Source: a virus
DNA: 49,897 nt
Direction: 5' to 3' (one strand)
IMG/VR virus record: IMGVR_UViG_3300006128_000018
Span: 1 to 49,897 of that record
The notes under the pieces were generated by a model. That model worked only from the letters and a program-made list of their open reading frames with translations, searched no databases and had not been told where the DNA came from. Position numbers and translations under genes: made by a program. Shown here piece after piece: positions 1 to 49,897 of this stretch. Position 1 is the first letter of the stretch, and every line of letters begins with the position of its first letter.

Positions 1-30
1 CGTTTTAGGTATGTTCATTAATTGCCGGTT

Positions 31-49
31 TGATATAATGGTTATATCA
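31..49 (+). promoter_or_regulatory. -10 box embedded in a perfect inverted repeat
   Basis: TGATATAA-TGG-TTATATCA is a perfect 8-3-8 inverted repeat. It contains a TATAAT box at 34-39. The -35 region is poor, with TGTTCA at 12-17 at a 16-base spacing. A near copy lies at 700-720, also over a -10 box. I infer a regulated promoter with an operator for the small genes that follow. Confidence 0.45.
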
Positions 50-67
50 TCAAGAGGGAAACGAAGC

Positions 68-133
68 ATGACCAATGAAGAACTGATAGCTGAGGCTGCG
101 GACATAATTAACAATAAGGATCCTGAAGCATGA
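68..133 (+). CDS. Small 21-residue ORF
   Basis: ATG start preceded by an AGAGGG ribosome-binding-like sequence. It encodes 21 residues and ends in an ATGA overlap with the next gene, which argues for translational coupling. The peptide is acidic and mostly helical in composition. No family is recognised. It may be a real micro-ORF or a leader peptide. Confidence 0.4.
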   Translation: MTNEELIAEAADIINNKDPEA

Positions 134-441
134 GTGAGCCAATAATCTGCACCGACTGCGGAAACATCCTGCCGAACTTCTTTCACATTCCTTGCGGGGA
201 ATGCGGTTGGGCTCCCCCGCCGACACAGGCGCTTATTGACCTGATGGCGTCGCCTCGGGAAGCCCGTACTCCCGACCCTGAAATCACCCGCCTCCGTGCT
301 GATCTGGCGGTGGCGGTGGAGGGGCTAGAAATGATCGGGCGCATGAAAATTATGCCGGACAGCAAAATCAATCTGACCACGCTTTCGTTCGCTCTACGCA
401 TTTCCCGCGACACCCTATCTAAACTGAAAGTTAATCAATGA
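130..441 (+). CDS. GC-rich hypothetical protein with zinc-ribbon-like N-terminus
   Basis: 103 residues. The N-terminus carries two cysteine pairs, CTDC at about 8-11 and CGEC at about 22-25, a pattern typical of a small zinc ribbon. The rest is a charged helical segment rich in Arg, Asp and Leu. No family is recognised. The coding sequence is clearly richer in G and C, with GC-ending codons such as CGC, GCC, CTG and GTG, than the AT-rich genes around it. That suggests recent acquisition from the host or another phage. It overlaps its neighbours on both sides (ATGA at 130, ATG at 438), so it sits in an operon. Confidence 0.6.
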   Translation: MSEPIICTDCGNILPNFFHIPCGECGWAPPPTQALIDLMASPREARTPDPEITRLRADLAVAVEGLEMIGRMKIMPDSKINLTTLSFALRISRDTLSKLKVNQ

Positions 442-674
442 GTAATTTTTCCGTTAGTGGCTATGGTCGAATGTGTTGTGGCCGTCATCCATGGTTTGGT
501 CCTGCATTTTTTGGAGGCTATCATGGTTTCTCGACATATGTTAGTACTTCTGATTTACGCCAGGCTCTAGCTCAATATCGTCGTTTGCCTTTGAGAGAAC
601 GACAATTGGATGGCCCTGATCCTAAAACCGGTAGGCGGAGCTGTTTGGCCTATGGTAAAATGAAAAGACCATAA
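438..674 (+). CDS. Hypothetical protein, 78 aa
   Basis: Overlaps the end of the preceding gene by 4 bases. The N-terminus is rich in Gly, Phe, Tyr and Cys, followed by an Arg-rich stretch. No family is recognised. It ends just before the promoter at 683. Coding is supported by the close packing and the open frame rather than by homology. Confidence 0.45.
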   Translation: MSNFSVSGYGRMCCGRHPWFGPAFFGGYHGFSTYVSTSDLRQALAQYRRLPLRERQLDGPDPKTGRRSCLAYGKMKRP

Positions 675-682
675 AAAGCTAG

Positions 683-720
683 TTGACATTAATTGCATCT
701 GATATATAATGGATATATCA
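683..720 (+). promoter_or_regulatory. Sigma70-like early promoter with palindrome over the -10
   Basis: TTGACA at 683-688, a 16-base spacer and TATAAT at 705-710. The -10 box lies inside a perfect 8-5-8 inverted repeat (TGATATAT, AATGG, ATATATCA) at 700-720. It matches the palindrome at 31-49 and is a probable operator. It precedes the gene at 745. Confidence 0.7.
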
Positions 721-744
721 ACAAACACTGGAGAGACTCATCCT

Positions 745-948
745 ATGACTATTCATAAAGATTGGCAACATCGGCTTAATGGTATTAATGCAAACCGGCA
801 CCTACCTATTGTGGCTAATGAGGTGGCTGAATATGATCGACCAACCTTTGTATCTCGTCTAGGCCGAATTGCAATTGAGGCAATTGCTGTAGTATCTTTC
901 ATTGCTATGATCATGACTATTCTAGCCCTTCTGGCTCCTAGTCATTAA
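745..948 (+). CDS. Small single-span membrane protein
   Basis: 67 residues from the ATG at 745, chosen because GGAGAGAC lies just upstream. An in-frame ATG at 709 would overlap the -10 box. The N-terminal half is soluble and charged. The C-terminal third is a hydrophobic stretch rich in Ala, Ile, Val and Met that looks like one transmembrane helix. No family is recognised. It is the first of several very small early genes that could act on the host envelope (inference). Confidence 0.6.
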   Translation: MTIHKDWQHRLNGINANRHLPIVANEVAEYDRPTFVSRLGRIAIEAIAVVSFIAMIMTILALLAPSH

Positions 949-952
949 TGCC

Positions 953-1048
953 ATGAATGATCTAGAACTTTCTAGTATGATCTATTTTTTTATCGGATAT
1001 TTTATTGGAACTATTGCAGTATGGCTGTATTGGATTATTAGGAAATAA
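953..1048 (+). CDS. 31-aa membrane peptide
   Basis: ATG at 953, TAA at 1046-1048. Nearly the whole peptide after residue 8 is hydrophobic and aromatic (Ile, Phe, Tyr, Trp), ending in a positively charged IRK tail. It therefore looks like a single-span inner-membrane micropeptide. No homologue is recognised. It lies directly after another small membrane protein gene. Confidence 0.45.
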   Translation: MNDLELSSMIYFFIGYFIGTIAVWLYWIIRK

Positions 1049-1050
1049 CT

Positions 1051-1203
1051 ATGTTTAAGAAATATGTATTATGGAATAGACCAAGAATTGAAATATGCTT
1101 GACAGACTATTGGGATATGCATAGGATATATAGATATAACAGTGGATATCCATTCATGTCTTATGCTATTGGTCCTATTCGAATCAGAAAATATTGGAGA
1201 TAG
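1051..1203 (+). CDS. Hypothetical protein, 50 aa, basic and aromatic
   Basis: ATG two bases after the previous stop. 50 residues, rich in Tyr, Arg, Ile and Trp. No motif is recognised. The very short spacing suggests co-translation with the upstream membrane peptide. No strong ribosome-binding site is visible. Confidence 0.4.
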   Translation: MFKKYVLWNRPRIEICLTDYWDMHRIYRYNSGYPFMSYAIGPIRIRKYWR

Positions 1204-1210
1204 TTATATT

Positions 1211-1315
1211 ATGATCTATTATTCTACAACAAATAGCTATGTCAATTATAGCATTAATAGTGTGTCTCTAGAGAATTCTAAGAACTCATATTTTGCTATT
1301 CACTATAATCATTAA
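1211..1315 (+). CDS. Possible 34-aa peptide
   Basis: ATG at 1211, seven bases after the previous stop, encoding a Ser-, Asn- and Tyr-rich peptide without recognisable features. It fills the gap between two likelier genes. It could be chance. Confidence 0.25.
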   Translation: MIYYSTTNSYVNYSINSVSLENSKNSYFAIHYNH

Positions 1316-1332
1316 TCAAAGAAAGATTTAAT

Positions 1333-1680
1333 ATGCAAAACAAGCATTATAGATGCTCTGCAGATTGCGATAATGAGATGTGTCATCTAGAAGGATGCGT
1401 TGCCATGTCTTTTGTCAGCACTATGCAAAAGACCATTCAAAACCAAAAGCCTATGATAATTGAAGTCAATGAAGAACAACTAGATCAATTGATTCTTCAA
1501 AGGCTAGATTCAACTTGTGTTATGCTAGAAAAAGATATTCGAGATCTGCTAGCAGTCGGCAATTTAAAGCCATATCAACGAGAAGATCTTCGAGACAATA
1601 TTCGATATCTAGAAGCCTTTAAGACTGTTATGTCTTATTACTCTGCAGATGAAATTGAAGATTACGACTGGACTGCCTAA
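1333..1680 (+). CDS. Hypothetical protein with Cys-rich N-terminus
   Basis: 115 residues, preceded by AAAGAAAG and followed by a strong terminator at 1712. The N-terminus has four cysteines within about 15 residues (C8, C12, C17, C22), possibly a metal site. The remainder is charged and helical with an acidic C-terminus. No family is recognised. It is the last plus-strand gene before the long minus-strand arm. Confidence 0.6.
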   Translation: MQNKHYRCSADCDNEMCHLEGCVAMSFVSTMQKTIQNQKPMIIEVNEEQLDQLILQRLDSTCVMLEKDIRDLLAVGNLKPYQREDLRDNIRYLEAFKTVMSYYSADEIEDYDWTA

Positions 1681-1711
1681 TACTAAGACTTAAAGGCTAG
1701 GTACTAAAAAG

Positions 1712-1749
1712 AACGCCGGAGTGTGGCCATCAAAGCCTCCTCCGGCGTT
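1712..1749 (+). terminator. Stem-loop terminator after the leftmost plus operon
   Basis: AACGCCGGAG pairs with CTCCGGCGTT (10 bp). The large loop contains a second GGC/GCC pairing and is followed by TTTAAA. It lies 32 bases after the gene ending at 1680. Confidence 0.65.
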
Positions 1750-1812
1750 TAAACGTTTACACATATCCTTAATATACTGTTCATCATGACTCTTACATAA
1801 TAGTCTTTGTGT

Positions 1813-1842
1813 GGGGACTTCTAAAATATAATAGAAGTCCCC
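1813..1842 (-). terminator. Stem-loop at the end of the minus-strand replication operon
   Basis: GGGGACTTCT pairs perfectly with AGAAGTCCCC around an AT-only loop. It lies 20 bases beyond the gp41 stop in the minus direction. It has no long T run on that strand, so termination may be weak or factor-assisted. It could also act on plus-strand transcripts, where T-rich sequence follows. Confidence 0.5.
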
Positions 1843-1862
1843 GATTGTTCTTATTCTATATG

Positions 1863-3302
1863 TCATGAAAGCTTCAATGAACTGAAGTCTTTTCGACCGG
1901 CTTTCTTAGTAATGAATCTCATATTTTCCTCTTCTTCATATCTAGTTCCGAAGTCAGAGTTATCCATTACCGGCTTCGCCGAATATTTATTCTTTGGTCC
2001 ATCTAGAATATCATCTTGACTACTCTGCTCGGTATCATAAAATCTCATCTTAGATCTATTCACTCCGATAACAAATCGCTTGTTATCATTAATATCACCA
2101 TATCTATTCTTTAACTGCTTGACCATAATCTGATTTAGACTCTCTAACTCTTCAGTAGAGATCAATGCAAACATCAAGTCTACTGTAGCAGGTAGACCAA
2201 AAGACTCGCTGGTATTATCTAGGCCAATGTCTGAGGAGTTGTATCCGTCACGATTAGACTGAGTAGCCGTAATGATAGGCAGATTGAACTCTACCGCCAG
2301 TCCACGAAGCTCCTCCGCGATACTCTTGATATATTGATAAGAGTTGATACTTCCACCCATCTTCATTCTTGTAGATGCACAAATGTTTAGATAATCGATA
2401 TAGATCACATCCGGAGTAAAGTTCTTTTTAATTCGAAGTTCTTGAAGTAGATGCCTGAAATGAGCAGATCCAGCAGATGATGTTGGATATTCTTTGATAA
2501 TTAATTTTCCTCGAGTCTTTCCGGCAATCTTATTAATCTTCTTATCAAAAGCATCTTTAGACAAAGTCCTCAGATCATCTACCGTGATATTCATTAAATT
2601 AGCATCAATACGCTCTGCAATGCGTTCTTCTGACATCTCCATTGTGATATATAGCACATTCTTTCCAATGGACAGATGATGAGCTGCATTGTGTGTCATG
2701 AACATTGTTTTACCAACACCCGTTGATGCCAAGATGCATGATAAGGTCTTTCGAGAGATGCCTCCCTTTGTAATCTTATTAAAATATTCTAGATCAAATT
2801 CTAGCTTCTCTTCTTGAAGATGATAAAAATCAAATCGAGCATCAGCATCTCCAATAAAATCATGACCAATATTAGTATCAAAAGAAACAGCTAAGGCTTC
2901 TTGCAAGATTTCAGGAATAGACCCCTTGTTTCTCTTTGGATCCTTCTTATCAATGATTTTAATAGAATCCATAATGGCATTATACACAGCACGTTCTTGA
3001 CAGAATTTTTCAGTCTCATCAATAAGCCAATCTACACTAGTAGCAGAATCATATTCTAGATTAGCCAGAAAGCTTCCACATCCTGTGAATTCATCTTCAG
3101 ATAGATTGTTCAAAGACTCCAACTTGGCCGCCATGGCTTCTCTGGATGGAATTCTATTATATTCTGTGATGTAATTATTGATTAGCTCGAATAACACCTT
3201 ATTTGTTCTAGTTTGAAAGTATTCTGTTTTTAAAAATGGAATGACTTTCCTAGCATATTCTTCATTGTTTAGCAAGTGTGAGAAGACAATATCTTCGATC
3301 AT
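1863..3302 (-). CDS. 41: DnaB-type replicative DNA helicase (T4 gp41)
   Basis: 479 residues, close to T4 gp41. This hexameric 5'-3' helicase unwinds DNA at the phage fork and works with the primase. The N-terminal helical domain (about 1-150) is followed by a RecA-fold motor. Walker A is ASTGVGKT at about 192-199. The MEMSEERIAERID segment follows, and the Walker B strand ends in YIDYLN at about 301-306. TQSNRDGYNSS near 345 fits the H4-type region. It is the last gene of the minus-strand 45-44-62-regA-43-uvsX-41 series. A 58-residue gene separates it from uvsX. Assignment is from motifs and gene order and is very secure. Confidence 0.95.
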   Translation of the reverse strand: MIEDIVFSHLLNNEEYARKVIPFLKTEYFQTRTNKVLFELINNYITEYNRIPSREAMAAKLESLNNLSEDEFTGCGSFLANLEYDSATSVDWLIDETEKFCQERAVYNAIMDSIKIIDKKDPKRNKGSIPEILQEALAVSFDTNIGHDFIGDADARFDFYHLQEEKLEFDLEYFNKITKGGISRKTLSCILASTGVGKTMFMTHNAAHHLSIGKNVLYITMEMSEERIAERIDANLMNITVDDLRTLSKDAFDKKINKIAGKTRGKLIIKEYPTSSAGSAHFRHLLQELRIKKNFTPDVIYIDYLNICASTRMKMGGSINSYQYIKSIAEELRGLAVEFNLPIITATQSNRDGYNSSDIGLDNTSESFGLPATVDLMFALISTEELESLNQIMVKQLKNRYGDINDNKRFVIGVNRSKMRFYDTEQSSQDDILDGPKNKYSAKPVMDNSDFGTRYEEEENMRFITKKAGRKDFSSLKLS

Positions 3303-3312
3303 GCTTGTTCCT

Positions 3313-3489
3313 TTACTGATTCAAATTTTCTTCAACTACAGGGACAGGTTTCCAATCTGTAACGTATCCCCATTCATTGCCATATCCATATTGTAATTCA
3401 TGTCGAACATATTCTTTTACAAAGACCATATCACCAGAATCTGATTGTACTAAATTGTTTTGATAATAATTTACAACTCGCAATTCCAT
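3313..3489 (-). CDS. Hypothetical protein, 58 aa, between uvsX and 41
   Basis: ATG at 3489 lies directly after the uvsX stop, and TAA is at 3313-3315. The peptide is rich in Tyr, Val, Trp and acidic residues (VKEYVRHELQYGYGNEWGYV). No family is recognised. The tight fit between two replication genes and the open frame support coding. It was identified by translating the gap directly. Confidence 0.55.
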   Translation of the reverse strand: MELRVVNYYQNNLVQSDSGDMVFVKEYVRHELQYGYGNEWGYVTDWKPVPVVEENLNQ

Positions 3490-3490
3490 A

Positions 3491-4555
3491 TTATTCTACA
3501 TCTCCATAGATATCTGAAAGATCTTCATCGTGAATAATATTGATATCACTATTAGCTCGGTATTGTTCTTCGATATAACTTCTAAAAGACTTAGACTTAA
3601 GAATAGGCAGCCAGAATTCTTTTGTATCTGTATCTGCTACTCGATACTTCTTTTCTAGAACTTCACCAGTGTCTGGATCAATCTTTTGATACCAGCCAAT
3701 ACTTGGCTTAATGACATGCTTAGATTCCAAAGCAACATCTAAAAGACCAGACCATGTAGAGATACCGCCTTCAAATGAAACTTCAATTGGAATTTTAGAC
3801 TTTTCACGAACATATCTTGACTTTTCAATATTAATAATGAAGTTATATCCAGTAAGTTCTTTTCCATCCTTCTCTTGTTGTCTGCCTAAGATCCAAATAG
3901 TATCTGCAGACAGATATGGTCCAGAGCCACCAGAAACAATAGCCTTTGGATATAGACCTTGTTCCATATAGATATGATTAATGGCAATGAAAGGAATGTC
4001 TTTCATGGTTAAGTGAGGAGTTACAATACGAAATAGACTTTTGATTTGCTTGGCACGACTCATATCTTGAGTACCCTTGCCTTCCAGAGCATCTTCTGCT
4101 TCTTTTTTCGAAGCTAGATTGCCTAGTGAATCTAGAATGATAATAACTTTATCATCACGTGTCAATTCATTCACTTGCTTTGTAATATCAAATTTTAATT
4201 GCTCTAAATCTGTTACTGGCGTATGCATAACTCGATCTGGATTAATTCCAAAGGTCTTAAAATAAGACTGAGGAGATCCAAATTCTGAGTCATAGAATAA
4301 AAGTGCAGATTCTGGATATTGATCTAGATATGCCTTAGCCATGATAAGACTAAAACACGTTTTAAAATGTTTCGATGGACCGGCAATAAGAGTTAAGCCA
4401 GGAACCAATCCACCATCTAGCTTTCCTGATAAGGCAACATTCAACATTGGAACTGCCGTAGGAATCATATCCTTACTTTCAAAGAATTTTGATTCAGAAA
4501 GAATAGATGTTTCTTTAATGGTAGATGTCTTCTTTAGTTTTTCTAAAATATTCAT
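3491..4555 (-). CDS. uvsX: UvsX RecA-like recombinase
   Basis: 354 residues. UvsX forms filaments on ssDNA and performs strand exchange for recombination-dependent replication and repair, loaded by UvsY (gene at 26,399). Walker A reads AGPSKHFKT at 58-66, the unusual form typical of T4 UvsX. FYDSEFGSP at about 88-96 and the Walker B strand VIIILDSLGNL near 136-146 follow. An NHIYMEQGLYPK segment around 193-204 fits the DNA-binding region. A sigma70-like promoter lies just upstream (4584-4611), and the ribosome site is AGGAG. Assignment is secure. Confidence 0.95.
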   Translation of the reverse strand: MNILEKLKKTSTIKETSILSESKFFESKDMIPTAVPMLNVALSGKLDGGLVPGLTLIAGPSKHFKTCFSLIMAKAYLDQYPESALLFYDSEFGSPQSYFKTFGINPDRVMHTPVTDLEQLKFDITKQVNELTRDDKVIIILDSLGNLASKKEAEDALEGKGTQDMSRAKQIKSLFRIVTPHLTMKDIPFIAINHIYMEQGLYPKAIVSGGSGPYLSADTIWILGRQQEKDGKELTGYNFIINIEKSRYVREKSKIPIEVSFEGGISTWSGLLDVALESKHVIKPSIGWYQKIDPDTGEVLEKKYRVADTDTKEFWLPILKSKSFRSYIEEQYRANSDINIIHDEDLSDIYGDVE

Positions 4556-4583
4556 GATAACTCCTGTTATTCAAATTGTATTC

Positions 4584-4611
4584 ATTATATACTTCAAATG
4601 ATAAATGTCAA
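4584..4611 (-). promoter_or_regulatory. Sigma70-like promoter for uvsX
   Basis: On the minus strand, TTGACA (4606-4611), a 16-base spacer and a perfect TATAAT (4584-4589), about 30 bases before the uvsX start codon. It has the same form as the promoters at 683, 34,247 and 39,020. Confidence 0.75.
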
Positions 4612-4875
4612 TTAGCCTTTGGCTATCTTATTGAGTTTAGATCTAAATTCATCGATCTTTTCTTTTCTATTTGGCCAATGAATATATGCATTCTTATCGG
4701 CATCTTTTGATAGATTATTAAGTAATGGATCAATGGCTTTAAGTAATTGATCTATAATCTTTTGATATTTTTCTATAGTAGCATCTACTATTTCAGGTTT
4801 TACAAATTCTTCTTCAGCAATGCTTGTAAATCCAAAGTCAAAATTGTCTATTTCAGTAACTGGTTTATTAGCCAA
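4612..4875 (-). CDS. Conserved-type hypothetical protein between 43 and uvsX
   Basis: 87 residues beginning at a TTG codon, chosen because a strong AGGAGGA lies just upstream inside gene 43. It overlaps the end of 43 by 8 bases. The N-terminus is acidic (FDFGFT). The rest is predicted helical and lysine-rich with a KIDEFRSKL segment. A small protein often sits at this position in cyanophage-type T4 relatives, but its function is unknown. Coupling to the DNA polymerase gene suggests a replication-associated role (inference). Confidence 0.7.
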   Translation of the reverse strand: MANKPVTEIDNFDFGFTSIAEEEFVKPEIVDATIEKYQKIIDQLLKAIDPLLNNLSKDADKNAYIHWPNRKEKIDEFRSKLNKIAKG

Positions 4876-7381
4876 AAAAATCCTCCAATGTAGATAGCTT
4901 TTCTGGTGACCATCCGATAACTTCTAATATACTTCCGAGAGGATCTAGAAAAGATTTAATGAATTGTGTATCATAATCGATATATTTATCCAACGCAAAT
5001 TCTTTTGGAAGCACACTAGGCACAGCAATAATGTTTTCCTTGATAGGATTTGGCGTTTTCATATAACAAAACTTAACTTTTTCACCTTCTTGAATAAGAG
5101 GATATTTGTGTGTTAAGTTGTGGCTCTTTAATAGATGATTATATATTAAAGCACCACGAACATGAATAGGTGTGCCCTTTTTATAGATGTCGGTTTTATT
5201 TCCGTATTCAGAAAGACCACGACATCCCCGAGGAAAAGATATATCTTCAAAAGCCAAAGTCTTAAAATCTTGTTTAAAATTCTGAATAAACGCTTGAAGA
5301 GTCTCTTCATCAGTTTCCATGATCAATTTTAGAGCTTTTTTGATATTTTCTCGACAACTAGATGGTGTTGATGACTTTACGGCTTCAATTCCCATCATTT
5401 TTAGCTTAGGTTCTGTATATCGAATGCCTTCGTTATCATAAACATTCAAAATATAGCGCTTTTTTGCTGTCCAAATGCCTTTATTTGCAATACTTTCGCG
5501 CTTCATCTTCATAAAATTGATATAGGCATTAGTATGTTGAGCCAAATCATCAAAACACGAGTCGATATAGGGTTCAATCTTATTTTCACAGATTTTATCG
5601 ACAACTCCTACTAGTTTTTCAATATTTTCTTGCTTATAAGCATCAGGAATTAGATGTGATACAAGCGGTCCAAGATTCAAATAGTTAGAATCAGTATCTA
5701 CTGCAATGATATAATCAGCATTTTTAGTCTTAATAGTTTTATTCAAGTATTCATTTAAATTGCCTTCAATCCATCTGATCACAAATTGACCAGTAAGAGT
5801 AATAGCTTCAGCGAATTCAATTGAAAAGTAGCGAAAGTATTGATTGCCTAAAGCACCGTATAGACTATTAAGAAGAATTTTACGCGCCATTTGCATATTA
5901 TTGTATCGAGCAATATCATTGAATAGTTGTTTAGTCTTATTCGTTTGATATTCTTTCTGAGCTTCAAGCATTTTAGTCTTAAAAAGCTTACGCTCTATCA
6001 TCATTTTTTCAACAAGAGCAGGCATTACACCTTTTTTATCTTTATTCCATAGACAACTGTTTGCTGTTATGGCTACATTTTGATTTTTAAGTATATTTTG
6101 AATTTCATCATCACCAAAAGCACCATTAAGAAGCTGATCAATTGAAAAATCATATTTTATTTTACCAGAATACGTTTCTGGAGAAATATTATATTGCACA
6201 ATCAAAGAGGGATACAGAGAATTAATATCAAAAGACACCACCCAATTATGTAGACCAATTAATGGATCTTTGACATAAGCACCTGCAAATTGCATACTTT
6301 TTTCAGTATTTTTCTTTGGTGGAACAACAATTTTTTGTTCTAATAGATAGTTATGAATAATAACTTCCCATGTCTTAACTGGACTAAAGACATCATCAAA
6401 AGTAATCTTAGCATCATAAGCAATAGTTAATGCCTGATCAATAAAATTTAGCTTTTTATCCAATCTATCTACTAGATTAACATCTTTAATATTATATTCG
6501 ATGAATTTTTGAAAATCTTTTTTATAAAGATCAAATAGATTATCATAGTCTGAATAATCTGTTTTACCTTCACCAATCTCAATAGAACAAATATGATCTA
6601 GCTTATAAGATTCTTGATTTGTATATGTATATTTCTTATAAAGTTGTAAATAATCTAGAATGCATATGCCACGAATGTTATATGTCTGTTGTTCTTTGCC
6701 ATTATTCTTTACTTTACCTTCATGAATCATACCCCAAGGAGATAGCATTTTAGCCCTCTCTTCACCTAGGATTCGCATGATTCGATTGATCAGATATGGA
6801 ATATCAAAAAATTCAACATTCCATCCGGAGATAACGTCTAGATTTAATGCTCTCCATGCATCAATAAATTTTTCTAATAAAACTTTTTCATCTCGACATT
6901 TAATATATTGAATATTTGAATCATTATTAATAAATTCACCACAACCAAATGTAAAAATCTTATCAGAAACTTTTAATGAGATAGCAGTAATTGCCTTATC
7001 TGCTTTTTCAATATTTGGAAATCCTGAATCAGATTCGACTTCAATATCAATTAGCCCAACATTAATTAAATCTCGATCATAAATGATTTCACCCGACCAC
7101 ATATCATTAATATAAGCATATAAGAATGAATCCAGACCATGAATTTCCATGCCGGATACATCTTTATAAGATTTTAGAAATTCTTTTGCTTCATTAATAT
7201 TGCTAAAAGCAATCTTATCCGCCGGCTTTCCTGCAAGAGTCATATATTCGGCAGATGGCTTTTTAGATTGAACAAATAGATATGGAGAATATTCTACTTT
7301 ATACTTAACGTTTTTATTGTTTTCAATTCCACGAACAAAAATATGATTGCCAAGCTGAAATACATTTTTATAAAAATTCAT
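4868..7381 (-). CDS. 43: Family B DNA polymerase (T4 gp43)
   Basis: 837 residues, slightly shorter than T4 gp43. It is the replicative polymerase with a 3'-5' proofreading domain. Exo I DIEVE lies near 112, Exo II SGWNVEFFDIPYL near 190 and Exo III YNIKDVNLVDRL near 290. Motif A FDINSLYPS is near 380, motif B KILLNSLYGALGNQ near 500, and motif C VDTDS near 585 with the two catalytic aspartates. The C-terminus probably ends in a clamp-binding tail (LEDFFG). It is the only polymerase in the window and appears full-length. A TATAAT-like box on the minus strand at 7409-7414, without a good -35, may drive it. The hsp20 terminator precedes it. Confidence 0.97.
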   Translation of the reverse strand: MNFYKNVFQLGNHIFVRGIENNKNVKYKVEYSPYLFVQSKKPSAEYMTLAGKPADKIAFSNINEAKEFLKSYKDVSGMEIHGLDSFLYAYINDMWSGEIIYDRDLINVGLIDIEVESDSGFPNIEKADKAITAISLKVSDKIFTFGCGEFINNDSNIQYIKCRDEKVLLEKFIDAWRALNLDVISGWNVEFFDIPYLINRIMRILGEERAKMLSPWGMIHEGKVKNNGKEQQTYNIRGICILDYLQLYKKYTYTNQESYKLDHICSIEIGEGKTDYSDYDNLFDLYKKDFQKFIEYNIKDVNLVDRLDKKLNFIDQALTIAYDAKITFDDVFSPVKTWEVIIHNYLLEQKIVVPPKKNTEKSMQFAGAYVKDPLIGLHNWVVSFDINSLYPSLIVQYNISPETYSGKIKYDFSIDQLLNGAFGDDEIQNILKNQNVAITANSCLWNKDKKGVMPALVEKMMIERKLFKTKMLEAQKEYQTNKTKQLFNDIARYNNMQMARKILLNSLYGALGNQYFRYFSIEFAEAITLTGQFVIRWIEGNLNEYLNKTIKTKNADYIIAVDTDSNYLNLGPLVSHLIPDAYKQENIEKLVGVVDKICENKIEPYIDSCFDDLAQHTNAYINFMKMKRESIANKGIWTAKKRYILNVYDNEGIRYTEPKLKMMGIEAVKSSTPSSCRENIKKALKLIMETDEETLQAFIQNFKQDFKTLAFEDISFPRGCRGLSEYGNKTDIYKKGTPIHVRGALIYNHLLKSHNLTHKYPLIQEGEKVKFCYMKTPNPIKENIIAVPSVLPKEFALDKYIDYDTQFIKSFLDPLGSILEVIGWSPEKLSTLEDFFG

Positions 7382-7437
7382 AGAACCTCCATCAATACTT
7401 TATAGTATATTATATCACATCATCTATATTAGTACAT

Positions 7438-7465
7438 AAAAAAGGGGAGAATTTCTTCTCCCCTT
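7438..7465 (-). terminator. Rho-independent terminator after hsp20
   Basis: On the minus strand a 10-bp stem, AAGGGGAGAA paired with TTCTCCCCTT around a 4-base loop, is followed by a run of six T. It lies six bases past the hsp20 stop and separates the upstream operon from gene 43. Confidence 0.85.
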
Positions 7466-7470
7466 CAGTA

Positions 7471-7953
7471 TTAAATTTTAAGATCTTCCGCCAAAAAATC
7501 TGGAGGACCATTTTCTTGATCATGAATTTTGATCTTTTTTGGTTTTTTATGTTCTGGAATAACATGCTCAAGATAAATTTTAAGCATTCCATTTAATAGT
7601 TTGGCATTTTTTACTTCTACATTATCAGCAAGAGTAAATTGCCGCTGAAATGTACGATCTGCGATGCCTTTATGAATATATGTTCTTTCGATTGCATCTT
7701 TAGCATGATCTTCAACTGTTTGAAGCTTACCTTTAATCTTGAGAACGCTTTCTTCCAATTCGAGTTCAATATCATTTTTAGCAAATCCTGCAACAGCCAT
7801 TTCGATTAAATATTTGTTTTCATCAATTTTGCTGATATTATATGGCGGGTATCCAACTACCTGTTTTGCCATATTATCTTGCATCTGTTTTAGATGGCTA
7901 AAAGTTTGTTCAAATCCAATAAAATATGGATTAGTATTTAAATATAGTCCCAT
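7471..7953 (-). CDS. Small heat-shock protein, Hsp20/IbpA family
   Basis: 160 residues. Small heat-shock proteins are ATP-independent holdases that keep unfolding proteins soluble, and they are common in cyanophage-type T4 relatives. A short N-terminal arm is followed by the alpha-crystallin domain (about 35-140). Typical pieces are YLIEMAVAGFAKNDIELELEE, the RTYIHKGIADRTFQRQFTL segment, and the conserved NGMLKIYLEHVIPE end. The start has a very strong AGGAGG. The gene has its own upstream small ORF and promoter (8139-8166) and a terminator immediately after. It may help virion assembly or host proteostasis during infection (inference). Confidence 0.93.
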   Translation of the reverse strand: MGLYLNTNPYFIGFEQTFSHLKQMQDNMAKQVVGYPPYNISKIDENKYLIEMAVAGFAKNDIELELEESVLKIKGKLQTVEDHAKDAIERTYIHKGIADRTFQRQFTLADNVEVKNAKLLNGMLKIYLEHVIPEHKKPKKIKIHDQENGPPDFLAEDLKI

Positions 7954-7986
7954 GATTTCCTCCTAATTATAGCAAGGATATTAATA

Positions 7987-8079
7987 TTAATTGCAGAGAT
8001 ATTCTTTAATTGCTGAAAAACCAAGTAAAGAAAACCAAACTGCAGCGGCAGCCAATGAAATTACTTCTAATACTTGCAT
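7987..8079 (-). CDS. 30-aa single-span membrane peptide
   Basis: ATG at 8079 with a strong AGGAGG upstream, and TAA at 7987-7989. Residues 3-22 are hydrophobic (VLEVISLAAAAVWFSLLGF) and form a probable transmembrane helix, followed by a short charged tail with a Cys. No family is recognised. It is the first ORF of the transcript that continues into hsp20. Confidence 0.55.
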   Translation of the reverse strand: MQVLEVISLAAAAVWFSLLGFSAIKEYLCN

Positions 8080-8100
8080 ATAATCCTCCTAATAGCAAGG

Positions 8101-8140
8101 TATAGTATGCCATATCCCGAAGCAATCATGGCATACTATA
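8101..8140 (-). other. Long inverted repeat at the predicted 5' end of the hsp20 transcript
   Basis: TATAGTATGCCAT (8101-8113) and ATGGCATACTATA (8128-8140) form a perfect 13-bp stem around a 14-base loop. The outer end touches the -10 box (8139-8144), so the RNA would begin inside or beside this hairpin. It could stabilise the mRNA 5' end, as in some T4 mRNAs, or act as an operator on DNA. Confidence 0.6.
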
Positions 8141-8166
8141 TATAAAAATTAATTTGAAAATGTCAA
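8139..8166 (-). promoter_or_regulatory. Sigma70-like promoter for the small membrane gene and hsp20
   Basis: On the minus strand, TTGACA (8161-8166), a 16-base spacer and TATATA (8139-8144). It overlaps the last bases of the 8163-8339 gene. The downstream transcript starts with the hairpin at 8101-8140. Confidence 0.65.
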
Positions 8167-8339
8167 TGGATTTTTTTCCATTTAGAGCCTAAAAATATCG
8201 TAGTCCAAAATCTTTTAAACCATGATATTTTTTTTCTAGTCTTTATAACAATCAAATCCGGATCTCCAACTACCCACCATTCCCATAAAAATGGATCTTC
8301 GGGTTTAGATACCCAAGCTGGATCCCATGGATCTGCCAT
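8163..8339 (-). CDS. Trp-rich hypothetical protein, 58 aa
   Basis: ATG at 8339 preceded by GGAGATATATT, and TGA at 8163-8165. The sequence is unusually rich in tryptophan and proline (MADPWDPAWVSKPEDP, WEWWVVGDP), then basic (KTRKKISWFKRFW). No family is recognised. It lies between regA and the hsp20 operon, and its stop overlaps the next promoter. Confidence 0.6.
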   Translation of the reverse strand: MADPWDPAWVSKPEDPFLWEWWVVGDPDLIVIKTRKKISWFKRFWTTIFLGSKWKKIH

Positions 8340-8351
8340 AATATATCTCCA

Positions 8352-8750
8352 TTATCTAGTTTTTCCTATATTATATTTTGTTACTAATTCCCAATCGTCT
8401 TTTTCTTTAAATGAAAGAACTTTGATCTGATTTAATGGAGTAATAGGTTCTTTAGTTTTTGATGGATCAACAATAGTTATTAATTCCCACTCAGCTAAAA
8501 GATTAATAATAGTATTTCTACGACCTTCATCTGTATCTGAAAAATCAGTTGGTTTACCATCTAATGCAAAAAGTTCTTTAAAATGCACAATATAATACTT
8601 CTTTTGCTTATGAAGAATATGACATGATTGATATAATGTCTTATCTTTACGAGAAGCAATACCGATACGCGTTAATGTCTCTTTAACTTTTAAAAAGTCG
8701 TCTGGTTCTTTTAGAAGAACTTCAACTAGAGCGTCTACTGTTAACTTCAT
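8352..8750 (-). CDS. regA: RegA translational repressor
   Basis: 132 residues. T4 RegA binds near start codons of many early mRNAs and represses their translation, including its own and those of the clamp and clamp-loader genes. The hallmark segments LKEPDDFLKVKETLTRIGIA, KTLYQSCHILHKQKKYYIVHFKELFALDG, IKVLSFKEKDDWELVTKYNIG and the GRRNTI region match T4 RegA closely. The gene begins inside gene 62 (29-base overlap) with its own GGTGGA site, preserving the T4 order 45-44-62-regA. The N-terminus carries about nine extra residues compared with T4. Confidence 0.95.
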   Translation of the reverse strand: MKLTVDALVEVLLKEPDDFLKVKETLTRIGIASRKDKTLYQSCHILHKQKKYYIVHFKELFALDGKPTDFSDTDEGRRNTIINLLAEWELITIVDPSKTKEPITPLNQIKVLSFKEKDDWELVTKYNIGKTR

Positions 8751-9213
8751 TTTTTAATCCACCTTGACTAATTCTTCTTTTTATTTCTTTTATTTGCTCG
8801 GTGGATAACACAGATAATGCAATTTCAGCTTTCTTTTCAGAATATCCAAAAGCTTCTTTTATAATATCTACGTCATCTACTTTTTCTTTTTTAAACCATT
8901 TAGAATAACGTTTCTTTGGTCTAATAGTATTTATTAAGAAGTCGTATTGGAGTTTTTTGTCTAAATGATAGTTTTCGTTGACGATATTTACGTATTGTAT
9001 AGTATCAATAAAAAAAGATAATCCACGATTAACCATCCATGGAAAATATTCTTTTTCTATTAATTCCGGATATTCTGCTCCTTCAAATAGATTATTATTT
9101 GTACTAATACTATTAATATAATCAAAATGCGAATATAAAGGACCACTTTTAAAGGTTTCTTCTGTAGTTTCTTCAACTACTTCAGATTGATTCATTACTT
9201 CAAAAATATCCAT
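8722..9213 (-). CDS. 62: Clamp-loader small subunit (T4 gp62)
   Basis: 163 residues, slightly shorter than T4 gp62. With gp44 it forms the loader that places the gp45 clamp on DNA. Identification rests on position between 44 and regA and on the EKEYFPWMVNRGLSFF and FLINTIRPKKRYSKWFKK segments, which resemble T4 gp62. Its ATG overlaps the gene 44 stop as TAATG, giving translational coupling. The last 29 bases overlap regA. Confidence 0.9.
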   Translation of the reverse strand: MDIFEVMNQSEVVEETTEETFKSGPLYSHFDYINSISTNNNLFEGAEYPELIEKEYFPWMVNRGLSFFIDTIQYVNIVNENYHLDKKLQYDFLINTIRPKKRYSKWFKKEKVDDVDIIKEAFGYSEKKAEIALSVLSTEQIKEIKRRISQGGLKNEVNSRRSS

Positions 9214-10151
9214 TATTTAAACTCGCAATCGCTCATAATTGAAACAACAAAAGCTGAAAGATTGATTTCTTGATTTGCTACAAAGGCGGCTTTATATTGA
9301 AATTCAGCCAAATGCAAAATAAGTTGAGGAATTGATTCGGTCTTAACGATATCACAAATATTATCATAGATATGTCTAAATAGTTCTGCACTATCTATAT
9401 CTGAATTTTCAGCAATCCACTTGCGAGCAGCTACAAAATTCTTTTCGCGAAGAGCTTTAGCCAAAGCTAGATAATTATCACTGTGAATACCATCAAATAC
9501 ATCAGGATTAATATTGCCGGTAGCAGAATGCCTTTGCAATTCATTAAGAACTCGTCGCCAATCTGGAAAATGCTGATTGATAAGTTCTGCAATAGTTTGC
9601 TTTTCGTAAGTAATCTTTTCTTTATTTAGAATATTTACGAGCCGCTTCATAAATTGTAAAGCTAGCTCAGGCTTATCTTTCTTTGAAATTTTAAATTCTA
9701 TTACAGAGCATCGTGAATGCAATGGTTTAATAATTCTATTTTTAAAATTACAAGTAAGAATAAATCCGCAATTTCGGCTAAATTCTTCCATAAAGTTACG
9801 AAGAGAAGGCTGCGTGCTTTGAATATTAAGATAATCAGCTTCATCTAGGATAACATATTTTCTACCACCCTTAAATGAAACACTTGATGCAAATTGCATA
9901 ATTTCATTTCTTAGAGTATCAATATTTCCATTAAGTGATCCATTGATAATAATATAATCACAATCGAGTTCTTCTAGCATGGCACGAGCCACAGTAGTTT
10001 TACCTACGCCTGCACTTCCAGTTAGAAGTAAATTTGGAATATTCTTTTGATCAATAAATTGCTGAAAAGTAGTTTTTAAATTTTCAGGCAAAATGCAATC
10101 TTGAATAGTTTTTGGGCGATACTTTTCTACCCATAGATAATCTTCAATCAT
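9213..10151 (-). CDS. 44: Clamp-loader ATPase subunit (T4 gp44)
   Basis: 312 residues, close to T4 gp44. This AAA+ ATPase opens and loads the gp45 clamp. It begins WVEKYRPKTIQDCILP, the usual RFC-box start. Walker A is GSAGVGKT at 45-52, Walker B is VILDEADYL near 104, and the SRC motif (LHSRCSVIEF) carries the arginine finger. The C-terminal collar domain is present. It is coupled to the small ORF upstream by an ATGA overlap and to gene 62 downstream by TAATG. Confidence 0.95.
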   Translation of the reverse strand: MIEDYLWVEKYRPKTIQDCILPENLKTTFQQFIDQKNIPNLLLTGSAGVGKTTVARAMLEELDCDYIIINGSLNGNIDTLRNEIMQFASSVSFKGGRKYVILDEADYLNIQSTQPSLRNFMEEFSRNCGFILTCNFKNRIIKPLHSRCSVIEFKISKKDKPELALQFMKRLVNILNKEKITYEKQTIAELINQHFPDWRRVLNELQRHSATGNINPDVFDGIHSDNYLALAKALREKNFVAARKWIAENSDIDSAELFRHIYDNICDIVKTESIPQLILHLAEFQYKAAFVANQEINLSAFVVSIMSDCEFK

Positions 10152-10240
10152 ATTTCATCTCCATTATAAAAAAGCCATTCACGAGAAGGGATGCCACACC
10201 TTTCTCTAATGGCACTGTTGGCACAGCGTTCAAGTTTCAT
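10148..10240 (-). CDS. 30-aa ORF between genes 45 and 44
   Basis: ATG follows the gene 45 stop immediately (TAAATG) and the TGA overlaps the gene 44 ATG (ATGA). The peptide contains ERCANSAIRERCGIPSREW and no known domain. Perfect spacing on both sides suggests it is translated, possibly only to carry ribosomes from 45 to 44. T4 itself has no gene I recall at this exact place. Confidence 0.5.
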   Translation of the reverse strand: MKLERCANSAIRERCGIPSREWLFYNGDEI

Positions 10241-10897
10241 TTACTGAAATGTAGAAGTTGCTTCAGTAGCAATAAAATATGTAACTTTAGATGAATTAAA
10301 GCGTGAAATACCACGAGACGAAATATCTACTGTATAATCATTTGGAAGAATTTTTAGATTTTCATTCTTAAAAATTGCATTAAAATTGATATCGGTTTCA
10401 CCAATAACAGAACTATAAGAATCGGCTGTAGGATTCTTACTGTCATATGCTTTTAGAGAAATTGTAGAACCATTACCAGATACAACAATTTCTGGTAGTT
10501 GAAGAACATTTGCTGCACGTTGAACTTTTTGTAGATCTTCATGCTTAAGTTCAAAACTAATATCTGCTAGAGGGAATGTAATATCCTTTGCAGGAGGAGT
10601 AACAAATGTTGATGCATCTGCATATGTATATACTAGCTTACGCTTATCAGATACAATTGTTACATCATTATTATTCAATACTAGTTCTGGCTTATCAAAA
10701 AGAGATAGAACACCTAGAAATCGTGGTAAATCAAAGATAGCAAAATCACGATTAAACGTTTCATCAATAGTTGCACTCGCCATAATAGTTTTTTGTGGAG
10801 AAATTGTACGTACTACATTTCCTTCACGAAATAAGATACTAGAATTGATACTCGAAAAATTCTTTAGTACTGCTAGAGTAGTATCACTTAGATTCAT
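10241..10897 (-). CDS. 45: Sliding clamp (T4 gp45)
   Basis: 218 residues, slightly under the T4 size. The trimeric clamp tethers gp43 and also activates late transcription with gp55. Clamp features include the MNLSDTTLAVLKNFSSINSSILF start, the IFDLPRFLGVLSLFDKPEL strand, and a C-terminal DYTVDISSRGISRF segment with the usual TYFIATEA end. GGAG lies about 10 bases before ATG. It heads the 45-44-62-regA operon, and a promoter at 10,964-10,992 and a hairpin leader precede it. Confidence 0.94.
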   Translation of the reverse strand: MNLSDTTLAVLKNFSSINSSILFREGNVVRTISPQKTIMASATIDETFNRDFAIFDLPRFLGVLSLFDKPELVLNNNDVTIVSDKRKLVYTYADASTFVTPPAKDITFPLADISFELKHEDLQKVQRAANVLQLPEIVVSGNGSTISLKAYDSKNPTADSYSSVIGETDINFNAIFKNENLKILPNDYTVDISSRGISRFNSSKVTYFIATEATSTFQ

Positions 10898-10932
10898 AAT
10901 ATAAATTCTCCACTGATTTAATCATTTAAAAT

Positions 10933-10955
10933 GATGCGGGGAATTTCCCCGCATC
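10933..10955 (-). terminator. GC-rich hairpin between the glycosyltransferase gene and gene 45
   Basis: GATGCGGGG pairs perfectly with CCCCGCATC around a 5-base loop, followed on the minus strand by ATTTTAAAT. It lies downstream of the glycosyltransferase stop, so it can terminate that transcript. It also lies immediately after the promoter at 10,964-10,992, so it would be the 5' hairpin of gene 45 mRNA. Both roles are possible. Confidence 0.7.
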
Positions 10956-10963
10956 TTAACTTT

Positions 10964-10992
10964 ATACTATCATACTATTGAATTAGTGTCAA
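10964..10992 (-). promoter_or_regulatory. Sigma70-like promoter for gene 45
   Basis: On the minus strand, TTGACA (10,987-10,992), a 17-base spacer and TAGTAT (10,964-10,969). It overlaps the last codons of the upstream glycosyltransferase gene. The expected start site falls at the edge of the hairpin at 10,933-10,955. Confidence 0.65.
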
Positions 10993-11951
10993 GCTTTTTT
11001 TCCAAGCTTAGTAGGATCTGCTGTAGCAGCAGCTCCAACAGCAGCTAGATCAGCAAGAGAACCACCAAATACATATGTACCTACATGTTGTAGACCAATC
11101 CATGGGCAGAGCCAAACCTTTAGACCAATCTTACGGGCCCATTGACAGAACATATAATCTTCTGATAGATAACGATTAGAATATTCAAAACCAAAAGCAC
11201 TATTCTTGGTATCATCAAGGAATGCGATAACATCATTAGCTGTGGCATTTGGATTTTGCTTAAAGAACTCACGAATTTCAGGACCAATTTGTGCATGCTT
11301 ATTATCAATAAGAGCATCAAATAGACACATAATTTCGCGTGAACCATCAAAAGCTGCAGTGCGAACGTGATCAGGACGATAAGTTAAGAATGGATATTCT
11401 TGTCCCATCTTAATAAGCGTTTCCTTACGAATCATCATAAATCCTGTGCCGGATTCTAGAACTTCTGCAGGTTCGGCAATTTTAATTTCATTAGCACCGT
11501 TTGCTGGATTAAAGACATAATCACCAACAAATCGTTCTAGAATATTAGGATCTTCATCAGCAAATCCTTTATCTACTGCAGTCTTTACCTTTTCCCATGA
11601 AATACACTTCTTAGGATATGGTGCACACAGAATATCATATTCACTTTCATCTGATTGAAGAGCTAGCATAGTTAGAACATCATTAGCATTAAATCCAATA
11701 TCAGAGTCAATGAATAGAAGATGGGTGCAATCTGAACGCATAAATTCATCGATACAATAATTTCGTGCACGAGTAATAAGAGATTCGTTGAATAGATAAT
11801 AATATTTTACTTCAATGCCATAGTGTACGGCAAGAGCAGATAGGTCATTGGTGCTACGACAAAACATGCCTGCGCACATACCACCATACATCGGTGTTGC
11901 AACAAATAGCTTACGCTTACGTAATTCTTCTACTGGGATCTTAACTTCCAT
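10989..11951 (-). CDS. GT-A-type glycosyltransferase-like protein
   Basis: 320 residues. The N-terminus (KLFVATPMYGGMCAGMF) and HLLFIDSDIGF, with the DXD-type metal and sugar-nucleotide motif at 82-84, give a GT-A fold of the GT2-like kind. The conserved later segment SEDYMFCQWARKIGLKVWL supplies the usual acidic ED pair. No membrane anchor is seen. The acceptor cannot be told from sequence. Because the gene lies beside a dCMP hydroxymethylase and base-modification genes, glycosylation of modified cytosine in DNA is a reasonable guess, but protein or saccharide acceptors are possible. The C-terminus is Ala-rich. Confidence 0.8.
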   Translation of the reverse strand: MEVKIPVEELRKRKLFVATPMYGGMCAGMFCRSTNDLSALAVHYGIEVKYYYLFNESLITRARNYCIDEFMRSDCTHLLFIDSDIGFNANDVLTMLALQSDESEYDILCAPYPKKCISWEKVKTAVDKGFADEDPNILERFVGDYVFNPANGANEIKIAEPAEVLESGTGFMMIRKETLIKMGQEYPFLTYRPDHVRTAAFDGSREIMCLFDALIDNKHAQIGPEIREFFKQNPNATANDVIAFLDDTKNSAFGFEYSNRYLSEDYMFCQWARKIGLKVWLCPWIGLQHVGTYVFGGSLADLAAVGAAATADPTKLGKKA

Positions 11952-11952
11952 A

Positions 11953-12366
11953 TTATATTTCCTTTTTATATTCTAGATTGTGCACATGAAGTTGAATAAT
12001 GGCGTAATGAATAACTTTAAGAAGATCCTGACGCCATTCTTCAGGAGTTCCCTTACGACCATATCGTTGTGTATATTTCATCATATTTCCAATACAAAAT
12101 CCAGTGCCATGTCCAGAGTCAATAATAAACTCTGTGGCTTGAAATTTATTTTGGGAATAATGCTGTCCGTAAGTAGCATCGATATAGGATGCAAGTTGTT
12201 GTAAAGTTGCATCCTCGTTATATTTATATTGAATTTTATTAGTAGTCTTAATATTTTCAATATCAATATTATTATAATTTAAATTATTATGAGTATCTAA
12301 ATCGATAATCAAAGGTGAATCATCATCAGGCAATAGCCATCCATCAACATCAAAACGTTTAGTCAT
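11953..12366 (-). CDS. DUF3310-like protein
   Basis: 137 residues. The C-terminal part (FCIGNMMKYTQRYGRKGTPEEWRQDLLKVIHYA) matches the pattern of the small phage DUF3310 family, in which a GN-KY-R-G-K stretch precedes a helical DL-K--W/HY segment. Members often sit beside nucleotide-metabolism genes. The first 60 residues are Asp- and Asn-rich and look disordered. It is separated from the glycosyltransferase by one base. A promoter in the end of the methyltransferase gene (12,442-12,470) may drive both. Confidence 0.65.
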   Translation of the reverse strand: MTKRFDVDGWLLPDDDSPLIIDLDTHNNLNYNNIDIENIKTTNKIQYKYNEDATLQQLASYIDATYGQHYSQNKFQATEFIIDSGHGTGFCIGNMMKYTQRYGRKGTPEEWRQDLLKVIHYAIIQLHVHNLEYKKEI

Positions 12367-12381
12367 ATTATATAATTCCTA

Positions 12382-13578
12382 TCAATTAAAGAAAGTTTCA
12401 AGAGAATTAGATGGTGTATTAGTTTCAGTAAGCATAGACGCATTATATTGGAAAGTTAATGAACTGTCAACAGTTTTTCTATTACCTAATAGATATTCGC
12501 GTACTTCTGTTGCCATATCCATTGCGGTTTGTACTGGAACATTTTGACAAATATGATTATAACTTTGTTTTGGATTTAAAAGAATATAATCTTCTGGCAT
12601 ACCCATAATAGAAAGAGCTTCACGATAAGTGATATATCTATCTTCATATGGATGAGTTAGCATTTTTGGATAATGACCAACAAAAGCTCCAATATAATTT
12701 TTTGGTACAATTGTACCTCTACGCATAATGTTTCCACCATCATCTAGTTTTTTAAACATTCGTTCACATTTTTCTACTTCTTTTTCATAACCATTTTTGG
12801 CCATCCATTCACCAACTTGCTTATATGTATGGTTATGTTGTTCAATAAGACTTTTTGCATCAAAATATCTAACAGAAATATCAAATGCATCTAAGATATC
12901 GAAGTGTTGTCTATGGGTGATTCCACCATGAATAACTTCTAACAAATACCTATAATATGGATCTTTTGTTGGAGTATTATTATTAATTGGTTCCATCATA
13001 GAATTGGCTTTAATACCAGTAATTACATCTTCAATACGAGTATAATCTCTACGATAGAAATTCAATATTGGAGTTTTATCACCTTTCCAAAAAAAGTAAA
13101 ATGTCCGTTCTCTGACTTGTGGAACTCCATGTAATAGACTTTTAGTACGATATAAAGTCATACTATATCCATTATTTTTACCAATTTCAATAAGTTGTTT
13201 ACGAATTGGCTCTCCAAGTTTACCAGCAAGAGCAGGAGCATTTTCTCCCCAAAATACTTCTGGTTTCATTTGTCCTAGAACATATTTTGCAGATTCTATT
13301 AACCATTTATTATTTGGATTGTGTTCGCCATATGCTGTTGAAAATAAAGACAATCCTGCACATGGACAAACAGAAGAAACTACATCTACATAATGAGGAT
13401 GCTTATCTCCTTCATCTAAGAGATAATATGGAACTTCATTATTCCAATAATTTAAAAGATGTGATTCATTATTTTTAAATGGTGAGTAAGAAATTATATA
13501 TTCTGGTCTATTCCCAAATACTCGAGTAGAAGCAATAGCTTCTCCTCCAATTAATGGAATAATAGTAGCATGTTTCAT
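12382..13578 (-). CDS. DNA cytosine-C5 methyltransferase-like protein
   Basis: 398 residues. Motif IV with the catalytic Cys is SSVCPCAGLSLFS (near 67-79), motif VI is WGENAPAL, motif VIII is GVPQVRERTFYFFW, and motifs IX-X are YREALSIMGMPEDY and QNVPVQTAMDMATEV. The AdoMet-binding motif I is atypical: IIPLIGGEAIAS replaces the usual D-F-x-G-x-G-G start. This is a diverged phage version that could methylate cytosine at C5 or modify it differently. It overlaps the next gene by 4 bases (ATGA) in a putative base-modification operon. If the phage replaces C with hmC, a plain C5-methyltransferase would have few targets, which is noteworthy. Confidence 0.85.
   Translation of the reverse strand: MKHATIIPLIGGEAIASTRVFGNRPEYIISYSPFKNNESHLLNYWNNEVPYYLLDEGDKHPHYVDVVSSVCPCAGLSLFSTAYGEHNPNNKWLIESAKYVLGQMKPEVFWGENAPALAGKLGEPIRKQLIEIGKNNGYSMTLYRTKSLLHGVPQVRERTFYFFWKGDKTPILNFYRRDYTRIEDVITGIKANSMMEPINNNTPTKDPYYRYLLEVIHGGITHRQHFDILDAFDISVRYFDAKSLIEQHNHTYKQVGEWMAKNGYEKEVEKCERMFKKLDDGGNIMRRGTIVPKNYIGAFVGHYPKMLTHPYEDRYITYREALSIMGMPEDYILLNPKQSYNHICQNVPVQTAMDMATEVREYLLGNRKTVDSSLTFQYNASMLTETNTPSNSLETFFN
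12442..12470 (-). promoter_or_regulatory. Sigma70-like promoter inside the methyltransferase 3' end
   Basis: On the minus strand, TTGACA (12,465-12,470), a 17-base spacer and TATAAT (12,442-12,447), about 75 bases before the DUF3310-like gene. It would let the DUF3310-like and glycosyltransferase genes be expressed apart from the rest of the modification cluster. Confidence 0.6.
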
Positions 13579-14675
13579 AAAAAAGCCTCAAGACTAGCAT
13601 TATCAATATTCACTGAAGTATTTATATGTGATAATGGAACTGATAGCTTATTCCAATCCCAACCTTGCCAATGTGGATAATATTCTCTTGATAGATGAAC
13701 AGACTTTGGTTTTTCCATATATTTAAAGTCTAATTCGCCATTAAAATTAATTAACCCATTTACCCATTGAAATAATTTTACATTATCATTTTCATTTTTT
13801 TTACATTCATCTTTAAAAATTAGACGAATTTCATTCCGTTCTTTCCATGAACCAAAAAATGGAGTTTTTTCATACCAACCAGTTTTAGGAATAGACCTAG
13901 ATGGATTTTCTATTGGTAGTAATTCATAAATTCTTACTTCTGCTTTATGATTTTTAGCTATAGCATTAGCTTGATCAAAATATCTACGAACTAATTCTCT
14001 AGTAGTTTCTTCTGGATTAGGTTGTCTCATAAGATGATGTCTAACATCAATATTACCAAAATAAAATTCTATTTCATCAAATTTATGATTATTTGGTAAT
14101 ATAAATGTTTCTAATCCCATATTAAGTGCTCCGTGAAGAGTCTTAAATGGAATGGAAGTATTCATCCATCCTGGTCTATACATACAAATTGCATGAGAAT
14201 CACCAATTGCAATTTTATTATATAATTTAATTAAATTTGGAACTACAGTTATAGCTGTAGCTTCCATTCTTTTGATATTTTCCCAATCTACAAGATTCCA
14301 TCTATTATCAATAGGCTTATTTTTTGCAATAGCCAAGTCTACTTTATGCTTAAGCTGATCATAATAATTAGGAAAATCTATAATTAAAGAATATACTTTT
14401 CCTTTAAATTTAGAAAAATTTAAAAAATTATCTACATGAGGAAATTCAGTTAAACCACCAAATAAATTTAAATGTCCACTCCAATCATTTCCATGATATA
14501 CATAAAGCTCATCGAATAAATTGAAATCTTCATAATATAGATCTAATGACATATTGACTGTCACATCAATACCTGCATTTTTTAATTGATCAGCATAAAT
14601 TACTCCTTGTGCTGCTCTATGTGAAGAAAGATTCTTCGCAATAGGAATAAAAGGAGTAGCTAATAATGATTTCAT
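13575..14675 (-). CDS. SGNH-hydrolase-like protein of unknown substrate
   Basis: 366 residues. A GDSH motif at 158-161 (nucleophile Ser160), an FGNIDVRHH block at 206-214 and KSVHLS near 324-329 fall in the order expected for SGNH/GDSL-fold esterases or acyltransferases. The first 150 residues (TPFIPIAKNLSSHRAAQG start) may be a separate domain. No signal peptide is seen, so it should act in the cytoplasm. It lies between the methyltransferase and PLP-enzyme genes with 4-base overlaps on both sides, which ties it to the same pathway. A role in adding or removing an acyl group during base modification is inference. Function is otherwise unknown. Confidence 0.6.
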   Translation of the reverse strand: MKSLLATPFIPIAKNLSSHRAAQGVIYADQLKNAGIDVTVNMSLDLYYEDFNLFDELYVYHGNDWSGHLNLFGGLTEFPHVDNFLNFSKFKGKVYSLIIDFPNYYDQLKHKVDLAIAKNKPIDNRWNLVDWENIKRMEATAITVVPNLIKLYNKIAIGDSHAICMYRPGWMNTSIPFKTLHGALNMGLETFILPNNHKFDEIEFYFGNIDVRHHLMRQPNPEETTRELVRRYFDQANAIAKNHKAEVRIYELLPIENPSRSIPKTGWYEKTPFFGSWKERNEIRLIFKDECKKNENDNVKLFQWVNGLINFNGELDFKYMEKPKSVHLSREYYPHWQGWDWNKLSVPLSHINTSVNIDNASLEAFL

Positions 14676-15547
14676 AAGTCTTTATCCCACTTACGATATG
14701 AATCTATATTACTATAGATATCAATATTTGTCAACTCTGGTTCTTTACCAACATTCCAAAATAAAATATTTTTTCCTGAATTCTTTGGAATATATTTCCA
14801 AACTTTTCCATCATATGTTGCAATATTAGGAAATGGTGGAAGATTACGACTTTTTTCAGGTGTTGTAAATGGTAAAGGCTCGGATATTACTTCGGCTCTG
14901 CCTAATTCGCCTTCCTTTAAATTTCTAGCTACTGCTATACATGTAAATTTAGCCTTAGGCCAAGCTATTTGAAGAGCTCTAGATAATACACCGGTTGATA
15001 TTGCAACATATACTTCATCAGGTGGATCAATTTTAGAAGCTGCATGAACAATTGCTGCTGTGGCCAATTCATGTTTTAAACCTAATGGAACAAAAAATGC
15101 ATTATTTTCATGTGCCCATTCTTTTGCATAGATATTTAATATTGGCATAGCGGCAATACGTTTGAATATAGGAATAGCTCCTTGTTCAATACAACACGCT
15201 TGATGTAAAGATACTTTTTTACATGCAGGCATAAACAAAACTACTTTTTTATTATGATGTCTTGCTGCATCTAATATAGAAACTCCAGCTAATCCAGTAC
15301 GTGGCTGAGAATATACTATTGTTTCATAATTAGTCTTAGAGACAAGTAAATCACCTGATCTAGATTTTGTTCCAACAATAAGATCATCTCTTACTACTCT
15401 AATACCTTCATGTTCAATAACTACTGGATCTGGATTATATGGAATCCAATTTTCAGCTAAAGACAAATAATATTCTTTAGCTGCTTCATAACCCATAACT
15501 CCAACATCTTTATTGTGACCATCTACTATATGTTTATTATGCGTCAT
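14672..15547 (-). CDS. PLP-dependent enzyme, tryptophan-synthase-beta/ACC-deaminase fold
   Basis: 291 residues. VVRDDLIVGTKSRSGDLLV (51-69) matches the V-R-D-D-L-x-G-x-K-x-R signature of the ACC-deaminase/threonine-synthase fold, with K61 as the likely PLP-binding lysine. The YSQPRTGLAGVSILDAARHHNKK segment resembles the substrate-binding S-x-N-x-x-x-A loop, and AISTGVLSRAL is the phosphate-binding Gly/Ser region. PLP enzymes of other folds are known in phage thymine-hypermodification pathways. This gene overlaps both neighbours in a modification-type operon, so I infer it supplies or attaches an amine or amino-acid group. Substrate unknown. Confidence 0.75.
   Translation of the reverse strand: MTHNKHIVDGHNKDVGVMGYEAAKEYYLSLAENWIPYNPDPVVIEHEGIRVVRDDLIVGTKSRSGDLLVSKTNYETIVYSQPRTGLAGVSILDAARHHNKKVVLFMPACKKVSLHQACCIEQGAIPIFKRIAAMPILNIYAKEWAHENNAFFVPLGLKHELATAAIVHAASKIDPPDEVYVAISTGVLSRALQIAWPKAKFTCIAVARNLKEGELGRAEVISEPLPFTTPEKSRNLPPFPNIATYDGKVWKYIPKNSGKNILFWNVGKEPELTNIDIYSNIDSYRKWDKDL
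14706..14734 (-). promoter_or_regulatory. Sigma70-like promoter inside the PLP-enzyme gene
   Basis: On the minus strand, TTGACA (14,729-14,734), a 17-base spacer and TAATAT (14,706-14,711). It would drive the SGNH-like and methyltransferase genes separately. The consensus match is good but it lies in coding sequence, so it may be chance. Confidence 0.45.
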
Positions 15548-16541
15548 GTGTTAATCTATCATATCTATTTGTTTTTAATGACCATTCTATTGGATATACC
15601 CAATCATATGGAATTTGTTTGGTTGTTGATTTTACACCATTTTTAATTGCAATATGTTTATAAAAAAAACATAATTTGTCTTCAATATTTAAATATTTTT
15701 GAGTATATATTGGATTGCTTTTATGATTTACTAAATAATTCATCATCTCTATAAATTGTTTTGCTGAATTATTTAGAGCAACATATTCTCCATTTTCATC
15801 AATTTCATATTTAACTTTACTCATTAAATTCGAGCAATCAAATACTTGTTGTAATCCATCAAAAAAACCTGTACCACCATGCAAAAATGAATTAGGATTG
15901 ACCCATTCTGGATGACTCATGGCCACGTGTCTTGCTGCATTTTTACATGGATACATAGCATTACGAAATCCTTGTTCATTTACAAAATATTCATTTAAAA
16001 TTTTGGCAAATTCCATCATAGAATATGGACGATTTTTAGCTCCTAATATTTTATGCATTGCATTAGCAGCTTTTGGCACACTATTAATAAGCCATTCGTC
16101 TACTTTAGTTCCTTTTGGATAATAAATTTGAAACAAATCTGATCTAGAATGCCGATTATTTTCAAATCTAGCTTTTAGACCATCAACTCCATGATATTTC
16201 CATTCACAAAAAGTTTGCCAATGTTCATTGGTAAATGAAAATAATAAACAAGAATGAAGAACTAGTTCTTTATTGGCAATATTAGAAACATCTTCAACAA
16301 ATGGGCATTCATGCCAATGTAATCTATGAGAAAATTGTTGATAATTTTCTTTTAAAAGACTATCTTTTCTTTGATCATAAGCTCGACAAAATTCAAAAAA
16401 CTTCTCAGTTCGTTCTTCTTGAGTCCAATCTTTCATCCAACTTCTAATTGGCTTATGCTTTTCATTTAAAGAAACTTTTGCTAGATTATTATATTGAATA
16501 TTATATGGATTATCGTCCAATAAATCAGCTAATGCATTCAT
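15537..16541 (-). CDS. Helix-rich hypermodification-type protein, paralogue 1
   Basis: 334 residues, mostly helical, with many Trp, His and Asn. The stretch 195-235 (GFRNAMYPCKNAARHVAM, HPEWVNPNSF, then GGTGFFDGLQQVF) aligns with the same region of the next gene upstream. This suggests both belong to one superfamily. The pattern resembles the helical glycosylase-derived domains predicted to act in phage hypermodified-base synthesis (aGPT-pyrophosphorylase, 5-hmdU-kinase helical domain or amino-acid:DNA transferase types; recalled from the literature). It overlaps the PLP gene by 11 bases and its paralogue by 17. Exact family and reaction are uncertain. Confidence 0.6.
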   Translation of the reverse strand: MNALADLLDDNPYNIQYNNLAKVSLNEKHKPIRSWMKDWTQEERTEKFFEFCRAYDQRKDSLLKENYQQFSHRLHWHECPFVEDVSNIANKELVLHSCLLFSFTNEHWQTFCEWKYHGVDGLKARFENNRHSRSDLFQIYYPKGTKVDEWLINSVPKAANAMHKILGAKNRPYSMMEFAKILNEYFVNEQGFRNAMYPCKNAARHVAMSHPEWVNPNSFLHGGTGFFDGLQQVFDCSNLMSKVKYEIDENGEYVALNNSAKQFIEMMNYLVNHKSNPIYTQKYLNIEDKLCFFYKHIAIKNGVKSTTKQIPYDWVYPIEWSLKTNRYDRLTHDA

Positions 16542-17706
16542 ATAAATTTTTCACTTTTATCTTATATTCAGATACATTCATTCCTACACTATTTAAAATA
16601 GTAGCATCGGATGGATGAGACTTCATTCCATTAAATGTATTTATTAAGCCAAGATCTAACATAGCTTTTTGTCTACCAAATGGATGATCTTTAATTTTGC
16701 AAGAAGACCAAACTTTATCAAAATCTAAATGATTATAATCTGCTCCAGGTCTAACATAATTTTCTACCCATCTAATAAAATCACAGCATACATCTTCTGC
16801 ATTATATGGAACAGATTGTGTATCATCATAAATTTTCATCATTACTTCATCTAAAAACTGATCTTGATTCATCTTACTAGTTGATTTAGCAAGATATGAG
16901 ATACATTCACGGGCATTTGTTCCATAATAGAACATAGACTCTTTATTAACATATTGTGGATACCAATCTGCAATATCTGCAATAACAGCTGCATATTGAA
17001 ATTTATATGCATTCATTCCATTATTGATATTCCATTTAAATATAAAATCTCCAATTTCTCGAAGATCTTTTTTATGATTAGACGATTGTAAATATTCTGC
17101 TAAGTCTCTAGCAAGTCTTGGTGCAAATTCACAAAGATAATAATCTCCACCTCTTTTATATCCTGCTGGAGGTTTTGGAAAACTAGGAAATTGATATCCT
17201 ACTGAAGTATAAAAAGGTTCTTTATAATTCTTAATTAATTTAATCATTCCTTCAATATCTCTATAATTATAGAGATGAAACAAAATAGTATTATGATATC
17301 CTGAAGGTTTTGTTGCGTAATTAATAGCTGATCCAGTTACTCGATGCAAGATAAAAATATAAAGCCATTCAGGAAGATCAAAATCTGAGTGTTTACCGGT
17401 CCAATCTTTAGCAACCATTTCTCTTTGACGAGTAACGGCATTTTTTTTCATTTTCTCCCAATAAGGATGTTTTTCTGTCCAACCATAAAAACAATCATTA
17501 ATAATTTGAGAAAATCCTGCATATTTACGTTCAACTACATCATATAGCTCTACATGATGCATAAGATCATCATCTAAATTACTATCTATGTGTTTAAGCA
17601 TACCATATGGTGGATTAGAAGAAACATTGCATTTTTCTTGTTGGTCACGAGCCAAATTATAATACCTAATAAATTCATCATAATATTCGGTAGTTTCAAT
17701 ACTCAT
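16525..17706 (-). CDS. Helix-rich hypermodification-type protein, paralogue 2
   Basis: 393 residues. Distinctive blocks are LPEWLYIFILHRVTGSAINY (111-130), PFYTSVGYQFPSFPKPP (164-180), YYLCEFAPRLARDLAEYL near 189-206, YPQYVNKESM plus YYGTNARECISYL (249-272), DVCCDFIRWVENYVRPG near 307-323, and a DHPFGRQKAMLDLG segment. The 230-272 region aligns with residues 190-235 of the 334-residue neighbour. This kind of protein has been linked by comparative genomics to phage DNA base hypermodification. It overlaps the dCMP deaminase start (ATGA), which ties it to the hydroxymethyl-dCMP supply genes. A DNA-level transferase or kinase role is inference. Confidence 0.6.
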   Translation of the reverse strand: MSIETTEYYDEFIRYYNLARDQQEKCNVSSNPPYGMLKHIDSNLDDDLMHHVELYDVVERKYAGFSQIINDCFYGWTEKHPYWEKMKKNAVTRQREMVAKDWTGKHSDFDLPEWLYIFILHRVTGSAINYATKPSGYHNTILFHLYNYRDIEGMIKLIKNYKEPFYTSVGYQFPSFPKPPAGYKRGGDYYLCEFAPRLARDLAEYLQSSNHKKDLREIGDFIFKWNINNGMNAYKFQYAAVIADIADWYPQYVNKESMFYYGTNARECISYLAKSTSKMNQDQFLDEVMMKIYDDTQSVPYNAEDVCCDFIRWVENYVRPGADYNHLDFDKVWSSCKIKDHPFGRQKAMLDLGLINTFNGMKSHPSDATILNSVGMNVSEYKIKVKNLYECIS

Positions 17707-18143
17707 TCAAATAACCATTCTACTTTGGCTTCAGAAAATATTTCACTCGATTTAATCCAAGAAGATTTCCATATAGAGTCTTCAATTAGATTTGAACTTT
17801 TTGGCATAATTACACGTTTAATTCCTACTTGTATTACGCCTAAAGCACAAGATGCACATACAGGAAGACCTGTTACATATAGAGTAGAATTTTTTAGACT
17901 AATACCATTATGAGTAGCATTATAGATAGCATTCATTTCAGCATGTACTATTAGTTGATACTTTTCTTCTCTATTATCTAATCTAGTGTTGTCTTTAATT
18001 CCTCTAGGAAATCCATTCCATCCAGTAGATAAAATTTGTTTATCATCATTGACTATAACTGCACCAATTTTTCTTGAAGGATCTTTACTCCAAGTAGAAA
18101 TGTGTTTAGCCAAATCTAAAAATCTTTGATTCCAATCTGTCAT
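17703..18143 (-). CDS. cd: dCMP deaminase
   Basis: 146 residues. It converts dCMP to dUMP for thymidylate synthesis. The zinc site and catalytic Glu are HAE at 67-69 and PVCASC with C96 and C99, and the start TDWNQRFLDLAKHISTWSKDP is typical of the family. It overlaps the hydroxymethylase gene by 4 bases, so two competing uses of dCMP (deamination and hydroxymethylation) are made from one transcript, as in T4. A second, more divergent deaminase lies at 39,190. Confidence 0.93.
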   Translation of the reverse strand: MTDWNQRFLDLAKHISTWSKDPSRKIGAVIVNDDKQILSTGWNGFPRGIKDNTRLDNREEKYQLIVHAEMNAIYNATHNGISLKNSTLYVTGLPVCASCALGVIQVGIKRVIMPKSSNLIEDSIWKSSWIKSSEIFSEAKVEWLFE

Positions 18144-18796
18144 GGCTTTACAAGAGGAAAGTGACGAGAATATACGTGAAGGGAACCTACATTCCAGTAT
18201 AATTTACCAATTTCAATTTTAAGATTATGAGCTAATTCTTCAAGAACATATTGCTGCCATGCTCTATCATTTCTATAACCAAATACAACATCATTACTTC
18301 TCATTTGTACTACAGCATTAAGCTTATTATTTCGAATAAGATATTGCACAGTATTTGTACACATAAAATCTGATCGACCATTTTTATTATAATCTTCCCA
18401 CATAGAAGGACGAGTATAAATCATGATAGCTCGACGAGAATTTGGATTTAGAATAAGTTCATCTAAAACATTACGATATTGATTTCCGTTTTTGGCTGAC
18501 CAGATAGCCCAACCATAATTGCTATTAATAAATCCTTCATCATCAGCAACCTGCTTCCAAATTTCAGGAATTGGATCAGGAATATCATTTACATTTAATG
18601 ATTGACTTTTATACCATTCGATTTCTCGATTTACATATTTGTAATTAACTACACCAAAAATGGTTTCTTTGTCTGCTTCAAAGCTAGCATTTACTAATTC
18701 AATAGTTTGAACACCGGTTTTATCAATTACAAAATCTTCTCTATTTAAAGCATTAACAAAATATTTTTTAATATCACTTACTTTGTGACGAATCAT
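18140..18796 (-). CDS. 42: dCMP hydroxymethylase (T4 gp42-like)
   Basis: 218 residues from the ATG at 18,796. A longer frame exists, but T4 gp42 begins at the equivalent of this Met (KVSDIKKYFVNALNREDFVIDKTGVQTIE). The enzyme makes 5-hydroxymethyl-dCMP using methylene-THF. The catalytic Cys is C146 in SDFMCTNTVQYL. The substrate-discriminating position is D177 in GYRNDRAW, the Asp that in T4 gp42 favours dCMP; thymidylate synthases have Asn. The NSNYGWAIWS, RRAIMIYTRPSM and NVGSLHVYSRHF blocks match T4 nearly word for word. The C-terminal 25-30 residues of T4 are missing. It strongly predicts hmC in the DNA. Confidence 0.93.
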   Translation of the reverse strand: MIRHKVSDIKKYFVNALNREDFVIDKTGVQTIELVNASFEADKETIFGVVNYKYVNREIEWYKSQSLNVNDIPDPIPEIWKQVADDEGFINSNYGWAIWSAKNGNQYRNVLDELILNPNSRRAIMIYTRPSMWEDYNKNGRSDFMCTNTVQYLIRNNKLNAVVQMRSNDVVFGYRNDRAWQQYVLEELAHNLKIEIGKLYWNVGSLHVYSRHFPLVKP

Positions 18797-19130
18797 TTTC
18801 AATCTTTCTATTAAACATGTCTCGAGTCGAGTCTTGGCCTTCCATCTTACCACGAAGATAAGAAATAGCAAAACTAGCATAATTAATTAGATCTTTATAT
18901 GTATCTTCTAAAGATTCAAAATTAGGAGTATTAGTATTTGCTTCTAATAGAGATTGAGCACGAAGCAATTTTTGTGAAATCATATCATGGATTGTGTCAA
19001 TTCCACGTCGATAATGCATGGCTTGTACTACATTAGAATTTGGATTATTATAATCTTGTGATTTCTTAAATTGTAATTCAATACACTCACGAAGAACCAT
19101 AATAGATTCTTTTTCATTAATATTACTCAT
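18774..19130 (-). CDS. DUF1599-like (nucleotide-modification-associated) protein
   Basis: 118 residues, with the ATG overlapping the upstream stop (TGATG). The pattern ECIELQFKKSQDYNNP, an R-K-L-R block, and LEDTYKDLINYASFAI fits the small helical DUF1599 family, which often occurs with nucleotide-modification genes. It overlaps the hydroxymethylase start by 23 bases. The C-terminus is acidic. I infer an accessory role in nucleotide metabolism; no catalytic residues can be assigned. Confidence 0.6.
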   Translation of the reverse strand: MSNINEKESIMVLRECIELQFKKSQDYNNPNSNVVQAMHYRRGIDTIHDMISQKLLRAQSLLEANTNTPNFESLEDTYKDLINYASFAISYLRGKMEGQDSTRDMFNRKIENDSSQSK

Positions 19131-19573
19131 CACGCAATAAACCTTTCATGTTTAGACATAGCTTTTGAATTCTCATATAGAATATTAACACGAGAATCAT
19201 TTACTGTAAACAAGTATTTTGCATATTTGATGTTATATAATCTATATGGTTCACAATTACTGTTATATTTAGTAATATATTGATAATTTTCTTTTGGATT
19301 ATCAAATTTGTATACTTGTATACCATCTTCAAGTTTTTCTGGAACTTGAACAAAATATAAAGTATTAACTCCATCAATTTTTTTAAATTGTGATTTATCT
19401 ATCCAAAGAGACTTAGAATTATGATTTAGTCTATTGGTTTTGACTTCATAAGATCCATTTTTATCAATTCCATCTTTTTCTGAATCAAACCAATTGTCAG
19501 TTCGTATTGTACCTTCAATATATTCTATAATAATATCTTCACCAATTTGGCCATTTGTTCTTTTAATAGACAC
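19130..19573 (-). CDS. Putative small PD-(D/E)XK-fold nuclease
   Basis: 147 residues starting at GTG with AGGA upstream. GQIGEDIIIEYIEG, then EKDGIDKNGSYEVKTNRL, gives the order G-x-x-GE-E..D..(D/E)-x-K expected of a restriction-like core (D at about 36, EVKT near 43-46). A WIDKSQFKKI helix and the strand LYFVQVP follow. No other domain is present. It sits immediately upstream of the DUF1599-like and hydroxymethylase genes. A nuclease that spares modified phage DNA and cuts host DNA would fit, but this is inference. Metal residues support the fold only moderately. Confidence 0.55.
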   Translation of the reverse strand: MSIKRTNGQIGEDIIIEYIEGTIRTDNWFDSEKDGIDKNGSYEVKTNRLNHNSKSLWIDKSQFKKIDGVNTLYFVQVPEKLEDGIQVYKFDNPKENYQYITKYNSNCEPYRLYNIKYAKYLFTVNDSRVNILYENSKAMSKHERFIA

Positions 19574-19581
19574 CTTAAATC

Positions 19582-19986
19582 CTAAATGTTATAGATTTGT
19601 GTAAGTAATCCATAATTATCTTCATGAGATGGAGGAGTCCATCCGGCTGGTTTAATAAGATCTGGAAGACCAAGAGGATTTGGTCTAGATGCTTTAATTC
19701 CAACTTCCTTATTCATATTTGCTTTATGTACTTCATCCCAAGCTACCTGAGGATCTACATTAAAGATATCAAGAGTTCCAATAGCAACAACACAAAGATC
19801 AATAAGAGCATCTACTACATCTTCTTCATTATTAGCTTCTTTTAACTCGTTTAATTCTTCTTCTAAAAATGAAATTCTAAACTTTAGAAGTGCTTTTAGC
19901 TTTTCAGAATCCATTGAAGAAACTACATTATGCACTTTATAATGATCGTGCATATTTTTAATATCTAATGGCCAATTTGTACTCAT
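19582..19986 (-). CDS. MazG-like nucleotide pyrophosphohydrolase
   Basis: 134 residues. The helical all-alpha NTP-pyrophosphatase signature is seen as FRISFLEEELNELKEANNEEDVVDALIDLCVVAIGTL, where E-x-x-E and D-x-x-D acidic residues bind magnesium. Homologues in phages hydrolyse (d)NTPs to NMPs, or degrade alarmones or modified nucleotides. Here it may remove unmodified dCTP or protect the pool for hmC synthesis (inference). It overlaps the deformylase gene by 4 bases. Confidence 0.8.
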   Translation of the reverse strand: MSTNWPLDIKNMHDHYKVHNVVSSMDSEKLKALLKFRISFLEEELNELKEANNEEDVVDALIDLCVVAIGTLDIFNVDPQVAWDEVHKANMNKEVGIKASRPNPLGLPDLIKPAGWTPPSHEDNYGLLTQIYNI

Positions 19987-20501
19987 GCTAATGTTCCTGT
20001 CTTTTTTAAGATTCGATTATGAGATTTTAGAAGCTTATAAGCTTTTTCTTTATGAAATGGATGAGCAATATCTAAATGACAAACACCATTAAGATGATCT
20101 AATTCATGTTGAAAACATCTTGCAGTAAGACCATCAAACTTTGTAGTTATTGTCTCACCATTTGGCATGGTAAATCGTACTTTAATTGCTCTAGGTCGTT
20201 TAATTTTAACGACCAGGCCTGGATAACTCAAGCATCCTTCATTAATGTATACCATTTCAGAAGAAATGTCAACTACTTTTGGATTAAAACAAGCATATAC
20301 CTGTTCTCCAGTAAGAACAAAAACACGATATGGAAGTCCAACTTGATTTGCCGCTAGACCTAATCCATGATTTGATATCATAGTTTCAGTAAGATCTTTT
20401 GCTAATTGAACAGGATCACATGGTGGATTTGAAAAATCAAATGGTTCTAAATTTGTCTTAAGAATAGGATCAGTATTATCAACTAATGTAAGTACAGTCA
20501 T
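19983..20501 (-). CDS. def: Peptide deformylase
   Basis: 172 residues from the ATG at 20,501, chosen because GGAG lies 8 bases upstream; a GTG four codons earlier is part of that ribosome site. It removes the formyl group from nascent proteins. All three motifs are present: GLGLAANQ (46-53), EGCLS with the metal Cys (88-92) and QHELDHLNG with two metal His and catalytic Glu (131-139). Deformylases occur in marine phages, where they are thought to assist translation of phage proteins or turnover of host photosystem or membrane proteins. It appears complete. Confidence 0.95.
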   Translation of the reverse strand: MTVLTLVDNTDPILKTNLEPFDFSNPPCDPVQLAKDLTETMISNHGLGLAANQVGLPYRVFVLTGEQVYACFNPKVVDISSEMVYINEGCLSYPGLVVKIKRPRAIKVRFTMPNGETITTKFDGLTARCFQHELDHLNGVCHLDIAHPFHKEKAYKLLKSHNRILKKTGTLA

Positions 20502-20515
20502 TGCAATCTCCACTG

Positions 20516-20523
20516 TATAAATA
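20516..20523 (+). promoter_or_regulatory. T4-type late promoter box for the DUF1003 gene
   Basis: TATAAATA, the T4 late consensus recognised by gp55 polymerase, lies 23 bases before the AGGAGG-preceded ATG at 20,546 on the plus strand. It is the only plus-strand gene in the minus arm. Confidence 0.6.
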
Positions 20524-20545
20524 TGGCATCTAATAGGAGGATATA

Positions 20546-20959
20546 ATGGCAGAATCTAATTTACCTTTAACTTTTGGACAAAGACTTGCAGATAAAGTAG
20601 CTTCTACTATGGGTTCATGGAAGTTTATTATAATTCAATCTATTATTATTGTAACATGGCTTCTTATTAATCTATTTACACCCTTCAAATTTGATGCATA
20701 TCCATTTATTTTATTAAATTTATTTCTTAGCTTTCAGGCAGCATATACTGCTCCAGCTATTATGATGTCTAGTAATCGTAAAGAAGATATTGATAGAAAA
20801 AGAAGTATTGCAATTTACAATCTTGAATCAGATGATCATAAAAGACTAGAATTTATAGTAAATCACTTAGATAATCATTTTAATCTTTTAAATAAAAGAA
20901 TTGATGCTTTAGAATCATCTGAATTTGGAAAATCTACAAGCCCAAAGCCAACCATCTAA
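20546..20959 (+). CDS. DUF1003 family membrane protein
   Basis: 137 residues. The pattern FGQRLADKVASTMGSWKFII, then a hydrophobic helix, FDAYPFILLNLFLSFQAAYTAPAIMMS and the NRKEDIDRK tail is the DUF1003 signature: two transmembrane helices then a cytoplasmic helical tail. The function of the family is unknown. AGGAGG precedes the ATG. The gene is transcribed against all its neighbours and has a late-type box, so it looks like an independently acquired, late-expressed gene that may act on the host membrane (inference). Confidence 0.85.
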   Translation: MAESNLPLTFGQRLADKVASTMGSWKFIIIQSIIIVTWLLINLFTPFKFDAYPFILLNLFLSFQAAYTAPAIMMSSNRKEDIDRKRSIAIYNLESDDHKRLEFIVNHLDNHFNLLNKRIDALESSEFGKSTSPKPTI

Positions 20960-21031
20960 TTTAATAATATGGCGATGAATCCAAGCTACCAATTTACTAT
21001 TCCAAAACCAATGATTATATCTATTAGTCAT
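20915..21031 (-). CDS. Possible 38-aa Trp-rich peptide after gene 46
   Basis: The ATG overlaps the gene 46 stop as TAATG, and the GAGGGTA just before is a plausible ribosome site. The peptide is basic and Trp-rich (NRYNHWFWNSKLVAWIH). It overlaps the 3' end of the DUF1003 gene on the other strand by 45 bases. No family is recognised. Confidence 0.4.
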   Translation of the reverse strand: MTNRYNHWFWNSKLVAWIHRHIIKLDGWLWACRFSKFR

Positions 21032-22746
21032 TATTCTACCCTCATACTAAAGTTTTTATTTTTTTTAAATTTGATGATATTAGTAAACTTATCTATCAAT
21101 TGATCGCCCTTATGAGAGATAATGAATACATTGGTATCACTAGATACACTTTCTAAAATTTTAAAAAATTCTTCTGTTCCTGAAGAATCTAAAGAGCTAT
21201 CAAATACTTCATCCATAATTAATAGATTTGTGCTAGCACTATTACGTAGCTTTGATACTGCTCTCCACGTAAATAATAAAGCTAAATCGATTCTCATCTT
21301 TTCACCTTCAGAGAATGAAGCATATGAAAATTCATCTCTAAATCTAGATTTAATTTTTTCATCAAAGTTTTCATCAAGTTGAAAATCAACAAAGAAATCT
21401 AAAGATGCCAAATACTTATTGATTAATTTATTCATAATTGGCACATATTGTTTAATAATTTTGGTTTTAATACCACCATCTTTTAACAACATTCCAGCCA
21501 TATTCAAAAGAGCTCTTGTATTAGTCAATTCTTCTTTTTGTGATTGAATAATGATCAATTCATCTTTAGCATCATTTAATTCTGTAGAATCATTTTCAAT
21601 TTTAGTCTTTTGATTGTATAAAGTAACAATTTCTTTTTCTATATTTTGAATATAGTTATTGATACTAGTAATATCTCGTTCCCAAGCAGCAATTTCTTGA
21701 TTTAATAAAAATATGTCATCTTTAAGATCGCTAATTTCTACTACAGATTTATACAATTCTTTTATTTGTTCTCTAATTTTTTCTAAAACTTCTAATGTTT
21801 CTACTCTCTTTTTTTGATTTTCATTTTGTATTTCTAAATGAAAATCATGATCTATATTTTGCTTACATTTTGGGCAAGTTTTATGATCATTATAAAATTC
21901 AATTTCAGATTCAATTTTATTTAATTTATTATCAATTTGCTTTTCTAATGATAAAAGTGAATCTCTTTTCTTTATATTTGGTAAAAGAATATTAATAGAT
22001 TCATTTTTACTTTGAATAATCATATTATGACTATCAATTTTTTTAATAATATCTAATTTAAGAGCTTTTTGTTCAGAAATAATCTTTTTCTTATTATCGA
22101 TAAGATCATTAGTATTTTGTTGTAAAACTAAAATATGTTTTTTACTAAGATCAATTTTTTGTTCACATAATGCTATTTTAGTTGAAATTTCTATTAGAGC
22201 ATCTTTATTTTCTTGAATTTTTGATTTCAAAATTACATTCATTGTAGAAAAAATTTGAATGTCCAAAAGATCTTCAATAAATTCACGACGAAGATGTGCC
22301 GGAAGTTGCATAAATGGAATAAAAGTAGATGATCCTAAAGTAATGATTTGAGAAAATGATTTATGACTTAATTTTAGAATATTCTTTTCTAAAATTTCTT
22401 GATAATCACGAATAGATGCTTCTTGATTTAAAAGATTTCCATCAACAATAATTTCAAAAACTGTAGGTTTAATACCTCTACGTACTAAATATTCTTTTGA
22501 ACCAATATTAAACTCAATTTCAACTAACATATTTTTATTGTTAATAGAATTAATAAGTTGTGGCTTATTAATTTTTCTAAATGGCTTACCATACAATCCA
22601 TATGAAATAGCTTCAATAAAAGTAGACTTACCTGCACCATTTTCACCAATGATTAGTGTTGATGGATGCTCATTAAGTTTAATTTCAGTAAAACTATTTC
22701 CAGTAGAAAGTAGATTTTTCCAACGTACTGTTTTGAAAAGTATCAT
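21031..22746 (-). CDS. 46: Recombination exonuclease ATPase subunit (T4 gp46, Rad50/SbcC-like)
   Basis: 571 residues. With gp47 it resects DNA ends for recombination-dependent replication and helps degrade host DNA. Walker A is IGENGAGKS at about 33-41. A long central coiled coil carries the zinc hook CPKC (C291, C294). The C-terminal half has the ABC signature SFSEGEKMRIDLALLF and Walker B NLLIMDEVFDSSLD. All parts are present at the expected spacing. It lies next to gene 47 with a 16-base gap, in the T4-like 47-46 order. Confidence 0.95.
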   Translation of the reverse strand: MILFKTVRWKNLLSTGNSFTEIKLNEHPSTLIIGENGAGKSTFIEAISYGLYGKPFRKINKPQLINSINNKNMLVEIEFNIGSKEYLVRRGIKPTVFEIIVDGNLLNQEASIRDYQEILEKNILKLSHKSFSQIITLGSSTFIPFMQLPAHLRREFIEDLLDIQIFSTMNVILKSKIQENKDALIEISTKIALCEQKIDLSKKHILVLQQNTNDLIDNKKKIISEQKALKLDIIKKIDSHNMIIQSKNESINILLPNIKKRDSLLSLEKQIDNKLNKIESEIEFYNDHKTCPKCKQNIDHDFHLEIQNENQKKRVETLEVLEKIREQIKELYKSVVEISDLKDDIFLLNQEIAAWERDITSINNYIQNIEKEIVTLYNQKTKIENDSTELNDAKDELIIIQSQKEELTNTRALLNMAGMLLKDGGIKTKIIKQYVPIMNKLINKYLASLDFFVDFQLDENFDEKIKSRFRDEFSYASFSEGEKMRIDLALLFTWRAVSKLRNSASTNLLIMDEVFDSSLDSSGTEEFFKILESVSSDTNVFIISHKGDQLIDKFTNIIKFKKNKNFSMRVE

Positions 22747-22762
22747 TATACTAATTCACCCA

Positions 22763-23833
22763 TCATTCTATTGCATTTGCCTCTTCATATAGTGTTCTCA
22801 TTAAATTTTCTAATGATGGCTTATCTGTTTCTATTTCAAGATTGTCTACATATTTTTTTAAAATTGTTAAAGTATCTTCTGCTTCATCTACTAAATCATC
22901 ATCAGATATTAATTGAAAATTTAAATTATCATCTACTACTTGAATATTAACTGCTCCAGCATTTTCTATAGCATCAATGAAAAGATCAAACCAATATGGA
23001 TTAGTTTTTGTTTTAACTATAATTTTTACATAAGTATTTGTGTATTTTGTAAAATGGTGTTTCATTAAAGTTTTTAAATCAGTATTACTATCATCATATA
23101 CTATCTTATGAAATATTGTATATGGATTTTCAATAAATGTCAATTGTCTATTTTGTAAATTTAAGATATGAAATCCTTTTGGATCATTATAATCTGACCA
23201 TGTCATTTCATATGGAACACCCAAATACGTGATATTGCCTTTGGTTGATCTATGATGATAATGACCAGAAAGAACCATTTCAAATTTACCAAATAAATTT
23301 GGATCCATTCCTTCATTATGAACAGAACCTTTATGCATCTCAAATCCGTTAAGCTCTAAATGACCTAAACAAATTTGTGAATTGGTAGATTTAATAAATT
23401 CAAGACTTTCTACATCATTATCATCACAAATCCAAGGCAATAGTCCTAATTTGTATTCACCATTAGGTCCAAAAAAGTAATCACATGGACGATCAATTAC
23501 TATAATATTTTTATATTCATTAAGAAGTAATTGCAATGAATTAACTTTTAATGTATTTTTATAAAAAATATCATGATTTCCAGGAAATACAATCATAATT
23601 AATTGCAATTCTTTAAGTCTATTGAAGAAGTATTCTTTACACAAATATAAAGAATTAAAATTAATATATTTTCTTCTATCAAATAGATCTCCTACTTGAA
23701 TAAAATATTTAATATCATTTTCAATTAAATATGGAAAGAATACTTCTTCATAAAACTTTTTAAAGAATTCGTGAAATACAATACTGTCATTTCTTGCACC
23801 AAAATGCGTATCTCCAAGAATTGCAATTTTCAA
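22763..23833 (-). CDS. 47: Recombination exonuclease nuclease subunit (T4 gp47, Mre11/SbcD-like)
   Basis: 356 residues. This calcineurin-like metallophosphoesterase is the partner of gp46. Phosphoesterase motifs are GDTHFGA (7-13), GDLFDRR, FPGNHDIF, LGHLELNG and SGHYHHRS, together supplying the two-metal site. The start codon is TTG, preceded by GAGGG, which is the only start in frame that keeps the first motif. It overlaps the end of the small gene upstream. Confidence 0.95.
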   Translation of the reverse strand: MKIAILGDTHFGARNDSIVFHEFFKKFYEEVFFPYLIENDIKYFIQVGDLFDRRKYINFNSLYLCKEYFFNRLKELQLIMIVFPGNHDIFYKNTLKVNSLQLLLNEYKNIIVIDRPCDYFFGPNGEYKLGLLPWICDDNDVESLEFIKSTNSQICLGHLELNGFEMHKGSVHNEGMDPNLFGKFEMVLSGHYHHRSTKGNITYLGVPYEMTWSDYNDPKGFHILNLQNRQLTFIENPYTIFHKIVYDDSNTDLKTLMKHHFTKYTNTYVKIIVKTKTNPYWFDLFIDAIENAGAVNIQVVDDNLNFQLISDDDLVDEAEDTLTILKKYVDNLEIETDKPSLENLMRTLYEEANAIE

Positions 23834-23834
23834 A

Positions 23835-24029
23835 TTAAGCCCTCTTCTTTTTAGTCTCTTCTATAGCTTGTTGCTTATCAAAGACTCCAATAAGTTCATC
23901 ACAATAATTACGAATAGACATTAATGTCATTTTATAATTTTCACGAACATAAATTCTATTATTAGGATCTAATAAATTGTGTCCAATTTGTTGAACTACT
24001 ACAGGAATATTTTCTTTTTGATCCTTCAT
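23835..24029 (-). CDS. Hypothetical protein, 64 aa, between 55 and 47
   Basis: ATG at 24,029 lies just past the gene 55 stop. It encodes a charged, mostly helical protein with a basic C-terminus (EETKKKRA). No family is recognised. The position between the late sigma factor and gene 47 resembles that of the small 55-47 genes of T4-like phages. The ribosome site is not obvious, which suggests coupling to gene 55. Confidence 0.55.
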   Translation of the reverse strand: MKDQKENIPVVVQQIGHNLLDPNNRIYVRENYKMTLMSIRNYCDELIGVFDKQQAIEETKKKRA

Positions 24030-24030
24030 A

Positions 24031-24564
24031 TTAATCTCCTTCTACAAATATCTCTATTCCCTTTTTCTTTGGGATCTTTTTTTCATTTAATTTCTTTTCA
24101 TATTCATTGACAAATGCATTCATATTATCATTTACTGACATTTCAGTGGAATCTTTTGATTCTATTGAATTTAAATCTGGAGATCCACCTACAAGAATAG
24201 CATTTTCGAATGACTTATATTTAATATAAAGTTGTTTTTTTTCTTTTTGAATACGAAGAACATAAGCATTAAAAAGAATTCTAGTAAAATACGCAAATGG
24301 ATTATTTGATTTACTTGGATCAAAATTATGTAAATAATTGATGCAATTTTCAATTCCATCAGAAATCATTTCTTCTTTATATGAATAATTTACAAAGTTT
24401 CCTTTAGATGCTAATCTAGTGGCAATTTTATAAATGCACAATCCAATATATTCCGGAATTCTGGGAACAGGCATTCCATTTTCAGCTGCTTCAATTTTTT
24501 GTTTTTTATATTCTACAAGAGCTGCATAGAATGATTTGTTATCTACGTAGTGCATTTTTGCCAT
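24031..24564 (-). CDS. 55: Late-transcription sigma factor (T4 gp55)
   Basis: 177 residues from the ATG at 24,564, chosen because GAGG lies upstream and T4 gp55 starts at the equivalent point (MHYVDNKSFYAALVEYK). It directs host RNA polymerase to TATAAATA late promoters with clamp gp45 and coactivator gp33. Hallmarks are GLCIYKIATRLASKGNF, YKEEMISDGIENCINYLHNFDPSKSNNPFAYFTR and FNAYVLRIQKEKKQ. These cover the sigma region 2-like core used for -10 recognition. Late boxes of that form occur at 20,516, 27,454, 27,802, 31,469 and 41,314. Confidence 0.93.
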   Translation of the reverse strand: MAKMHYVDNKSFYAALVEYKKQKIEAAENGMPVPRIPEYIGLCIYKIATRLASKGNFVNYSYKEEMISDGIENCINYLHNFDPSKSNNPFAYFTRILFNAYVLRIQKEKKQLYIKYKSFENAILVGGSPDLNSIESKDSTEMSVNDNMNAFVNEYEKKLNEKKIPKKKGIEIFVEGD

Positions 24565-24571
24565 TTGATCC

Positions 24572-24937
24572 TCAATTAATACTAGTGTTTGACGTAATTT
24601 CAAACGAATAAAGCTTATCTTCTTCAGATTCGTATTCATGACCATTAGATTTATTTAATTTTTTAAGAATGTTTTTTTCATAAAAAGCTAATATATCTTC
24701 TTCCAATTCAAACCTAATCATAACATGTTTAATATTTAAAGTAAACAGTTCAGATAAAAAATTAAATGGATTCAAAGTAGTTAAATATATTTGATTTTTA
24801 CCAGAATATAACTCATATGAATAATTTAGTATCATAGGATATTCTAAAATAAATTCATTTTCAGTAATAGAATCTAATCTAGAAATTAATATTTCACCAC
24901 TTACCAATTTTACCATAATATGACTAGATTCTTGCAT
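24572..24937 (-). CDS. Conserved-type hypothetical protein between uvsW and 55
   Basis: 121 residues from the ATG at 24,937. Earlier in-frame starts would overlap uvsW. The N-terminus HIMVKLVSGEILISRLD resembles the small beta-barrel start of a protein commonly found at this position in cyanophage-type T4 relatives. It is followed by FILEYPMILNY, a C-terminal helical acidic segment and a basic stretch. Function is unknown. The beta-barrel plus location between recombination and late-transcription genes suggests an RNA- or protein-binding role (inference). Confidence 0.6.
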   Translation of the reverse strand: MQESSHIMVKLVSGEILISRLDSITENEFILEYPMILNYSYELYSGKNQIYLTTLNPFNFLSELFTLNIKHVMIRFELEEDILAFYEKNILKKLNKSNGHEYESEEDKLYSFEITSNTSIN

Positions 24938-24947
24938 TTTTTTATCT

Positions 24948-26399
24948 TTATCCTTTAATATCAATAGAATATATTTTATAATCAAATCCTTCAGCCGCAT
25001 ATATCTTTAATCTTTCTTTAAAATGCTCAAGAGTATAATTTGTTTTAGATTTCCATGATAAATCATCTGCTATATCAAATAAAGTCATTGCTTCTTTAGT
25101 ATCTGATTTTCTTAATCCTCTTCCTATAGATTGAAGAGTTTTAATTTTTGATTTACTTGGAGAACTAAATACAATATTATGAAGATTTTTAATATTCACA
25201 CCAGTTGACATAGTACCAGAACTAGCTACAATAATAGCATCTTTTTCTTTTTCTACTATTTTACGAATATTTTCTCTATCTTCACCATTTACTTCTCCAT
25301 GAATAAAAAATATTTTTCTATCTTTTATTTCATTTTTAATATCATTATATAATTCTTTACCGTGTTTATCTACATATTGAAATAATAAAAGAGTATTGCC
25401 TTTTAATGACAATACCAAATTTTTTATAAATTTATTTCTTCCGGCGTGTTTGACTATAAAATCTATTTCTGTTTTATAGTCATTTCCTATATTTTGTTTT
25501 TTAATTTCATCTGAATACTTTAACATAAGAATTTTTATTTTAAGTTCGGCCAAATGTTTCTTTTCAATTAGATCTACTGTAGAAGCAACTCTTTTAACTT
25601 TACCAAATAATCCTTCTAAAACTAGTTTATTTGTTTCTGTACCATCTAGAGTTCCAGTAAATCCAAATCTATATTTGCAATTAGTAAGTTTTTCCATAAT
25701 AGAAGAAAGTGATTTAGCTTTAAATAAGTGGCATTCATCACCTATTACTACATCAAATTTGCTAAAATATTCTTTGGGAAGTTTATATATAGATTGCCAA
25801 GTAGAAATTAAAATTTTATTGTCAGTATTTTTATCTACTCCAGATGTGATTTTATGAATATTATCTACATCATCAAATCCATAATCAGCAAAATCTCCAG
25901 CCAATTGATGTACAAGAGAAATAGTTGGAACTATAATAAGTGTACGAGCATTATAATATCTAGTTAACAAATAAATTATTAATGATTTGCCAGAAGCAGT
26001 TGGTGATAATAATAATGCTCTATTTTTTCGAATACCATGAGTCATGGCTGCAATTTGATAATCTCTTGGAGAAAATGGAATTCCAAGAGTCTTTGCAAAA
26101 TTTTCTGCTTCTATTAAAGAATATTCATTATCATTAAAATCAGATAATAATTCTATTTTATAATTTCTATTATTAGCAAATTCTATAACATTATCAAGCA
26201 ATCCAGCATAAAGCAATTTTGACATAACATTATACAATCGAATTTTCCCATCCCACACTTTATTTTTAACTAGTGGATGAAATTTCGCATTTGGTACCAT
26301 AAATGTAAAATAGTCCGATAACTCCATAGCTTCGGACGCATCACATTCAATTTTTATGTATGTCTCATTTACTTTAGAGATTCTTAATATATTTTCCAT
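24948..26399 (-). CDS. uvsW: UvsW DNA/RNA helicase
   Basis: 483 residues from the ATG at 26,399 (TAATG overlap with uvsY, GGAG upstream). This superfamily 2 helicase unwinds R-loops and branched recombination intermediates and drives the switch from origin- to recombination-dependent replication. PFSPRDYQIAAM is the Q-like motif, Walker A is SPTASGKS, Walker B is GDECH, and motif III GFTGT, motif V SSGTMSTGVN and motif VI SIGRGLRKS follow. The N-terminal domain precedes the motor, as in T4. Confidence 0.94.
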   Translation of the reverse strand: MENILRISKVNETYIKIECDASEAMELSDYFTFMVPNAKFHPLVKNKVWDGKIRLYNVMSKLLYAGLLDNVIEFANNRNYKIELLSDFNDNEYSLIEAENFAKTLGIPFSPRDYQIAAMTHGIRKNRALLLSPTASGKSLIIYLLTRYYNARTLIIVPTISLVHQLAGDFADYGFDDVDNIHKITSGVDKNTDNKILISTWQSIYKLPKEYFSKFDVVIGDECHLFKAKSLSSIMEKLTNCKYRFGFTGTLDGTETNKLVLEGLFGKVKRVASTVDLIEKKHLAELKIKILMLKYSDEIKKQNIGNDYKTEIDFIVKHAGRNKFIKNLVLSLKGNTLLLFQYVDKHGKELYNDIKNEIKDRKIFFIHGEVNGEDRENIRKIVEKEKDAIIVASSGTMSTGVNIKNLHNIVFSSPSKSKIKTLQSIGRGLRKSDTKEAMTLFDIADDLSWKSKTNYTLEHFKERLKIYAAEGFDYKIYSIDIKG

Positions 26400-26833
26400 T
26401 ATGCTCCATTTGTAAATCTTTGCCAATCAATATAGTTCTTAACAATATATCCTCTTTCGCTAATATTTTTAATAATAGACTCCAATAAAGATATCTTTTC
26501 TTTTTGATAGGCAATTTTAAGGGTAAGATCAATAATATCAGAATCTGCTTCAATATGCATTGGAATATCTGATTTTAAAATATTTCTAGGATTAGGCAAC
26601 CATCCTTTATCTGCAAGAGTTTCTTTATCTAGAGTACCCATAAAATAATCATATTTAAGTAAATATATACGCTTATAATCAGCTTCTAACTTGCGTAAAG
26701 CTAGTCTTTCCTTTGAAAATATCTGATAGTATTTATGATGGAGTTTTGGAATATTAATGGCTGCTTTATCAATTGCTAATGTATCAATTGTTGAATCTTC
26801 AGCCCATAGTTCAAATATATCATCTAGCTTCAT
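26399..26833 (-). CDS. uvsY: UvsY recombination mediator
   Basis: 144 residues, close to T4 UvsY. It loads UvsX onto ssDNA covered with gp32. Recognised by the start MKLDDIFELWAEDSTID, the LPKLHHKYYQIFSKERLALRKLEADYKRIYLLKYDYFMGTL-type helical region and its placement directly before uvsW. The stop overlaps the uvsW start (TAATG). Mostly helical, consistent with a hexameric scaffold. Confidence 0.93.
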   Translation of the reverse strand: MKLDDIFELWAEDSTIDTLAIDKAAINIPKLHHKYYQIFSKERLALRKLEADYKRIYLLKYDYFMGTLDKETLADKGWLPNPRNILKSDIPMHIEADSDIIDLTLKIAYQKEKISLLESIIKNISERGYIVKNYIDWQRFTNGA

Positions 26834-26917
26834 TCTGCAATATCCATATACTATATAGTATTATCAAACGTTATACTCATTATAACGCACAAAATATAAT
26901 TTGTACACTACTATTTT

Positions 26918-27430
26918 CTATTCAACATAAGAATATACGTATTCGCGATATTTAAATTCTGCTGTAGCCGTAATATAGTTAACATCCACTTCAGTAGAAT
27001 CAAATTTAAAACCAGAAAGATTTACTGGAATTACATCAAAAAATGTTACTTTTATATTAGGATTCATTGTTCCATTTAAAATAATAAGATCTGCATCTAC
27101 TTGAACACCGTATCCATTTGAGTTTTCACTTAAAGCTGCATATTGATCAAAAGATTCAGGTTTACCAATTCCAATTATCCAATTATAAATTTCAAAATAT
27201 CCTGCCATATTTTCATCTAATTTAAAAGTTACTGAAAAATGATCCCATGTAGTATGATCACCAGGAACTACAATTTTATTAAATGGTGTCTGTATATCAT
27301 CTGTTTGATTGAGAGTTAATGCAGGAAAATCAAAACTTTGAACATAATAATCAAAATTTGGTAATTTTGTAATTTGAAATTTAAAGCCAAGCGGACTAAG
27401 AAAATTTATATCTGTTGGTTGAAAAGACAT
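26918..27430 (-). CDS. Tail-tube-family protein (T4 gp19/gp54/gp48-like)
   Basis: 170 residues from the ATG at 27,430, chosen because GGAG lies six bases upstream; an earlier in-frame ATG is part of that site. SPLGFKFQITKLPNFDYYVQSFDFPALTL at the start, the TPFNKIVVPGDHTTWDHFSVTFKLDE strand pair and a C-terminal FKYREYVYS follow the plan of the myovirus tail-tube fold. It stands alone with its own late box (27,454) and is far from other tail genes. It may be the tube protein or a baseplate tube-initiator paralogue; size is closest to gp19. Confidence 0.75.
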   Translation of the reverse strand: MSFQPTDINFLSPLGFKFQITKLPNFDYYVQSFDFPALTLNQTDDIQTPFNKIVVPGDHTTWDHFSVTFKLDENMAGYFEIYNWIIGIGKPESFDQYAALSENSNGYGVQVDADLIILNGTMNPNIKVTFFDVIPVNLSGFKFDSTEVDVNYITATAEFKYREYVYSYVE

Positions 27431-27453
27431 TTTTATCTCCATATCATATTTTG

Positions 27454-27461
27454 TATTTATA
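27454..27461 (-). promoter_or_regulatory. T4-type late promoter for the tail-tube-like gene
   Basis: TATAAATA on the minus strand, 24 bases before the start codon at 27,430. It is placed back to back with a plus-strand promoter at 27,465. Confidence 0.7.
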
Positions 27462-27464
27462 GGG

Positions 27465-27493
27465 TTTACATTAATTATGATAGATGGTATATT
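27465..27493 (+). promoter_or_regulatory. Sigma70-like promoter opening the plus-strand arm
   Basis: TTTACA (27,465-27,470), a 17-base spacer and TATATT (27,488-27,493). It lies in the divergent gap at the strand switch and precedes the gene at 27,540 and the first tRNA. Confidence 0.5.
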
Positions 27494-27539
27494 CTATTAT
27501 GAACTGCCTGATAAATATTTAGCAACAAGGAGAAGTGAT

Positions 27540-27716
27540 ATGACGAGTGTTAAACAATATTCTCTACCCACTTATCGTCAAGGCCACGCAAATGTTAAAC
27601 GCGTGCGTGATGAACTTATTCGGCGATATCGTTTAGGTGATCATTTGGATACAGAAGAATTAGATTGGTTGGATTGGGCAGAAATTTCTCTTGATCGACC
27701 TATTAAAACTCGGTAA
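27540..27716 (+). CDS. Hypothetical protein, 58 aa
   Basis: ATG at 27,540 with AGGAG upstream, chosen over an in-frame ATG 63 bases earlier that would include the promoter. It is rich in Arg and acidic residues (NVKRVRDELIRRYRLGDH, TEELDWLDWAE). No family is recognised. First gene of the rightward arm, directly before tRNA-Arg. Confidence 0.6.
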   Translation: MTSVKQYSLPTYRQGHANVKRVRDELIRRYRLGDHLDTEELDWLDWAEISLDRPIKTR

Positions 27717-27723
27717 AATATAT

Positions 27724-27798
27724 ATCCCGATAGTTTAATGGATAAAACCGAAGTCTTCTAAACTTCTAATGAAAGTTCGATTCTTTCTCGGGATGCCA
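27724..27798 (+). tRNA. tRNA-Arg (anticodon TCT)
   Basis: Acceptor ATCCCGA pairs with TCGGGAT. The anticodon stem GAAGT/ACTTC encloses the loop CTTCTAA with anticodon TCT. The T-stem GAAAG/CTTTC holds the TTCGATT loop. CCA is encoded. It reads AGA, a codon used very often in this AT-rich phage. Confidence 0.9.
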
Positions 27799-27801
27799 TT
27801 T

Positions 27802-27809
27802 TATAAATA
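27802..27809 (+). promoter_or_regulatory. T4-type late promoter box before the HAD gene
   Basis: TATAAATA directly after the tRNA-Arg CCA end and 16 bases before the ATG at 27,825. Confidence 0.55.
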
Positions 27810-27824
27810 TCGTAAAAGGAATTT

Positions 27825-28445
27825 ATGATGCAATTTTTTACAGAGTTTTTAATTGAAGAAGAAAATTCTCTCCATGCATTTGATATGGATGAGACGCTTT
27901 TTTCTCATGATCCAACTAAATTACAAATTCATGTAAATGATGCTCAAGGAAATAGAGTTCAATCTTTAACAAATCAAGAATTCAATAGTTATAAACTTCC
28001 TACAAATCATAGTTATGATTTTTCTGATTTTGAATCTTCTTCTAAATTATATCAAACGGCAAAACCTATTCGTAAAATGATAGCTAAAATGAAAGCTATA
28101 CATAATAAAGGTGGTAAAACTGAAATCGTAACGGCTAGATCAGATTTTGATGATCAGCCAAAATTTAAAGAATTTATGAATAAATATGGTGTAGATATTA
28201 ATAAAATTCATGTTCGCAGAGCTGGAAATCTTCAAGGTCGAGCTCCAGAAAATAAGAAACGGGTTATTTCTAATCTTATTAAACAATATGGATATAAAAT
28301 AGTGCATTTATATGATGATTCAAAAGAAAATCTTTCACATTTCTTGTTATTAAAACAAGATCATCCTAATGTCAATTTTCATGCTCATCACGTAAATCAT
28401 AACGAGCACACTGGAAATACAACCATAACTACAACGAGGGTATAA
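27825..28445 (+). CDS. HAD-superfamily phosphatase-like protein
   Basis: 206 residues (ATGATG start; the second Met is equally likely). Motif I is AFDMDETLF (nucleophile Asp and general acid Asp near 19-21). EIVTAR is motif II, the conserved Lys follows in a PENKKRVI segment, and LYDDSKENL is motif IV with the metal-binding acids. The C-terminus is His- and Asn-rich. It could act on 5'/3' phosphates, nucleotides or sugars. Similar small HAD proteins occur in T4-like phages. The late box just upstream suggests late expression. Confidence 0.8.
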
Positions 28446-28603
28446 TGAAACAGAAAAAGCTTCTAAAAGAATTATATAAAGCCTGCATTGCAAATAATGT
28501 TGAACGCATTGCTGAATTGAGAAAAATTGAATTTAAAAAAATTTTTAAAAGAAAAGCAAAAGGCAAAAAGTTTGGTCCTAAATGGACCAATGTAAGGATC
28601 TAA
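28445..28603 (+). CDS. Basic hypothetical protein, 52 aa
   Basis: Start overlaps the HAD-gene stop as TAATG. Strongly basic: [17 protein letters not shown] near the C-terminus, with an N-terminal helix. No family is recognised. Might bind nucleic acid (inference). Confidence 0.5.
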
Positions 28604-28604
28604 A

Positions 28605-28886
28605 ATGATATATGTAAAATGTGAAGAATGCAATGAAAATTATGAAAGTTTATTTCAATCTGATGAACAAAACTTTTCAATGCTAGCTATGGAATGCGCA
28701 GCAGAATATCAAAAGTCTACAAATAGAGTATTTGGCCATTATGGATCTAAAATTATAGATCTTCAGGTTTGGAAATTTACTAAAGAAGTAGATTATCCAA
28801 ATAACGCAATATTGTGTGATAAATGTTTACAAAATTTTATAAATGATAATAGTTTAGTATATGTTAAAGATTATAACTTAAATTAA
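28605..28886 (+). CDS. Small zinc-ribbon-like protein
   Basis: 93 residues. KCEECNENY at the start and ILCDKCLQNF near the end provide two CxxC pairs, a likely zinc ribbon. The middle is acidic and aromatic. No family is recognised. It starts two bases after the preceding stop and ends just before tRNA-Asn. Confidence 0.6.
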   Translation: MIYVKCEECNENYESLFQSDEQNFSMLAMECAAEYQKSTNRVFGHYGSKIIDLQVWKFTKEVDYPNNAILCDKCLQNFINDNSLVYVKDYNLN

Positions 28887-28887
28887 A

Positions 28888-28964
28888 GCCATATTAGCTC
28901 AGCAGGTAGTAGCGGATGGTTGTTAACCATCAGGTCATAGGTTCGAGCCCTACTTGTCCAACCA
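28888..28964 (+). tRNA. tRNA-Asn (anticodon GTT), with unpaired acceptor stem
   Basis: The anticodon arm is intact: GATGG/CCATC with the loop TTGTTAA and anticodon GTT at 28,922-28,924. The T-loop TTCGAGC and the CCA are present. The acceptor halves GCCATAT and TTGTCCA barely pair (about 3 of 7), and one T-stem pair and one D-stem pair are mismatched. It is either decaying or repaired or edited after transcription. Confidence 0.6.
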
Positions 28965-28993
28965 CACTTTAACTTTTATATTATGGAGATAAG

Positions 28994-29545
28994 ATGATTT
29001 ACGTTAACCTCCCATCAGTAGTTCCTTCAGTTACATTTAAGACTCGAGTGCATGATGAAAGCATTGATGGTCCAAACCCATATCGTTGGGAAGACAAGAC
29101 CAGCTTTGATTACTTCGGTGGCAAGCGAGTTATTCTATTCGCACTGCCAGGAGCATTTACACCTACTTGCTCTGCTTACCAACTACCCGGTTTTGAGAGT
29201 ATGCATTTTGATTTTGGCAAGTACGGCATTGACGAAATTTATTGTTTGTCAGTAAATGATGCCTTCGTTATGAATGCATGGGCTAAGTCACAAAATATTG
29301 AACGTGTAAAGATGATTCCGGATGGCTCTGGACATTTTACTGAAGGTATGAACATGCTGGTCGATAAGGATAACCTTGGCTTTGGTGTGCGGTCTTGGCG
29401 CTATGCTGCTATAATTAATAACGGCAAGATTGAGAAGTGGTTCATTGAGCCTAATCGTGGTGACAATGTTACCAGCGATCCCTATAGTGTATCATCACCC
29501 GAGAGCGTTATGGAGTGGCTAAAGCATGGAACTGATGCTGCATAG
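28994..29545 (+). CDS. Peroxiredoxin (Prx5/AhpC-TSA type)
   Basis: 183 residues. The peroxidatic Cys is in LPGAFTPTCSAYQLPGF (C59), the conserved P-x-x-x-T-x-x-C motif. VILFALPG and a GFGVRSWRYAAII segment fit the Prx5 group, and no resolving Cys is obvious, so it probably acts as a 1-Cys enzyme with glutaredoxin or another thiol. It reduces peroxides. Codon choice is richer in C- and G-ending codons than neighbouring genes, which points to acquisition from a host. It lies between two tRNA genes, a common site for added genes. Confidence 0.9.
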   Translation: MIYVNLPSVVPSVTFKTRVHDESIDGPNPYRWEDKTSFDYFGGKRVILFALPGAFTPTCSAYQLPGFESMHFDFGKYGIDEIYCLSVNDAFVMNAWAKSQNIERVKMIPDGSGHFTEGMNMLVDKDNLGFGVRSWRYAAIINNGKIEKWFIEPNRGDNVTSDPYSVSSPESVMEWLKHGTDAA

Positions 29546-29647
29546 AATCAATATGGCAATGCAGGCTAATGATAGAGCTTGCTGTGACTGAGGAAAAGTT
29601 TACTAGCAAAGTGTCATAAATAAACTCAGGAAGCAGCATTAAAATTA

Positions 29648-29721
29648 GCCCCTTTAGTTAAATGGTATAACAACTGTTTTGTAATCAGTAGTCAGTGGTT
29701 CGATTCCATTAAGGGGCACCA
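29648..29721 (+). tRNA. tRNA-Thr (anticodon TGT)
   Basis: Acceptor GCCCCTT pairs with AAGGGGC. The anticodon loop TTTGTAA has TGT (reads ACA). The T-arm with the TTCGATT loop is present and CCA is encoded. The innermost anticodon-stem pair is a mismatch. The 102 bases between the peroxiredoxin stop and this tRNA hold no convincing gene; a short TTGCT/AGCAA pairing is seen. Confidence 0.88.
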
Positions 29722-29742
29722 TTTTTTAATTAGGAAAATATA

Positions 29743-29970
29743 ATGGATGATGAAACACTAAAACTTAAAGTTGATTATTTTAGCAATCAATTAGATAATA
29801 TTATTATGAAATGTGAAAGTATTGATGAATTAACCATACTTGCTACTATCATGATGGCATATGCACGTAAAGGTTTAGGAATTACTATTGGTAATCAAGA
29901 TCTTGCAGATGCTTGTATGTTTGATTATTTGGATGCTTTAGCACCAACAACACCAAAAGCTATAGTTTAA
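29743..29970 (+). CDS. Hypothetical protein, 75 aa
   Basis: ATG behind AGGAAAATATA. Acidic, helical protein with Met-rich segments (TILATIMMAYARKGLGI). No family is recognised. Its stop overlaps the next start (TTTAATG). Confidence 0.55.
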   Translation: MDDETLKLKVDYFSNQLDNIIMKCESIDELTILATIMMAYARKGLGITIGNQDLADACMFDYLDALAPTTPKAIV

Positions 29971-30191
29971 TGAAAAATTTTAAAGACTTTAATGAAAATT
30001 CTGAAAAATACGAATCTATTAGCATTGAAGTTTTAGGTATTGATAACATTTGGCGGCGAGTAGAAGGTGGCATTACAAATAATGCTCAATACATTGCAAG
30101 AGCCTTAAATAATACTAAGAAGAGATATCCTAATAATCGTATAAGAGCTGTTGGACAAATTACCGGCAGATTTTATGATATGGTACCATAA
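29970..30191 (+). CDS. Hypothetical protein, 73 aa
   Basis: ATG overlaps the previous stop as TAATG. MKNFKDFNE start, then a beta-like region (SISIEVLGIDNIWRRVEGG) and NNTKKRYPNNRIRAVGQITGRF. No family is recognised. A small alpha-beta fold is likely. Ends three bases before tRNA-Gly. Confidence 0.55.
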   Translation: MKNFKDFNENSEKYESISIEVLGIDNIWRRVEGGITNNAQYIARALNNTKKRYPNNRIRAVGQITGRFYDMVP

Positions 30192-30194
30192 TAA

Positions 30195-30269
30195 GCGGAT
30201 GTAGCTCAGTGGTAGAGCACTGTCCTTCCAAGTCAGGTGTCCTCGGTTCGAATCCGAGTATCCGCTCCA
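30195..30269 (+). tRNA. tRNA-Gly (anticodon TCC)
   Basis: Acceptor GCGGATG pairs with TATCCGC (one G-T). The D-arm begins GCTCAGTGGTAGAGC. The anticodon loop CTTCCAA carries TCC (reads GGA). The T-arm CTCGG/CCGAG holds TTCGAAT, and CCA is encoded. The anticodon stem has one T-T mismatch. Confidence 0.92.
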
Positions 30270-30293
30270 ATTTTAATATGAAAGGAATATGAT

Positions 30294-30554
30294 ATGGCAG
30301 TAAAAACTCGTAGTAAATATACTTCAAAAGGAATTCATTCTTCAGTTTCTCATGGAGTACTTCAAGCAGTACGCGCTGATAGAACTTATTTAGAAAAGCT
30401 TGCATTTATTTCAACAGCATGGAAACAATTCAAGAACCCATGGATTACTATTGAAAATCCAAATAAATCGGAAACAAATCGCCGATTTATTCGAGTACGT
30501 ACAAATTCAATTTGGGGCAATCCTAAGTATAAAAAAGAAGAAGCTAGTGAATGA
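30294..30554 (+). CDS. Basic hypothetical protein, 86 aa
   Basis: ATG with AAAGGAA upstream. MAVKTRSKYTSKGIHSSVSHG start, then a helical AFISTAWKQFKNPWITIENPN segment and a basic end. No family is recognised with confidence. The last bases overlap the HNH-like gene start (ATGA). Confidence 0.6.
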   Translation: MAVKTRSKYTSKGIHSSVSHGVLQAVRADRTYLEKLAFISTAWKQFKNPWITIENPNKSETNRRFIRVRTNSIWGNPKYKKEEASE

Positions 30555-31045
30555 CCAATTCTGCTAATACCGAAGCACAATCTAGACATTTGGTCAATGA
30601 TACTATGGAAATTTCTGTTTGGTATCCAGGCCATGAACCAAGAACTTCTTCTTCTAAATTTAGAAATACAGTTAAAAAGCTAATTAAAGAAGAAGATACT
30701 CCATGTTGGATATGTGGTTCTAAAGAAAATAGAGAAGTTCATCATTTCTATATCGAATGGGCATATGCAAATGCTATCGATTGGAATAAGGTCAAAGTAG
30801 ATCATCCTTTATTTGATTGGGCTTCTTTTAAAGAATCTGAAGATTTTATTGATAGTCCATATAATATGAAAGTACTTTGTATGGTACATCATAGAGGTAA
30901 AAATCACGGAATTCATAGAGTTCCATATCCAATTTGGCAAGTACAAAAATATATTAGAGACGATTTTAAAATGTTTAGTCATGTGCATCATGATAATCCG
31001 GATGCTGGTGAAATTATTGATCTAATTTTGCTCTATGGCGATTGA
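30551..31045 (+). CDS. HNH-type endonuclease-like protein
   Basis: 164 residues. CWICGSKENREVHHF (about 56-70) gives the CxxC plus V-H-H of an HNH centre, and YNMKVLCMVHHRGKNHGIH supplies a second Cys-His-His group. The metal-binding scaffold therefore resembles HNH nucleases that recur in T4-like phages. Whether it is a free-standing homing endonuclease or a replication-linked nuclease is not clear. It is coupled to the upstream gene by an overlap and followed by a promoter. Confidence 0.7.
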   Translation: MTNSANTEAQSRHLVNDTMEISVWYPGHEPRTSSSKFRNTVKKLIKEEDTPCWICGSKENREVHHFYIEWAYANAIDWNKVKVDHPLFDWASFKESEDFIDSPYNMKVLCMVHHRGKNHGIHRVPYPIWQVQKYIRDDFKMFSHVHHDNPDAGEIIDLILLYGD

Positions 31046-31069
31046 CATTAATTCATAATATGATATTAT
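31042..31069 (+). promoter_or_regulatory. Sigma70-like promoter
   Basis: TTGACA (31,042-31,047), a 16-base spacer and TATTAT (31,064-31,069), overlapping the end of the HNH gene. Precedes the gene at 31,094. Confidence 0.6.
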
Positions 31070-31093
31070 AATCTTCTAATATGGAGATTGAAT

Positions 31094-31468
31094 ATGGGAT
31101 TGATGCCAGTATATTATTCGAATACAAACACGCGTACGCGTAAAACAAAAAAGAAATCTTCTAGTCTTATTGCTGCTGAAAAAGATCTGGAGAGGACTCT
31201 TAAAAAAATGCGCTATATGCCATCTAAAACTAAAACATCCTCTCCAGCTCTATCTAATAGCTATGGCCCATATTCTGGACCTATCGATAGATATGTGCCA
31301 AAGACATCTGATATTATTCCTGGTGGAGTAGCTAAAAAATCTGAACCAATGGTTTATTCGGGTGAAACCCAACTCATTGGAATTGCTACTATGCATAAAA
31401 GTAATATGGTACCTATTTTTGCAAATAATAAAGAAAAAGCAAAAGAAATTGCTAGTATGAGGCGCTAA
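31094..31468 (+). CDS. Hypothetical protein, 124 aa, basic N-terminus
   Basis: Starts at the ATG at 31,094 with GGAG upstream; an in-frame TTG two codons earlier is unlikely. The N-terminal half is rich in Thr, Lys and Ser (disordered). The middle carries SYGPYSGPIDRYVPKTSDIIPGG. The C-terminal ETQLIGIATMHKSNMVPIF and KEIASMRR is a pattern often seen in a short protein of T4-like cyanophages. Function unknown. Stops at a late-type box. Confidence 0.6.
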   Translation: MGLMPVYYSNTNTRTRKTKKKSSSLIAAEKDLERTLKKMRYMPSKTKTSSPALSNSYGPYSGPIDRYVPKTSDIIPGGVAKKSEPMVYSGETQLIGIATMHKSNMVPIFANNKEKAKEIASMRR

Positions 31469-31476
31469 TATAAATA
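31469..31476 (+). promoter_or_regulatory. T4-type late promoter box
   Basis: TATAAATA overlaps the end of the preceding gene. It precedes a structured untranslated stretch and the cell-wall-hydrolase gene, so the late mRNA would begin with hairpins. Confidence 0.6.
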
Positions 31477-31479
31477 CAC

Positions 31480-31634
31480 ATGAAAGATCGATTCTTTCAT
31501 ATGACTCGATAAAAGCTTCAATGCCAATAGATGGTTAGAAAGCGACAAGCATTATACTTGTCATTAACTAAAACCCTAGCAATTTTGCATCTCTACATCG
31601 AGAGAGATGGTCGATAAAGATCTTCAATAAGATC
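31480..31634 (+). ncRNA. Structured leader or non-coding RNA with four hairpins
   Basis: Four stems follow one another in about 155 bases: ATGAAAGA/TCTTTCAT (31,480-31,500), GACAAG/CTTGTC (31,544-31,562), CATCTCT/AGAGATG (31,588-31,609) and GATCTT/AAGATC (31,619-31,634). No ORF is convincing here. The stretch from 31,469 to 31,683 is one of the longest gene-free gaps in the window. A late box sits directly upstream and a cell-wall hydrolase downstream. It could be a 5' leader controlling lysis timing, or an independent RNA. Confidence 0.4.
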
Positions 31635-31683
31635 GGCCGTTAAGACATCGTTTGTATCAAAATTGCGTGCTAAGAGGACTATT

Positions 31684-32169
31684 ATGTCAAATAAAATCTT
31701 ATCATTATTAATGATAGTATTGCCGCTAACTGTACTTTTTATTGCATTTAATGCAAAAGCTGAAGATACTTCATCTATTAATAATGATAAACAACAAATT
31801 AAATGTATGGCTGATAGCACATATTTTGAAGCCGGAAATCAACCATTAACTAGTCAAATTGCAATTAGTAATGTAATTATAAATAGAACTAAGAATGGTG
31901 ATGCTTTTGCCAAAACTCCTTGTGGAGTAGTCTATCAAAAAACACGAAAAGTTTGTCAATTTTCTTGGGTTTGTGCTAAAAAGCATTCACACATAGATGC
32001 CACAAACTATCAAAAAGCATATTATGTAGCAGAAATGGTTTATAATCATATTACAGATGATTTAACCAATGGCGCACTATTCTTTCACGATATTCATGAA
32101 CATCCAAAGTGGAAGGGCATGACTAAAACTGCAAAATTAGGACAATTTATTTTTTATAAATTGAAATAA
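31684..32169 (+). CDS. Secreted SleB-like cell-wall hydrolase
   Basis: 161 residues from the ATG at 31,684 with AAGAGGA upstream. The N-terminus is a signal peptide or anchor (KILSLLMIVLPLTVLFIAFNAKA). The mature part matches the SleB/Hydrolase_2 pattern: CMADSTYFEAGNQ with the catalytic Glu, ISNVIINRTKNGDAF, CGVVYQK and CQFSWVC, then AYYVAEMVYNH and ALFFHD. This family cleaves peptidoglycan glycan chains and is common in alphaproteobacteria. In a phage it may be a late lysis enzyme or entry-related muralytic enzyme. A separate M15 peptidase endolysin lies at 38,565. Confidence 0.85.
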   Translation: MSNKILSLLMIVLPLTVLFIAFNAKAEDTSSINNDKQQIKCMADSTYFEAGNQPLTSQIAISNVIINRTKNGDAFAKTPCGVVYQKTRKVCQFSWVCAKKHSHIDATNYQKAYYVAEMVYNHITDDLTNGALFFHDIHEHPKWKGMTKTAKLGQFIFYKLK

Positions 32170-32177
32170 ATATTTTT

Positions 32178-32269
32178 GGGCGGGCATCTGGTGGTGGCAA
32201 GGGTCTTATAATCCCTTTGGTCGGCAGATAACCGATTTGCTGAGAGTTCGATCCTCTCCCTGCCTACCA
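32178..32269 (+). tRNA. Atypical tRNA-like gene (class II shape, possible anticodon TAT)
   Basis: Acceptor GGGCGGG pairs with CCTGCCT (two G-T) and is followed by ACCA. The T-arm GAGAG/CTCTC with TTCGATC is intact. The anticodon arm AGGGT/TCCCT has loop CTTATAA, giving anticodon TAT. A 25-base variable region holds a second stem (TCGG/CCGA), as in Leu and Ser tRNAs. The D-arm (12 bases) is too short. An alternative folding puts anticodon GAT in that second hairpin with an abnormal position 33. Identity uncertain; it may be a pseudo-tRNA. Confidence 0.5.
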
Positions 32270-32293
32270 ATCTTCAAATATGAAGGAGAAATA

Positions 32294-32545
32294 ATGTATA
32301 AAATTTACACGAAAACAAATTGCACATATTGTACCGCAGCAAAAAATATGTTAAATGCTAAAGGTATTCCATTTGTTGAATTTAATATTGAAAATAATGA
32401 ACATTATAAAGAAACACTATTGACAGAAGTACCACACGCAAAAACAGTACCTCAAATTTTTGAAAATGATCAATATATCGGTGGATATCTTGAACTAGTT
32501 GAAAGAATGAAGCATTATGACACTTCCAACATGCTATATGAATGA
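32294..32545 (+). CDS. Glutaredoxin
   Basis: 83 residues from the ATG at 32,294 with AAGGAG upstream. YTKTNCTYCTAAKNML carries the dithiol CTYC active site (near 10-13). KTVPQIFENDQYIGGYLELVE contains the cis-Pro VPQIF and the GG loop, as in glutaredoxins. In T4 the homologue supports ribonucleotide reductase. Here it may also reduce the phage peroxiredoxin. The end overlaps the next gene. Confidence 0.93.
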   Translation: MYKIYTKTNCTYCTAAKNMLNAKGIPFVEFNIENNEHYKETLLTEVPHAKTVPQIFENDQYIGGYLELVERMKHYDTSNMLYE

Positions 32546-32762
32546 TTTAGTTTCTAATGTATGCCATGTAAAATTTACAAAAAAAGATGGAACTATTAGA
32601 GAAATGCTTATTACTTTACAAGAAAGTATTATTCCACCTAGTATAGAATCTGAAAATCCTCGTAAATCAAATCCAGATGTAGTTTCAGTATGGTCAATTG
32701 AAGATAAAGGTTGGCGATCTTTTCGAAAAGATAGTGTAATTGAATTTTTAAAGGTTTCATAA
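32538..32762 (+). CDS. DUF2693-like WYL/SH3-type small protein
   Basis: 74 residues from an ATG inside the glutaredoxin stop; an alternative ATG lies 21 bases upstream. VCHVKFTKKDGTIREMLITL and VSVWSIEDKGWRSFRKDSVIEF match the pattern of the small beta-rich phage DUF2693 family (F-x-K-x-D-G-x-x-R, VWD-x-x-x-GWRSF). Function unknown. It overlaps the following small gene by one base (TAATG). Confidence 0.7.
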   Translation: MNDLVSNVCHVKFTKKDGTIREMLITLQESIIPPSIESENPRKSNPDVVSVWSIEDKGWRSFRKDSVIEFLKVS

Positions 32763-32941
32763 TGTCTGTTGAATTAAAAGGAATTGATAGGTGGAAAGCT
32801 ATTATTGCTAAATGGATTGTTGTCAATATTGCATGTAGAATTAGTCCATTAGCAGTATTATCTCTCTGTATTGAAGTATCAAAAGATTATCAAGAACGAT
32901 ATATTGAAAGTATTGAAGAGAAAGAACTTGAACATGAGTAA
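32762..32941 (+). CDS. Hypothetical protein, 59 aa
   Basis: ATG overlaps the previous stop (TAATG), and its own stop overlaps the start of the glycosyltransferase gene. It contains a hydrophobic centre (KAIIAKWIVVNIACRISPLAVLSL) between charged ends, so it may insert in or lie on the membrane. No family is recognised. Confidence 0.55.
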   Translation: MSVELKGIDRWKAIIAKWIVVNIACRISPLAVLSLCIEVSKDYQERYIESIEEKELEHE

Positions 32942-33887
32942 TTTAGACTTAATTGAAAGAAATGAACTTAATATGAATTCTAAGGGAGGAACTGAACTCC
33001 TACAAGAAAGACTATATGATGGCTCAGTGCCTCGTGAACTTCTAGAACAATTTCAAATTGTTTTTTCTAGAGTCAGAGAATTAGACGCTAATAAGAAAAA
33101 GATTTTTTATGCTCATGATCTTCCTGAAGATCCAGAATCTTCACGTTTAAGTGATCCTATGTTTCGAAAGAAGTTTGAAAAGTTTGTATTTGTCAGTAAT
33201 TGGCAAATGGAACAATACGCAGAAAAGCGTGGTGTAGAATATAGTAGATCTATGGTTATTAAAAATTCTATTAATCCAATTGATACTTCTAATCGTACTA
33301 AGAGTGATAAAATTCGATTAATTTATCACTCGACTCCACATCGTGGTCTTAATATTCTAATTCCAATCTATCTAAAGCTTTTAGAAACTAATCCTGATAT
33401 TGAATTAGATGTATATTCATCATTCAAGCTATATGGATGGGAAGATCGTGATAATCAATATGAAGATCTTTTTGAGATTTGTAGAAATCATCCAAACATT
33501 AAATATCATGGTACTGCCACTAATGAAGAAGTTCGTCAAGCACTATTAAATGCAGATATTTTTGCGTATCCTAGTATTTGGAAAGAAACTTCTTGTCTAT
33601 GTCTAATTGAAGCTATGTCAGCCGGTCTGTTATGTATTCATCCTAATCTAGCCGCATTACCAGAAACTGGTATGGGTCTAACTTGGATGTATCAATGGAG
33701 TGAAGATATCAATATTCATGCAAATAGTTTTTATCAAGTTCTAAATCAAGGTATTGAAGTTATGCGAAATCAAAGGGAAGCGATTGAAGCAGATCTTCAT
33801 TTACAAAAAATTCAAGTAGATAGAGTACACAGTTGGAAAAATAAATCATTCGAATGGACTGCTCTATTAAATTCACTAACAAAGTAA
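32934..33887 (+). CDS. GT-B glycosyltransferase, GT4-like
   Basis: 317 residues from the ATG at 32,934. IYHSTPHRGLNILI is the phosphate-binding loop segment of GT4 enzymes. YPSIWKETSCLCLIEAMSAG holds the E-x7-E motif, and YHGTATNEEVRQALLNADIF precedes it. No signal peptide or membrane segment is visible, so it acts in the cytoplasm on a nucleotide sugar. The acceptor could be hmC in phage DNA (T4 alpha- and beta-glucosyltransferases are also GT-B) or a virion or host glycan. It lies in an operon of small genes with glutaredoxin rather than beside the hydroxymethylase. Confidence 0.82.
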   Translation: MSNLDLIERNELNMNSKGGTELLQERLYDGSVPRELLEQFQIVFSRVRELDANKKKIFYAHDLPEDPESSRLSDPMFRKKFEKFVFVSNWQMEQYAEKRGVEYSRSMVIKNSINPIDTSNRTKSDKIRLIYHSTPHRGLNILIPIYLKLLETNPDIELDVYSSFKLYGWEDRDNQYEDLFEICRNHPNIKYHGTATNEEVRQALLNADIFAYPSIWKETSCLCLIEAMSAGLLCIHPNLAALPETGMGLTWMYQWSEDINIHANSFYQVLNQGIEVMRNQREAIEADLHLQKIQVDRVHSWKNKSFEWTALLNSLTK

Positions 33888-33896
33888 GGAGATAGA

Positions 33897-34250
33897 ATGC
33901 AAAATACGGTTCCATCTAGTGATGCAAGTGTTGAATCTAATATAATTCAATTTCCCATTAATAATAAAAATTTTTTAAATTCTGCATCATTAGAAGAACT
34001 TATGGAGCAAGCTACTCAAAATAGAATCGACTTTGTGGATTTTGTTGTTGGCGATGTTATGGAAGAGCTTTTCTATAAACTTAATATGATTGGTTTCCAT
34101 TTTGATGATGACATTTACACAAAAGATGCTGTTTTTGTATCAGAAGCTCTTAAGTCTCTTATGTTAAAAACTATGGGTATAGACCACGGCATGCAAATTG
34201 CTGCAGAAAAACTTATCGATTTTAAGTCAGATTCTGAAAATATTGATTGA
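33897..34250 (+). CDS. Conserved-type T4-like hypothetical protein, 117 aa
   Basis: ATG with GGAGATAG upstream, nine bases after the glycosyltransferase. A disordered start is followed by the helical region SLEELMEQATQNRIDFVDF and a C-terminal block, SEALKSLMLKTMGIDHGMQ, with a pattern seen in a protein commonly preceding rnh in cyanophage-type T4 relatives. Function unknown. The end overlaps the rnh promoter. Confidence 0.6.
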   Translation: MQNTVPSSDASVESNIIQFPINNKNFLNSASLEELMEQATQNRIDFVDFVVGDVMEELFYKLNMIGFHFDDDIYTKDAVFVSEALKSLMLKTMGIDHGMQIAAEKLIDFKSDSENID

Positions 34251-34274
34251 CATTTATTGCATAATGTATATAAT
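34247..34274 (+). promoter_or_regulatory. Sigma70-like promoter for rnh
   Basis: TTGACA (34,247-34,252), a 16-base spacer and a perfect TATAAT (34,269-34,274), 30 bases before the GTG start at 34,304. Confidence 0.75.
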
Positions 34275-34303
34275 TAGATTATGAAACAAATTGAGGTATT
34301 ATT

Positions 34304-35149
34304 GTGATAATTGTTGATTTTTCTCAGATTATGATTTCTACGCTGATGTCTCAGATTGGTAATCATAAAAATATTAAGATTGAAGAAGATATTGTAAGGC
34401 ATATGGTCCTAAATGCTATTAGGTCTCATAAAGTACGTTTTGGAAAAGATTATGGTGAAGTCATCATTGCTTGTGATGATAAACACTATTGGCGTAAAGA
34501 AATTTATCCATATTATAAAGCCAATCGTAAAAAAGATCGAGATACCTCCGAGCTTGATTGGAATGCTCTTTTTGAAATCCTGAATAAGATTCGTCAGGAA
34601 ATGAAAGATCATATGCCTTATAAGGTAATTCAAGTTGAGCATGCTGAAGCAGATGATATTATTGCTACTCTAGTTAAGGAATATGCTTATCTAGAAAAAA
34701 TCCTAATCCTTTCAGGAGATAAAGATTTTGCTCAACTTCAAAAATATCCAAATGTTAAGCAATATAGCCCAACTCTCAAGAAGTTTATTTCTTGTGATAA
34801 TCCTGATCTATTTCTAAAAGAACATATTATTCGAGGAGATTCTGGAGACGGTATTCCAAATTTCTTATCGCCAGATAATGCCTTTGTAATGGGCATTAGA
34901 CAAACTCCTATTACATCAAAAAAACTAGAAACCTGGATTCTACAAGAACCAGAAAAGTTTTGTGATGAAAATATGCTTAGAAATTATAAGCGCAATCAGC
35001 AATTGATTGATCTAGAATATATTCCTGATAATATTTCTAATCAAATTTTAGAGCAATATGCTGATCAAAAGAAAGATCGCAGTAAATTGTTTAATTATTT
35101 TGTTTCGTATAAACTCAAGAATTTGATGGAGTGCATCAATGACTTCTAA
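34304..35149 (+). CDS. rnh: RNase H / 5'-3' exonuclease (T4 Rnh, FEN-like)
   Basis: 281 residues with a GTG start behind TTGAGG. It removes RNA primers from lagging strands. The acidic metal-site motifs are spread as in the FEN family: MIIVDFSQIM, IIACDDKHYWRKEIYPYYKANRK (helical arch Lys/Arg), EHAEADDIIATLV, LSGDKDFAQL and RGDSGDGIPN. It has the typical start and length of T4 Rnh (305). Its own promoter lies upstream. It overlaps the small gene after it. Confidence 0.94.
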   Translation: MIIVDFSQIMISTLMSQIGNHKNIKIEEDIVRHMVLNAIRSHKVRFGKDYGEVIIACDDKHYWRKEIYPYYKANRKKDRDTSELDWNALFEILNKIRQEMKDHMPYKVIQVEHAEADDIIATLVKEYAYLEKILILSGDKDFAQLQKYPNVKQYSPTLKKFISCDNPDLFLKEHIIRGDSGDGIPNFLSPDNAFVMGIRQTPITSKKLETWILQEPEKFCDENMLRNYKRNQQLIDLEYIPDNISNQILEQYADQKKDRSKLFNYFVSYKLKNLMECINDF

Positions 35150-35312
35150 TGATCAACGTCGTGCAGCCGCTCTATGGCATATGATATATCCACAAACTAA
35201 TTTTTATAGCACTCATAGTGATACTCAACGCAAATGGATTAGATTCGCAAAAGAATCAAAAAAATATTTTTTAAAGGAAATTGGAGAAGAACATGCAGCT
35301 AGGTATTTCTGA
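35139..35312 (+). CDS. Hypothetical protein, 57 aa, after rnh
   Basis: ATG 8 bases before the rnh stop, and the stop lies inside the next gene. The peptide has RRAAALWHMIYPQTN and a basic C-terminus (RKWIRFAKESKKYFLKE). No family is recognised. Overlaps on both sides favour coding. Confidence 0.5.
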   Translation: MTSNDQRRAAALWHMIYPQTNFYSTHSDTQRKWIRFAKESKKYFLKEIGEEHAARYF

Positions 35313-35844
35313 AATTTTTGATAAGATTGATGCACAAGAAGATAGGGCCATTAGACAAAATATGCTGGCTGGATGCTCTCAAAATCAAGGTGTTATGTCC
35401 ATTTTGAAGTTAGCATATGATCCTAATATCGTATTCAATCTTCCTGCAGGCACTCCTCCATATAAGCCTTGCCAATATGGAGATCAACAATCAATGCTAT
35501 ATCAAAGCCTTAGAAAGATGTATCTCTTTATTGGTGAAGGAAATCCTAATATTAATCAACTAAAACGAGAAACACTTTTTATAAATATGATTGAGGCTCT
35601 TGATCCTGCCGATGCAAAACTTATTCTATCAGTAAAAGATAAAAAGTTGCCATATACAAATATCGATGAGGATCTAGTACGAGATACTTTTCCAGAATTG
35701 CTTCCACCAAAAGTAGTAGTTGAAAAGCAAGAAATTGAGGCTTCTCAAAAGAAACTAATTGTAAAACCTACACCAAATACTTCTCAAAAGAAGCCAATTG
35801 TAAAAACTTCATTAAACACACAAAAAACTAAAACACCAGCTTAA
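35293..35844 (+). CDS. DUF6433-like conserved T4-superfamily protein
   Basis: 183 residues from the ATG at 35,293 with GGAG upstream. LGISEIFDKIDAQEDR, then SILKLAYDPNIVFNLPAGTPPYKPC, LRKMYLFIGEGNPNINQLKRETLF and LSVKDKKLPY, matches a protein widely conserved in cyanophage-type T4 relatives (DUF6433 as I recall). The C-terminus is Lys-, Pro- and Thr-rich (KPTPNTSQKKPIVKT) with an internal near-repeat and is probably disordered. Function unknown; it lies between rnh and the speD-like gene. Confidence 0.65.
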   Translation: MQLGISEIFDKIDAQEDRAIRQNMLAGCSQNQGVMSILKLAYDPNIVFNLPAGTPPYKPCQYGDQQSMLYQSLRKMYLFIGEGNPNINQLKRETLFINMIEALDPADAKLILSVKDKKLPYTNIDEDLVRDTFPELLPPKVVVEKQEIEASQKKLIVKPTPNTSQKKPIVKTSLNTQKTKTPA

Positions 35845-35864
35845 AGGATAGGACTAACACAGAA

Positions 35865-36047
35865 ATGAGCAAGAGTAAGAAAGCAAATAAGTATTATGAT
35901 GATTATAATGAAGATGATTATGATTCTTATAGTTATGAAGAATATAGAGAACGAAAGAAAAATAAAAGGCTCACTTCTGCGTTAAAAAAGAAAAATGTTG
36001 ATGACATCATTCGCCTATCAGATGAAGATTATGAAGATTATGAATAA
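35865..36047 (+). CDS. Small acidic-and-basic hypothetical protein, 60 aa
   Basis: The N-terminal half is Tyr- and Asp-rich (YYDDYNEDDYDSYSYEEY), the middle is basic (RERKKNKRLTSALKKKN), and it ends in DEDYEDYE. Low complexity and likely disordered. A distant link to late co-activator gp33 is possible by position but no motif supports it. Confidence 0.5.
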   Translation: MSKSKKANKYYDDYNEDDYDSYSYEEYRERKKNKRLTSALKKKNVDDIIRLSDEDYEDYE

Positions 36048-36061
36048 TAAGGATTAAATTT

Positions 36062-36424
36062 ATGTCATATTGGGGATATCATTTGCTCTTAGATTGTAGT
36101 GGTTGTGATAAGAATACCATTACTGATCGAGGTATTTTAGAACTTTGGGTTAAAACTTTGGTTAAGCGTATTGACATGGTTCCATACGGTGAACCTCAAT
36201 TGCTTCATTTTGGTCACAATGAAGTTCATCTAGAAGGATGGACAGTATTACAATTTATCGAAACATCAAATATTCTAGCACACTTTAATGATCATACTGG
36301 AGAAGGCTATATTGATGTCTTCTCGTGTAAAGAATTTGATATTGATATGGCTGTACAAACTGTAGATGAATTTTTTGCACCAAAAAAGATTCGTAAGACA
36401 TTTATTACACGTCAAGCTGATTAA
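36062..36424 (+). CDS. speD: S-adenosylmethionine-decarboxylase-like protein (phage SpeD family)
   Basis: 120 residues, matching the pattern of the cyanophage SpeD proteins: GYHLLLDCSGCDKNTITD, LVKRIDMVPYGEP, QFIETSNILAHFND (65-78) and GYIDVFSCKEFD. Active AdoMet decarboxylases self-cleave at E-S and use a following His. Here the region is E-T-S-N (67-70), with a Thr before the Ser69 and Asn in place of His. It could be a pyruvoyl decarboxylase with different chemistry or be inactive. SpeD-like proteins with arginine or ornithine decarboxylase activity are known. Polyamine supply or base modification is a possible role (inference). Confidence 0.75.
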   Translation: MSYWGYHLLLDCSGCDKNTITDRGILELWVKTLVKRIDMVPYGEPQLLHFGHNEVHLEGWTVLQFIETSNILAHFNDHTGEGYIDVFSCKEFDIDMAVQTVDEFFAPKKIRKTFITRQAD

Positions 36425-36426
36425 AA

Positions 36427-36588
36427 ATGATTTTCAAATTCGATAAACATCAAATAAAAGATATAATCGATGTTTATATGGGTGCTATTGAAAGAATTTC
36501 ATATCCTAATATATTTAGAGCTTATTGGGATAAAGAAGATTTTATTATAGAAGTGTTTCATAAGATAAATACTTCAGAGGAGTCATAA
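36427..36588 (+). CDS. Hypothetical protein, 53 aa
   Basis: ATG three bases after the speD-like stop. The stop overlaps the next start as TAATG. Charged alpha-helical peptide (HQIKDIIDVYMGAIERI) with an acidic tail. No family is recognised. Confidence 0.5.
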   Translation: MIFKFDKHQIKDIIDVYMGAIERISYPNIFRAYWDKEDFIIEVFHKINTSEES

Positions 36589-36899
36589 TGCCAATTTATA
36601 CATTCCGAAATAATAATACTAATGAAGAATGGGATGACTTTATGTCTATTTCATCGGCAGATGATTTTCTAGAACAAAATCCGCATATTGAAAAAGTGCC
36701 AGTTGCTATTAATTTCGTTGGCGGAACAGGTGATCGTATTAAGCCAGATTCTGGTATGAAAGACGTCTTCTCAAGAATAGCAGAAGCTAATCCTACGACT
36801 CCAATAGCAGAAAGATACGGATCAAAAGGAATCAAAGAAACCAAGACCCGCGAAGCTATGAATAAAATTCGCACAAAATTGGGTGGGTCGATGGTATAA
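36588..36899 (+). CDS. Conserved-type cyanophage-like hypothetical protein
   Basis: 103 residues beginning MPIYTFRNNNTNEEWDDFMSIS, a start common to a protein next to phoH in T4-like cyanophages. It has the FmdB-like beta start but lacks its zinc cysteines. A helical region follows and the basic C-terminal segment (ETKTREAMNKIRTKLGG) looks DNA- or partner-binding. Function unknown. Confidence 0.65.
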   Translation: MPIYTFRNNNTNEEWDDFMSISSADDFLEQNPHIEKVPVAINFVGGTGDRIKPDSGMKDVFSRIAEANPTTPIAERYGSKGIKETKTREAMNKIRTKLGGSMV

Positions 36900-36943
36900 T
36901 ATTATGTGTGGGTGAGACTATAACTCAAACTTAAAGGAAACCC

Positions 36944-37744
36944 ATGGCTACTAATAGACCTTCTAGAAGAGAGCGTAGACTTAATAAACAATCAGAAAAT
37001 AGACAGGAAGAACAATATCAAAGCAATTTCAAATTAGTCGATATATCACCTAAAACAGATAATCAAAGATTGGCATTTGAATTATACGATAAACAACAAA
37101 ATTTACTATTACATGGTGTACCAGGTAGTGGTAAAAGCTTTATTAGCTTATTCCTAGCATTAGAAGATGTTTTTTCTCGCAATTCTCCATATGAGAAGGT
37201 ATTCATTATTAGAAGCGCTCAAGCATCAAAAGGTATTGGATTTTTACCTGGAACAGCTAAGCAAAAAATGGAAGTATTTGAAGCACCATATATTTCAATA
37301 TGCTCTAAACTCTTTAATCGTGGAGATGCTTATTCTATTTTAAAACAAAAAGGATTGATAGAATTTGAATCTACTTCATTCCTTCGTGGTACAACTATAG
37401 ATAATGCAGTCATCATTCTAGATGAGATTCAGAATCTTTCTTTTCAAGAACAAAAGACAGTCCTAACACGTATTGGACAAGATTCAAGACTCATCATGTG
37501 CGGTGACTTAAATCAAGATGATCTTACTAGCGAACGCTACAATGAAGAGTCTGGATTAAAGAAAATGATGAAAATTTTAAATAAGATTCCATCAGTTTCC
37601 ACTGTAGAATTCTCAGTGGAAGATATTGTTCGTTCCGGCTTTGTTCGTGAATTTGTATTGGCAGAACTAGATTCTTGGGGATATTTTAATCGTGATACAA
37701 CAGCAGTTCGTCCATTACAACAAACCCCTACTTTCTCTCAATAG
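36944..37744 (+). CDS. phoH: PhoH-like ATPase
   Basis: 266 residues. Walker A is GVPGSGKS at 58-65, Walker B is VIILDEIQNLS, and VFIIRSAQASKGIGFLPGTAKQK is the conserved PhoH segment. IMCGDLNQDDL near the end fits too. AAAGGAAA precedes the ATG. PhoH is common in marine phages, where it is often a phosphate-stress marker; its biochemistry is probably RNA- or helicase-related. The last 53 bases overlap the next gene. Confidence 0.88.
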   Translation: MATNRPSRRERRLNKQSENRQEEQYQSNFKLVDISPKTDNQRLAFELYDKQQNLLLHGVPGSGKSFISLFLALEDVFSRNSPYEKVFIIRSAQASKGIGFLPGTAKQKMEVFEAPYISICSKLFNRGDAYSILKQKGLIEFESTSFLRGTTIDNAVIILDEIQNLSFQEQKTVLTRIGQDSRLIMCGDLNQDDLTSERYNEESGLKKMMKILNKIPSVSTVEFSVEDIVRSGFVREFVLAELDSWGYFNRDTTAVRPLQQTPTFSQ

Positions 37745-38384
37745 AGAAGACACTGACGCTGGGCGTTTCTATGTCCTACCAAATGGAAATAGAATGCCCA
37801 GCGTTACCAGTGTATTAGGCTGGCAAAAAAAAGATAGTCTAATAGAATGGCGTAAAAAGGTTGGTGAAGAAAAAGCTAATGAGATATCAACTAAAGCATC
37901 TAAACGTGGAACAAAACTTCATAATTTAATTGAAGATTATCTTAATAATAAAGAAATAGATTTTAAACAATTAGATATTGGAACTATAGATCTATTTAAA
38001 TCTATTAAAACGGTTTTAGATGAAATTGAAGAAATTTATGGAATCGAAACTCCTCTATTTTCAGAATATTTAGGCGTAGCTGGTACATGTGATTGCATAG
38101 CTAAATTTCGAAATAAACGATATATATTAGATTGGAAGACTTCAAATAGACCGAAAAAAGAAGAATGGATTGATAATTATTTTATGCAAACTGCATGCTA
38201 TGCAGTAATGTATGAAGAAATGACAGGTATTCCAATTTCTAATCTTGGAATATTAATAGCCGTAGATAATGATAGTTGTCAATTCTTTCAAAAGAAAAGA
38301 GATGAATGGATTGATAAAGCTATAAATATTATCAATAGTTATTACGATTATCACGGATTAAAAAGATATGGAAGATCAATCTGA
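37692..38384 (+). CDS. PD-(D/E)XK exonuclease-like protein
   Basis: 230 residues with a GTG start at 37,692. GRFYVLPNGNRMPSVTSVLGW needs an upstream start, so the overlap with phoH is real. SKRGTKLHNLIEDYL, then GTCDCIAKFRNKRYILDWKTSN (metal D and D-W-K near 130-150), and QTACYAVMYEE give the RecB/Cas4-like nuclease core. Similar exonucleases follow phoH in cyanophage-type relatives. It may process DNA ends during recombination or host DNA breakdown. Confidence 0.78.
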   Translation: MIQQQFVHYNKPLLSLNREDTDAGRFYVLPNGNRMPSVTSVLGWQKKDSLIEWRKKVGEEKANEISTKASKRGTKLHNLIEDYLNNKEIDFKQLDIGTIDLFKSIKTVLDEIEEIYGIETPLFSEYLGVAGTCDCIAKFRNKRYILDWKTSNRPKKEEWIDNYFMQTACYAVMYEEMTGIPISNLGILIAVDNDSCQFFQKKRDEWIDKAINIINSYYDYHGLKRYGRSI

Positions 38385-38553
38385 AAAATATATCAAAAAA
38401 TATCTGATAGCGTATATAAATCCTAATACCAAAGAAACTGAAATAATTAATTTGCATAGCACAACTTTAAGAGATGCTATGACTATATCTAGTTGTATGT
38501 TTGGTAAATTTGGACCAAAGCATCTTTTTTATAAAAAAGTTCAAATAGAATAA
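38368..38553 (+). CDS. Hypothetical protein, 61 aa
   Basis: Overlaps the exonuclease end by 17 bases. Basic with a beta-like LIAYINPNTKETEIINLHS. No family is recognised. It is followed by a strong ribosome site for the endolysin. Confidence 0.55.
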   Translation: MEDQSEKYIKKYLIAYINPNTKETEIINLHSTTLRDAMTISSCMFGKFGPKHLFYKKVQIE

Positions 38554-38564
38554 TAGGAGATATT

Positions 38565-39023
38565 ATGTCTAATTTTTTTACAGAAGTTATTATGAAGAGT
38601 CCACTATTACATACAACTAATAGAGTTAATGATCTTAATATGTTGGCTCCAACCTTTAGAACTAAGGTAGAAGCTTTATTGGCAGAATCTGAAAAAAATA
38701 ATATGCCTCTAATGGTTTTAGAAACTTTTAGAAGTCGCGAAAGACAATTGCAATTATATGAAGCAAAAGCCACAAAACTAAAAACCGTTGGTGTACATTT
38801 TTATGGTTTAGCTGCAGATATTGTCAAATGTGTCAATGGAGAACCTTCTTTCAAAGGAGATTTTTCTTTCCTTGGTAAATTAGCTAAGGAGCACGGGCTT
38901 ATATGGGGAGGTGACTGGGGTGAACCAGATAAACCACATTCATTTAGAGATATGGACCATGTTCAACTTATTTCTGTAGCCGATCAACATAAATTATTTG
39001 CAGGAACATGGTATCCTAGTTGA
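38565..39023 (+). CDS. M15-family peptidase endolysin (VanY/L-Ala-D-Glu type)
   Basis: 152 residues with AGGAGATATT before the ATG. The zinc site is VHFYGLAADI (H78, D85) and the last His is DMDHVQL (H132). FRSRERQLQLYEAKAT and GLIWGGDWGEPDKPHSFRD are the other typical blocks. It cleaves peptide cross-links or L-Ala-D-Glu in peptidoglycan. No signal sequence is seen, so a holin or other route would be needed; none is recognised nearby. The end overlaps a promoter. Confidence 0.9.
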   Translation: MSNFFTEVIMKSPLLHTTNRVNDLNMLAPTFRTKVEALLAESEKNNMPLMVLETFRSRERQLQLYEAKATKLKTVGVHFYGLAADIVKCVNGEPSFKGDFSFLGKLAKEHGLIWGGDWGEPDKPHSFRDMDHVQLISVADQHKLFAGTWYPS

Positions 39024-39047
39024 CATTAATTAAAGATATGATATAAT
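39020..39047 (+). promoter_or_regulatory. Sigma70-like promoter
   Basis: TTGACA (39,020-39,025), a 16-base spacer and TATAAT (39,042-39,047). Precedes the genes at 39,072 and 39,190. Confidence 0.7.
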
Positions 39048-39071
39048 ATGATTATACATGAGGAGCATAAA

Positions 39072-39242
39072 ATGAAACCAGAATTAGTTTTTGCCGATCG
39101 AAATGAAATGATTGAATTTTTATCATCTTGTCGGTATGATGATTATGTGACATATTTTGATCCAATTAGAGGATGGATTGTGAATCTCAATGAACGATAT
39201 GGAAGTAATGAACATTTTGTCGAAGATGGCCAAGGCATCTGA
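39072..39242 (+). CDS. Hypothetical protein, 56 aa
   Basis: ATG at 39,072 with AGGAGC upstream; an in-frame ATG at 39,048 would overlap the -10. Acidic and aromatic peptide (CRYDDYVTYFDPIRGWIVNL). No family is recognised. Its end overlaps the deaminase-like gene by 53 bases. Confidence 0.5.
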   Translation: MKPELVFADRNEMIEFLSSCRYDDYVTYFDPIRGWIVNLNERYGSNEHFVEDGQGI

Positions 39243-39597
39243 ACCTTTCGCGAAGGTCCGGCTGGCCGCCGGACTCGTATATAAAAATGATATCATTGCT
39301 ATTGGAACTAATAGAAATAAATCTCATCCTTTTCAAAAAAAATATGCCTCTAATTCAGAGGCTATATTTTTGCATGCAGAAACAGATGCCATCTATAATG
39401 CTATTAAAAAATATAATGTAGATGTACTTTCAAAGTCTACTATGTATGTATGCCGTATTAAGTGGAAAGATGAAAAAAAGAATCAACTTATATTTGGTCT
39501 AGCTAAACCATGTGTTGGTTGTCAAAGAGCTATTGCTACATTTAATATCAAGCATGTGTGTTATTCTTTGGATGAAGAAGGAATCGATTATCTATGA
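39190..39597 (+). CDS. Second cytidine/deoxycytidylate-deaminase-fold protein
   Basis: 135 residues. LHAETDAIYNAIKKY supplies the H-A-E zinc and proton-shuttle site, and LAKPCVGCQRAIATF supplies the P-C-x-x-C. The fold is clear but the family is distinct from the dCMP deaminase at 17,703. The first 25 residues resemble an N-terminal helix and strand. It could act on nucleotides, nucleosides or tRNA. Ends with an ATGA overlap. Confidence 0.8.
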   Translation: MNDMEVMNILSKMAKASEPFAKVRLAAGLVYKNDIIAIGTNRNKSHPFQKKYASNSEAIFLHAETDAIYNAIKKYNVDVLSKSTMYVCRIKWKDEKKNQLIFGLAKPCVGCQRAIATFNIKHVCYSLDEEGIDYL

Positions 39598-39878
39598 AAT
39601 TGAAAACTTCAAAATTTTCATCATATACTAAGCATGGTGCTAATTGGCATTGTAAATGGCTTAGAGATACATTTAAATGGAATATTATCGAGTATCCAGA
39701 ATACGATCAAAAAAAACAAAAGTGGTTTTATATTTTAGAATATAATGAAGATGATATGACTAATTCTTATGCAATAAGACAAGAAATAGAATTAGAAAAA
39801 GCTCATCAAAGAAAACTTGAAGTTAAACCTGAAATAGTGATTCCTAAAAAAGTAAAAAAGAATAAAAAATCTATTTGA
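39594..39878 (+). CDS. Hypothetical protein, 94 aa, charged
   Basis: Start overlaps the deaminase stop (ATGA). WHCKWLRDTFKWNIIEYPEYDQKKQKW and a basic C-terminus (KKVKKNKKS). No family is recognised. Confidence 0.55.
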   Translation: MKLKTSKFSSYTKHGANWHCKWLRDTFKWNIIEYPEYDQKKQKWFYILEYNEDDMTNSYAIRQEIELEKAHQRKLEVKPEIVIPKKVKKNKKSI

Positions 39879-39903
39879 CATTTTTTATAAAATGTAATAT
39901 TAT
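39875..39903 (+). promoter_or_regulatory. Sigma70-like promoter
   Basis: TTGACA (39,875-39,880), a 17-base spacer and TATTAT (39,898-39,903). Precedes the gene at 39,927. Confidence 0.55.
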
Positions 39904-39926
39904 TGATTATAATCAAAGGATATATT

Positions 39927-40361
39927 ATGACACAACCAACTAATAAAATTACTCAATTATTAGATAGTCCAGAATGGCAAGAATTGACTCGTTTACAAAT
40001 GGAATGGGAAGAAGAATATAATCGTGAGCAAGATGAAAAATGGAATGCTTTAGATTATGATACAAAGCTTTCAATGTTTTATTCTGTAGTTAAGCGAATT
40101 GTTAAAGGTGAGCTTAAAGATTGCGGTTCTTATCGCACAGTATTATATGATACTTTTGGTTTTGATAAAGATGCCTATGGTATTGGAATGCTGTGTGGAT
40201 ATATGGAATTGCATAATGCCATATACAATCAAGACGAATTTAAAGCACACGTTGAATATCTAATTAAAAAGAAAAATCAACATCCTGAAAATCTTATTTT
40301 TGATGAACGACCAGTAACTGAGTTTAGTGCTGGATTTGCTATGGAGAAAAAGAATGACTAA
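39927..40361 (+). CDS. Hypothetical protein, 144 aa, acidic helical
   Basis: ATG at 39,927 with AAAGGAT upstream. Mostly helical: EWQELTRLQMEWEEEYNREQDEKWN and YGIGMLCGYMELHNAIYNQDEF. No family is recognised. It overlaps the next gene by 8 bases. Confidence 0.55.
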   Translation: MTQPTNKITQLLDSPEWQELTRLQMEWEEEYNREQDEKWNALDYDTKLSMFYSVVKRIVKGELKDCGSYRTVLYDTFGFDKDAYGIGMLCGYMELHNAIYNQDEFKAHVEYLIKKKNQHPENLIFDERPVTEFSAGFAMEKKND

Positions 40362-40650
40362 ATATTTAGTTGAAACTATTGCTATTTTTCGTCATCGATA
40401 CGTTGTTGAATCACAAGAAGAATCTCATGCTTTAGATGAAGTTATCATGAATATTTCAGGAGATTATAATGATGGTTGGCGTGAATTTTCACAAAAGTTT
40501 ATTGATGAACACATTGTTTCATCGCGGCCATTGACAGAAAAAGAATATTATGATATTTTTGATAATGACAATGCGTATCTAAAATCTTTCTCAAAAGATC
40601 AAAAATTAGAATTTATTAATGTAATCAAATATGATTCAGAAAACACTTAA
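40354..40650 (+). CDS. Hypothetical protein, 98 aa
   Basis: ATG at 40,354 with GGAG upstream inside the preceding gene. Start MTKYLVETIAIFRHRYVVES resembles small phage proteins with a beta-strand plus acidic helix, followed by WREFSQKFIDEHIVSSRPLT. Function unknown. Confidence 0.55.
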   Translation: MTKYLVETIAIFRHRYVVESQEESHALDEVIMNISGDYNDGWREFSQKFIDEHIVSSRPLTEKEYYDIFDNDNAYLKSFSKDQKLEFINVIKYDSENT

Positions 40651-40765
40651 GAGAATTTGGTGCACAATATTTCACTACAATCATTATAAAACTGTTGCAT
40701 TATACAATAGATGTTTTAAAATGAAATGCACCAAATGTCAGTGTGAACATTTAATTGATGGATGA
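40631..40765 (+). CDS. Small Cys-rich basic peptide, 44 aa
   Basis: ATG inside the preceding gene. The C-terminus has CFKMKCTKCQCEH, a cluster of four Cys and one His that could bind zinc. The TGA overlaps the next ATG. Too short for a family assignment. Confidence 0.5.
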   Translation: MIQKTLKRIWCTIFHYNHYKTVALYNRCFKMKCTKCQCEHLIDG

Positions 40766-41313
40766 CCATGAATATCTTTTATGTTGATCAAGACCCAATT
40801 ATTGCGGCAAGAAATTTAGTTGACAAGCATGTGGTTAAAATGATTCTAGAAAGTGCTCAATTACTTTCTACAGCTCATCGTGTTATTGATGGTGCACCTA
40901 TTGAAGTAACAGTAAAACATCCAGATACTGGAAAGCTTCGTAAAAAGAAAGTTTGGGTGCTTGGTGATAGCCGTAATGATATCATCTATAGCGCAACACA
41001 TATTAATCACCCAAGTGCAATTTGGTGTCGTAAGTCTGTTGAAAATTATAATTGGCTAGTTGAGCATTTTTATGCTCTTATGGATGAATATACATATCGC
41101 TATGGTAAGATTCACAAGACATCTAAAATTGCTTATTATATTCAATCACCTCCATATAATTTACGAGAATGGGATATGACTAAGATGCCATGTGCAATGG
41201 CTGATGAATATATTATTTCTGATGACTCTATAACAAATTATCGTAACTATTACAAAACCGGTAAGCAACATCTACATGCATGGACTAAAAGAAATCCTCC
41301 TGATTGGATTTGA
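40762..41313 (+). CDS. Widely distributed phage protein of unknown function
   Basis: 183 residues; a second Met two codons on is equally plausible. MNIFYVDQDPIIAARNLVDKHVVKMILESAQLLSTAHR, NHPSAIWCRKSVENYNWLVEHFYALMDEYTYRYGKIHK and the PPDW end are recurring blocks in a protein found in many T4-like and other phages, including cyanophages. The conserved DKH-V-K-M, W-x-R and RYGK-x-H residues suggest catalysis or nucleotide or DNA binding. It is sometimes annotated as a DNA-glycosylase-like protein, but no catalytic centre is evident from sequence alone. A late box begins immediately after its stop. Confidence 0.7.
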   Translation: MTMNIFYVDQDPIIAARNLVDKHVVKMILESAQLLSTAHRVIDGAPIEVTVKHPDTGKLRKKKVWVLGDSRNDIIYSATHINHPSAIWCRKSVENYNWLVEHFYALMDEYTYRYGKIHKTSKIAYYIQSPPYNLREWDMTKMPCAMADEYIISDDSITNYRNYYKTGKQHLHAWTKRNPPDWI

Positions 41314-41321
41314 TATAAATA
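41314..41321 (+). promoter_or_regulatory. T4-type late promoter for the virion-type cluster
   Basis: TATAAATA immediately after the preceding stop and 34 bases before the ATG at 41,355. The genes from 41,355 to at least 49,072 follow without another visible promoter. Confidence 0.7.
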
Positions 41322-41354
41322 AATAGAAAATCTTCTATTATATCAAGGAATACT

Positions 41355-42503
41355 ATGCTTAAATTTATTTCATATATTGTTGAAGCTTCTGATGTTGGTG
41401 GTATTCAACATATTGAGCATCCATCAGATCGTACCTTTGATGGTTCAGATGCAGCTCATCATGCAATAAACACACTTAAGGGTGCAGCTGAAGGTTCTAC
41501 TCCAATTACTCGCAAGATTGATGATAAGATGTCTTATCAAACTATGCGTGATGAGAATGGTAAAGTTGGAGTAAAATATAAAGGTGCAGGTTCACACTAT
41601 AATTTTAGTCCAGAAGATATTGATAAACAACATGGCCATAAACCATATCTTGCTCATCCTCTAAAACTTCTTCTAGAGCATCTTCCAAAAATACTTCCTA
41701 AAAGAGAAGGTGAATGGCAAGGTGGATATATGAGTGATCCATCGACCAGAACAATTTCTGGAGGAAGAATAAGTCATACACCAAATACAATTGAATATTC
41801 TGTACCAACTGATACTGAAGAAGGTAAAAAGCTTCAAAGATCTAAAGTTAGTACAGTTATTCATTCAGAACTTACAGGTCCGAATCGGGAAGCACATCCG
41901 GTTACGGACCTTTCTGAATTTAGACAGCATCCTGATGTTCATCAGGTTAGTCATTTAGTATCTCATGATGAACAACATAGTATCGATCCAGTGATGAAAC
42001 GTCAAGCTATGACTCATTTGAATCAGGCACAAAAACTTTTACAAAATCATACGCATGATCATCATGCTGGTCATGAACAAACTCTACGTCAATATATAAA
42101 TTCTACAGTATCTTCTGGTGAAACTCCATCAACAGAAGGATATAAACAAAAATTAACAGAAATTCATAATAAAAAAATTGATGCAGTAAAAACAAAAAAA
42201 ACAAAAGATACTAAAACTGCTGAAAAAGATGCTACTTTAGCTCATGTAGATAAACACAAAAAGGTTTTTGATAAATCTTTTAAGATTCATGGCCATGTTC
42301 AAGAAGCTACCAATTTACTTTCTAGAGCTTTAGCCAAAACTGCCCATGGTGGATATGGTCATGCTATTAATGGAGAAGAAACGGGCCCAGAAGGATTTGT
42401 GGCGGGTGGTTTAAAGATTGTAGATCGCAAAGGATTTTCAGCGGCAAATAGGGCCCGATCAGCTGTGCTTAGAGCATCAAAAACATTAGGAGCTAAAGTC
42501 TAA
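41355..42503 (+). CDS. DNA-ligase/nucleotidyltransferase-fold-like protein (DUF6267-type)
   Basis: 382 residues. QHIEHPSDRTFDGSDAAHHAINTL leads to TRKIDDKMSYQT (52-63), equivalent to the nucleotide-binding K-x-D-G motif but with Asp in place of Gly, and VGVKYKG (71-77). A GRISHTPNTIEYSVPTD block follows near 147-163. This order matches large uncharacterised phage proteins that look like ATP-dependent ligase relatives. The C-terminal half is a Lys-rich helical, coiled-coil region (IDAVKTKKTKDTKTAEKDA). Lys54 would be the adenylated residue if active. It begins a late operon with a nuclease-nucleotidyltransferase fusion. Function uncertain. Confidence 0.6.
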   Translation: MLKFISYIVEASDVGGIQHIEHPSDRTFDGSDAAHHAINTLKGAAEGSTPITRKIDDKMSYQTMRDENGKVGVKYKGAGSHYNFSPEDIDKQHGHKPYLAHPLKLLLEHLPKILPKREGEWQGGYMSDPSTRTISGGRISHTPNTIEYSVPTDTEEGKKLQRSKVSTVIHSELTGPNREAHPVTDLSEFRQHPDVHQVSHLVSHDEQHSIDPVMKRQAMTHLNQAQKLLQNHTHDHHAGHEQTLRQYINSTVSSGETPSTEGYKQKLTEIHNKKIDAVKTKKTKDTKTAEKDATLAHVDKHKKVFDKSFKIHGHVQEATNLLSRALAKTAHGGYGHAINGEETGPEGFVAGGLKIVDRKGFSAANRARSAVLRASKTLGAKV

Positions 42504-44338
42504 TGGGAAATTTTCTTGATAAAATTATGAAACGCATTAATGTTGCTAAGGGTCAAAGTAACGTAATCGTGAATGGCAGGACAATGACCGGCGGCCGGCC
42601 AAATCAAGTTTTGATTAATCCTGATATTCAAATGAAAACTGAAAGCTTTACAAAATTTATATCACATATTCATGAAGAAAATGAAAAAGGCGAATATTCT
42701 AATCAGTTTATGAAATCAAGAGCTGGAACTGATGATGCTGAACGACATGTAAAAAATTATTTAAATCATACTGTCGATACAGTTATGATAGGTAAAAATC
42801 ATCAAGATATTCCTGAAAATACAGAAGTAGAACTTAAAGGCACTAAAATTATTGATGGCGTTCATCATGCTATTGTTGATCATAAAGGAAATACTCATAC
42901 TATTCCAATCAATAAATTAAGAAAACCTAAAAAGTCTAATAAAGGATTTGCATATGAAGCTAAAGTTTATAAAACTTTAGAAGATGATAATATGACACCG
43001 CAAGGTGCATCCGCCGCTGGATTTACCGGAGGTAATGATTTTGCGCTTGTCAATAAAAGAAAAAAAACAATACATGAAGGTGAAGCAGAACCAGATTTAT
43101 ATCAGGGTGAAGCTAAAAACAGTACTAAAGCTGCATTTGGACAACTTACGCTACACCATGATCCAGAAAAAGGTGGATGGCATATTCCTGATGAAGTTAG
43201 AAAGAAGCATCCAGAATTTGCTCAATCAATAGAAAATGGGCGCCATGAGAGTGGAAAATCTCTTTTAGATCATATCAATGAAACTGTTCCTCCTCCTATT
43301 AGAGGCACAAGATCGTTGAGCGGAGATAGAAATATTTATAGTCAAGAAACAGATTTATCTCCCATGCACGCCTATTTGAAAGATCATCATGTAGATATAC
43401 TTCATGTTGGAACACATGGAACATATAGAGCAGGATTATCCCAAGAAAAAGATAGAACAGGAACTAATCTTCCTCCTGCAACTGGAATGGGGCGTTTTCG
43501 TGTTAGAGGAAAACATTCATCTGGAAATTTGACTGTACAGTTTTCTCCAACACAATTAAATTCATCTAATGTCAACATTGAAAATCCAGAAAATAGAATG
43601 TCTATAAAAAAAGCCTTAGGACATAATATTGATCAAATAACTACTCCTCCTGCTACTGCTCCTACAAAATGGGCAGAATCTGTTGATCTGACAAATATAC
43701 ATAGAAGACATCATGTATTATTTTTTGGTCGAGTTAATCCTCCACATGCTGGACATGAAGCTGCGTATAATTTAGTCAAAAAGCTTGGTAAAAAATATAA
43801 TGGTACTTCAAGTATGATCTTATCTAGAACTCAAGATAATAAAAAGAATCCATTATCTCCAGAACAAAAAGAAGAACACGCTAAAAAAGCTTTTCCAGAT
43901 GTAGTTACACAAGTAGCAGATAAAGAACATCCGACTCTATTACATCAATTATCAAAGCTTCATGAAAATGGTGTTACCGATTTGCACATGGTTGCAGGAT
44001 CAGATCGTATTCCTGAATATCAAAAATTAATTAATAATTATAATGGACAAACTGGACCACATGGTTATTATAATTTTAAATCCATAAATCTTCATTCTGC
44101 CGGTGAAAGAGATCCAGATTCTGAAGGTGTAACAGGAGTATCAGCTTCAAGCCAAAGACTTCATGCACAAAATGGCAAATATGATAAATTTGCTTCTGGT
44201 GCACCAAGTACTATGAAACCAAATGATGTAAAAAAACTATATGATGATGTTCGTTCCGGATTAGCTCCGCCAAAACCATCTAGAGAAAAACCTTGCGATA
44301 AATGTGGTCGTGTTGGTTGTAAAGTACATAAGGATTAA
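42503..44338 (+). CDS. Fusion of PD-(D/E)XK-like nuclease, HIGH-type nucleotidyltransferase and zinc-binding tail
   Basis: 611 residues. Around 150-220, FAYEAKVYKTLEDD, TGGNDFAL and YQGEAKNSTKAAFGQL give a likely nuclease core (D179, E203, K205). Residues 403-560 form a cytidylyltransferase-like domain: VLFFGRVNPPHAGHEAAYNL with the HxGH site (415-418) and GVTGVSASSQR with the I-S-S-like end. The last 15 residues have CDKC-GRVGCKVH (C598, C601, C606, H609), a zinc-like knuckle. An SH3-like segment lies near 100-140. It is coupled to the ligase-like gene (TAATG). Similar proteins occur in T4-like marine phages. The joint reaction is unknown. Confidence 0.75.
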   Translation: MGNFLDKIMKRINVAKGQSNVIVNGRTMTGGRPNQVLINPDIQMKTESFTKFISHIHEENEKGEYSNQFMKSRAGTDDAERHVKNYLNHTVDTVMIGKNHQDIPENTEVELKGTKIIDGVHHAIVDHKGNTHTIPINKLRKPKKSNKGFAYEAKVYKTLEDDNMTPQGASAAGFTGGNDFALVNKRKKTIHEGEAEPDLYQGEAKNSTKAAFGQLTLHHDPEKGGWHIPDEVRKKHPEFAQSIENGRHESGKSLLDHINETVPPPIRGTRSLSGDRNIYSQETDLSPMHAYLKDHHVDILHVGTHGTYRAGLSQEKDRTGTNLPPATGMGRFRVRGKHSSGNLTVQFSPTQLNSSNVNIENPENRMSIKKALGHNIDQITTPPATAPTKWAESVDLTNIHRRHHVLFFGRVNPPHAGHEAAYNLVKKLGKKYNGTSSMILSRTQDNKKNPLSPEQKEEHAKKAFPDVVTQVADKEHPTLLHQLSKLHENGVTDLHMVAGSDRIPEYQKLINNYNGQTGPHGYYNFKSINLHSAGERDPDSEGVTGVSASSQRLHAQNGKYDKFASGAPSTMKPNDVKKLYDDVRSGLAPPKPSREKPCDKCGRVGCKVHKD

Positions 44339-44340
44339 TC

Positions 44341-45453
44341 ATGGAATCTTCAAGTCATCCATTATCTTCTAGAACTTCTACAGGCAGTACGAGTATTCCT
44401 AAATCTAATAAATCTATAAAAACCGGATTTAGAACAGGTAATTCTCCAGGATTTAAAAGTAAAAAAGAAGTTTCAAGTCCAGCTGTAGCTGTAGCTTATC
44501 AAAAAGCTTCAATTAAAAAAGCTTCAGATGCTGCTAAAAATAGTGCTAAGATTGTTAAATTAGCCGCTAAATCAGTTCAAAATTCAGCCAAAAAAGCTGC
44601 TGAAGCAGCAACTAAAAGAGCAGCACTTACAGCAGCACAAAATAAAAAAGAAATTCATTCTGGTGAATTACATACACAAAGTATGCAATACGCAAATTCT
44701 TCTAGAACTCGTCCTGCACAACCACACAATCCTCAAAACGCTGGATCAAAAAGCCAATTCGAAGAAGTTACACCAAAAAAATATAAAAAAGCACCAAATC
44801 TTAAGGATAAACAAATCATGGGAATGAATGCTACTTTTGGTAATACCAAAGGCTCCGGAGCTGGTGATACAACTCAAGTAACTTCTAATCCATATGAATC
44901 TACTCAATATAATATTCCTTTTGATAGAAAAGATTCAGAAGGTAAGCCTATTGGATATGATAAAACTGTAGATTCAAAAGATACCAAAAAACAGCTTAAT
45001 CGTCGTAAAGCTATGAAAATTGTTAAAGCTTATGTAAATGAAGAAGGTATTGGCGGAGAAGGAACTTCTGGAGGTTGGGGTGGTGCTGATTTAGTAGATG
45101 GTGGCCGACAAGACGGTGGAAAAAATTATACTCTAGCAAAAAATCCTGAATCTAAAAATTATAAATTAAAAAAGAAATTTAAACAAGTTAGAGAAAGTGG
45201 ATTTACTGAACCTACTGGTGCCGGTGATACTGGTGGTGGTGCTGGAGATGGATTTCCAGTAGATGACAAAATGGATAATCTAATAACAGTTCCAGAAAAA
45301 TTAAAGAAAAAGAAAAAAATTGAAGAATTTTCAGTACCCGAAGGCACTACCGGCAAAAGAAAAAAAGTATTCTCAGCAATGATTCCTATTCGTATGGCTG
45401 ATGGCACTATTAAAAAGTTGCCACCTGGTAAAAGTGGGAGTTCAGGGCACTAA
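44341..45453 (+). CDS. Low-complexity Ala/Lys/Gly-rich protein, possibly virion-associated
   Basis: 370 residues, almost entirely low complexity. Ala- and Lys-rich helical repeats (AAKNSAKIVKLAAKSVQNSAKK) fill about 55-105. Then come disordered Gly/Asp stretches (GGEGTSGGWGGADLVDGGRQDGG, GAGDTGGGAGDG). The C-terminal IPIRMADGTIKKLPPGKSG is a recurring tail in phage proteins of this kind. It shares a late operon with structural-type genes. I infer a virion or internal protein with DNA-binding capacity. No domain is recognised. Confidence 0.5.
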   Translation: MESSSHPLSSRTSTGSTSIPKSNKSIKTGFRTGNSPGFKSKKEVSSPAVAVAYQKASIKKASDAAKNSAKIVKLAAKSVQNSAKKAAEAATKRAALTAAQNKKEIHSGELHTQSMQYANSSRTRPAQPHNPQNAGSKSQFEEVTPKKYKKAPNLKDKQIMGMNATFGNTKGSGAGDTTQVTSNPYESTQYNIPFDRKDSEGKPIGYDKTVDSKDTKKQLNRRKAMKIVKAYVNEEGIGGEGTSGGWGGADLVDGGRQDGGKNYTLAKNPESKNYKLKKKFKQVRESGFTEPTGAGDTGGGAGDGFPVDDKMDNLITVPEKLKKKKKIEEFSVPEGTTGKRKKVFSAMIPIRMADGTIKKLPPGKSGSSGH

Positions 45454-46241
45454 TGAATGAAAAAGAACAGAAACTTCTTGATAGTTGGTCTAAACTACTG
45501 GGCAATCCTGAAGTTTCTGAGTCAACACTAAAAAAAATTGAAATTGATGTAGCTAAAAAAGAACGTGAAAAACGTATACTAGAAAGTTTTGAAAATACTC
45601 TTTTAGGTATCAAACCAATCAAAGATGTTAAAATAGAACCTATTACAATAGTTGAAGAAGAAATTATTGATGAATCTTTTGTAAATGCTAGAAATGATAC
45701 GACTAGGCAAATAACACAGTCCGTAAATACTCCTATTGAAAAACAGCCTCAACTTCCAGATGATTTTGTTAATAAATCTGTACAAGCAATATCAAAAGCT
45801 GTAAATAAAATTCCTCAAGATACATTACCAAAGTCAGAAGAAATACCTTCTGCTATGCGTAAAGAAATGGATCTTTTAAAAAAATCTGTTTTGGATTTAC
45901 ACCAATTTGCTTCACGCATTTCACAAATGGGTGGAGGTGGAGCCGGTTCTGTAGATGAATTATATTTTAGAACAATTAGTGTTACAGGAAATTATACAGG
46001 CACTAATAAAGATTATTATATTGGAGTAAATTCATCTATACCTTGTACTATAACTTTACCTAAGGGTAATAAATCAGGTAGACAAGTTATTATAAAAGAT
46101 GAAAGCGGAGCTTGCGCTACAAACAATATTACAATAATTACACAAGGTACTGATACAATAGATAATAATACATCTGCTATCATGGCCATAAATAATATGT
46201 CACTTACATTTATATATCGAAATGGTTGGAGAATTATATAA
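45453..46241 (+). CDS. Virion-structural-type protein with C-terminal beta domain
   Basis: 262 residues. The N-terminal 150 are charged helix and linker. The C-terminal domain (about 165-262) reads SVTGNYTGTNKDYYIGVNSSIPCTITLPKGN, RQVIIKDESGACATNNITII and NMSLTFIYRNGWRII. That beta-sandwich pattern appears at the ends of many phage fibre and baseplate-associated proteins and in cyanophage virion proteins. Start and stop overlap neighbours (TAATG at both ends). Probably a fibre or capsid-decorating protein. Confidence 0.65.
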   Translation: MNEKEQKLLDSWSKLLGNPEVSESTLKKIEIDVAKKEREKRILESFENTLLGIKPIKDVKIEPITIVEEEIIDESFVNARNDTTRQITQSVNTPIEKQPQLPDDFVNKSVQAISKAVNKIPQDTLPKSEEIPSAMRKEMDLLKKSVLDLHQFASRISQMGGGGAGSVDELYFRTISVTGNYTGTNKDYYIGVNSSIPCTITLPKGNKSGRQVIIKDESGACATNNITIITQGTDTIDNNTSAIMAINNMSLTFIYRNGWRII

Positions 46242-47773
46242 TGGCATATACTTTTAGTACTTTTAGTAATGTTAGCTTTATATATAATAGTAATGGCACA
46301 CCATTTTCAAATAGTACCGCATTACCTGTTTATGTTAATAATGCAATAACTATATCAGGAAATATTGCTGGTATAACTTCCAATGTTTATATACAACCTA
46401 CATCTACAGCTAATTTGGCTATCAATAATTTACCAGCAACTCAAAACGTACAAGTTCTTTCAAATACAACAAATTATGTTTATACTCAATTTGCACCTAC
46501 ATGGTCTCTAGATGCACTTAACAAAGTAAGAACCTCAGCTACATTAAATCAAGATTGGTTTGTTCCTGTAGTTGATGATGATACATCATTTAGATGGTCA
46601 CAAGCAACTTCAGGAACAGGATCAGGTAGTCAATTCATTGCCAACACAAATGAAATTCAAATCACTAGTGGAACTTCTGCTTCAGGTTATGTATACAGAC
46701 AAACTTATTCCAGATTTAAGATCATTCCTGGAACATCACACACTGTATATACTACAGTAAACTGGGAAGCTAATACAACTACTGAATCTGGTGTAACTAG
46801 AAGAACTGGTATATTTGATCAAAACAATGGAATCTTTTGGGAACAGGGTGGTGTATCAGCTAATACATTAGCTGTAGTTGTTAGAAGAACACAGGCTAAT
46901 GGTAATATTACCGAAGATAGAATATATGCTAATAATTTTAATACAGATAAATTAGATGGAACTGGTCCGTCAGGATTTAATATTTTTTCTTCTGGATTTA
47001 CAAAATATTATACTTTTTGGTTTGATTTTATTGGAGGTAGAACAGGTCGTATACGTTTTGGTATGGGTACATCTATTGGTCCTCAAATTTGTCACGTACA
47101 GAGTTACACAGGTGCTATTAATTCAACTGTTCCTTTTATAGCTGATAATAGCTTACCTCTACGTCGTGAAATATTCAACGGATCTTCAGGATCATTTACA
47201 ACTACTGCGCCAACATATAATATGTCAGGTATTTCTTTTCAGGCAGAAGCACCTTCAGCATTCAATCCTTCGCCAACAACTGGTTACAATGCTAACGGAT
47301 ACGTACCCAGCACAACAACATTGACTCCAATTATGTCTATTGGATTAAGATCAGGCGCTCCATTTAATGGGTCTGATATTTCTCCTGGGGAATTTAACCT
47401 TGTTGATATTAACAATCAGGGCAAAAACGCAACTGCTGCTACCTTCTTATACACAGTAGTATATAATGCCAACGTAAATGGAGCAGCTATATACTCAAAC
47501 ACTTCAGCTAGCGTTAATGCAAATACTGGTAGATCATCTCAAATATGGGCTTGGCCAAATACGGCAACAGTAACAAATGGAATAACTTTATTGTCGGGCA
47601 TCACCCAATCAGGTGGTACAAGTGTTGCTTTTGACGGATTACCACAAACTTATAATATTGGCTCTGATATTAACGGGTATCCTGCTACACTTACCTTATG
47701 TCTAAAACAATTAGCTGCTGGTGGTTCGACAGCAAACGTAGTCGCATCTTGGAACTTTGTTGAGCAATTATAA
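46241..47773 (+). CDS. Putative tail-fibre or virion structural protein
   Basis: 510 residues from the ATG at 46,241 (TAATG overlap, GGAG upstream). Rich in Ser, Thr, Asn and Gly with repeated beta-strand patterns, as in fibre or adhesin proteins. FKIIPGTSHTVYTTVNWEAN and YYTFWFDFIGGRTGRIRFGMGTS fall in a region resembling a lectin-like or capsid-decoration domain found in phage structural proteins. It is GC-richer than neighbours in parts. It is a candidate receptor-binding protein. Confidence 0.6.
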   Translation: MAYTFSTFSNVSFIYNSNGTPFSNSTALPVYVNNAITISGNIAGITSNVYIQPTSTANLAINNLPATQNVQVLSNTTNYVYTQFAPTWSLDALNKVRTSATLNQDWFVPVVDDDTSFRWSQATSGTGSGSQFIANTNEIQITSGTSASGYVYRQTYSRFKIIPGTSHTVYTTVNWEANTTTESGVTRRTGIFDQNNGIFWEQGGVSANTLAVVVRRTQANGNITEDRIYANNFNTDKLDGTGPSGFNIFSSGFTKYYTFWFDFIGGRTGRIRFGMGTSIGPQICHVQSYTGAINSTVPFIADNSLPLRREIFNGSSGSFTTTAPTYNMSGISFQAEAPSAFNPSPTTGYNANGYVPSTTTLTPIMSIGLRSGAPFNGSDISPGEFNLVDINNQGKNATAATFLYTVVYNANVNGAAIYSNTSASVNANTGRSSQIWAWPNTATVTNGITLLSGITQSGGTSVAFDGLPQTYNIGSDINGYPATLTLCLKQLAAGGSTANVVASWNFVEQL

Positions 47774-48645
47774 TGAAAAATTTTACGTCTTTTGTTGAAG
47801 AAAAAGTAAAACTAGTTCAAGAGCATTTGCGTTATAGTAAAACAGATCTTGAACCTATTATGAGCAAAGAAACTTTAGATTATCATTTTGATGGATTAGC
47901 ATCAAAATATGTTGAACGTTATAATACAGGTGAAGGTGATCCTGATTTTAATTTTGGTGGAGCTATTTTACACAATTTATATTTTGCACAGTTTTGTGAA
48001 CCAAATAAATCTAATTTTACAGGAACTGCTAAAGCTAAAATAGAAGATAAATTTGGTTCTCTTAGTAAAATGCAAGATGCTATTGAAGAACAAGCTATGA
48101 AGATTCAAGGTTCAGGCTGGATTTATCTTAATGATAATTGTGAAATTAACATTATTCATAATCATGAATATCATTCAAATATGAAAATAATGTTACTTAT
48201 TGATTGGTGGGAACATGCTTGGGCTTTAGATTATCAGGCTAATAAAAAAGAATATTTAAAAAATATCTATAAAATAATAGATTGGTCAATAATAAGTTCT
48301 AGATTTATTTCTGTATTAAAAGAAGATGCTCCTCCACAAAATATTTTAAAAAATCCAAGTATGATGCATAATAATAAACTTGAAGCATATGCTGCTGCTA
48401 AAAAAATGGCATCTCAACAAGCAAATCCAAATGATAGAGCTTATATTTTAACTTATAAATATTATAAACATTCAAATACTAAACAATTTATTGTTGTATA
48501 TAATAGAAGTTTATTAAGCCAAGCACCAAATTGGCAAGAACTTGGATATAAAATAATCGGATGGGTCTCACAAAATGATGGTTCGGTTATTCTTACACCT
48601 AGTGGAAAATATATAAAAGGAGATCCTAATGAGCAAAATGACTGA
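47773..48645 (+). CDS. Fe/Mn superoxide-dismutase-like protein with C-terminal extension
   Basis: 290 residues, longer than a plain SOD (about 195). LRYSKTDLEPIMSKETLDYH, then GAILHNLYFAQF, GSGWIYL and IDWWEHAWALDYQANKKEYL reproduce all four metal ligands: H38, H67, D144 and H148. The second-shell His of the first helix is Leu here. Residues about 180-290 have no SOD homology and include an Asn/Gln/Lys-rich stretch and a beta-like tail. It converts superoxide to peroxide if active. Its place in a late operon with virion-type genes suggests it could be packaged (inference). Confidence 0.85.
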   Translation: MKNFTSFVEEKVKLVQEHLRYSKTDLEPIMSKETLDYHFDGLASKYVERYNTGEGDPDFNFGGAILHNLYFAQFCEPNKSNFTGTAKAKIEDKFGSLSKMQDAIEEQAMKIQGSGWIYLNDNCEINIIHNHEYHSNMKIMLLIDWWEHAWALDYQANKKEYLKNIYKIIDWSIISSRFISVLKEDAPPQNILKNPSMMHNNKLEAYAAAKKMASQQANPNDRAYILTYKYYKHSNTKQFIVVYNRSLLSQAPNWQELGYKIIGWVSQNDGSVILTPSGKYIKGDPNEQND

Positions 48646-49072
48646 TGCATTAAAAGTAGTATTAGCTGATACATTTGCATTTTATTTAAAAATTCATAAT
48701 TATCATTGGAATGTCACTGGTCCAGATTTTTATGAATATCATATTTTCTTTGAAAAACTTTATACTGAAGTTTTTGAAGCGGTTGATTCAGTAGCCGAGC
48801 ATATTAGATCTTTAGATGAATATGCACCAGGTTCATTAAGTAGATTTTCTGAATTGACAACTATAGCTGATGCCAAGACTGTCCCAGAAGGATTAAATAT
48901 GGCTAAACAGCTATTAAATGATAATGCAAAGGTCATTGAATCTTTGAAAAATGCTTATCTTATTGCAGAAGAAATGCAAGAAATTGGAGTTAGTAATTTC
49001 TTACAAGATAGAACAGATATTCATAAGAAACATGCATGGATGCTTAGAGCAACTATCAAAGACAGAATTTAA
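48629..49072 (+). CDS. Dps-like ferritin-family protein
   Basis: 147 residues; AAAGGAGATC precedes the ATG inside the previous gene. FYLKIHNYHWNVTGPDFYEYHIFFEKLYTEVFEAVDSVAEHIRSL is the Dps/ferritin helix pair with the H-x-x-H-W and E-x-x-D-x-x-A-E metal residues, followed by helical segments to the end. Dps proteins bind DNA nonspecifically or oxidise iron with peroxide. Together with the SOD-like protein it forms a peroxide and iron protective pair. Confidence 0.88.
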   Translation: MSKMTDALKVVLADTFAFYLKIHNYHWNVTGPDFYEYHIFFEKLYTEVFEAVDSVAEHIRSLDEYAPGSLSRFSELTTIADAKTVPEGLNMAKQLLNDNAKVIESLKNAYLIAEEMQEIGVSNFLQDRTDIHKKHAWMLRATIKDRI

Positions 49073-49105
49073 TAAATAAGAAGAAGTATTTTTTAGGAGA
49101 TTTCA

Positions 49106-49897
49106 ATGAAAGTTTATCACGAAGAATTTGGTGAAGGCCAAATCATCAATTCCACAGAAGTATTAGACGAAGCTGGTAATATTCTATATGTAGATGTTAT
49201 GTTCGAGCATGGCGTTGAATTAAGTGTAAGTTCTGAAGAGCTTTCAGAACTTTCTAAAGAATTTTATGCAGCAGCCGCTAATCATGATGCAAAGCATAAA
49301 CAAAATCTTTATGGAACAAAAATGACAAAGGCTGGTGCAAAACCTGCTAAATTACAATTTCATAAAATTCCAGAAACACAAAAAGAAGAAGCCATTTCTG
49401 AAAAGCTAACAAAAGATATGTCTGCTGCTGATGTCATCGATGACTTTGTTCATTCAGATGATCCTAAGTTTAAAGGCAAATCAAAAGAAGAACGTAAGAA
49501 AATGGCTCTAGGTGCTTATTATTCAATGCATCCAGAACTAAAGAAAGAAGAAGTAGAACTTGAAGAAGATGTATATCCTCTTTGGGGAATGGGAATTAAT
49601 AAGTTCCGTTCTTTTATTGAAGAAGAAGATACTCCAGTAAAGCGTGGTCGTGGGCGTCCTATGGGTTCAAAATCTTTTGGTGCTGCTAAAAGAGCCGGAA
49701 TGTCATCTACTGAAGCAGGTGGTCCATCAGAACCTCCATCATTTACAGATCAGCTTTTAAAAGCTGCCGATAATAGAGATGGTGGTCATGTAAAATTTGA
49801 TAATGGAAAAACTCATCATATTCCTCGTCCACATGCTATTGCTGCTATTCATCATTTAGGTAAGCCAGAAAAGCCAGCCGAAAAAGAAGAAATGCGA
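49106..49897 (+). CDS. AT-hook-containing protein, cut by the window end
   Basis: Starts at ATG 49,106 behind AGGAGATTTC. 264 codons are open to the last base with no stop. The N-terminus (KVYHEEFGEGQIINS, YVDVMFEHGVEL) is a small SH3/KOW-like beta barrel. A Lys/Glu-rich region follows, then KRGRGRPMGSKSFG, a classical AT-hook (GRGRP), near residue 191. It probably binds AT-rich DNA and could package or organise the genome. The full length is unknown. Confidence 0.65.
   Translation, partial: MKVYHEEFGEGQIINSTEVLDEAGNILYVDVMFEHGVELSVSSEELSELSKEFYAAAANHDAKHKQNLYGTKMTKAGAKPAKLQFHKIPETQKEEAISEKLTKDMSAADVIDDFVHSDDPKFKGKSKEERKKMALGAYYSMHPELKKEEVELEEDVYPLWGMGINKFRSFIEEEDTPVKRGRGRPMGSKSFGAAKRAGMSSTEAGGPSEPPSFTDQLLKAADNRDGGHVKFDNGKTHHIPRPHAIAAIHHLGKPEKPAEKEEMR

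Follow-up and report, generated by a model that had tools for sequence, protein, structure and literature searches.

The question raised by this locus is whether a block of overlapping genes in the genome of an uncultured phage encodes an amino-acid-type hypermodification of cytosine, of the kind that certain cultured phages carry on thymidine. The window, i.e. the whole stretch of DNA analysed here, comprises the 49,897 nucleotides of IMG/VR record IMGVR_UViG_3300006128_000018. We consider it probable that the block is a cytosine hypermodification cassette, by which 5-hydroxymethylcytosine (hmC) would be made and then given an amino-acid-derived decoration, as a dC counterpart of the chemistry of Pseudomonas phage M6 and Salmonella phage ViI, whose thymidine hypermodifications are 5-NedU and 5-NeOmdU, respectively. 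The genes concerned, with three neighbours, are:

10989..11951, minus strand: glycosyltransferase-like protein, neighbour (phrog_1574, E 1.3e-59)
12382..13578, minus strand: C5-cytosine methyltransferase-like protein, optional, last gene of the operon (PF00145, E 5.4e-18)
13575..14675, minus strand: SGNH-like protein of 366 residues with a T4 beta-glucosyltransferase (BGT)-like N-terminal stretch, cassette core (motifs, hhalign)
14672..15547, minus strand: fold-type-II PLP enzyme, homologue of phage M6 gp052 (hhalign, phrog_7093)
15537..16541, minus strand: H334, helical protein of 334 residues, H393-type fold family, usually present (AF2 and Foldseek)
16525..17706, minus strand: H393, helical protein of 393 residues with an aGPT-PPlase/HMUDK_hel-like fold, cassette core (AF2 and Foldseek)
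17703..18143, minus strand: dCMP deaminase with the zinc motifs HAE and PxCxxC (PF00383, E 1.4e-20)
18140..18796, minus strand: T4-type dCMP hydroxymethylase, first gene (phmmer against 1b49)
18774..19133, minus strand: DUF1599 "nucleotide modification associated domain 1" protein, upstream neighbour (PF07659, E 6.2e-7)
19582..19986, minus strand: MazG/PRA-PH-like nucleotide pyrophosphohydrolase (PF01503, E 4.3e-9)

The seven reading frames from the hydroxymethylase to the methyltransferase-like gene overlap end to end on the minus strand, by 4, 4, 17, 11, 4 and 4 bp in succession, in agreement with the seven overlapping genes of the sequence-only reading. The block recurs in well over 100 IMG/VR contigs, and its conservation was counted over 19 dereplicated loci, each flanked by 4 kb or more on both sides. 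The H393 and SGNH families are present in all 19, the PLP gene in 18 (the 19th contig carries a PLP copy elsewhere), the hydroxymethylase gene in 16, H334 in 15 and the dCMP deaminase gene in 10. Because of this conserved co-occurrence the block is regarded as an association not due to chance; in locus L077 the gene order is shuffled while the cassette genes are kept together. The carriers are uncultured T4-like aquatic phages. Matches to genome contigs, sought for host inference, comprise only four MAG contigs of unrelated taxa and point to no particular host.

The base on which the cassette acts is indicated by its first gene. The longer mechanical ORF reaches position 18880, with Met29 at 18796, the start used in the earlier reading, as the likelier one, and its product matches T4 dCMP hydroxymethylase (PDB 1b49) with an E-value of 4.5e-85 over residues 34-244. 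An aspartate within a YRND motif occupies the TS-177 position, and the catalytic cysteine lies within an MCTN motif. The same aspartate is found in 84 of 84 and, later, in another 29 of 29 TS-family matches read in cassette-bearing loci, while the motif pattern recognised the Asn form in the ordinary TS of phage 44RR. By homology, the phage is shown to have the predicted capacity to make 5-hydroxymethyl-dCMP, in agreement with the earlier proposal of a T4-like dCMP hydroxymethylase and of hmC as the starting point, the latter as a prediction. A search of 12 cassette records for TS-family proteins gave a match in nine, and since each of these nine has a single match, nothing points to an additional, dUMP-type hydroxymethylase. 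These observations bear upon a different reading, in which the cassette, like those of M6 and ViI, acts on thymine or hmU, and hmC is a trait of its own. Its appeal is that the relatives of the helical and PLP proteins come from hmU phages; set against the uniformly dCMP-type TS-family matches and their single occurrence per record, it appears very improbable.

The deaminase assignment of the earlier reading likewise stands, with both zinc motifs in place. The MazG/PRA-PH-like protein is a possible dCTP-pool cleaner, and this upstream gene together with the dCMP deaminase gene would fit an adjustment of the dCTP pool as in T4. The DUF1599 protein and the MazG-like protein are conserved neighbours of the cassette in 15 and 16 of the 19 dereplicated loci, respectively.

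The two helical proteins are those whose kinship is visible in structure rather than in sequence. No match to H334 or H393 was found by tblastn in 50,697 phage records, and searches of Pfam, PHROG and NCBIfam gave nothing significant for either, nor did a PDB sequence search for H334. No member of either family matches the Pfam models HMUDK_hel (PF18723) or ADDT (PF18724) above cut-off, and alignments to both families are not significant by hmmsearch or by hhalign (P 0.16-0.53), a method by which HMUDK_hel and ADDT themselves are related with P only 0.02. The profile link between H334 and H393 is weak as well (pairwise E 0.0012, prob 20%). The AF2 models, with pLDDT values of 82 for H393 and 88 for H334, were compared with BFVD by Foldseek, a structure-based search that had been suggested for these proteins. 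H393 retrieves the 5-hmdU DNA kinase helical-domain proteins of PhiW-14 and phiRSL1 (prob 0.97-0.99), and H334 retrieves aGPT-PPlase1, the SP10 5-hmdU DNA kinase and a PhiW-14 protein (prob 0.92-1.0). The TM-scores to HMUDK_hel proteins are modest at about 0.4-0.5 (TMq about 0.36-0.44 for the matches named above). For both models a clear gap separates these matches from the background; the solved ADDT structure 8z2m is absent among the PDB matches listed for H334. Both proteins thus resemble, in their predicted models, the aGPT-PPlase/HMUDK_hel family at the level of the fold, a structural link only. The earlier claim that they are of a hypermodification type is supported by the predicted fold, while no sequence method shows the link.

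The PLP enzyme, in contrast to the helical proteins, is linked to phage M6 through profiles. Its family aligns to 24 M6-type PLP proteins with a probability of 98.6 and an E-value of 7.5e-16 (hhalign, profile-profile), and the homology to M6 gp052 covers essentially the full length. The window protein matches phrog_7093 with an E-value of 6.2e-37, and 11 of 24 family members match PALP (PF00291; best 5.6e-7). The predicted PLP lysine, K61, is invariant in the 24 members and lies near the SFSK of M6 gp052 in the alignment. The enzyme, earlier assigned to the ACC-deaminase fold, can accordingly be placed in fold type II as a relative of the M6 cassette PLP enzyme, and action on a DNA-bound amino acid is predicted by analogy. 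Because the PLP and helical proteins have such homologues, the added moiety would be an amino or amino-acid group.

In the proposed pathway, hmC would enter the DNA during replication. Thereafter H393, usually with H334, would activate the 5-hydroxymethyl group together with the SGNH-like protein, and the same proteins would attach an amino acid at the activated position. The PLP enzyme would then trim this amino acid, most likely via decarboxylation, which is reportedly the role proposed for M6-type PLP enzymes. The end product would be an amine, for example 5-(2-aminoethoxy)methyl-dC or 5-(2-aminoethyl)-dC. For these two the calculated MH+ is 301.151 and 271.140, respectively; it is 315.130 for N-glycyl-methyl-dC and 345.141 for O-seryl-methyl-dC.

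The SGNH-like protein, a core member of the cassette, would thus take part in the modification of hmC. An alignment of 30 members shows conservation of the motifs GDSH, GNIDxRHH and SVHLS, with S160, H161, G207, I209, D210 and H327 invariant and N208 nearly so. The SVHLS block has no aspartate three residues ahead of the histidine, i.e. the usual DxxH aspartate is absent, and the family matches no Pfam SGNH family. The SGNH-like assignment of the sequence-only reading remains a putative one, with conserved motif blocks but neither the DxxH aspartate nor a Pfam match. Towards the N-terminus the protein resembles T4 BGT (family GT63), of which only residues 28-101 are aligned (hhalign, E 1.7e-4, prob 50%); PF09198 is weakly matched by 11 of the 30 members (best E 0.002), and the window protein scores 13 bits, below the cut-off of 27. 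This BGT-like stretch would suit a glycosylation of hmC, in which the SGNH/BGT-like protein, alone or aided by the glycosyltransferase-like neighbour, adds a sugar, and the helical and PLP proteins serve to prepare or modify that sugar. The proximity of the glycosyltransferase-like gene agrees with such a scheme, as does phage phiAS4, where the SGNH homologue adjoins a UDP-galactopyranose mutase and a putative glycosyltransferase. However, the motifs in the C-terminal two thirds of the protein are SGNH-like and not those of a recognised sugar-nucleotide site, and the PLP enzyme is an M6-related fold-type-II protein, not a sugar aminotransferase. Homologues of the glycosyltransferase-like protein also occur in Cr30, phiM12 and DLP6, where no H334 or H393 relative was found, so that this neighbour probably has a separate function. 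Glycosylation is, on balance, unlikely.

Returning to the amino-acid decoration of hmC, its activation step would differ from that of M6 and ViI. In six large cassette contigs, no match to the known 5-hmdU DNA kinase family (PF18748) exceeded the cut-off; the same search was positive for M6 and ViI and negative for PhiW-14, which is a hypermodified phage. A more specific form of the preferred explanation, which we put forward tentatively, is a modular platform independent of such a kinase. The SGNH-like and helical HMUDK_hel-like core would activate hmC in DNA, e.g. by O-acylation of the hydroxymethyl to give a leaving group, and interchangeable genes would supply the donor, the PLP gene leading to an amino acid (later trimmed) and an inositol-phosphate synthase gene to inositol. 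Besides the missing kinase and the SGNH gene in every dereplicated locus, a fusion of an SGNH homologue to an HMUDK_hel-like domain in ORF233c of Aeromonas phage 44RR2.8t argues for this form, and also for the cassette reading in general. So does the arrangement in the IMG/VR contigs L351, L352 and L382, where the helical protein adjoining the SGNH gene is a curated HMUDK_hel member; an inositol-phosphate synthase gene lies alongside, which was not found in six other large cassette records. On the other hand, the SGNH fold is a putative one with the usual aspartate absent, the inositol variant is seen in only two lineages, and a kinase of another family could lie elsewhere in the genomes.

Several known systems can be compared with the window. 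In the M6-like cassette, a PLP enzyme is accompanied by aGPT-Pplase1, aGPT-Pplase2, rSAM and a kinase (PMC9476957). The window shares with M6 a TS-family hydroxymethylase, aGPT-PPlase-type helical proteins and the homologous PLP enzyme, but it starts from dCMP (Asp) where M6 starts from dUMP, possesses the additional SGNH-like protein and has helical proteins undetectable by sequence. Apart from the PF18748 kinase, a radical SAM gene is also not identified in the cassette; such genes were not found in three of six large cassette contigs and are present in the other three. ViI resembles the window phage in its HMUDK_hel protein and T4-like replication genes, but is hmU based, and no homologue of the window PLP family was found in it. 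T4 and its relatives carry glucosyl-hmC and arabinosyl-hmC, for which GT enzymes put the sugar on hmC. T4 and the window phage have dCMP hydroxymethylase, deaminase and pool cleaning in common, but to our knowledge T4 and its relatives contain no PLP or helical proteins. 44RR, L352 and L382 share with the window the SGNH-like and HMUDK_hel(-like) proteins and an Asp-type hydroxymethylase, but no PLP homologue was found in 44RR and none near the cassette in L352 and L382, the inositol-phosphate synthase of L351, L352 and L382 standing in its stead. According to the passages covered of PMC8670742, the 5-hmC carbamoyltransferase system resembles the window in its Asp-type hydroxymethylase, its PRA-PH and dCMP deaminase neighbours and a second enzyme acting on hmC, but that second step is a carbamoyl transfer yielding 5-carbamoyloxymethyl-C, and those passages report no PLP or helical proteins.

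The CmoX/CmoY system, which yields 5-carboxymethyl-C glycine amide, resembles the proposed product in that a phage cytosine ends at C5 with an amino acid; its handle is a carboxymethyl added by CmoX and not hmC (PMC12783734). With a C5-methyltransferase-like gene at the end of the operon, one might suppose a CmoX-type carboxymethyl-cytosine system in which this protein is the base-modifying enzyme. Its alignment shows C73, E112, an RER motif and N346, yet CmoX identity is disfavoured by CPC in place of SPPC and by Asn346, which aligns with the motif-X Asn of M.HaeIII where CmoX has Arg350. Moreover, the gene is missing from most loci (present in 18 of about 130, and in three of the 19 dereplicated ones), and the window proteins that were scanned include no recognisable CmoA or ligase, which leaves this reading with hardly any credibility. 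The methyltransferase identity claimed for the operon member is upheld by PF00145; its pathway role is not, with few loci carrying it and nothing pointing there.

A literature search found no published description of an hmC-based amino-acid hypermodification or of this combination of genes, which the earlier reading had suggested may be undescribed. If the proposal is true, amino-acid-derived hypermodification would extend to cytosine via hmC. Aminoalkyl-cytosines would then be natural bases of a new kind that probably protect the DNA from restriction and type IV enzymes, and the cassette would provide new enzymatic tools for placing amines on hmC DNA. Under the modular form, T4-like phages that are widespread in aquatic habitats would contain new DNA bases. 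Because cultured Aeromonas phages carry part of the system, the question is testable now, and the family concerned is large: one IMG/VR scan gave at least 573 SGNH-family relatives.

The window, a 49,897-base IMG/VR virus fragment, carries T4-type replication genes (DnaB-like helicase, UvsX, RegA, clamp loader, clamp, gp46/47-like and UvsW). The seven overlapping minus-strand genes recognized in the sequence-only reading form a single block with overlaps at every junction, and upstream of it the same run continues with DUF1599, a MazG-like gene and peptide deformylase.

Features of the window
7471-7953, minus strand: Hsp20-family small heat shock protein, flanked by polymerase and RegA
12382-18796, minus strand: seven-gene block, each adjacent pair overlapping by 4-17 bp
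27724-33887, plus strand: four tRNA genes and genes for acid-phosphatase-like protein (HAD IIIB), peroxiredoxin, cell-wall hydrolase and group 1 glycosyltransferase
39190-39597, plus strand: second cytidine/dCMP deaminase-family gene

Two viral-contig scans yielded 132 loci, and co-occurrence was counted in 19 dereplicated loci with good flanks. The 393-residue helical protein (H393) and the SGNH-like protein are present in 19/19, the PLP enzyme in nearly all, the 334-residue helical protein (H334) in 15 and the methyltransferase, rare among relatives, in three. The minimal cassette is hydroxymethylase, H393, PLP enzyme and SGNH-like protein; H334 is common, deaminase and methyltransferase are optional. 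Immediately ahead of H393, L100-type cassettes encode a small uracil-DNA-glycosylase-superfamily protein (PF03167, below cut-off; relative loci L100, 7570-8001, and L105, 2818-3222). A cytidylyltransferase-like gene lies between or near hydroxymethylase and H393 in L061 (5496-5912), L119 (7601-8014) and L077 (5349-5822), with PF01467 confirmed for the former two.

The first cassette gene matches T4 dCMP hydroxymethylase (E 4.5e-85) and carries Asp at the position of thymidylate synthase (TS) Asn177, the residue switching specificity from dUMP to dCMP (PMC8670742). In the fetched loci this motif was read with Asp 84 times and never with Asn, representing 42 distinct contexts in partly overlapping loci, and a later set gave 29 Asp, again with no Asn; the pattern is able to detect the Asn form, since it found it in the ordinary TS of phage 44RR. 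In L100-type loci the hydroxymethylase does not adjoin the cassette, and the gene is still encoded in the two largest contigs and two smaller ones. With the Asp type in every reading, the cassette resides in genomes predicted to make hmdCMP, which upholds hydroxymethyl-cytosine (hmC) as the predicted starting point.

The proposal that the helical proteins are of the hypermodification kind found support in predicted structures and none in sequence profiles, which do not connect H334 or H393 to the 5-hmdU-kinase-helical/aGPT-PPlase families, or in Pfam ADDT, which matches neither. Their AlphaFold models are good (pLDDT 88 for H334, 82 for H393). Beyond orthologues and relatives in BFVD, H334 retrieves 5-hmdU DNA kinase helical-domain proteins of SP10 and PhiW-14 and an aGPT-PPlase1 protein, and H393 those of PhiW-14 and phiRSL1, in both cases with high probability followed by an abrupt fall to background. 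HhH DNA glycosylases are among weak PDB structural matches. The models argue moderately strongly for a structural link to the 5-hmdU-kinase-helical/aGPT-PPlase families. UniProt names the orthologues 'Amino acid:DNA transferase domain-containing', probably an automated label.

The 30 aligned members of the SGNH-like family keep the GDSH, GNIDxRHH and SVHLS motifs with little or no variation but lack the DxxH catalytic Asp. At its N terminus the protein bears a weak resemblance to T4 beta-glucosyltransferase. In 44RR the SGNH-like region is the N-terminal half of a 795-residue protein. The C-terminal half has an HMUDK_hel match (E 8.6e-4) that falls short of the Pfam cut-off; this half is homologous (E 1e-23 to 1e-39) to proteins of relative loci L351/L352 and L382, which score above that cut-off and lie immediately upstream of SGNH. 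The fusion is carried by cultured phages of the 44RR2.8t type; no report was found that says which DNA modification they have.

Relative loci with HMUDK_hel-like partners
L001 (Aeromonas phage 44RR2.8t), 6001-8388: ORF233c, SGNH-like and HMUDK_hel-like fusion, beside a sodium:solute symporter gene
L352, 2119-8255; L382, 2039-8225; also L351: hydroxymethylase (Asp-type), deaminase, inositol-phosphate synthase, small protein, HMUDK_hel, SGNH, methyltransferase

Through these two contexts, fusion and adjacency, the SGNH-like protein is tied to the helical family. No H393, H334 or PLP gene lies near the variant block, so an accepted HMUDK_hel protein stands in for them there. The inositol-1-phosphate synthase there (PF01658) hints that hmC may carry inositol instead.

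PF18748, the known 5-hmdU DNA kinase family, is present in M6 and ViI and was found above cut-off in none of six large cassette contigs. PhiW-14, whose DNA is hypermodified, is likewise negative, so this is no proof against a kinase. Because of its fusion and adjacency with HMUDK_hel, activation of hmC is most readily ascribed to the SGNH-like protein, a speculative assignment.

In M6, PLP enzymes reportedly decarboxylate a DNA-bound amino acid. The cassette PLP enzyme, of fold type II, matches relatives of M6 gp052 over essentially full length in profile comparison (probability 98.6, E 7.5e-16) and shares with them the C-terminal signature PFPxxxxYDxKxWK...FWNxG. The M6-like cassette is given as hydroxymethylase, Nmad5, aGPT-Pplase1, kinase, rSAM, PLP enzyme and aGPT-Pplase2 (PMC9476957). 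Two defining features of the M6/ViI thymidine system, a dUMP hydroxymethylase and a PF18748 kinase, were not found, the former in any of the motif readings and the latter in the six large contigs, and the cassette therefore stands outside that system; most likely it works like it. The cassette very probably acts on hmC beyond hydroxymethylation and rather likely attaches an amino-acid-derived group, while a decarboxylated amine as product is put forward tentatively. No description of such a cassette was found in the searchable literature, in keeping with the suggestion that the combination may be undescribed. Phages of Erythrobacter and Microcystis (L134, L135) have distant homologues of the PLP enzyme under genes annotated either DNA modification methylase or ParB/sulfiredoxin, so the family may serve DNA modification in a further way.

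The cassette methyltransferase has the usual C5-methyltransferase residues. Since it keeps the motif-X Asn and SPPC is missing, it departs from the residues given for CmoX (PMC12783734), and a CmoX reading was rejected. In Aeromonas phage phiAS4 (L148, 4775-8047), an SGNH homologue stands in one row with genes for UDP-galactopyranose mutase and a putative glycosyltransferase; galactofuranosyl-hmC is a possible product there.

Follow-up and report, generated by a model that had tools for sequence, protein, structure and literature searches.

Why should a T4-like phage carry a superoxide dismutase (SOD) with an added C-terminal domain, overlapping a Dps gene, in an operon of virion-type genes? 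The window analysed here, a stretch of 49,897 nucleotides from the IMG/VR virus record IMGVR_UViG_3300006128_000018, contains genes of the gp41, UvsX, gp43, gp46 and UvsW type and represents part of the genome of a T4-like phage. A sequence-only reading had proposed, from the extension and position of the enzyme, that it might be packaged in or attached to virions. The packaging idea draws support from a different part of the protein, the capsid-targeting-like N-terminal pre-sequence of phage SODs, and not from the extension. We consider it reasonably probable that the window SOD is a pro-enzyme targeted to the capsid, packaged along with a second head protein, processed by cleavage in the prohead and then injected. 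The relevant features are the following (related stretches are given by L numbers; a slash within a sequence marks a putative cut).

41,314–41,321, plus strand: TATAAATA, a late promoter box of the T4 type, 41 nt ahead of the operon's first gene
41,355–42,503, plus strand: DUF6267 protein, first gene of the late operon (PF19782, 1.6e-41), N-terminus MLKFISYIVE/A
46,226–47,773, plus strand: virion structural protein directly upstream of the SOD gene (phrog_1645, head and packaging, 4.8e-35), its stop overlapping the SOD start
47,773–48,645, plus strand: Fe/Mn SOD-like pro-protein, 290 aa, 33.7 kDa, stop included, assigned by Pfam, PDB, fold and selection
47,773–47,802, plus strand: capsid-targeting-like pre-sequence MKNFTSFVEE, residues 1–10, with predicted removal by a T4-type prohead protease
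47,827–48,324, plus strand: SOD core, residues 19–184, from the alignment of 80 phage SODs with E. coli SodA and SodB
48,316–48,327, plus strand: junction with a second protease-like site, L182-K-E184/D185; LKE or IKE is kept in the window, L002 and L176
48,325–48,642, plus strand: C-terminal extension, residues 185–290, 12 kDa, pI 9.3, whose homologue in L084 is a free-standing gene of 112 aa
48,629–49,072, plus strand: Dps, a ferritin-like mini-ferritin, with its start codon in the last bases of the SOD gene and a GGAGA ribosome-binding-type stretch before it

The product of the open reading frame at 47,773–48,645 (290 open codons) can be assigned by homology to the Fe/Mn SOD family, with a C-terminal extension; dismutase activity is predicted. 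The protein matches Sod_Fe_C (E 5.5e-21) and Sod_Fe_N (E 1.2e-6) in Pfam, the top matches in a PDB sequence search are bacterial SODs (E ~6e-19), and Foldseek on the AlphaFold model, in which the SOD core has a pLDDT of ~90, returns Fe/Mn SODs throughout the top 50 (E ~1e-12). The four metal ligands that had been pointed out in the window protein (H38, H67, D144 and H148) proved invariant in an alignment of 80 phage SODs, all of which also keep Y34, W128, W169 and E170. Compared with L002, dN/dS is 0.19 for the SOD core, 0.43 for the extension and 0.15 for Dps; all three are therefore real genes under constraint, that is, under purifying selection. With the known Fe/Mn SODs (SodFM; PF00081 plus PF02777) the window protein shares the fold, the four ligands, Y34, E170 and the QGSGW motif, whereas the phage branch adds an N-terminal protease-type pre-sequence and the window lineage a C-terminal fusion.

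The phage branch also departs from these enzymes inside the core. H30 is replaced by L and Y174 by A (E. coli SodA numbering) in 80/80 phage SODs, leaving none with the His30/Tyr174 gateway pair at the dimer interface, and across the branch Y173 is replaced by W and the alpha-hairpin is shortened. The H30 and Y174 replacements and the short hairpin are what one might expect if the SOD fold now served metal binding or some other purpose without catalysing dismutation, say as a head protein with a structural or metal-delivery role. We regard such a role as improbable: invariant ligands together with Y34, E170, W128 and W169 are hard to explain without metal chemistry, and H30 or Y174 mutants of other SODs retain partial activity. 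The gateway pair is typical of Fe/Mn SODs but is neither needed for metal binding nor defining. A conserved N130–H131 pair probably provides the second-sphere counterpart of SodA Gln146, as judged from a manual alignment.

Phage SODs begin 10–17 residues before cellular SODs, and the distance from the nearest ATG to the first His ligand has a median of 42–43 in the phage proteins versus 28 in the cellular ones. Residues 1–10 of the window SOD are modelled with very low confidence (pLDDT 34). Internal proteins of T4 are packed by means of a ten-residue capsid-targeting sequence (CTS), which gp21 cuts (PMC9026906; PMC5694885); mapping has connected its positions 4 and 7 with targeting and 8 and 10 with cleavage (PMC9026906). 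At these four positions MKNFTSFVEE of the window has the same residue or residue class (F4, F7, V8, E10) as MKTYQEFIAE, the N-terminus of IPII and IPIII in the T4 record, where gp22 starts with MLKEQLIAE and gp24 with MAKINELLRE. The SOD of L044 starts similarly, with MKNFSHFIEE. The window SOD has the N-terminal ten-residue pattern in common with T4 IPI–IPIII and Alt, as well as a late-operon position, and a gp21-family protease is found in related phages. Two details count against packaging: L002 (MKNFGSFTEQ) and L176 (MKNFGTFTEQ) have T at position 8 in place of I, L or V, and the P1' residue (K or E in the window, D for the junction) differs from the A or S of T4.

We found the pattern [ILVF]xE in the added N-terminal stretch of 28 of 32 non-redundant phage SODs (19/20, plus 9/12 in a second query set), compared with 121/659 (18%) other phage genes and 53/421 (13%) cellular genes (p ~4e-16 and 3e-19, respectively; second set alone, p 4e-5), P-values that overstate independence because the sequences share ancestry. 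The motif is short and was spotted after inspecting sequences; the rule was then fixed and tried on the second set, which came from a new query, yet belongs to the same family as the first. The pre-sequences are very diverse and their ending is kept, as in MRDLITLVE/S, MALHFIKYLHE/D, MAYNFIKYVTLAE/S and MNDSIKKYISIAE/A. A strict IPIII-type pattern occurs in 0/20 SOD representatives, a set that does not include the window SOD. Short motifs of this type may be called suggestive only. Three of the ~60 window genes have the motif (SOD and the genes at 41,355 and 27,825), and the DUF6267 proteins of the late operon likewise have targeting-like N-termini (MLKFISYIVE in the window, MKNYLSFIVE in L085). 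As for the protease, a gp21-type enzyme is encoded in 9 of the 12 larger SOD-bearing records examined, and aligned gp23 proteins from SOD-bearing phages keep the cut site, LxE followed by A, S or T, at the expected place. The window, a 50-kb fragment, yielded no head genes such as gp23 or the gp21-type protease.

The SOD of Pseudomonas phage MIJ3 (L178, PA5oct group) starts with MNDSIKKYISIAE/A, a cut motif nearly that of T4, FIAE/A. MIJ3 encodes a gp21-type protease. Four proteins have been identified in MIJ3 virions, from major bands alone, and SOD is not among them (PMC6892783).

Relatives of the SOD occur in at least 590 IMG/VR stretches; among the matches listed, almost all phage SODs are ~180–200 aa long and lack the extension. 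Their common neighbours are IscU (NifU_N), IscA (Fe-S_biosyn, HesB), UvdE, thioredoxin and ribonucleotide reductase. Many phage SODs lie in metabolic cassettes and not in head operons, which counts against packaging. The closest SODs of named phages are those of the PA5oct group, within a ClpX/ClpS/IbpB/FtsH cassette, and of Vibrio phage 2.275.O. The window SOD might instead be an ordinary auxiliary metabolic gene, its product acting in the cytoplasm late in infection and sparing oxygen-sensitive enzymes and DNA until lysis, with the pre-sequence as a harmless leader or structural tail. The company of IscU, IscA/HesB, UvdE, thioredoxin or ribonucleotide reductase in most related phages and of ClpX, ClpS, IbpB and FtsH in the PA5oct group speaks for such a gene, and the Fe-S assembly genes of T4-like phages have already been so interpreted (PMC5332604). 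We see this account as possible but doubtful, since it does not explain why a protease-like motif is kept at the N-terminus at ~50% identity while metabolic neighbours mostly lack it (adjoining IscU, thioredoxin and NrdA genes are without the motif), nor why the free extension protein of L084, described below, has a similar start.

A recurrent cassette, UvdE – SOD – IscU – IscA – giant structural protein, is present in many IMG/VR phages among L009–L080 (e.g. L030, 5,953–7,023) and links phage SOD to Fe-S cluster assembly. In L095 (5,001–5,348) a phage-type SOD lies beside SufB-like and QueD-like genes (by eye); the contig is binned as Methylophilaceae and is probably a phage contig in a MAG.

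The extension of about 100 residues is borne out as well (residues 185–290, dN/dS as above). It could not be identified as a known domain: apart from one meaningless sub-threshold Pfam match, there was no match in Pfam, PDB or phage records, and AlphaFold models it poorly (pLDDT 46). The telling relative is L084, in which the extension domain (HMM match, E 1.6e-29, plus alignment) is a gene of its own, coding for 112 aa, directly before Dps and without SOD. The L084 protein has a targeting-like start, MKKFIKFIKE, whose IKE matches the LKE or IKE of the junction. That the domain exists there as a separate protein with a targeting-like N-terminus makes the extension of the window SOD look like a second protein fused behind the enzyme. 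With a pI of 5.3 the free protein is acidic, which T4 internal proteins are not, and this counts against packaging. Upstream in L084 is MNEKEQKLL, a short remnant of a 45453-type gene; therefore SOD loss by deletion in L084 and SOD gain by fusion elsewhere are both possible. Among the IMG/VR matches listed, the fused form is found only in the window, L001, L002 and L176, every time between a phrog_1645-type gene and Dps. Another conceivable role of the extension is to anchor the SOD to the virion exterior or to a component of the tail or baseplate, in keeping with the place of the gene among structural genes and with purifying selection on the extension. This seems very unlikely, given that L084 has the extension beside Dps without any SOD, that the extension matches no structural family and that SODs without it are the rule among the matches listed.

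L074 (2,103–3,119) encodes a 338-aa SOD with a different C-terminal domain, SGNH-type hydrolase-like by eye and without a Pfam match; therefore SOD fusions arose more than once.

The claimed placement of the gene, in a late operon with virion-type genes, holds: its upstream neighbour is the phrog_1645 protein, and the TATAAATA box at 41,314 precedes the DUF6267 gene at 41,355, the first of an operon that also encodes a cytidyltransferase-like protein and virion proteins. The number of boxes was rejected as evidence, as TATAAATA is not commoner in the window than expected (12 versus 13.7 by chance); placement alone is informative. Six of the 12 copies lie 15–65 nt upstream of a correctly oriented start, compared with 5% for permuted 8-mers. 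L084 has the same box upstream of the homologous gene.

We infer packaging, cleavage, injection, SOD activity and purpose along the following lines. The SOD would be made late as a pro-form, whose ten N-terminal residues would draw it into the assembling prohead core, as for T4 internal proteins. Cleavage behind residue 9 or 10 by a prohead protease of the T4 type (gp21 family) would leave free SOD in the head, and a further cut after E184 (SVLKE184/DAPP) would likely free the extension, so that the reading frame would encode a small polyprotein of two head proteins. Both would be stored with the DNA and injected with it on infection. From the first minutes onward, superoxide would be removed by the injected SOD, to the benefit of the incoming genome and of those phage and host enzymes that are sensitive to oxygen. 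Dps, a resident late gene, may bind iron and protect DNA, either ahead of packaging or after it. Such a cargo route is plausible because foreign proteins fused to the CTS of T4 enter the head and from there the cell (PMC9026906). The known T4 internal proteins inhibit Type IV restriction (PMC12373910), whereas the cargo here is a predicted redox enzyme and its packaging is itself predicted. A likeness to the predicted packaging exists in giant viruses of protists, where virion-borne SOD is viewed as an early redox defence; the megavirus enzyme, however, is a Cu,Zn SOD of a eukaryote virus, and fold and packaging route are unrelated (review, PMC9405923).

For T4-like and related jumbo phages as a large branch, we lean slightly towards SOD being packaged in the head via a CTS and injected with the genome, in the window lineage after synthesis as one polyprotein together with another head protein. 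So far, phage SODs have been catalogued as auxiliary metabolic genes with a role in the infected cell. To our knowledge, no capsid-targeted phage SOD has been reported; a phrase search on SODs encoded by phages turned up no paper, which, with the limited literature covered, is a weak sign of novelty. If SOD is injected, phages bring an anti-superoxide enzyme with their DNA and redox defence begins at DNA entry, raising the question of a host oxidative burst against incoming phage versus virion protection in sunlit water. The puzzling extension would be explained as a fused second head protein. A CTS-like start together with gp21 could serve as a simple sequence rule in the search for enzymes that uncultured T4-like phages inject.

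The reading frame at 48,629–49,072 (147 open codons) overlaps that of SOD by 17 nt, as had been described. By fold family (Pfam Ferritin, 2.9e-25; phrog_3636, 5.9e-34) and ferroxidase residues, its product can be taken as a genuine Dps; H26, H38, D53 and E57, spaced as in E. coli Dps, do not vary among 12 phage Dps proteins. The notion of a dedicated SOD–Dps pair was overstated. In many related phages (L084, L085 and L087–L094) the late operon has Dps without an adjoining SOD, and, among the matches listed, most phage SODs have no adjoining Dps, so we rejected the pair as a general one. L085 and L087–L094 have Dps in the late operon with neither SOD nor extension, and no SOD was found anywhere in the records of L085, L087 and L088, which may be fragments. 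Dps therefore appears to have held this locus longer, and SOD with its extension is a lineage-specific arrangement; Dps pairing and extension are lineage traits and not general to phage SODs. The Dps N-terminus has no targeting-like start. The window protein shares the Dps fold and ferroxidase residues with other phage Dps proteins (Privateer QIN94861, ~29% identity; Kuravirus-type; S-SRM01, 40%), and the Privateer relative was detected in purified virions by mass spectrometry (PMC7881722), a finding that also speaks for packaging in the present case. By analogy, Dps could possibly enter heads through DNA binding. Within the L085–L094 phage group the late structural operon consistently includes Dps, whether SOD is there or not. 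In L176 a GIY-YIG-like (by eye) endonuclease gene (5,575–6,264) directly follows Dps and breaks the gene order of the window.

SOD and Dps had further been counted, with peroxiredoxin and glutaredoxin, as a full superoxide-peroxide-iron defence set. The additional genes are real (peroxiredoxin at 28,994, Redoxin 3.5e-22; glutaredoxin at 32,237–32,545 with a TTG start, Pfam 1.2e-15), but they lie in a gene cluster other than the SOD/Dps operon, and the supposed set amounts to a tally of genes from separate clusters. Elsewhere in the window, the gene at 27,825–28,445 encodes a HAD-type acid phosphatase-like protein, whose second Met opens a capsid-targeting-like start; its product is a candidate injected phosphatase.
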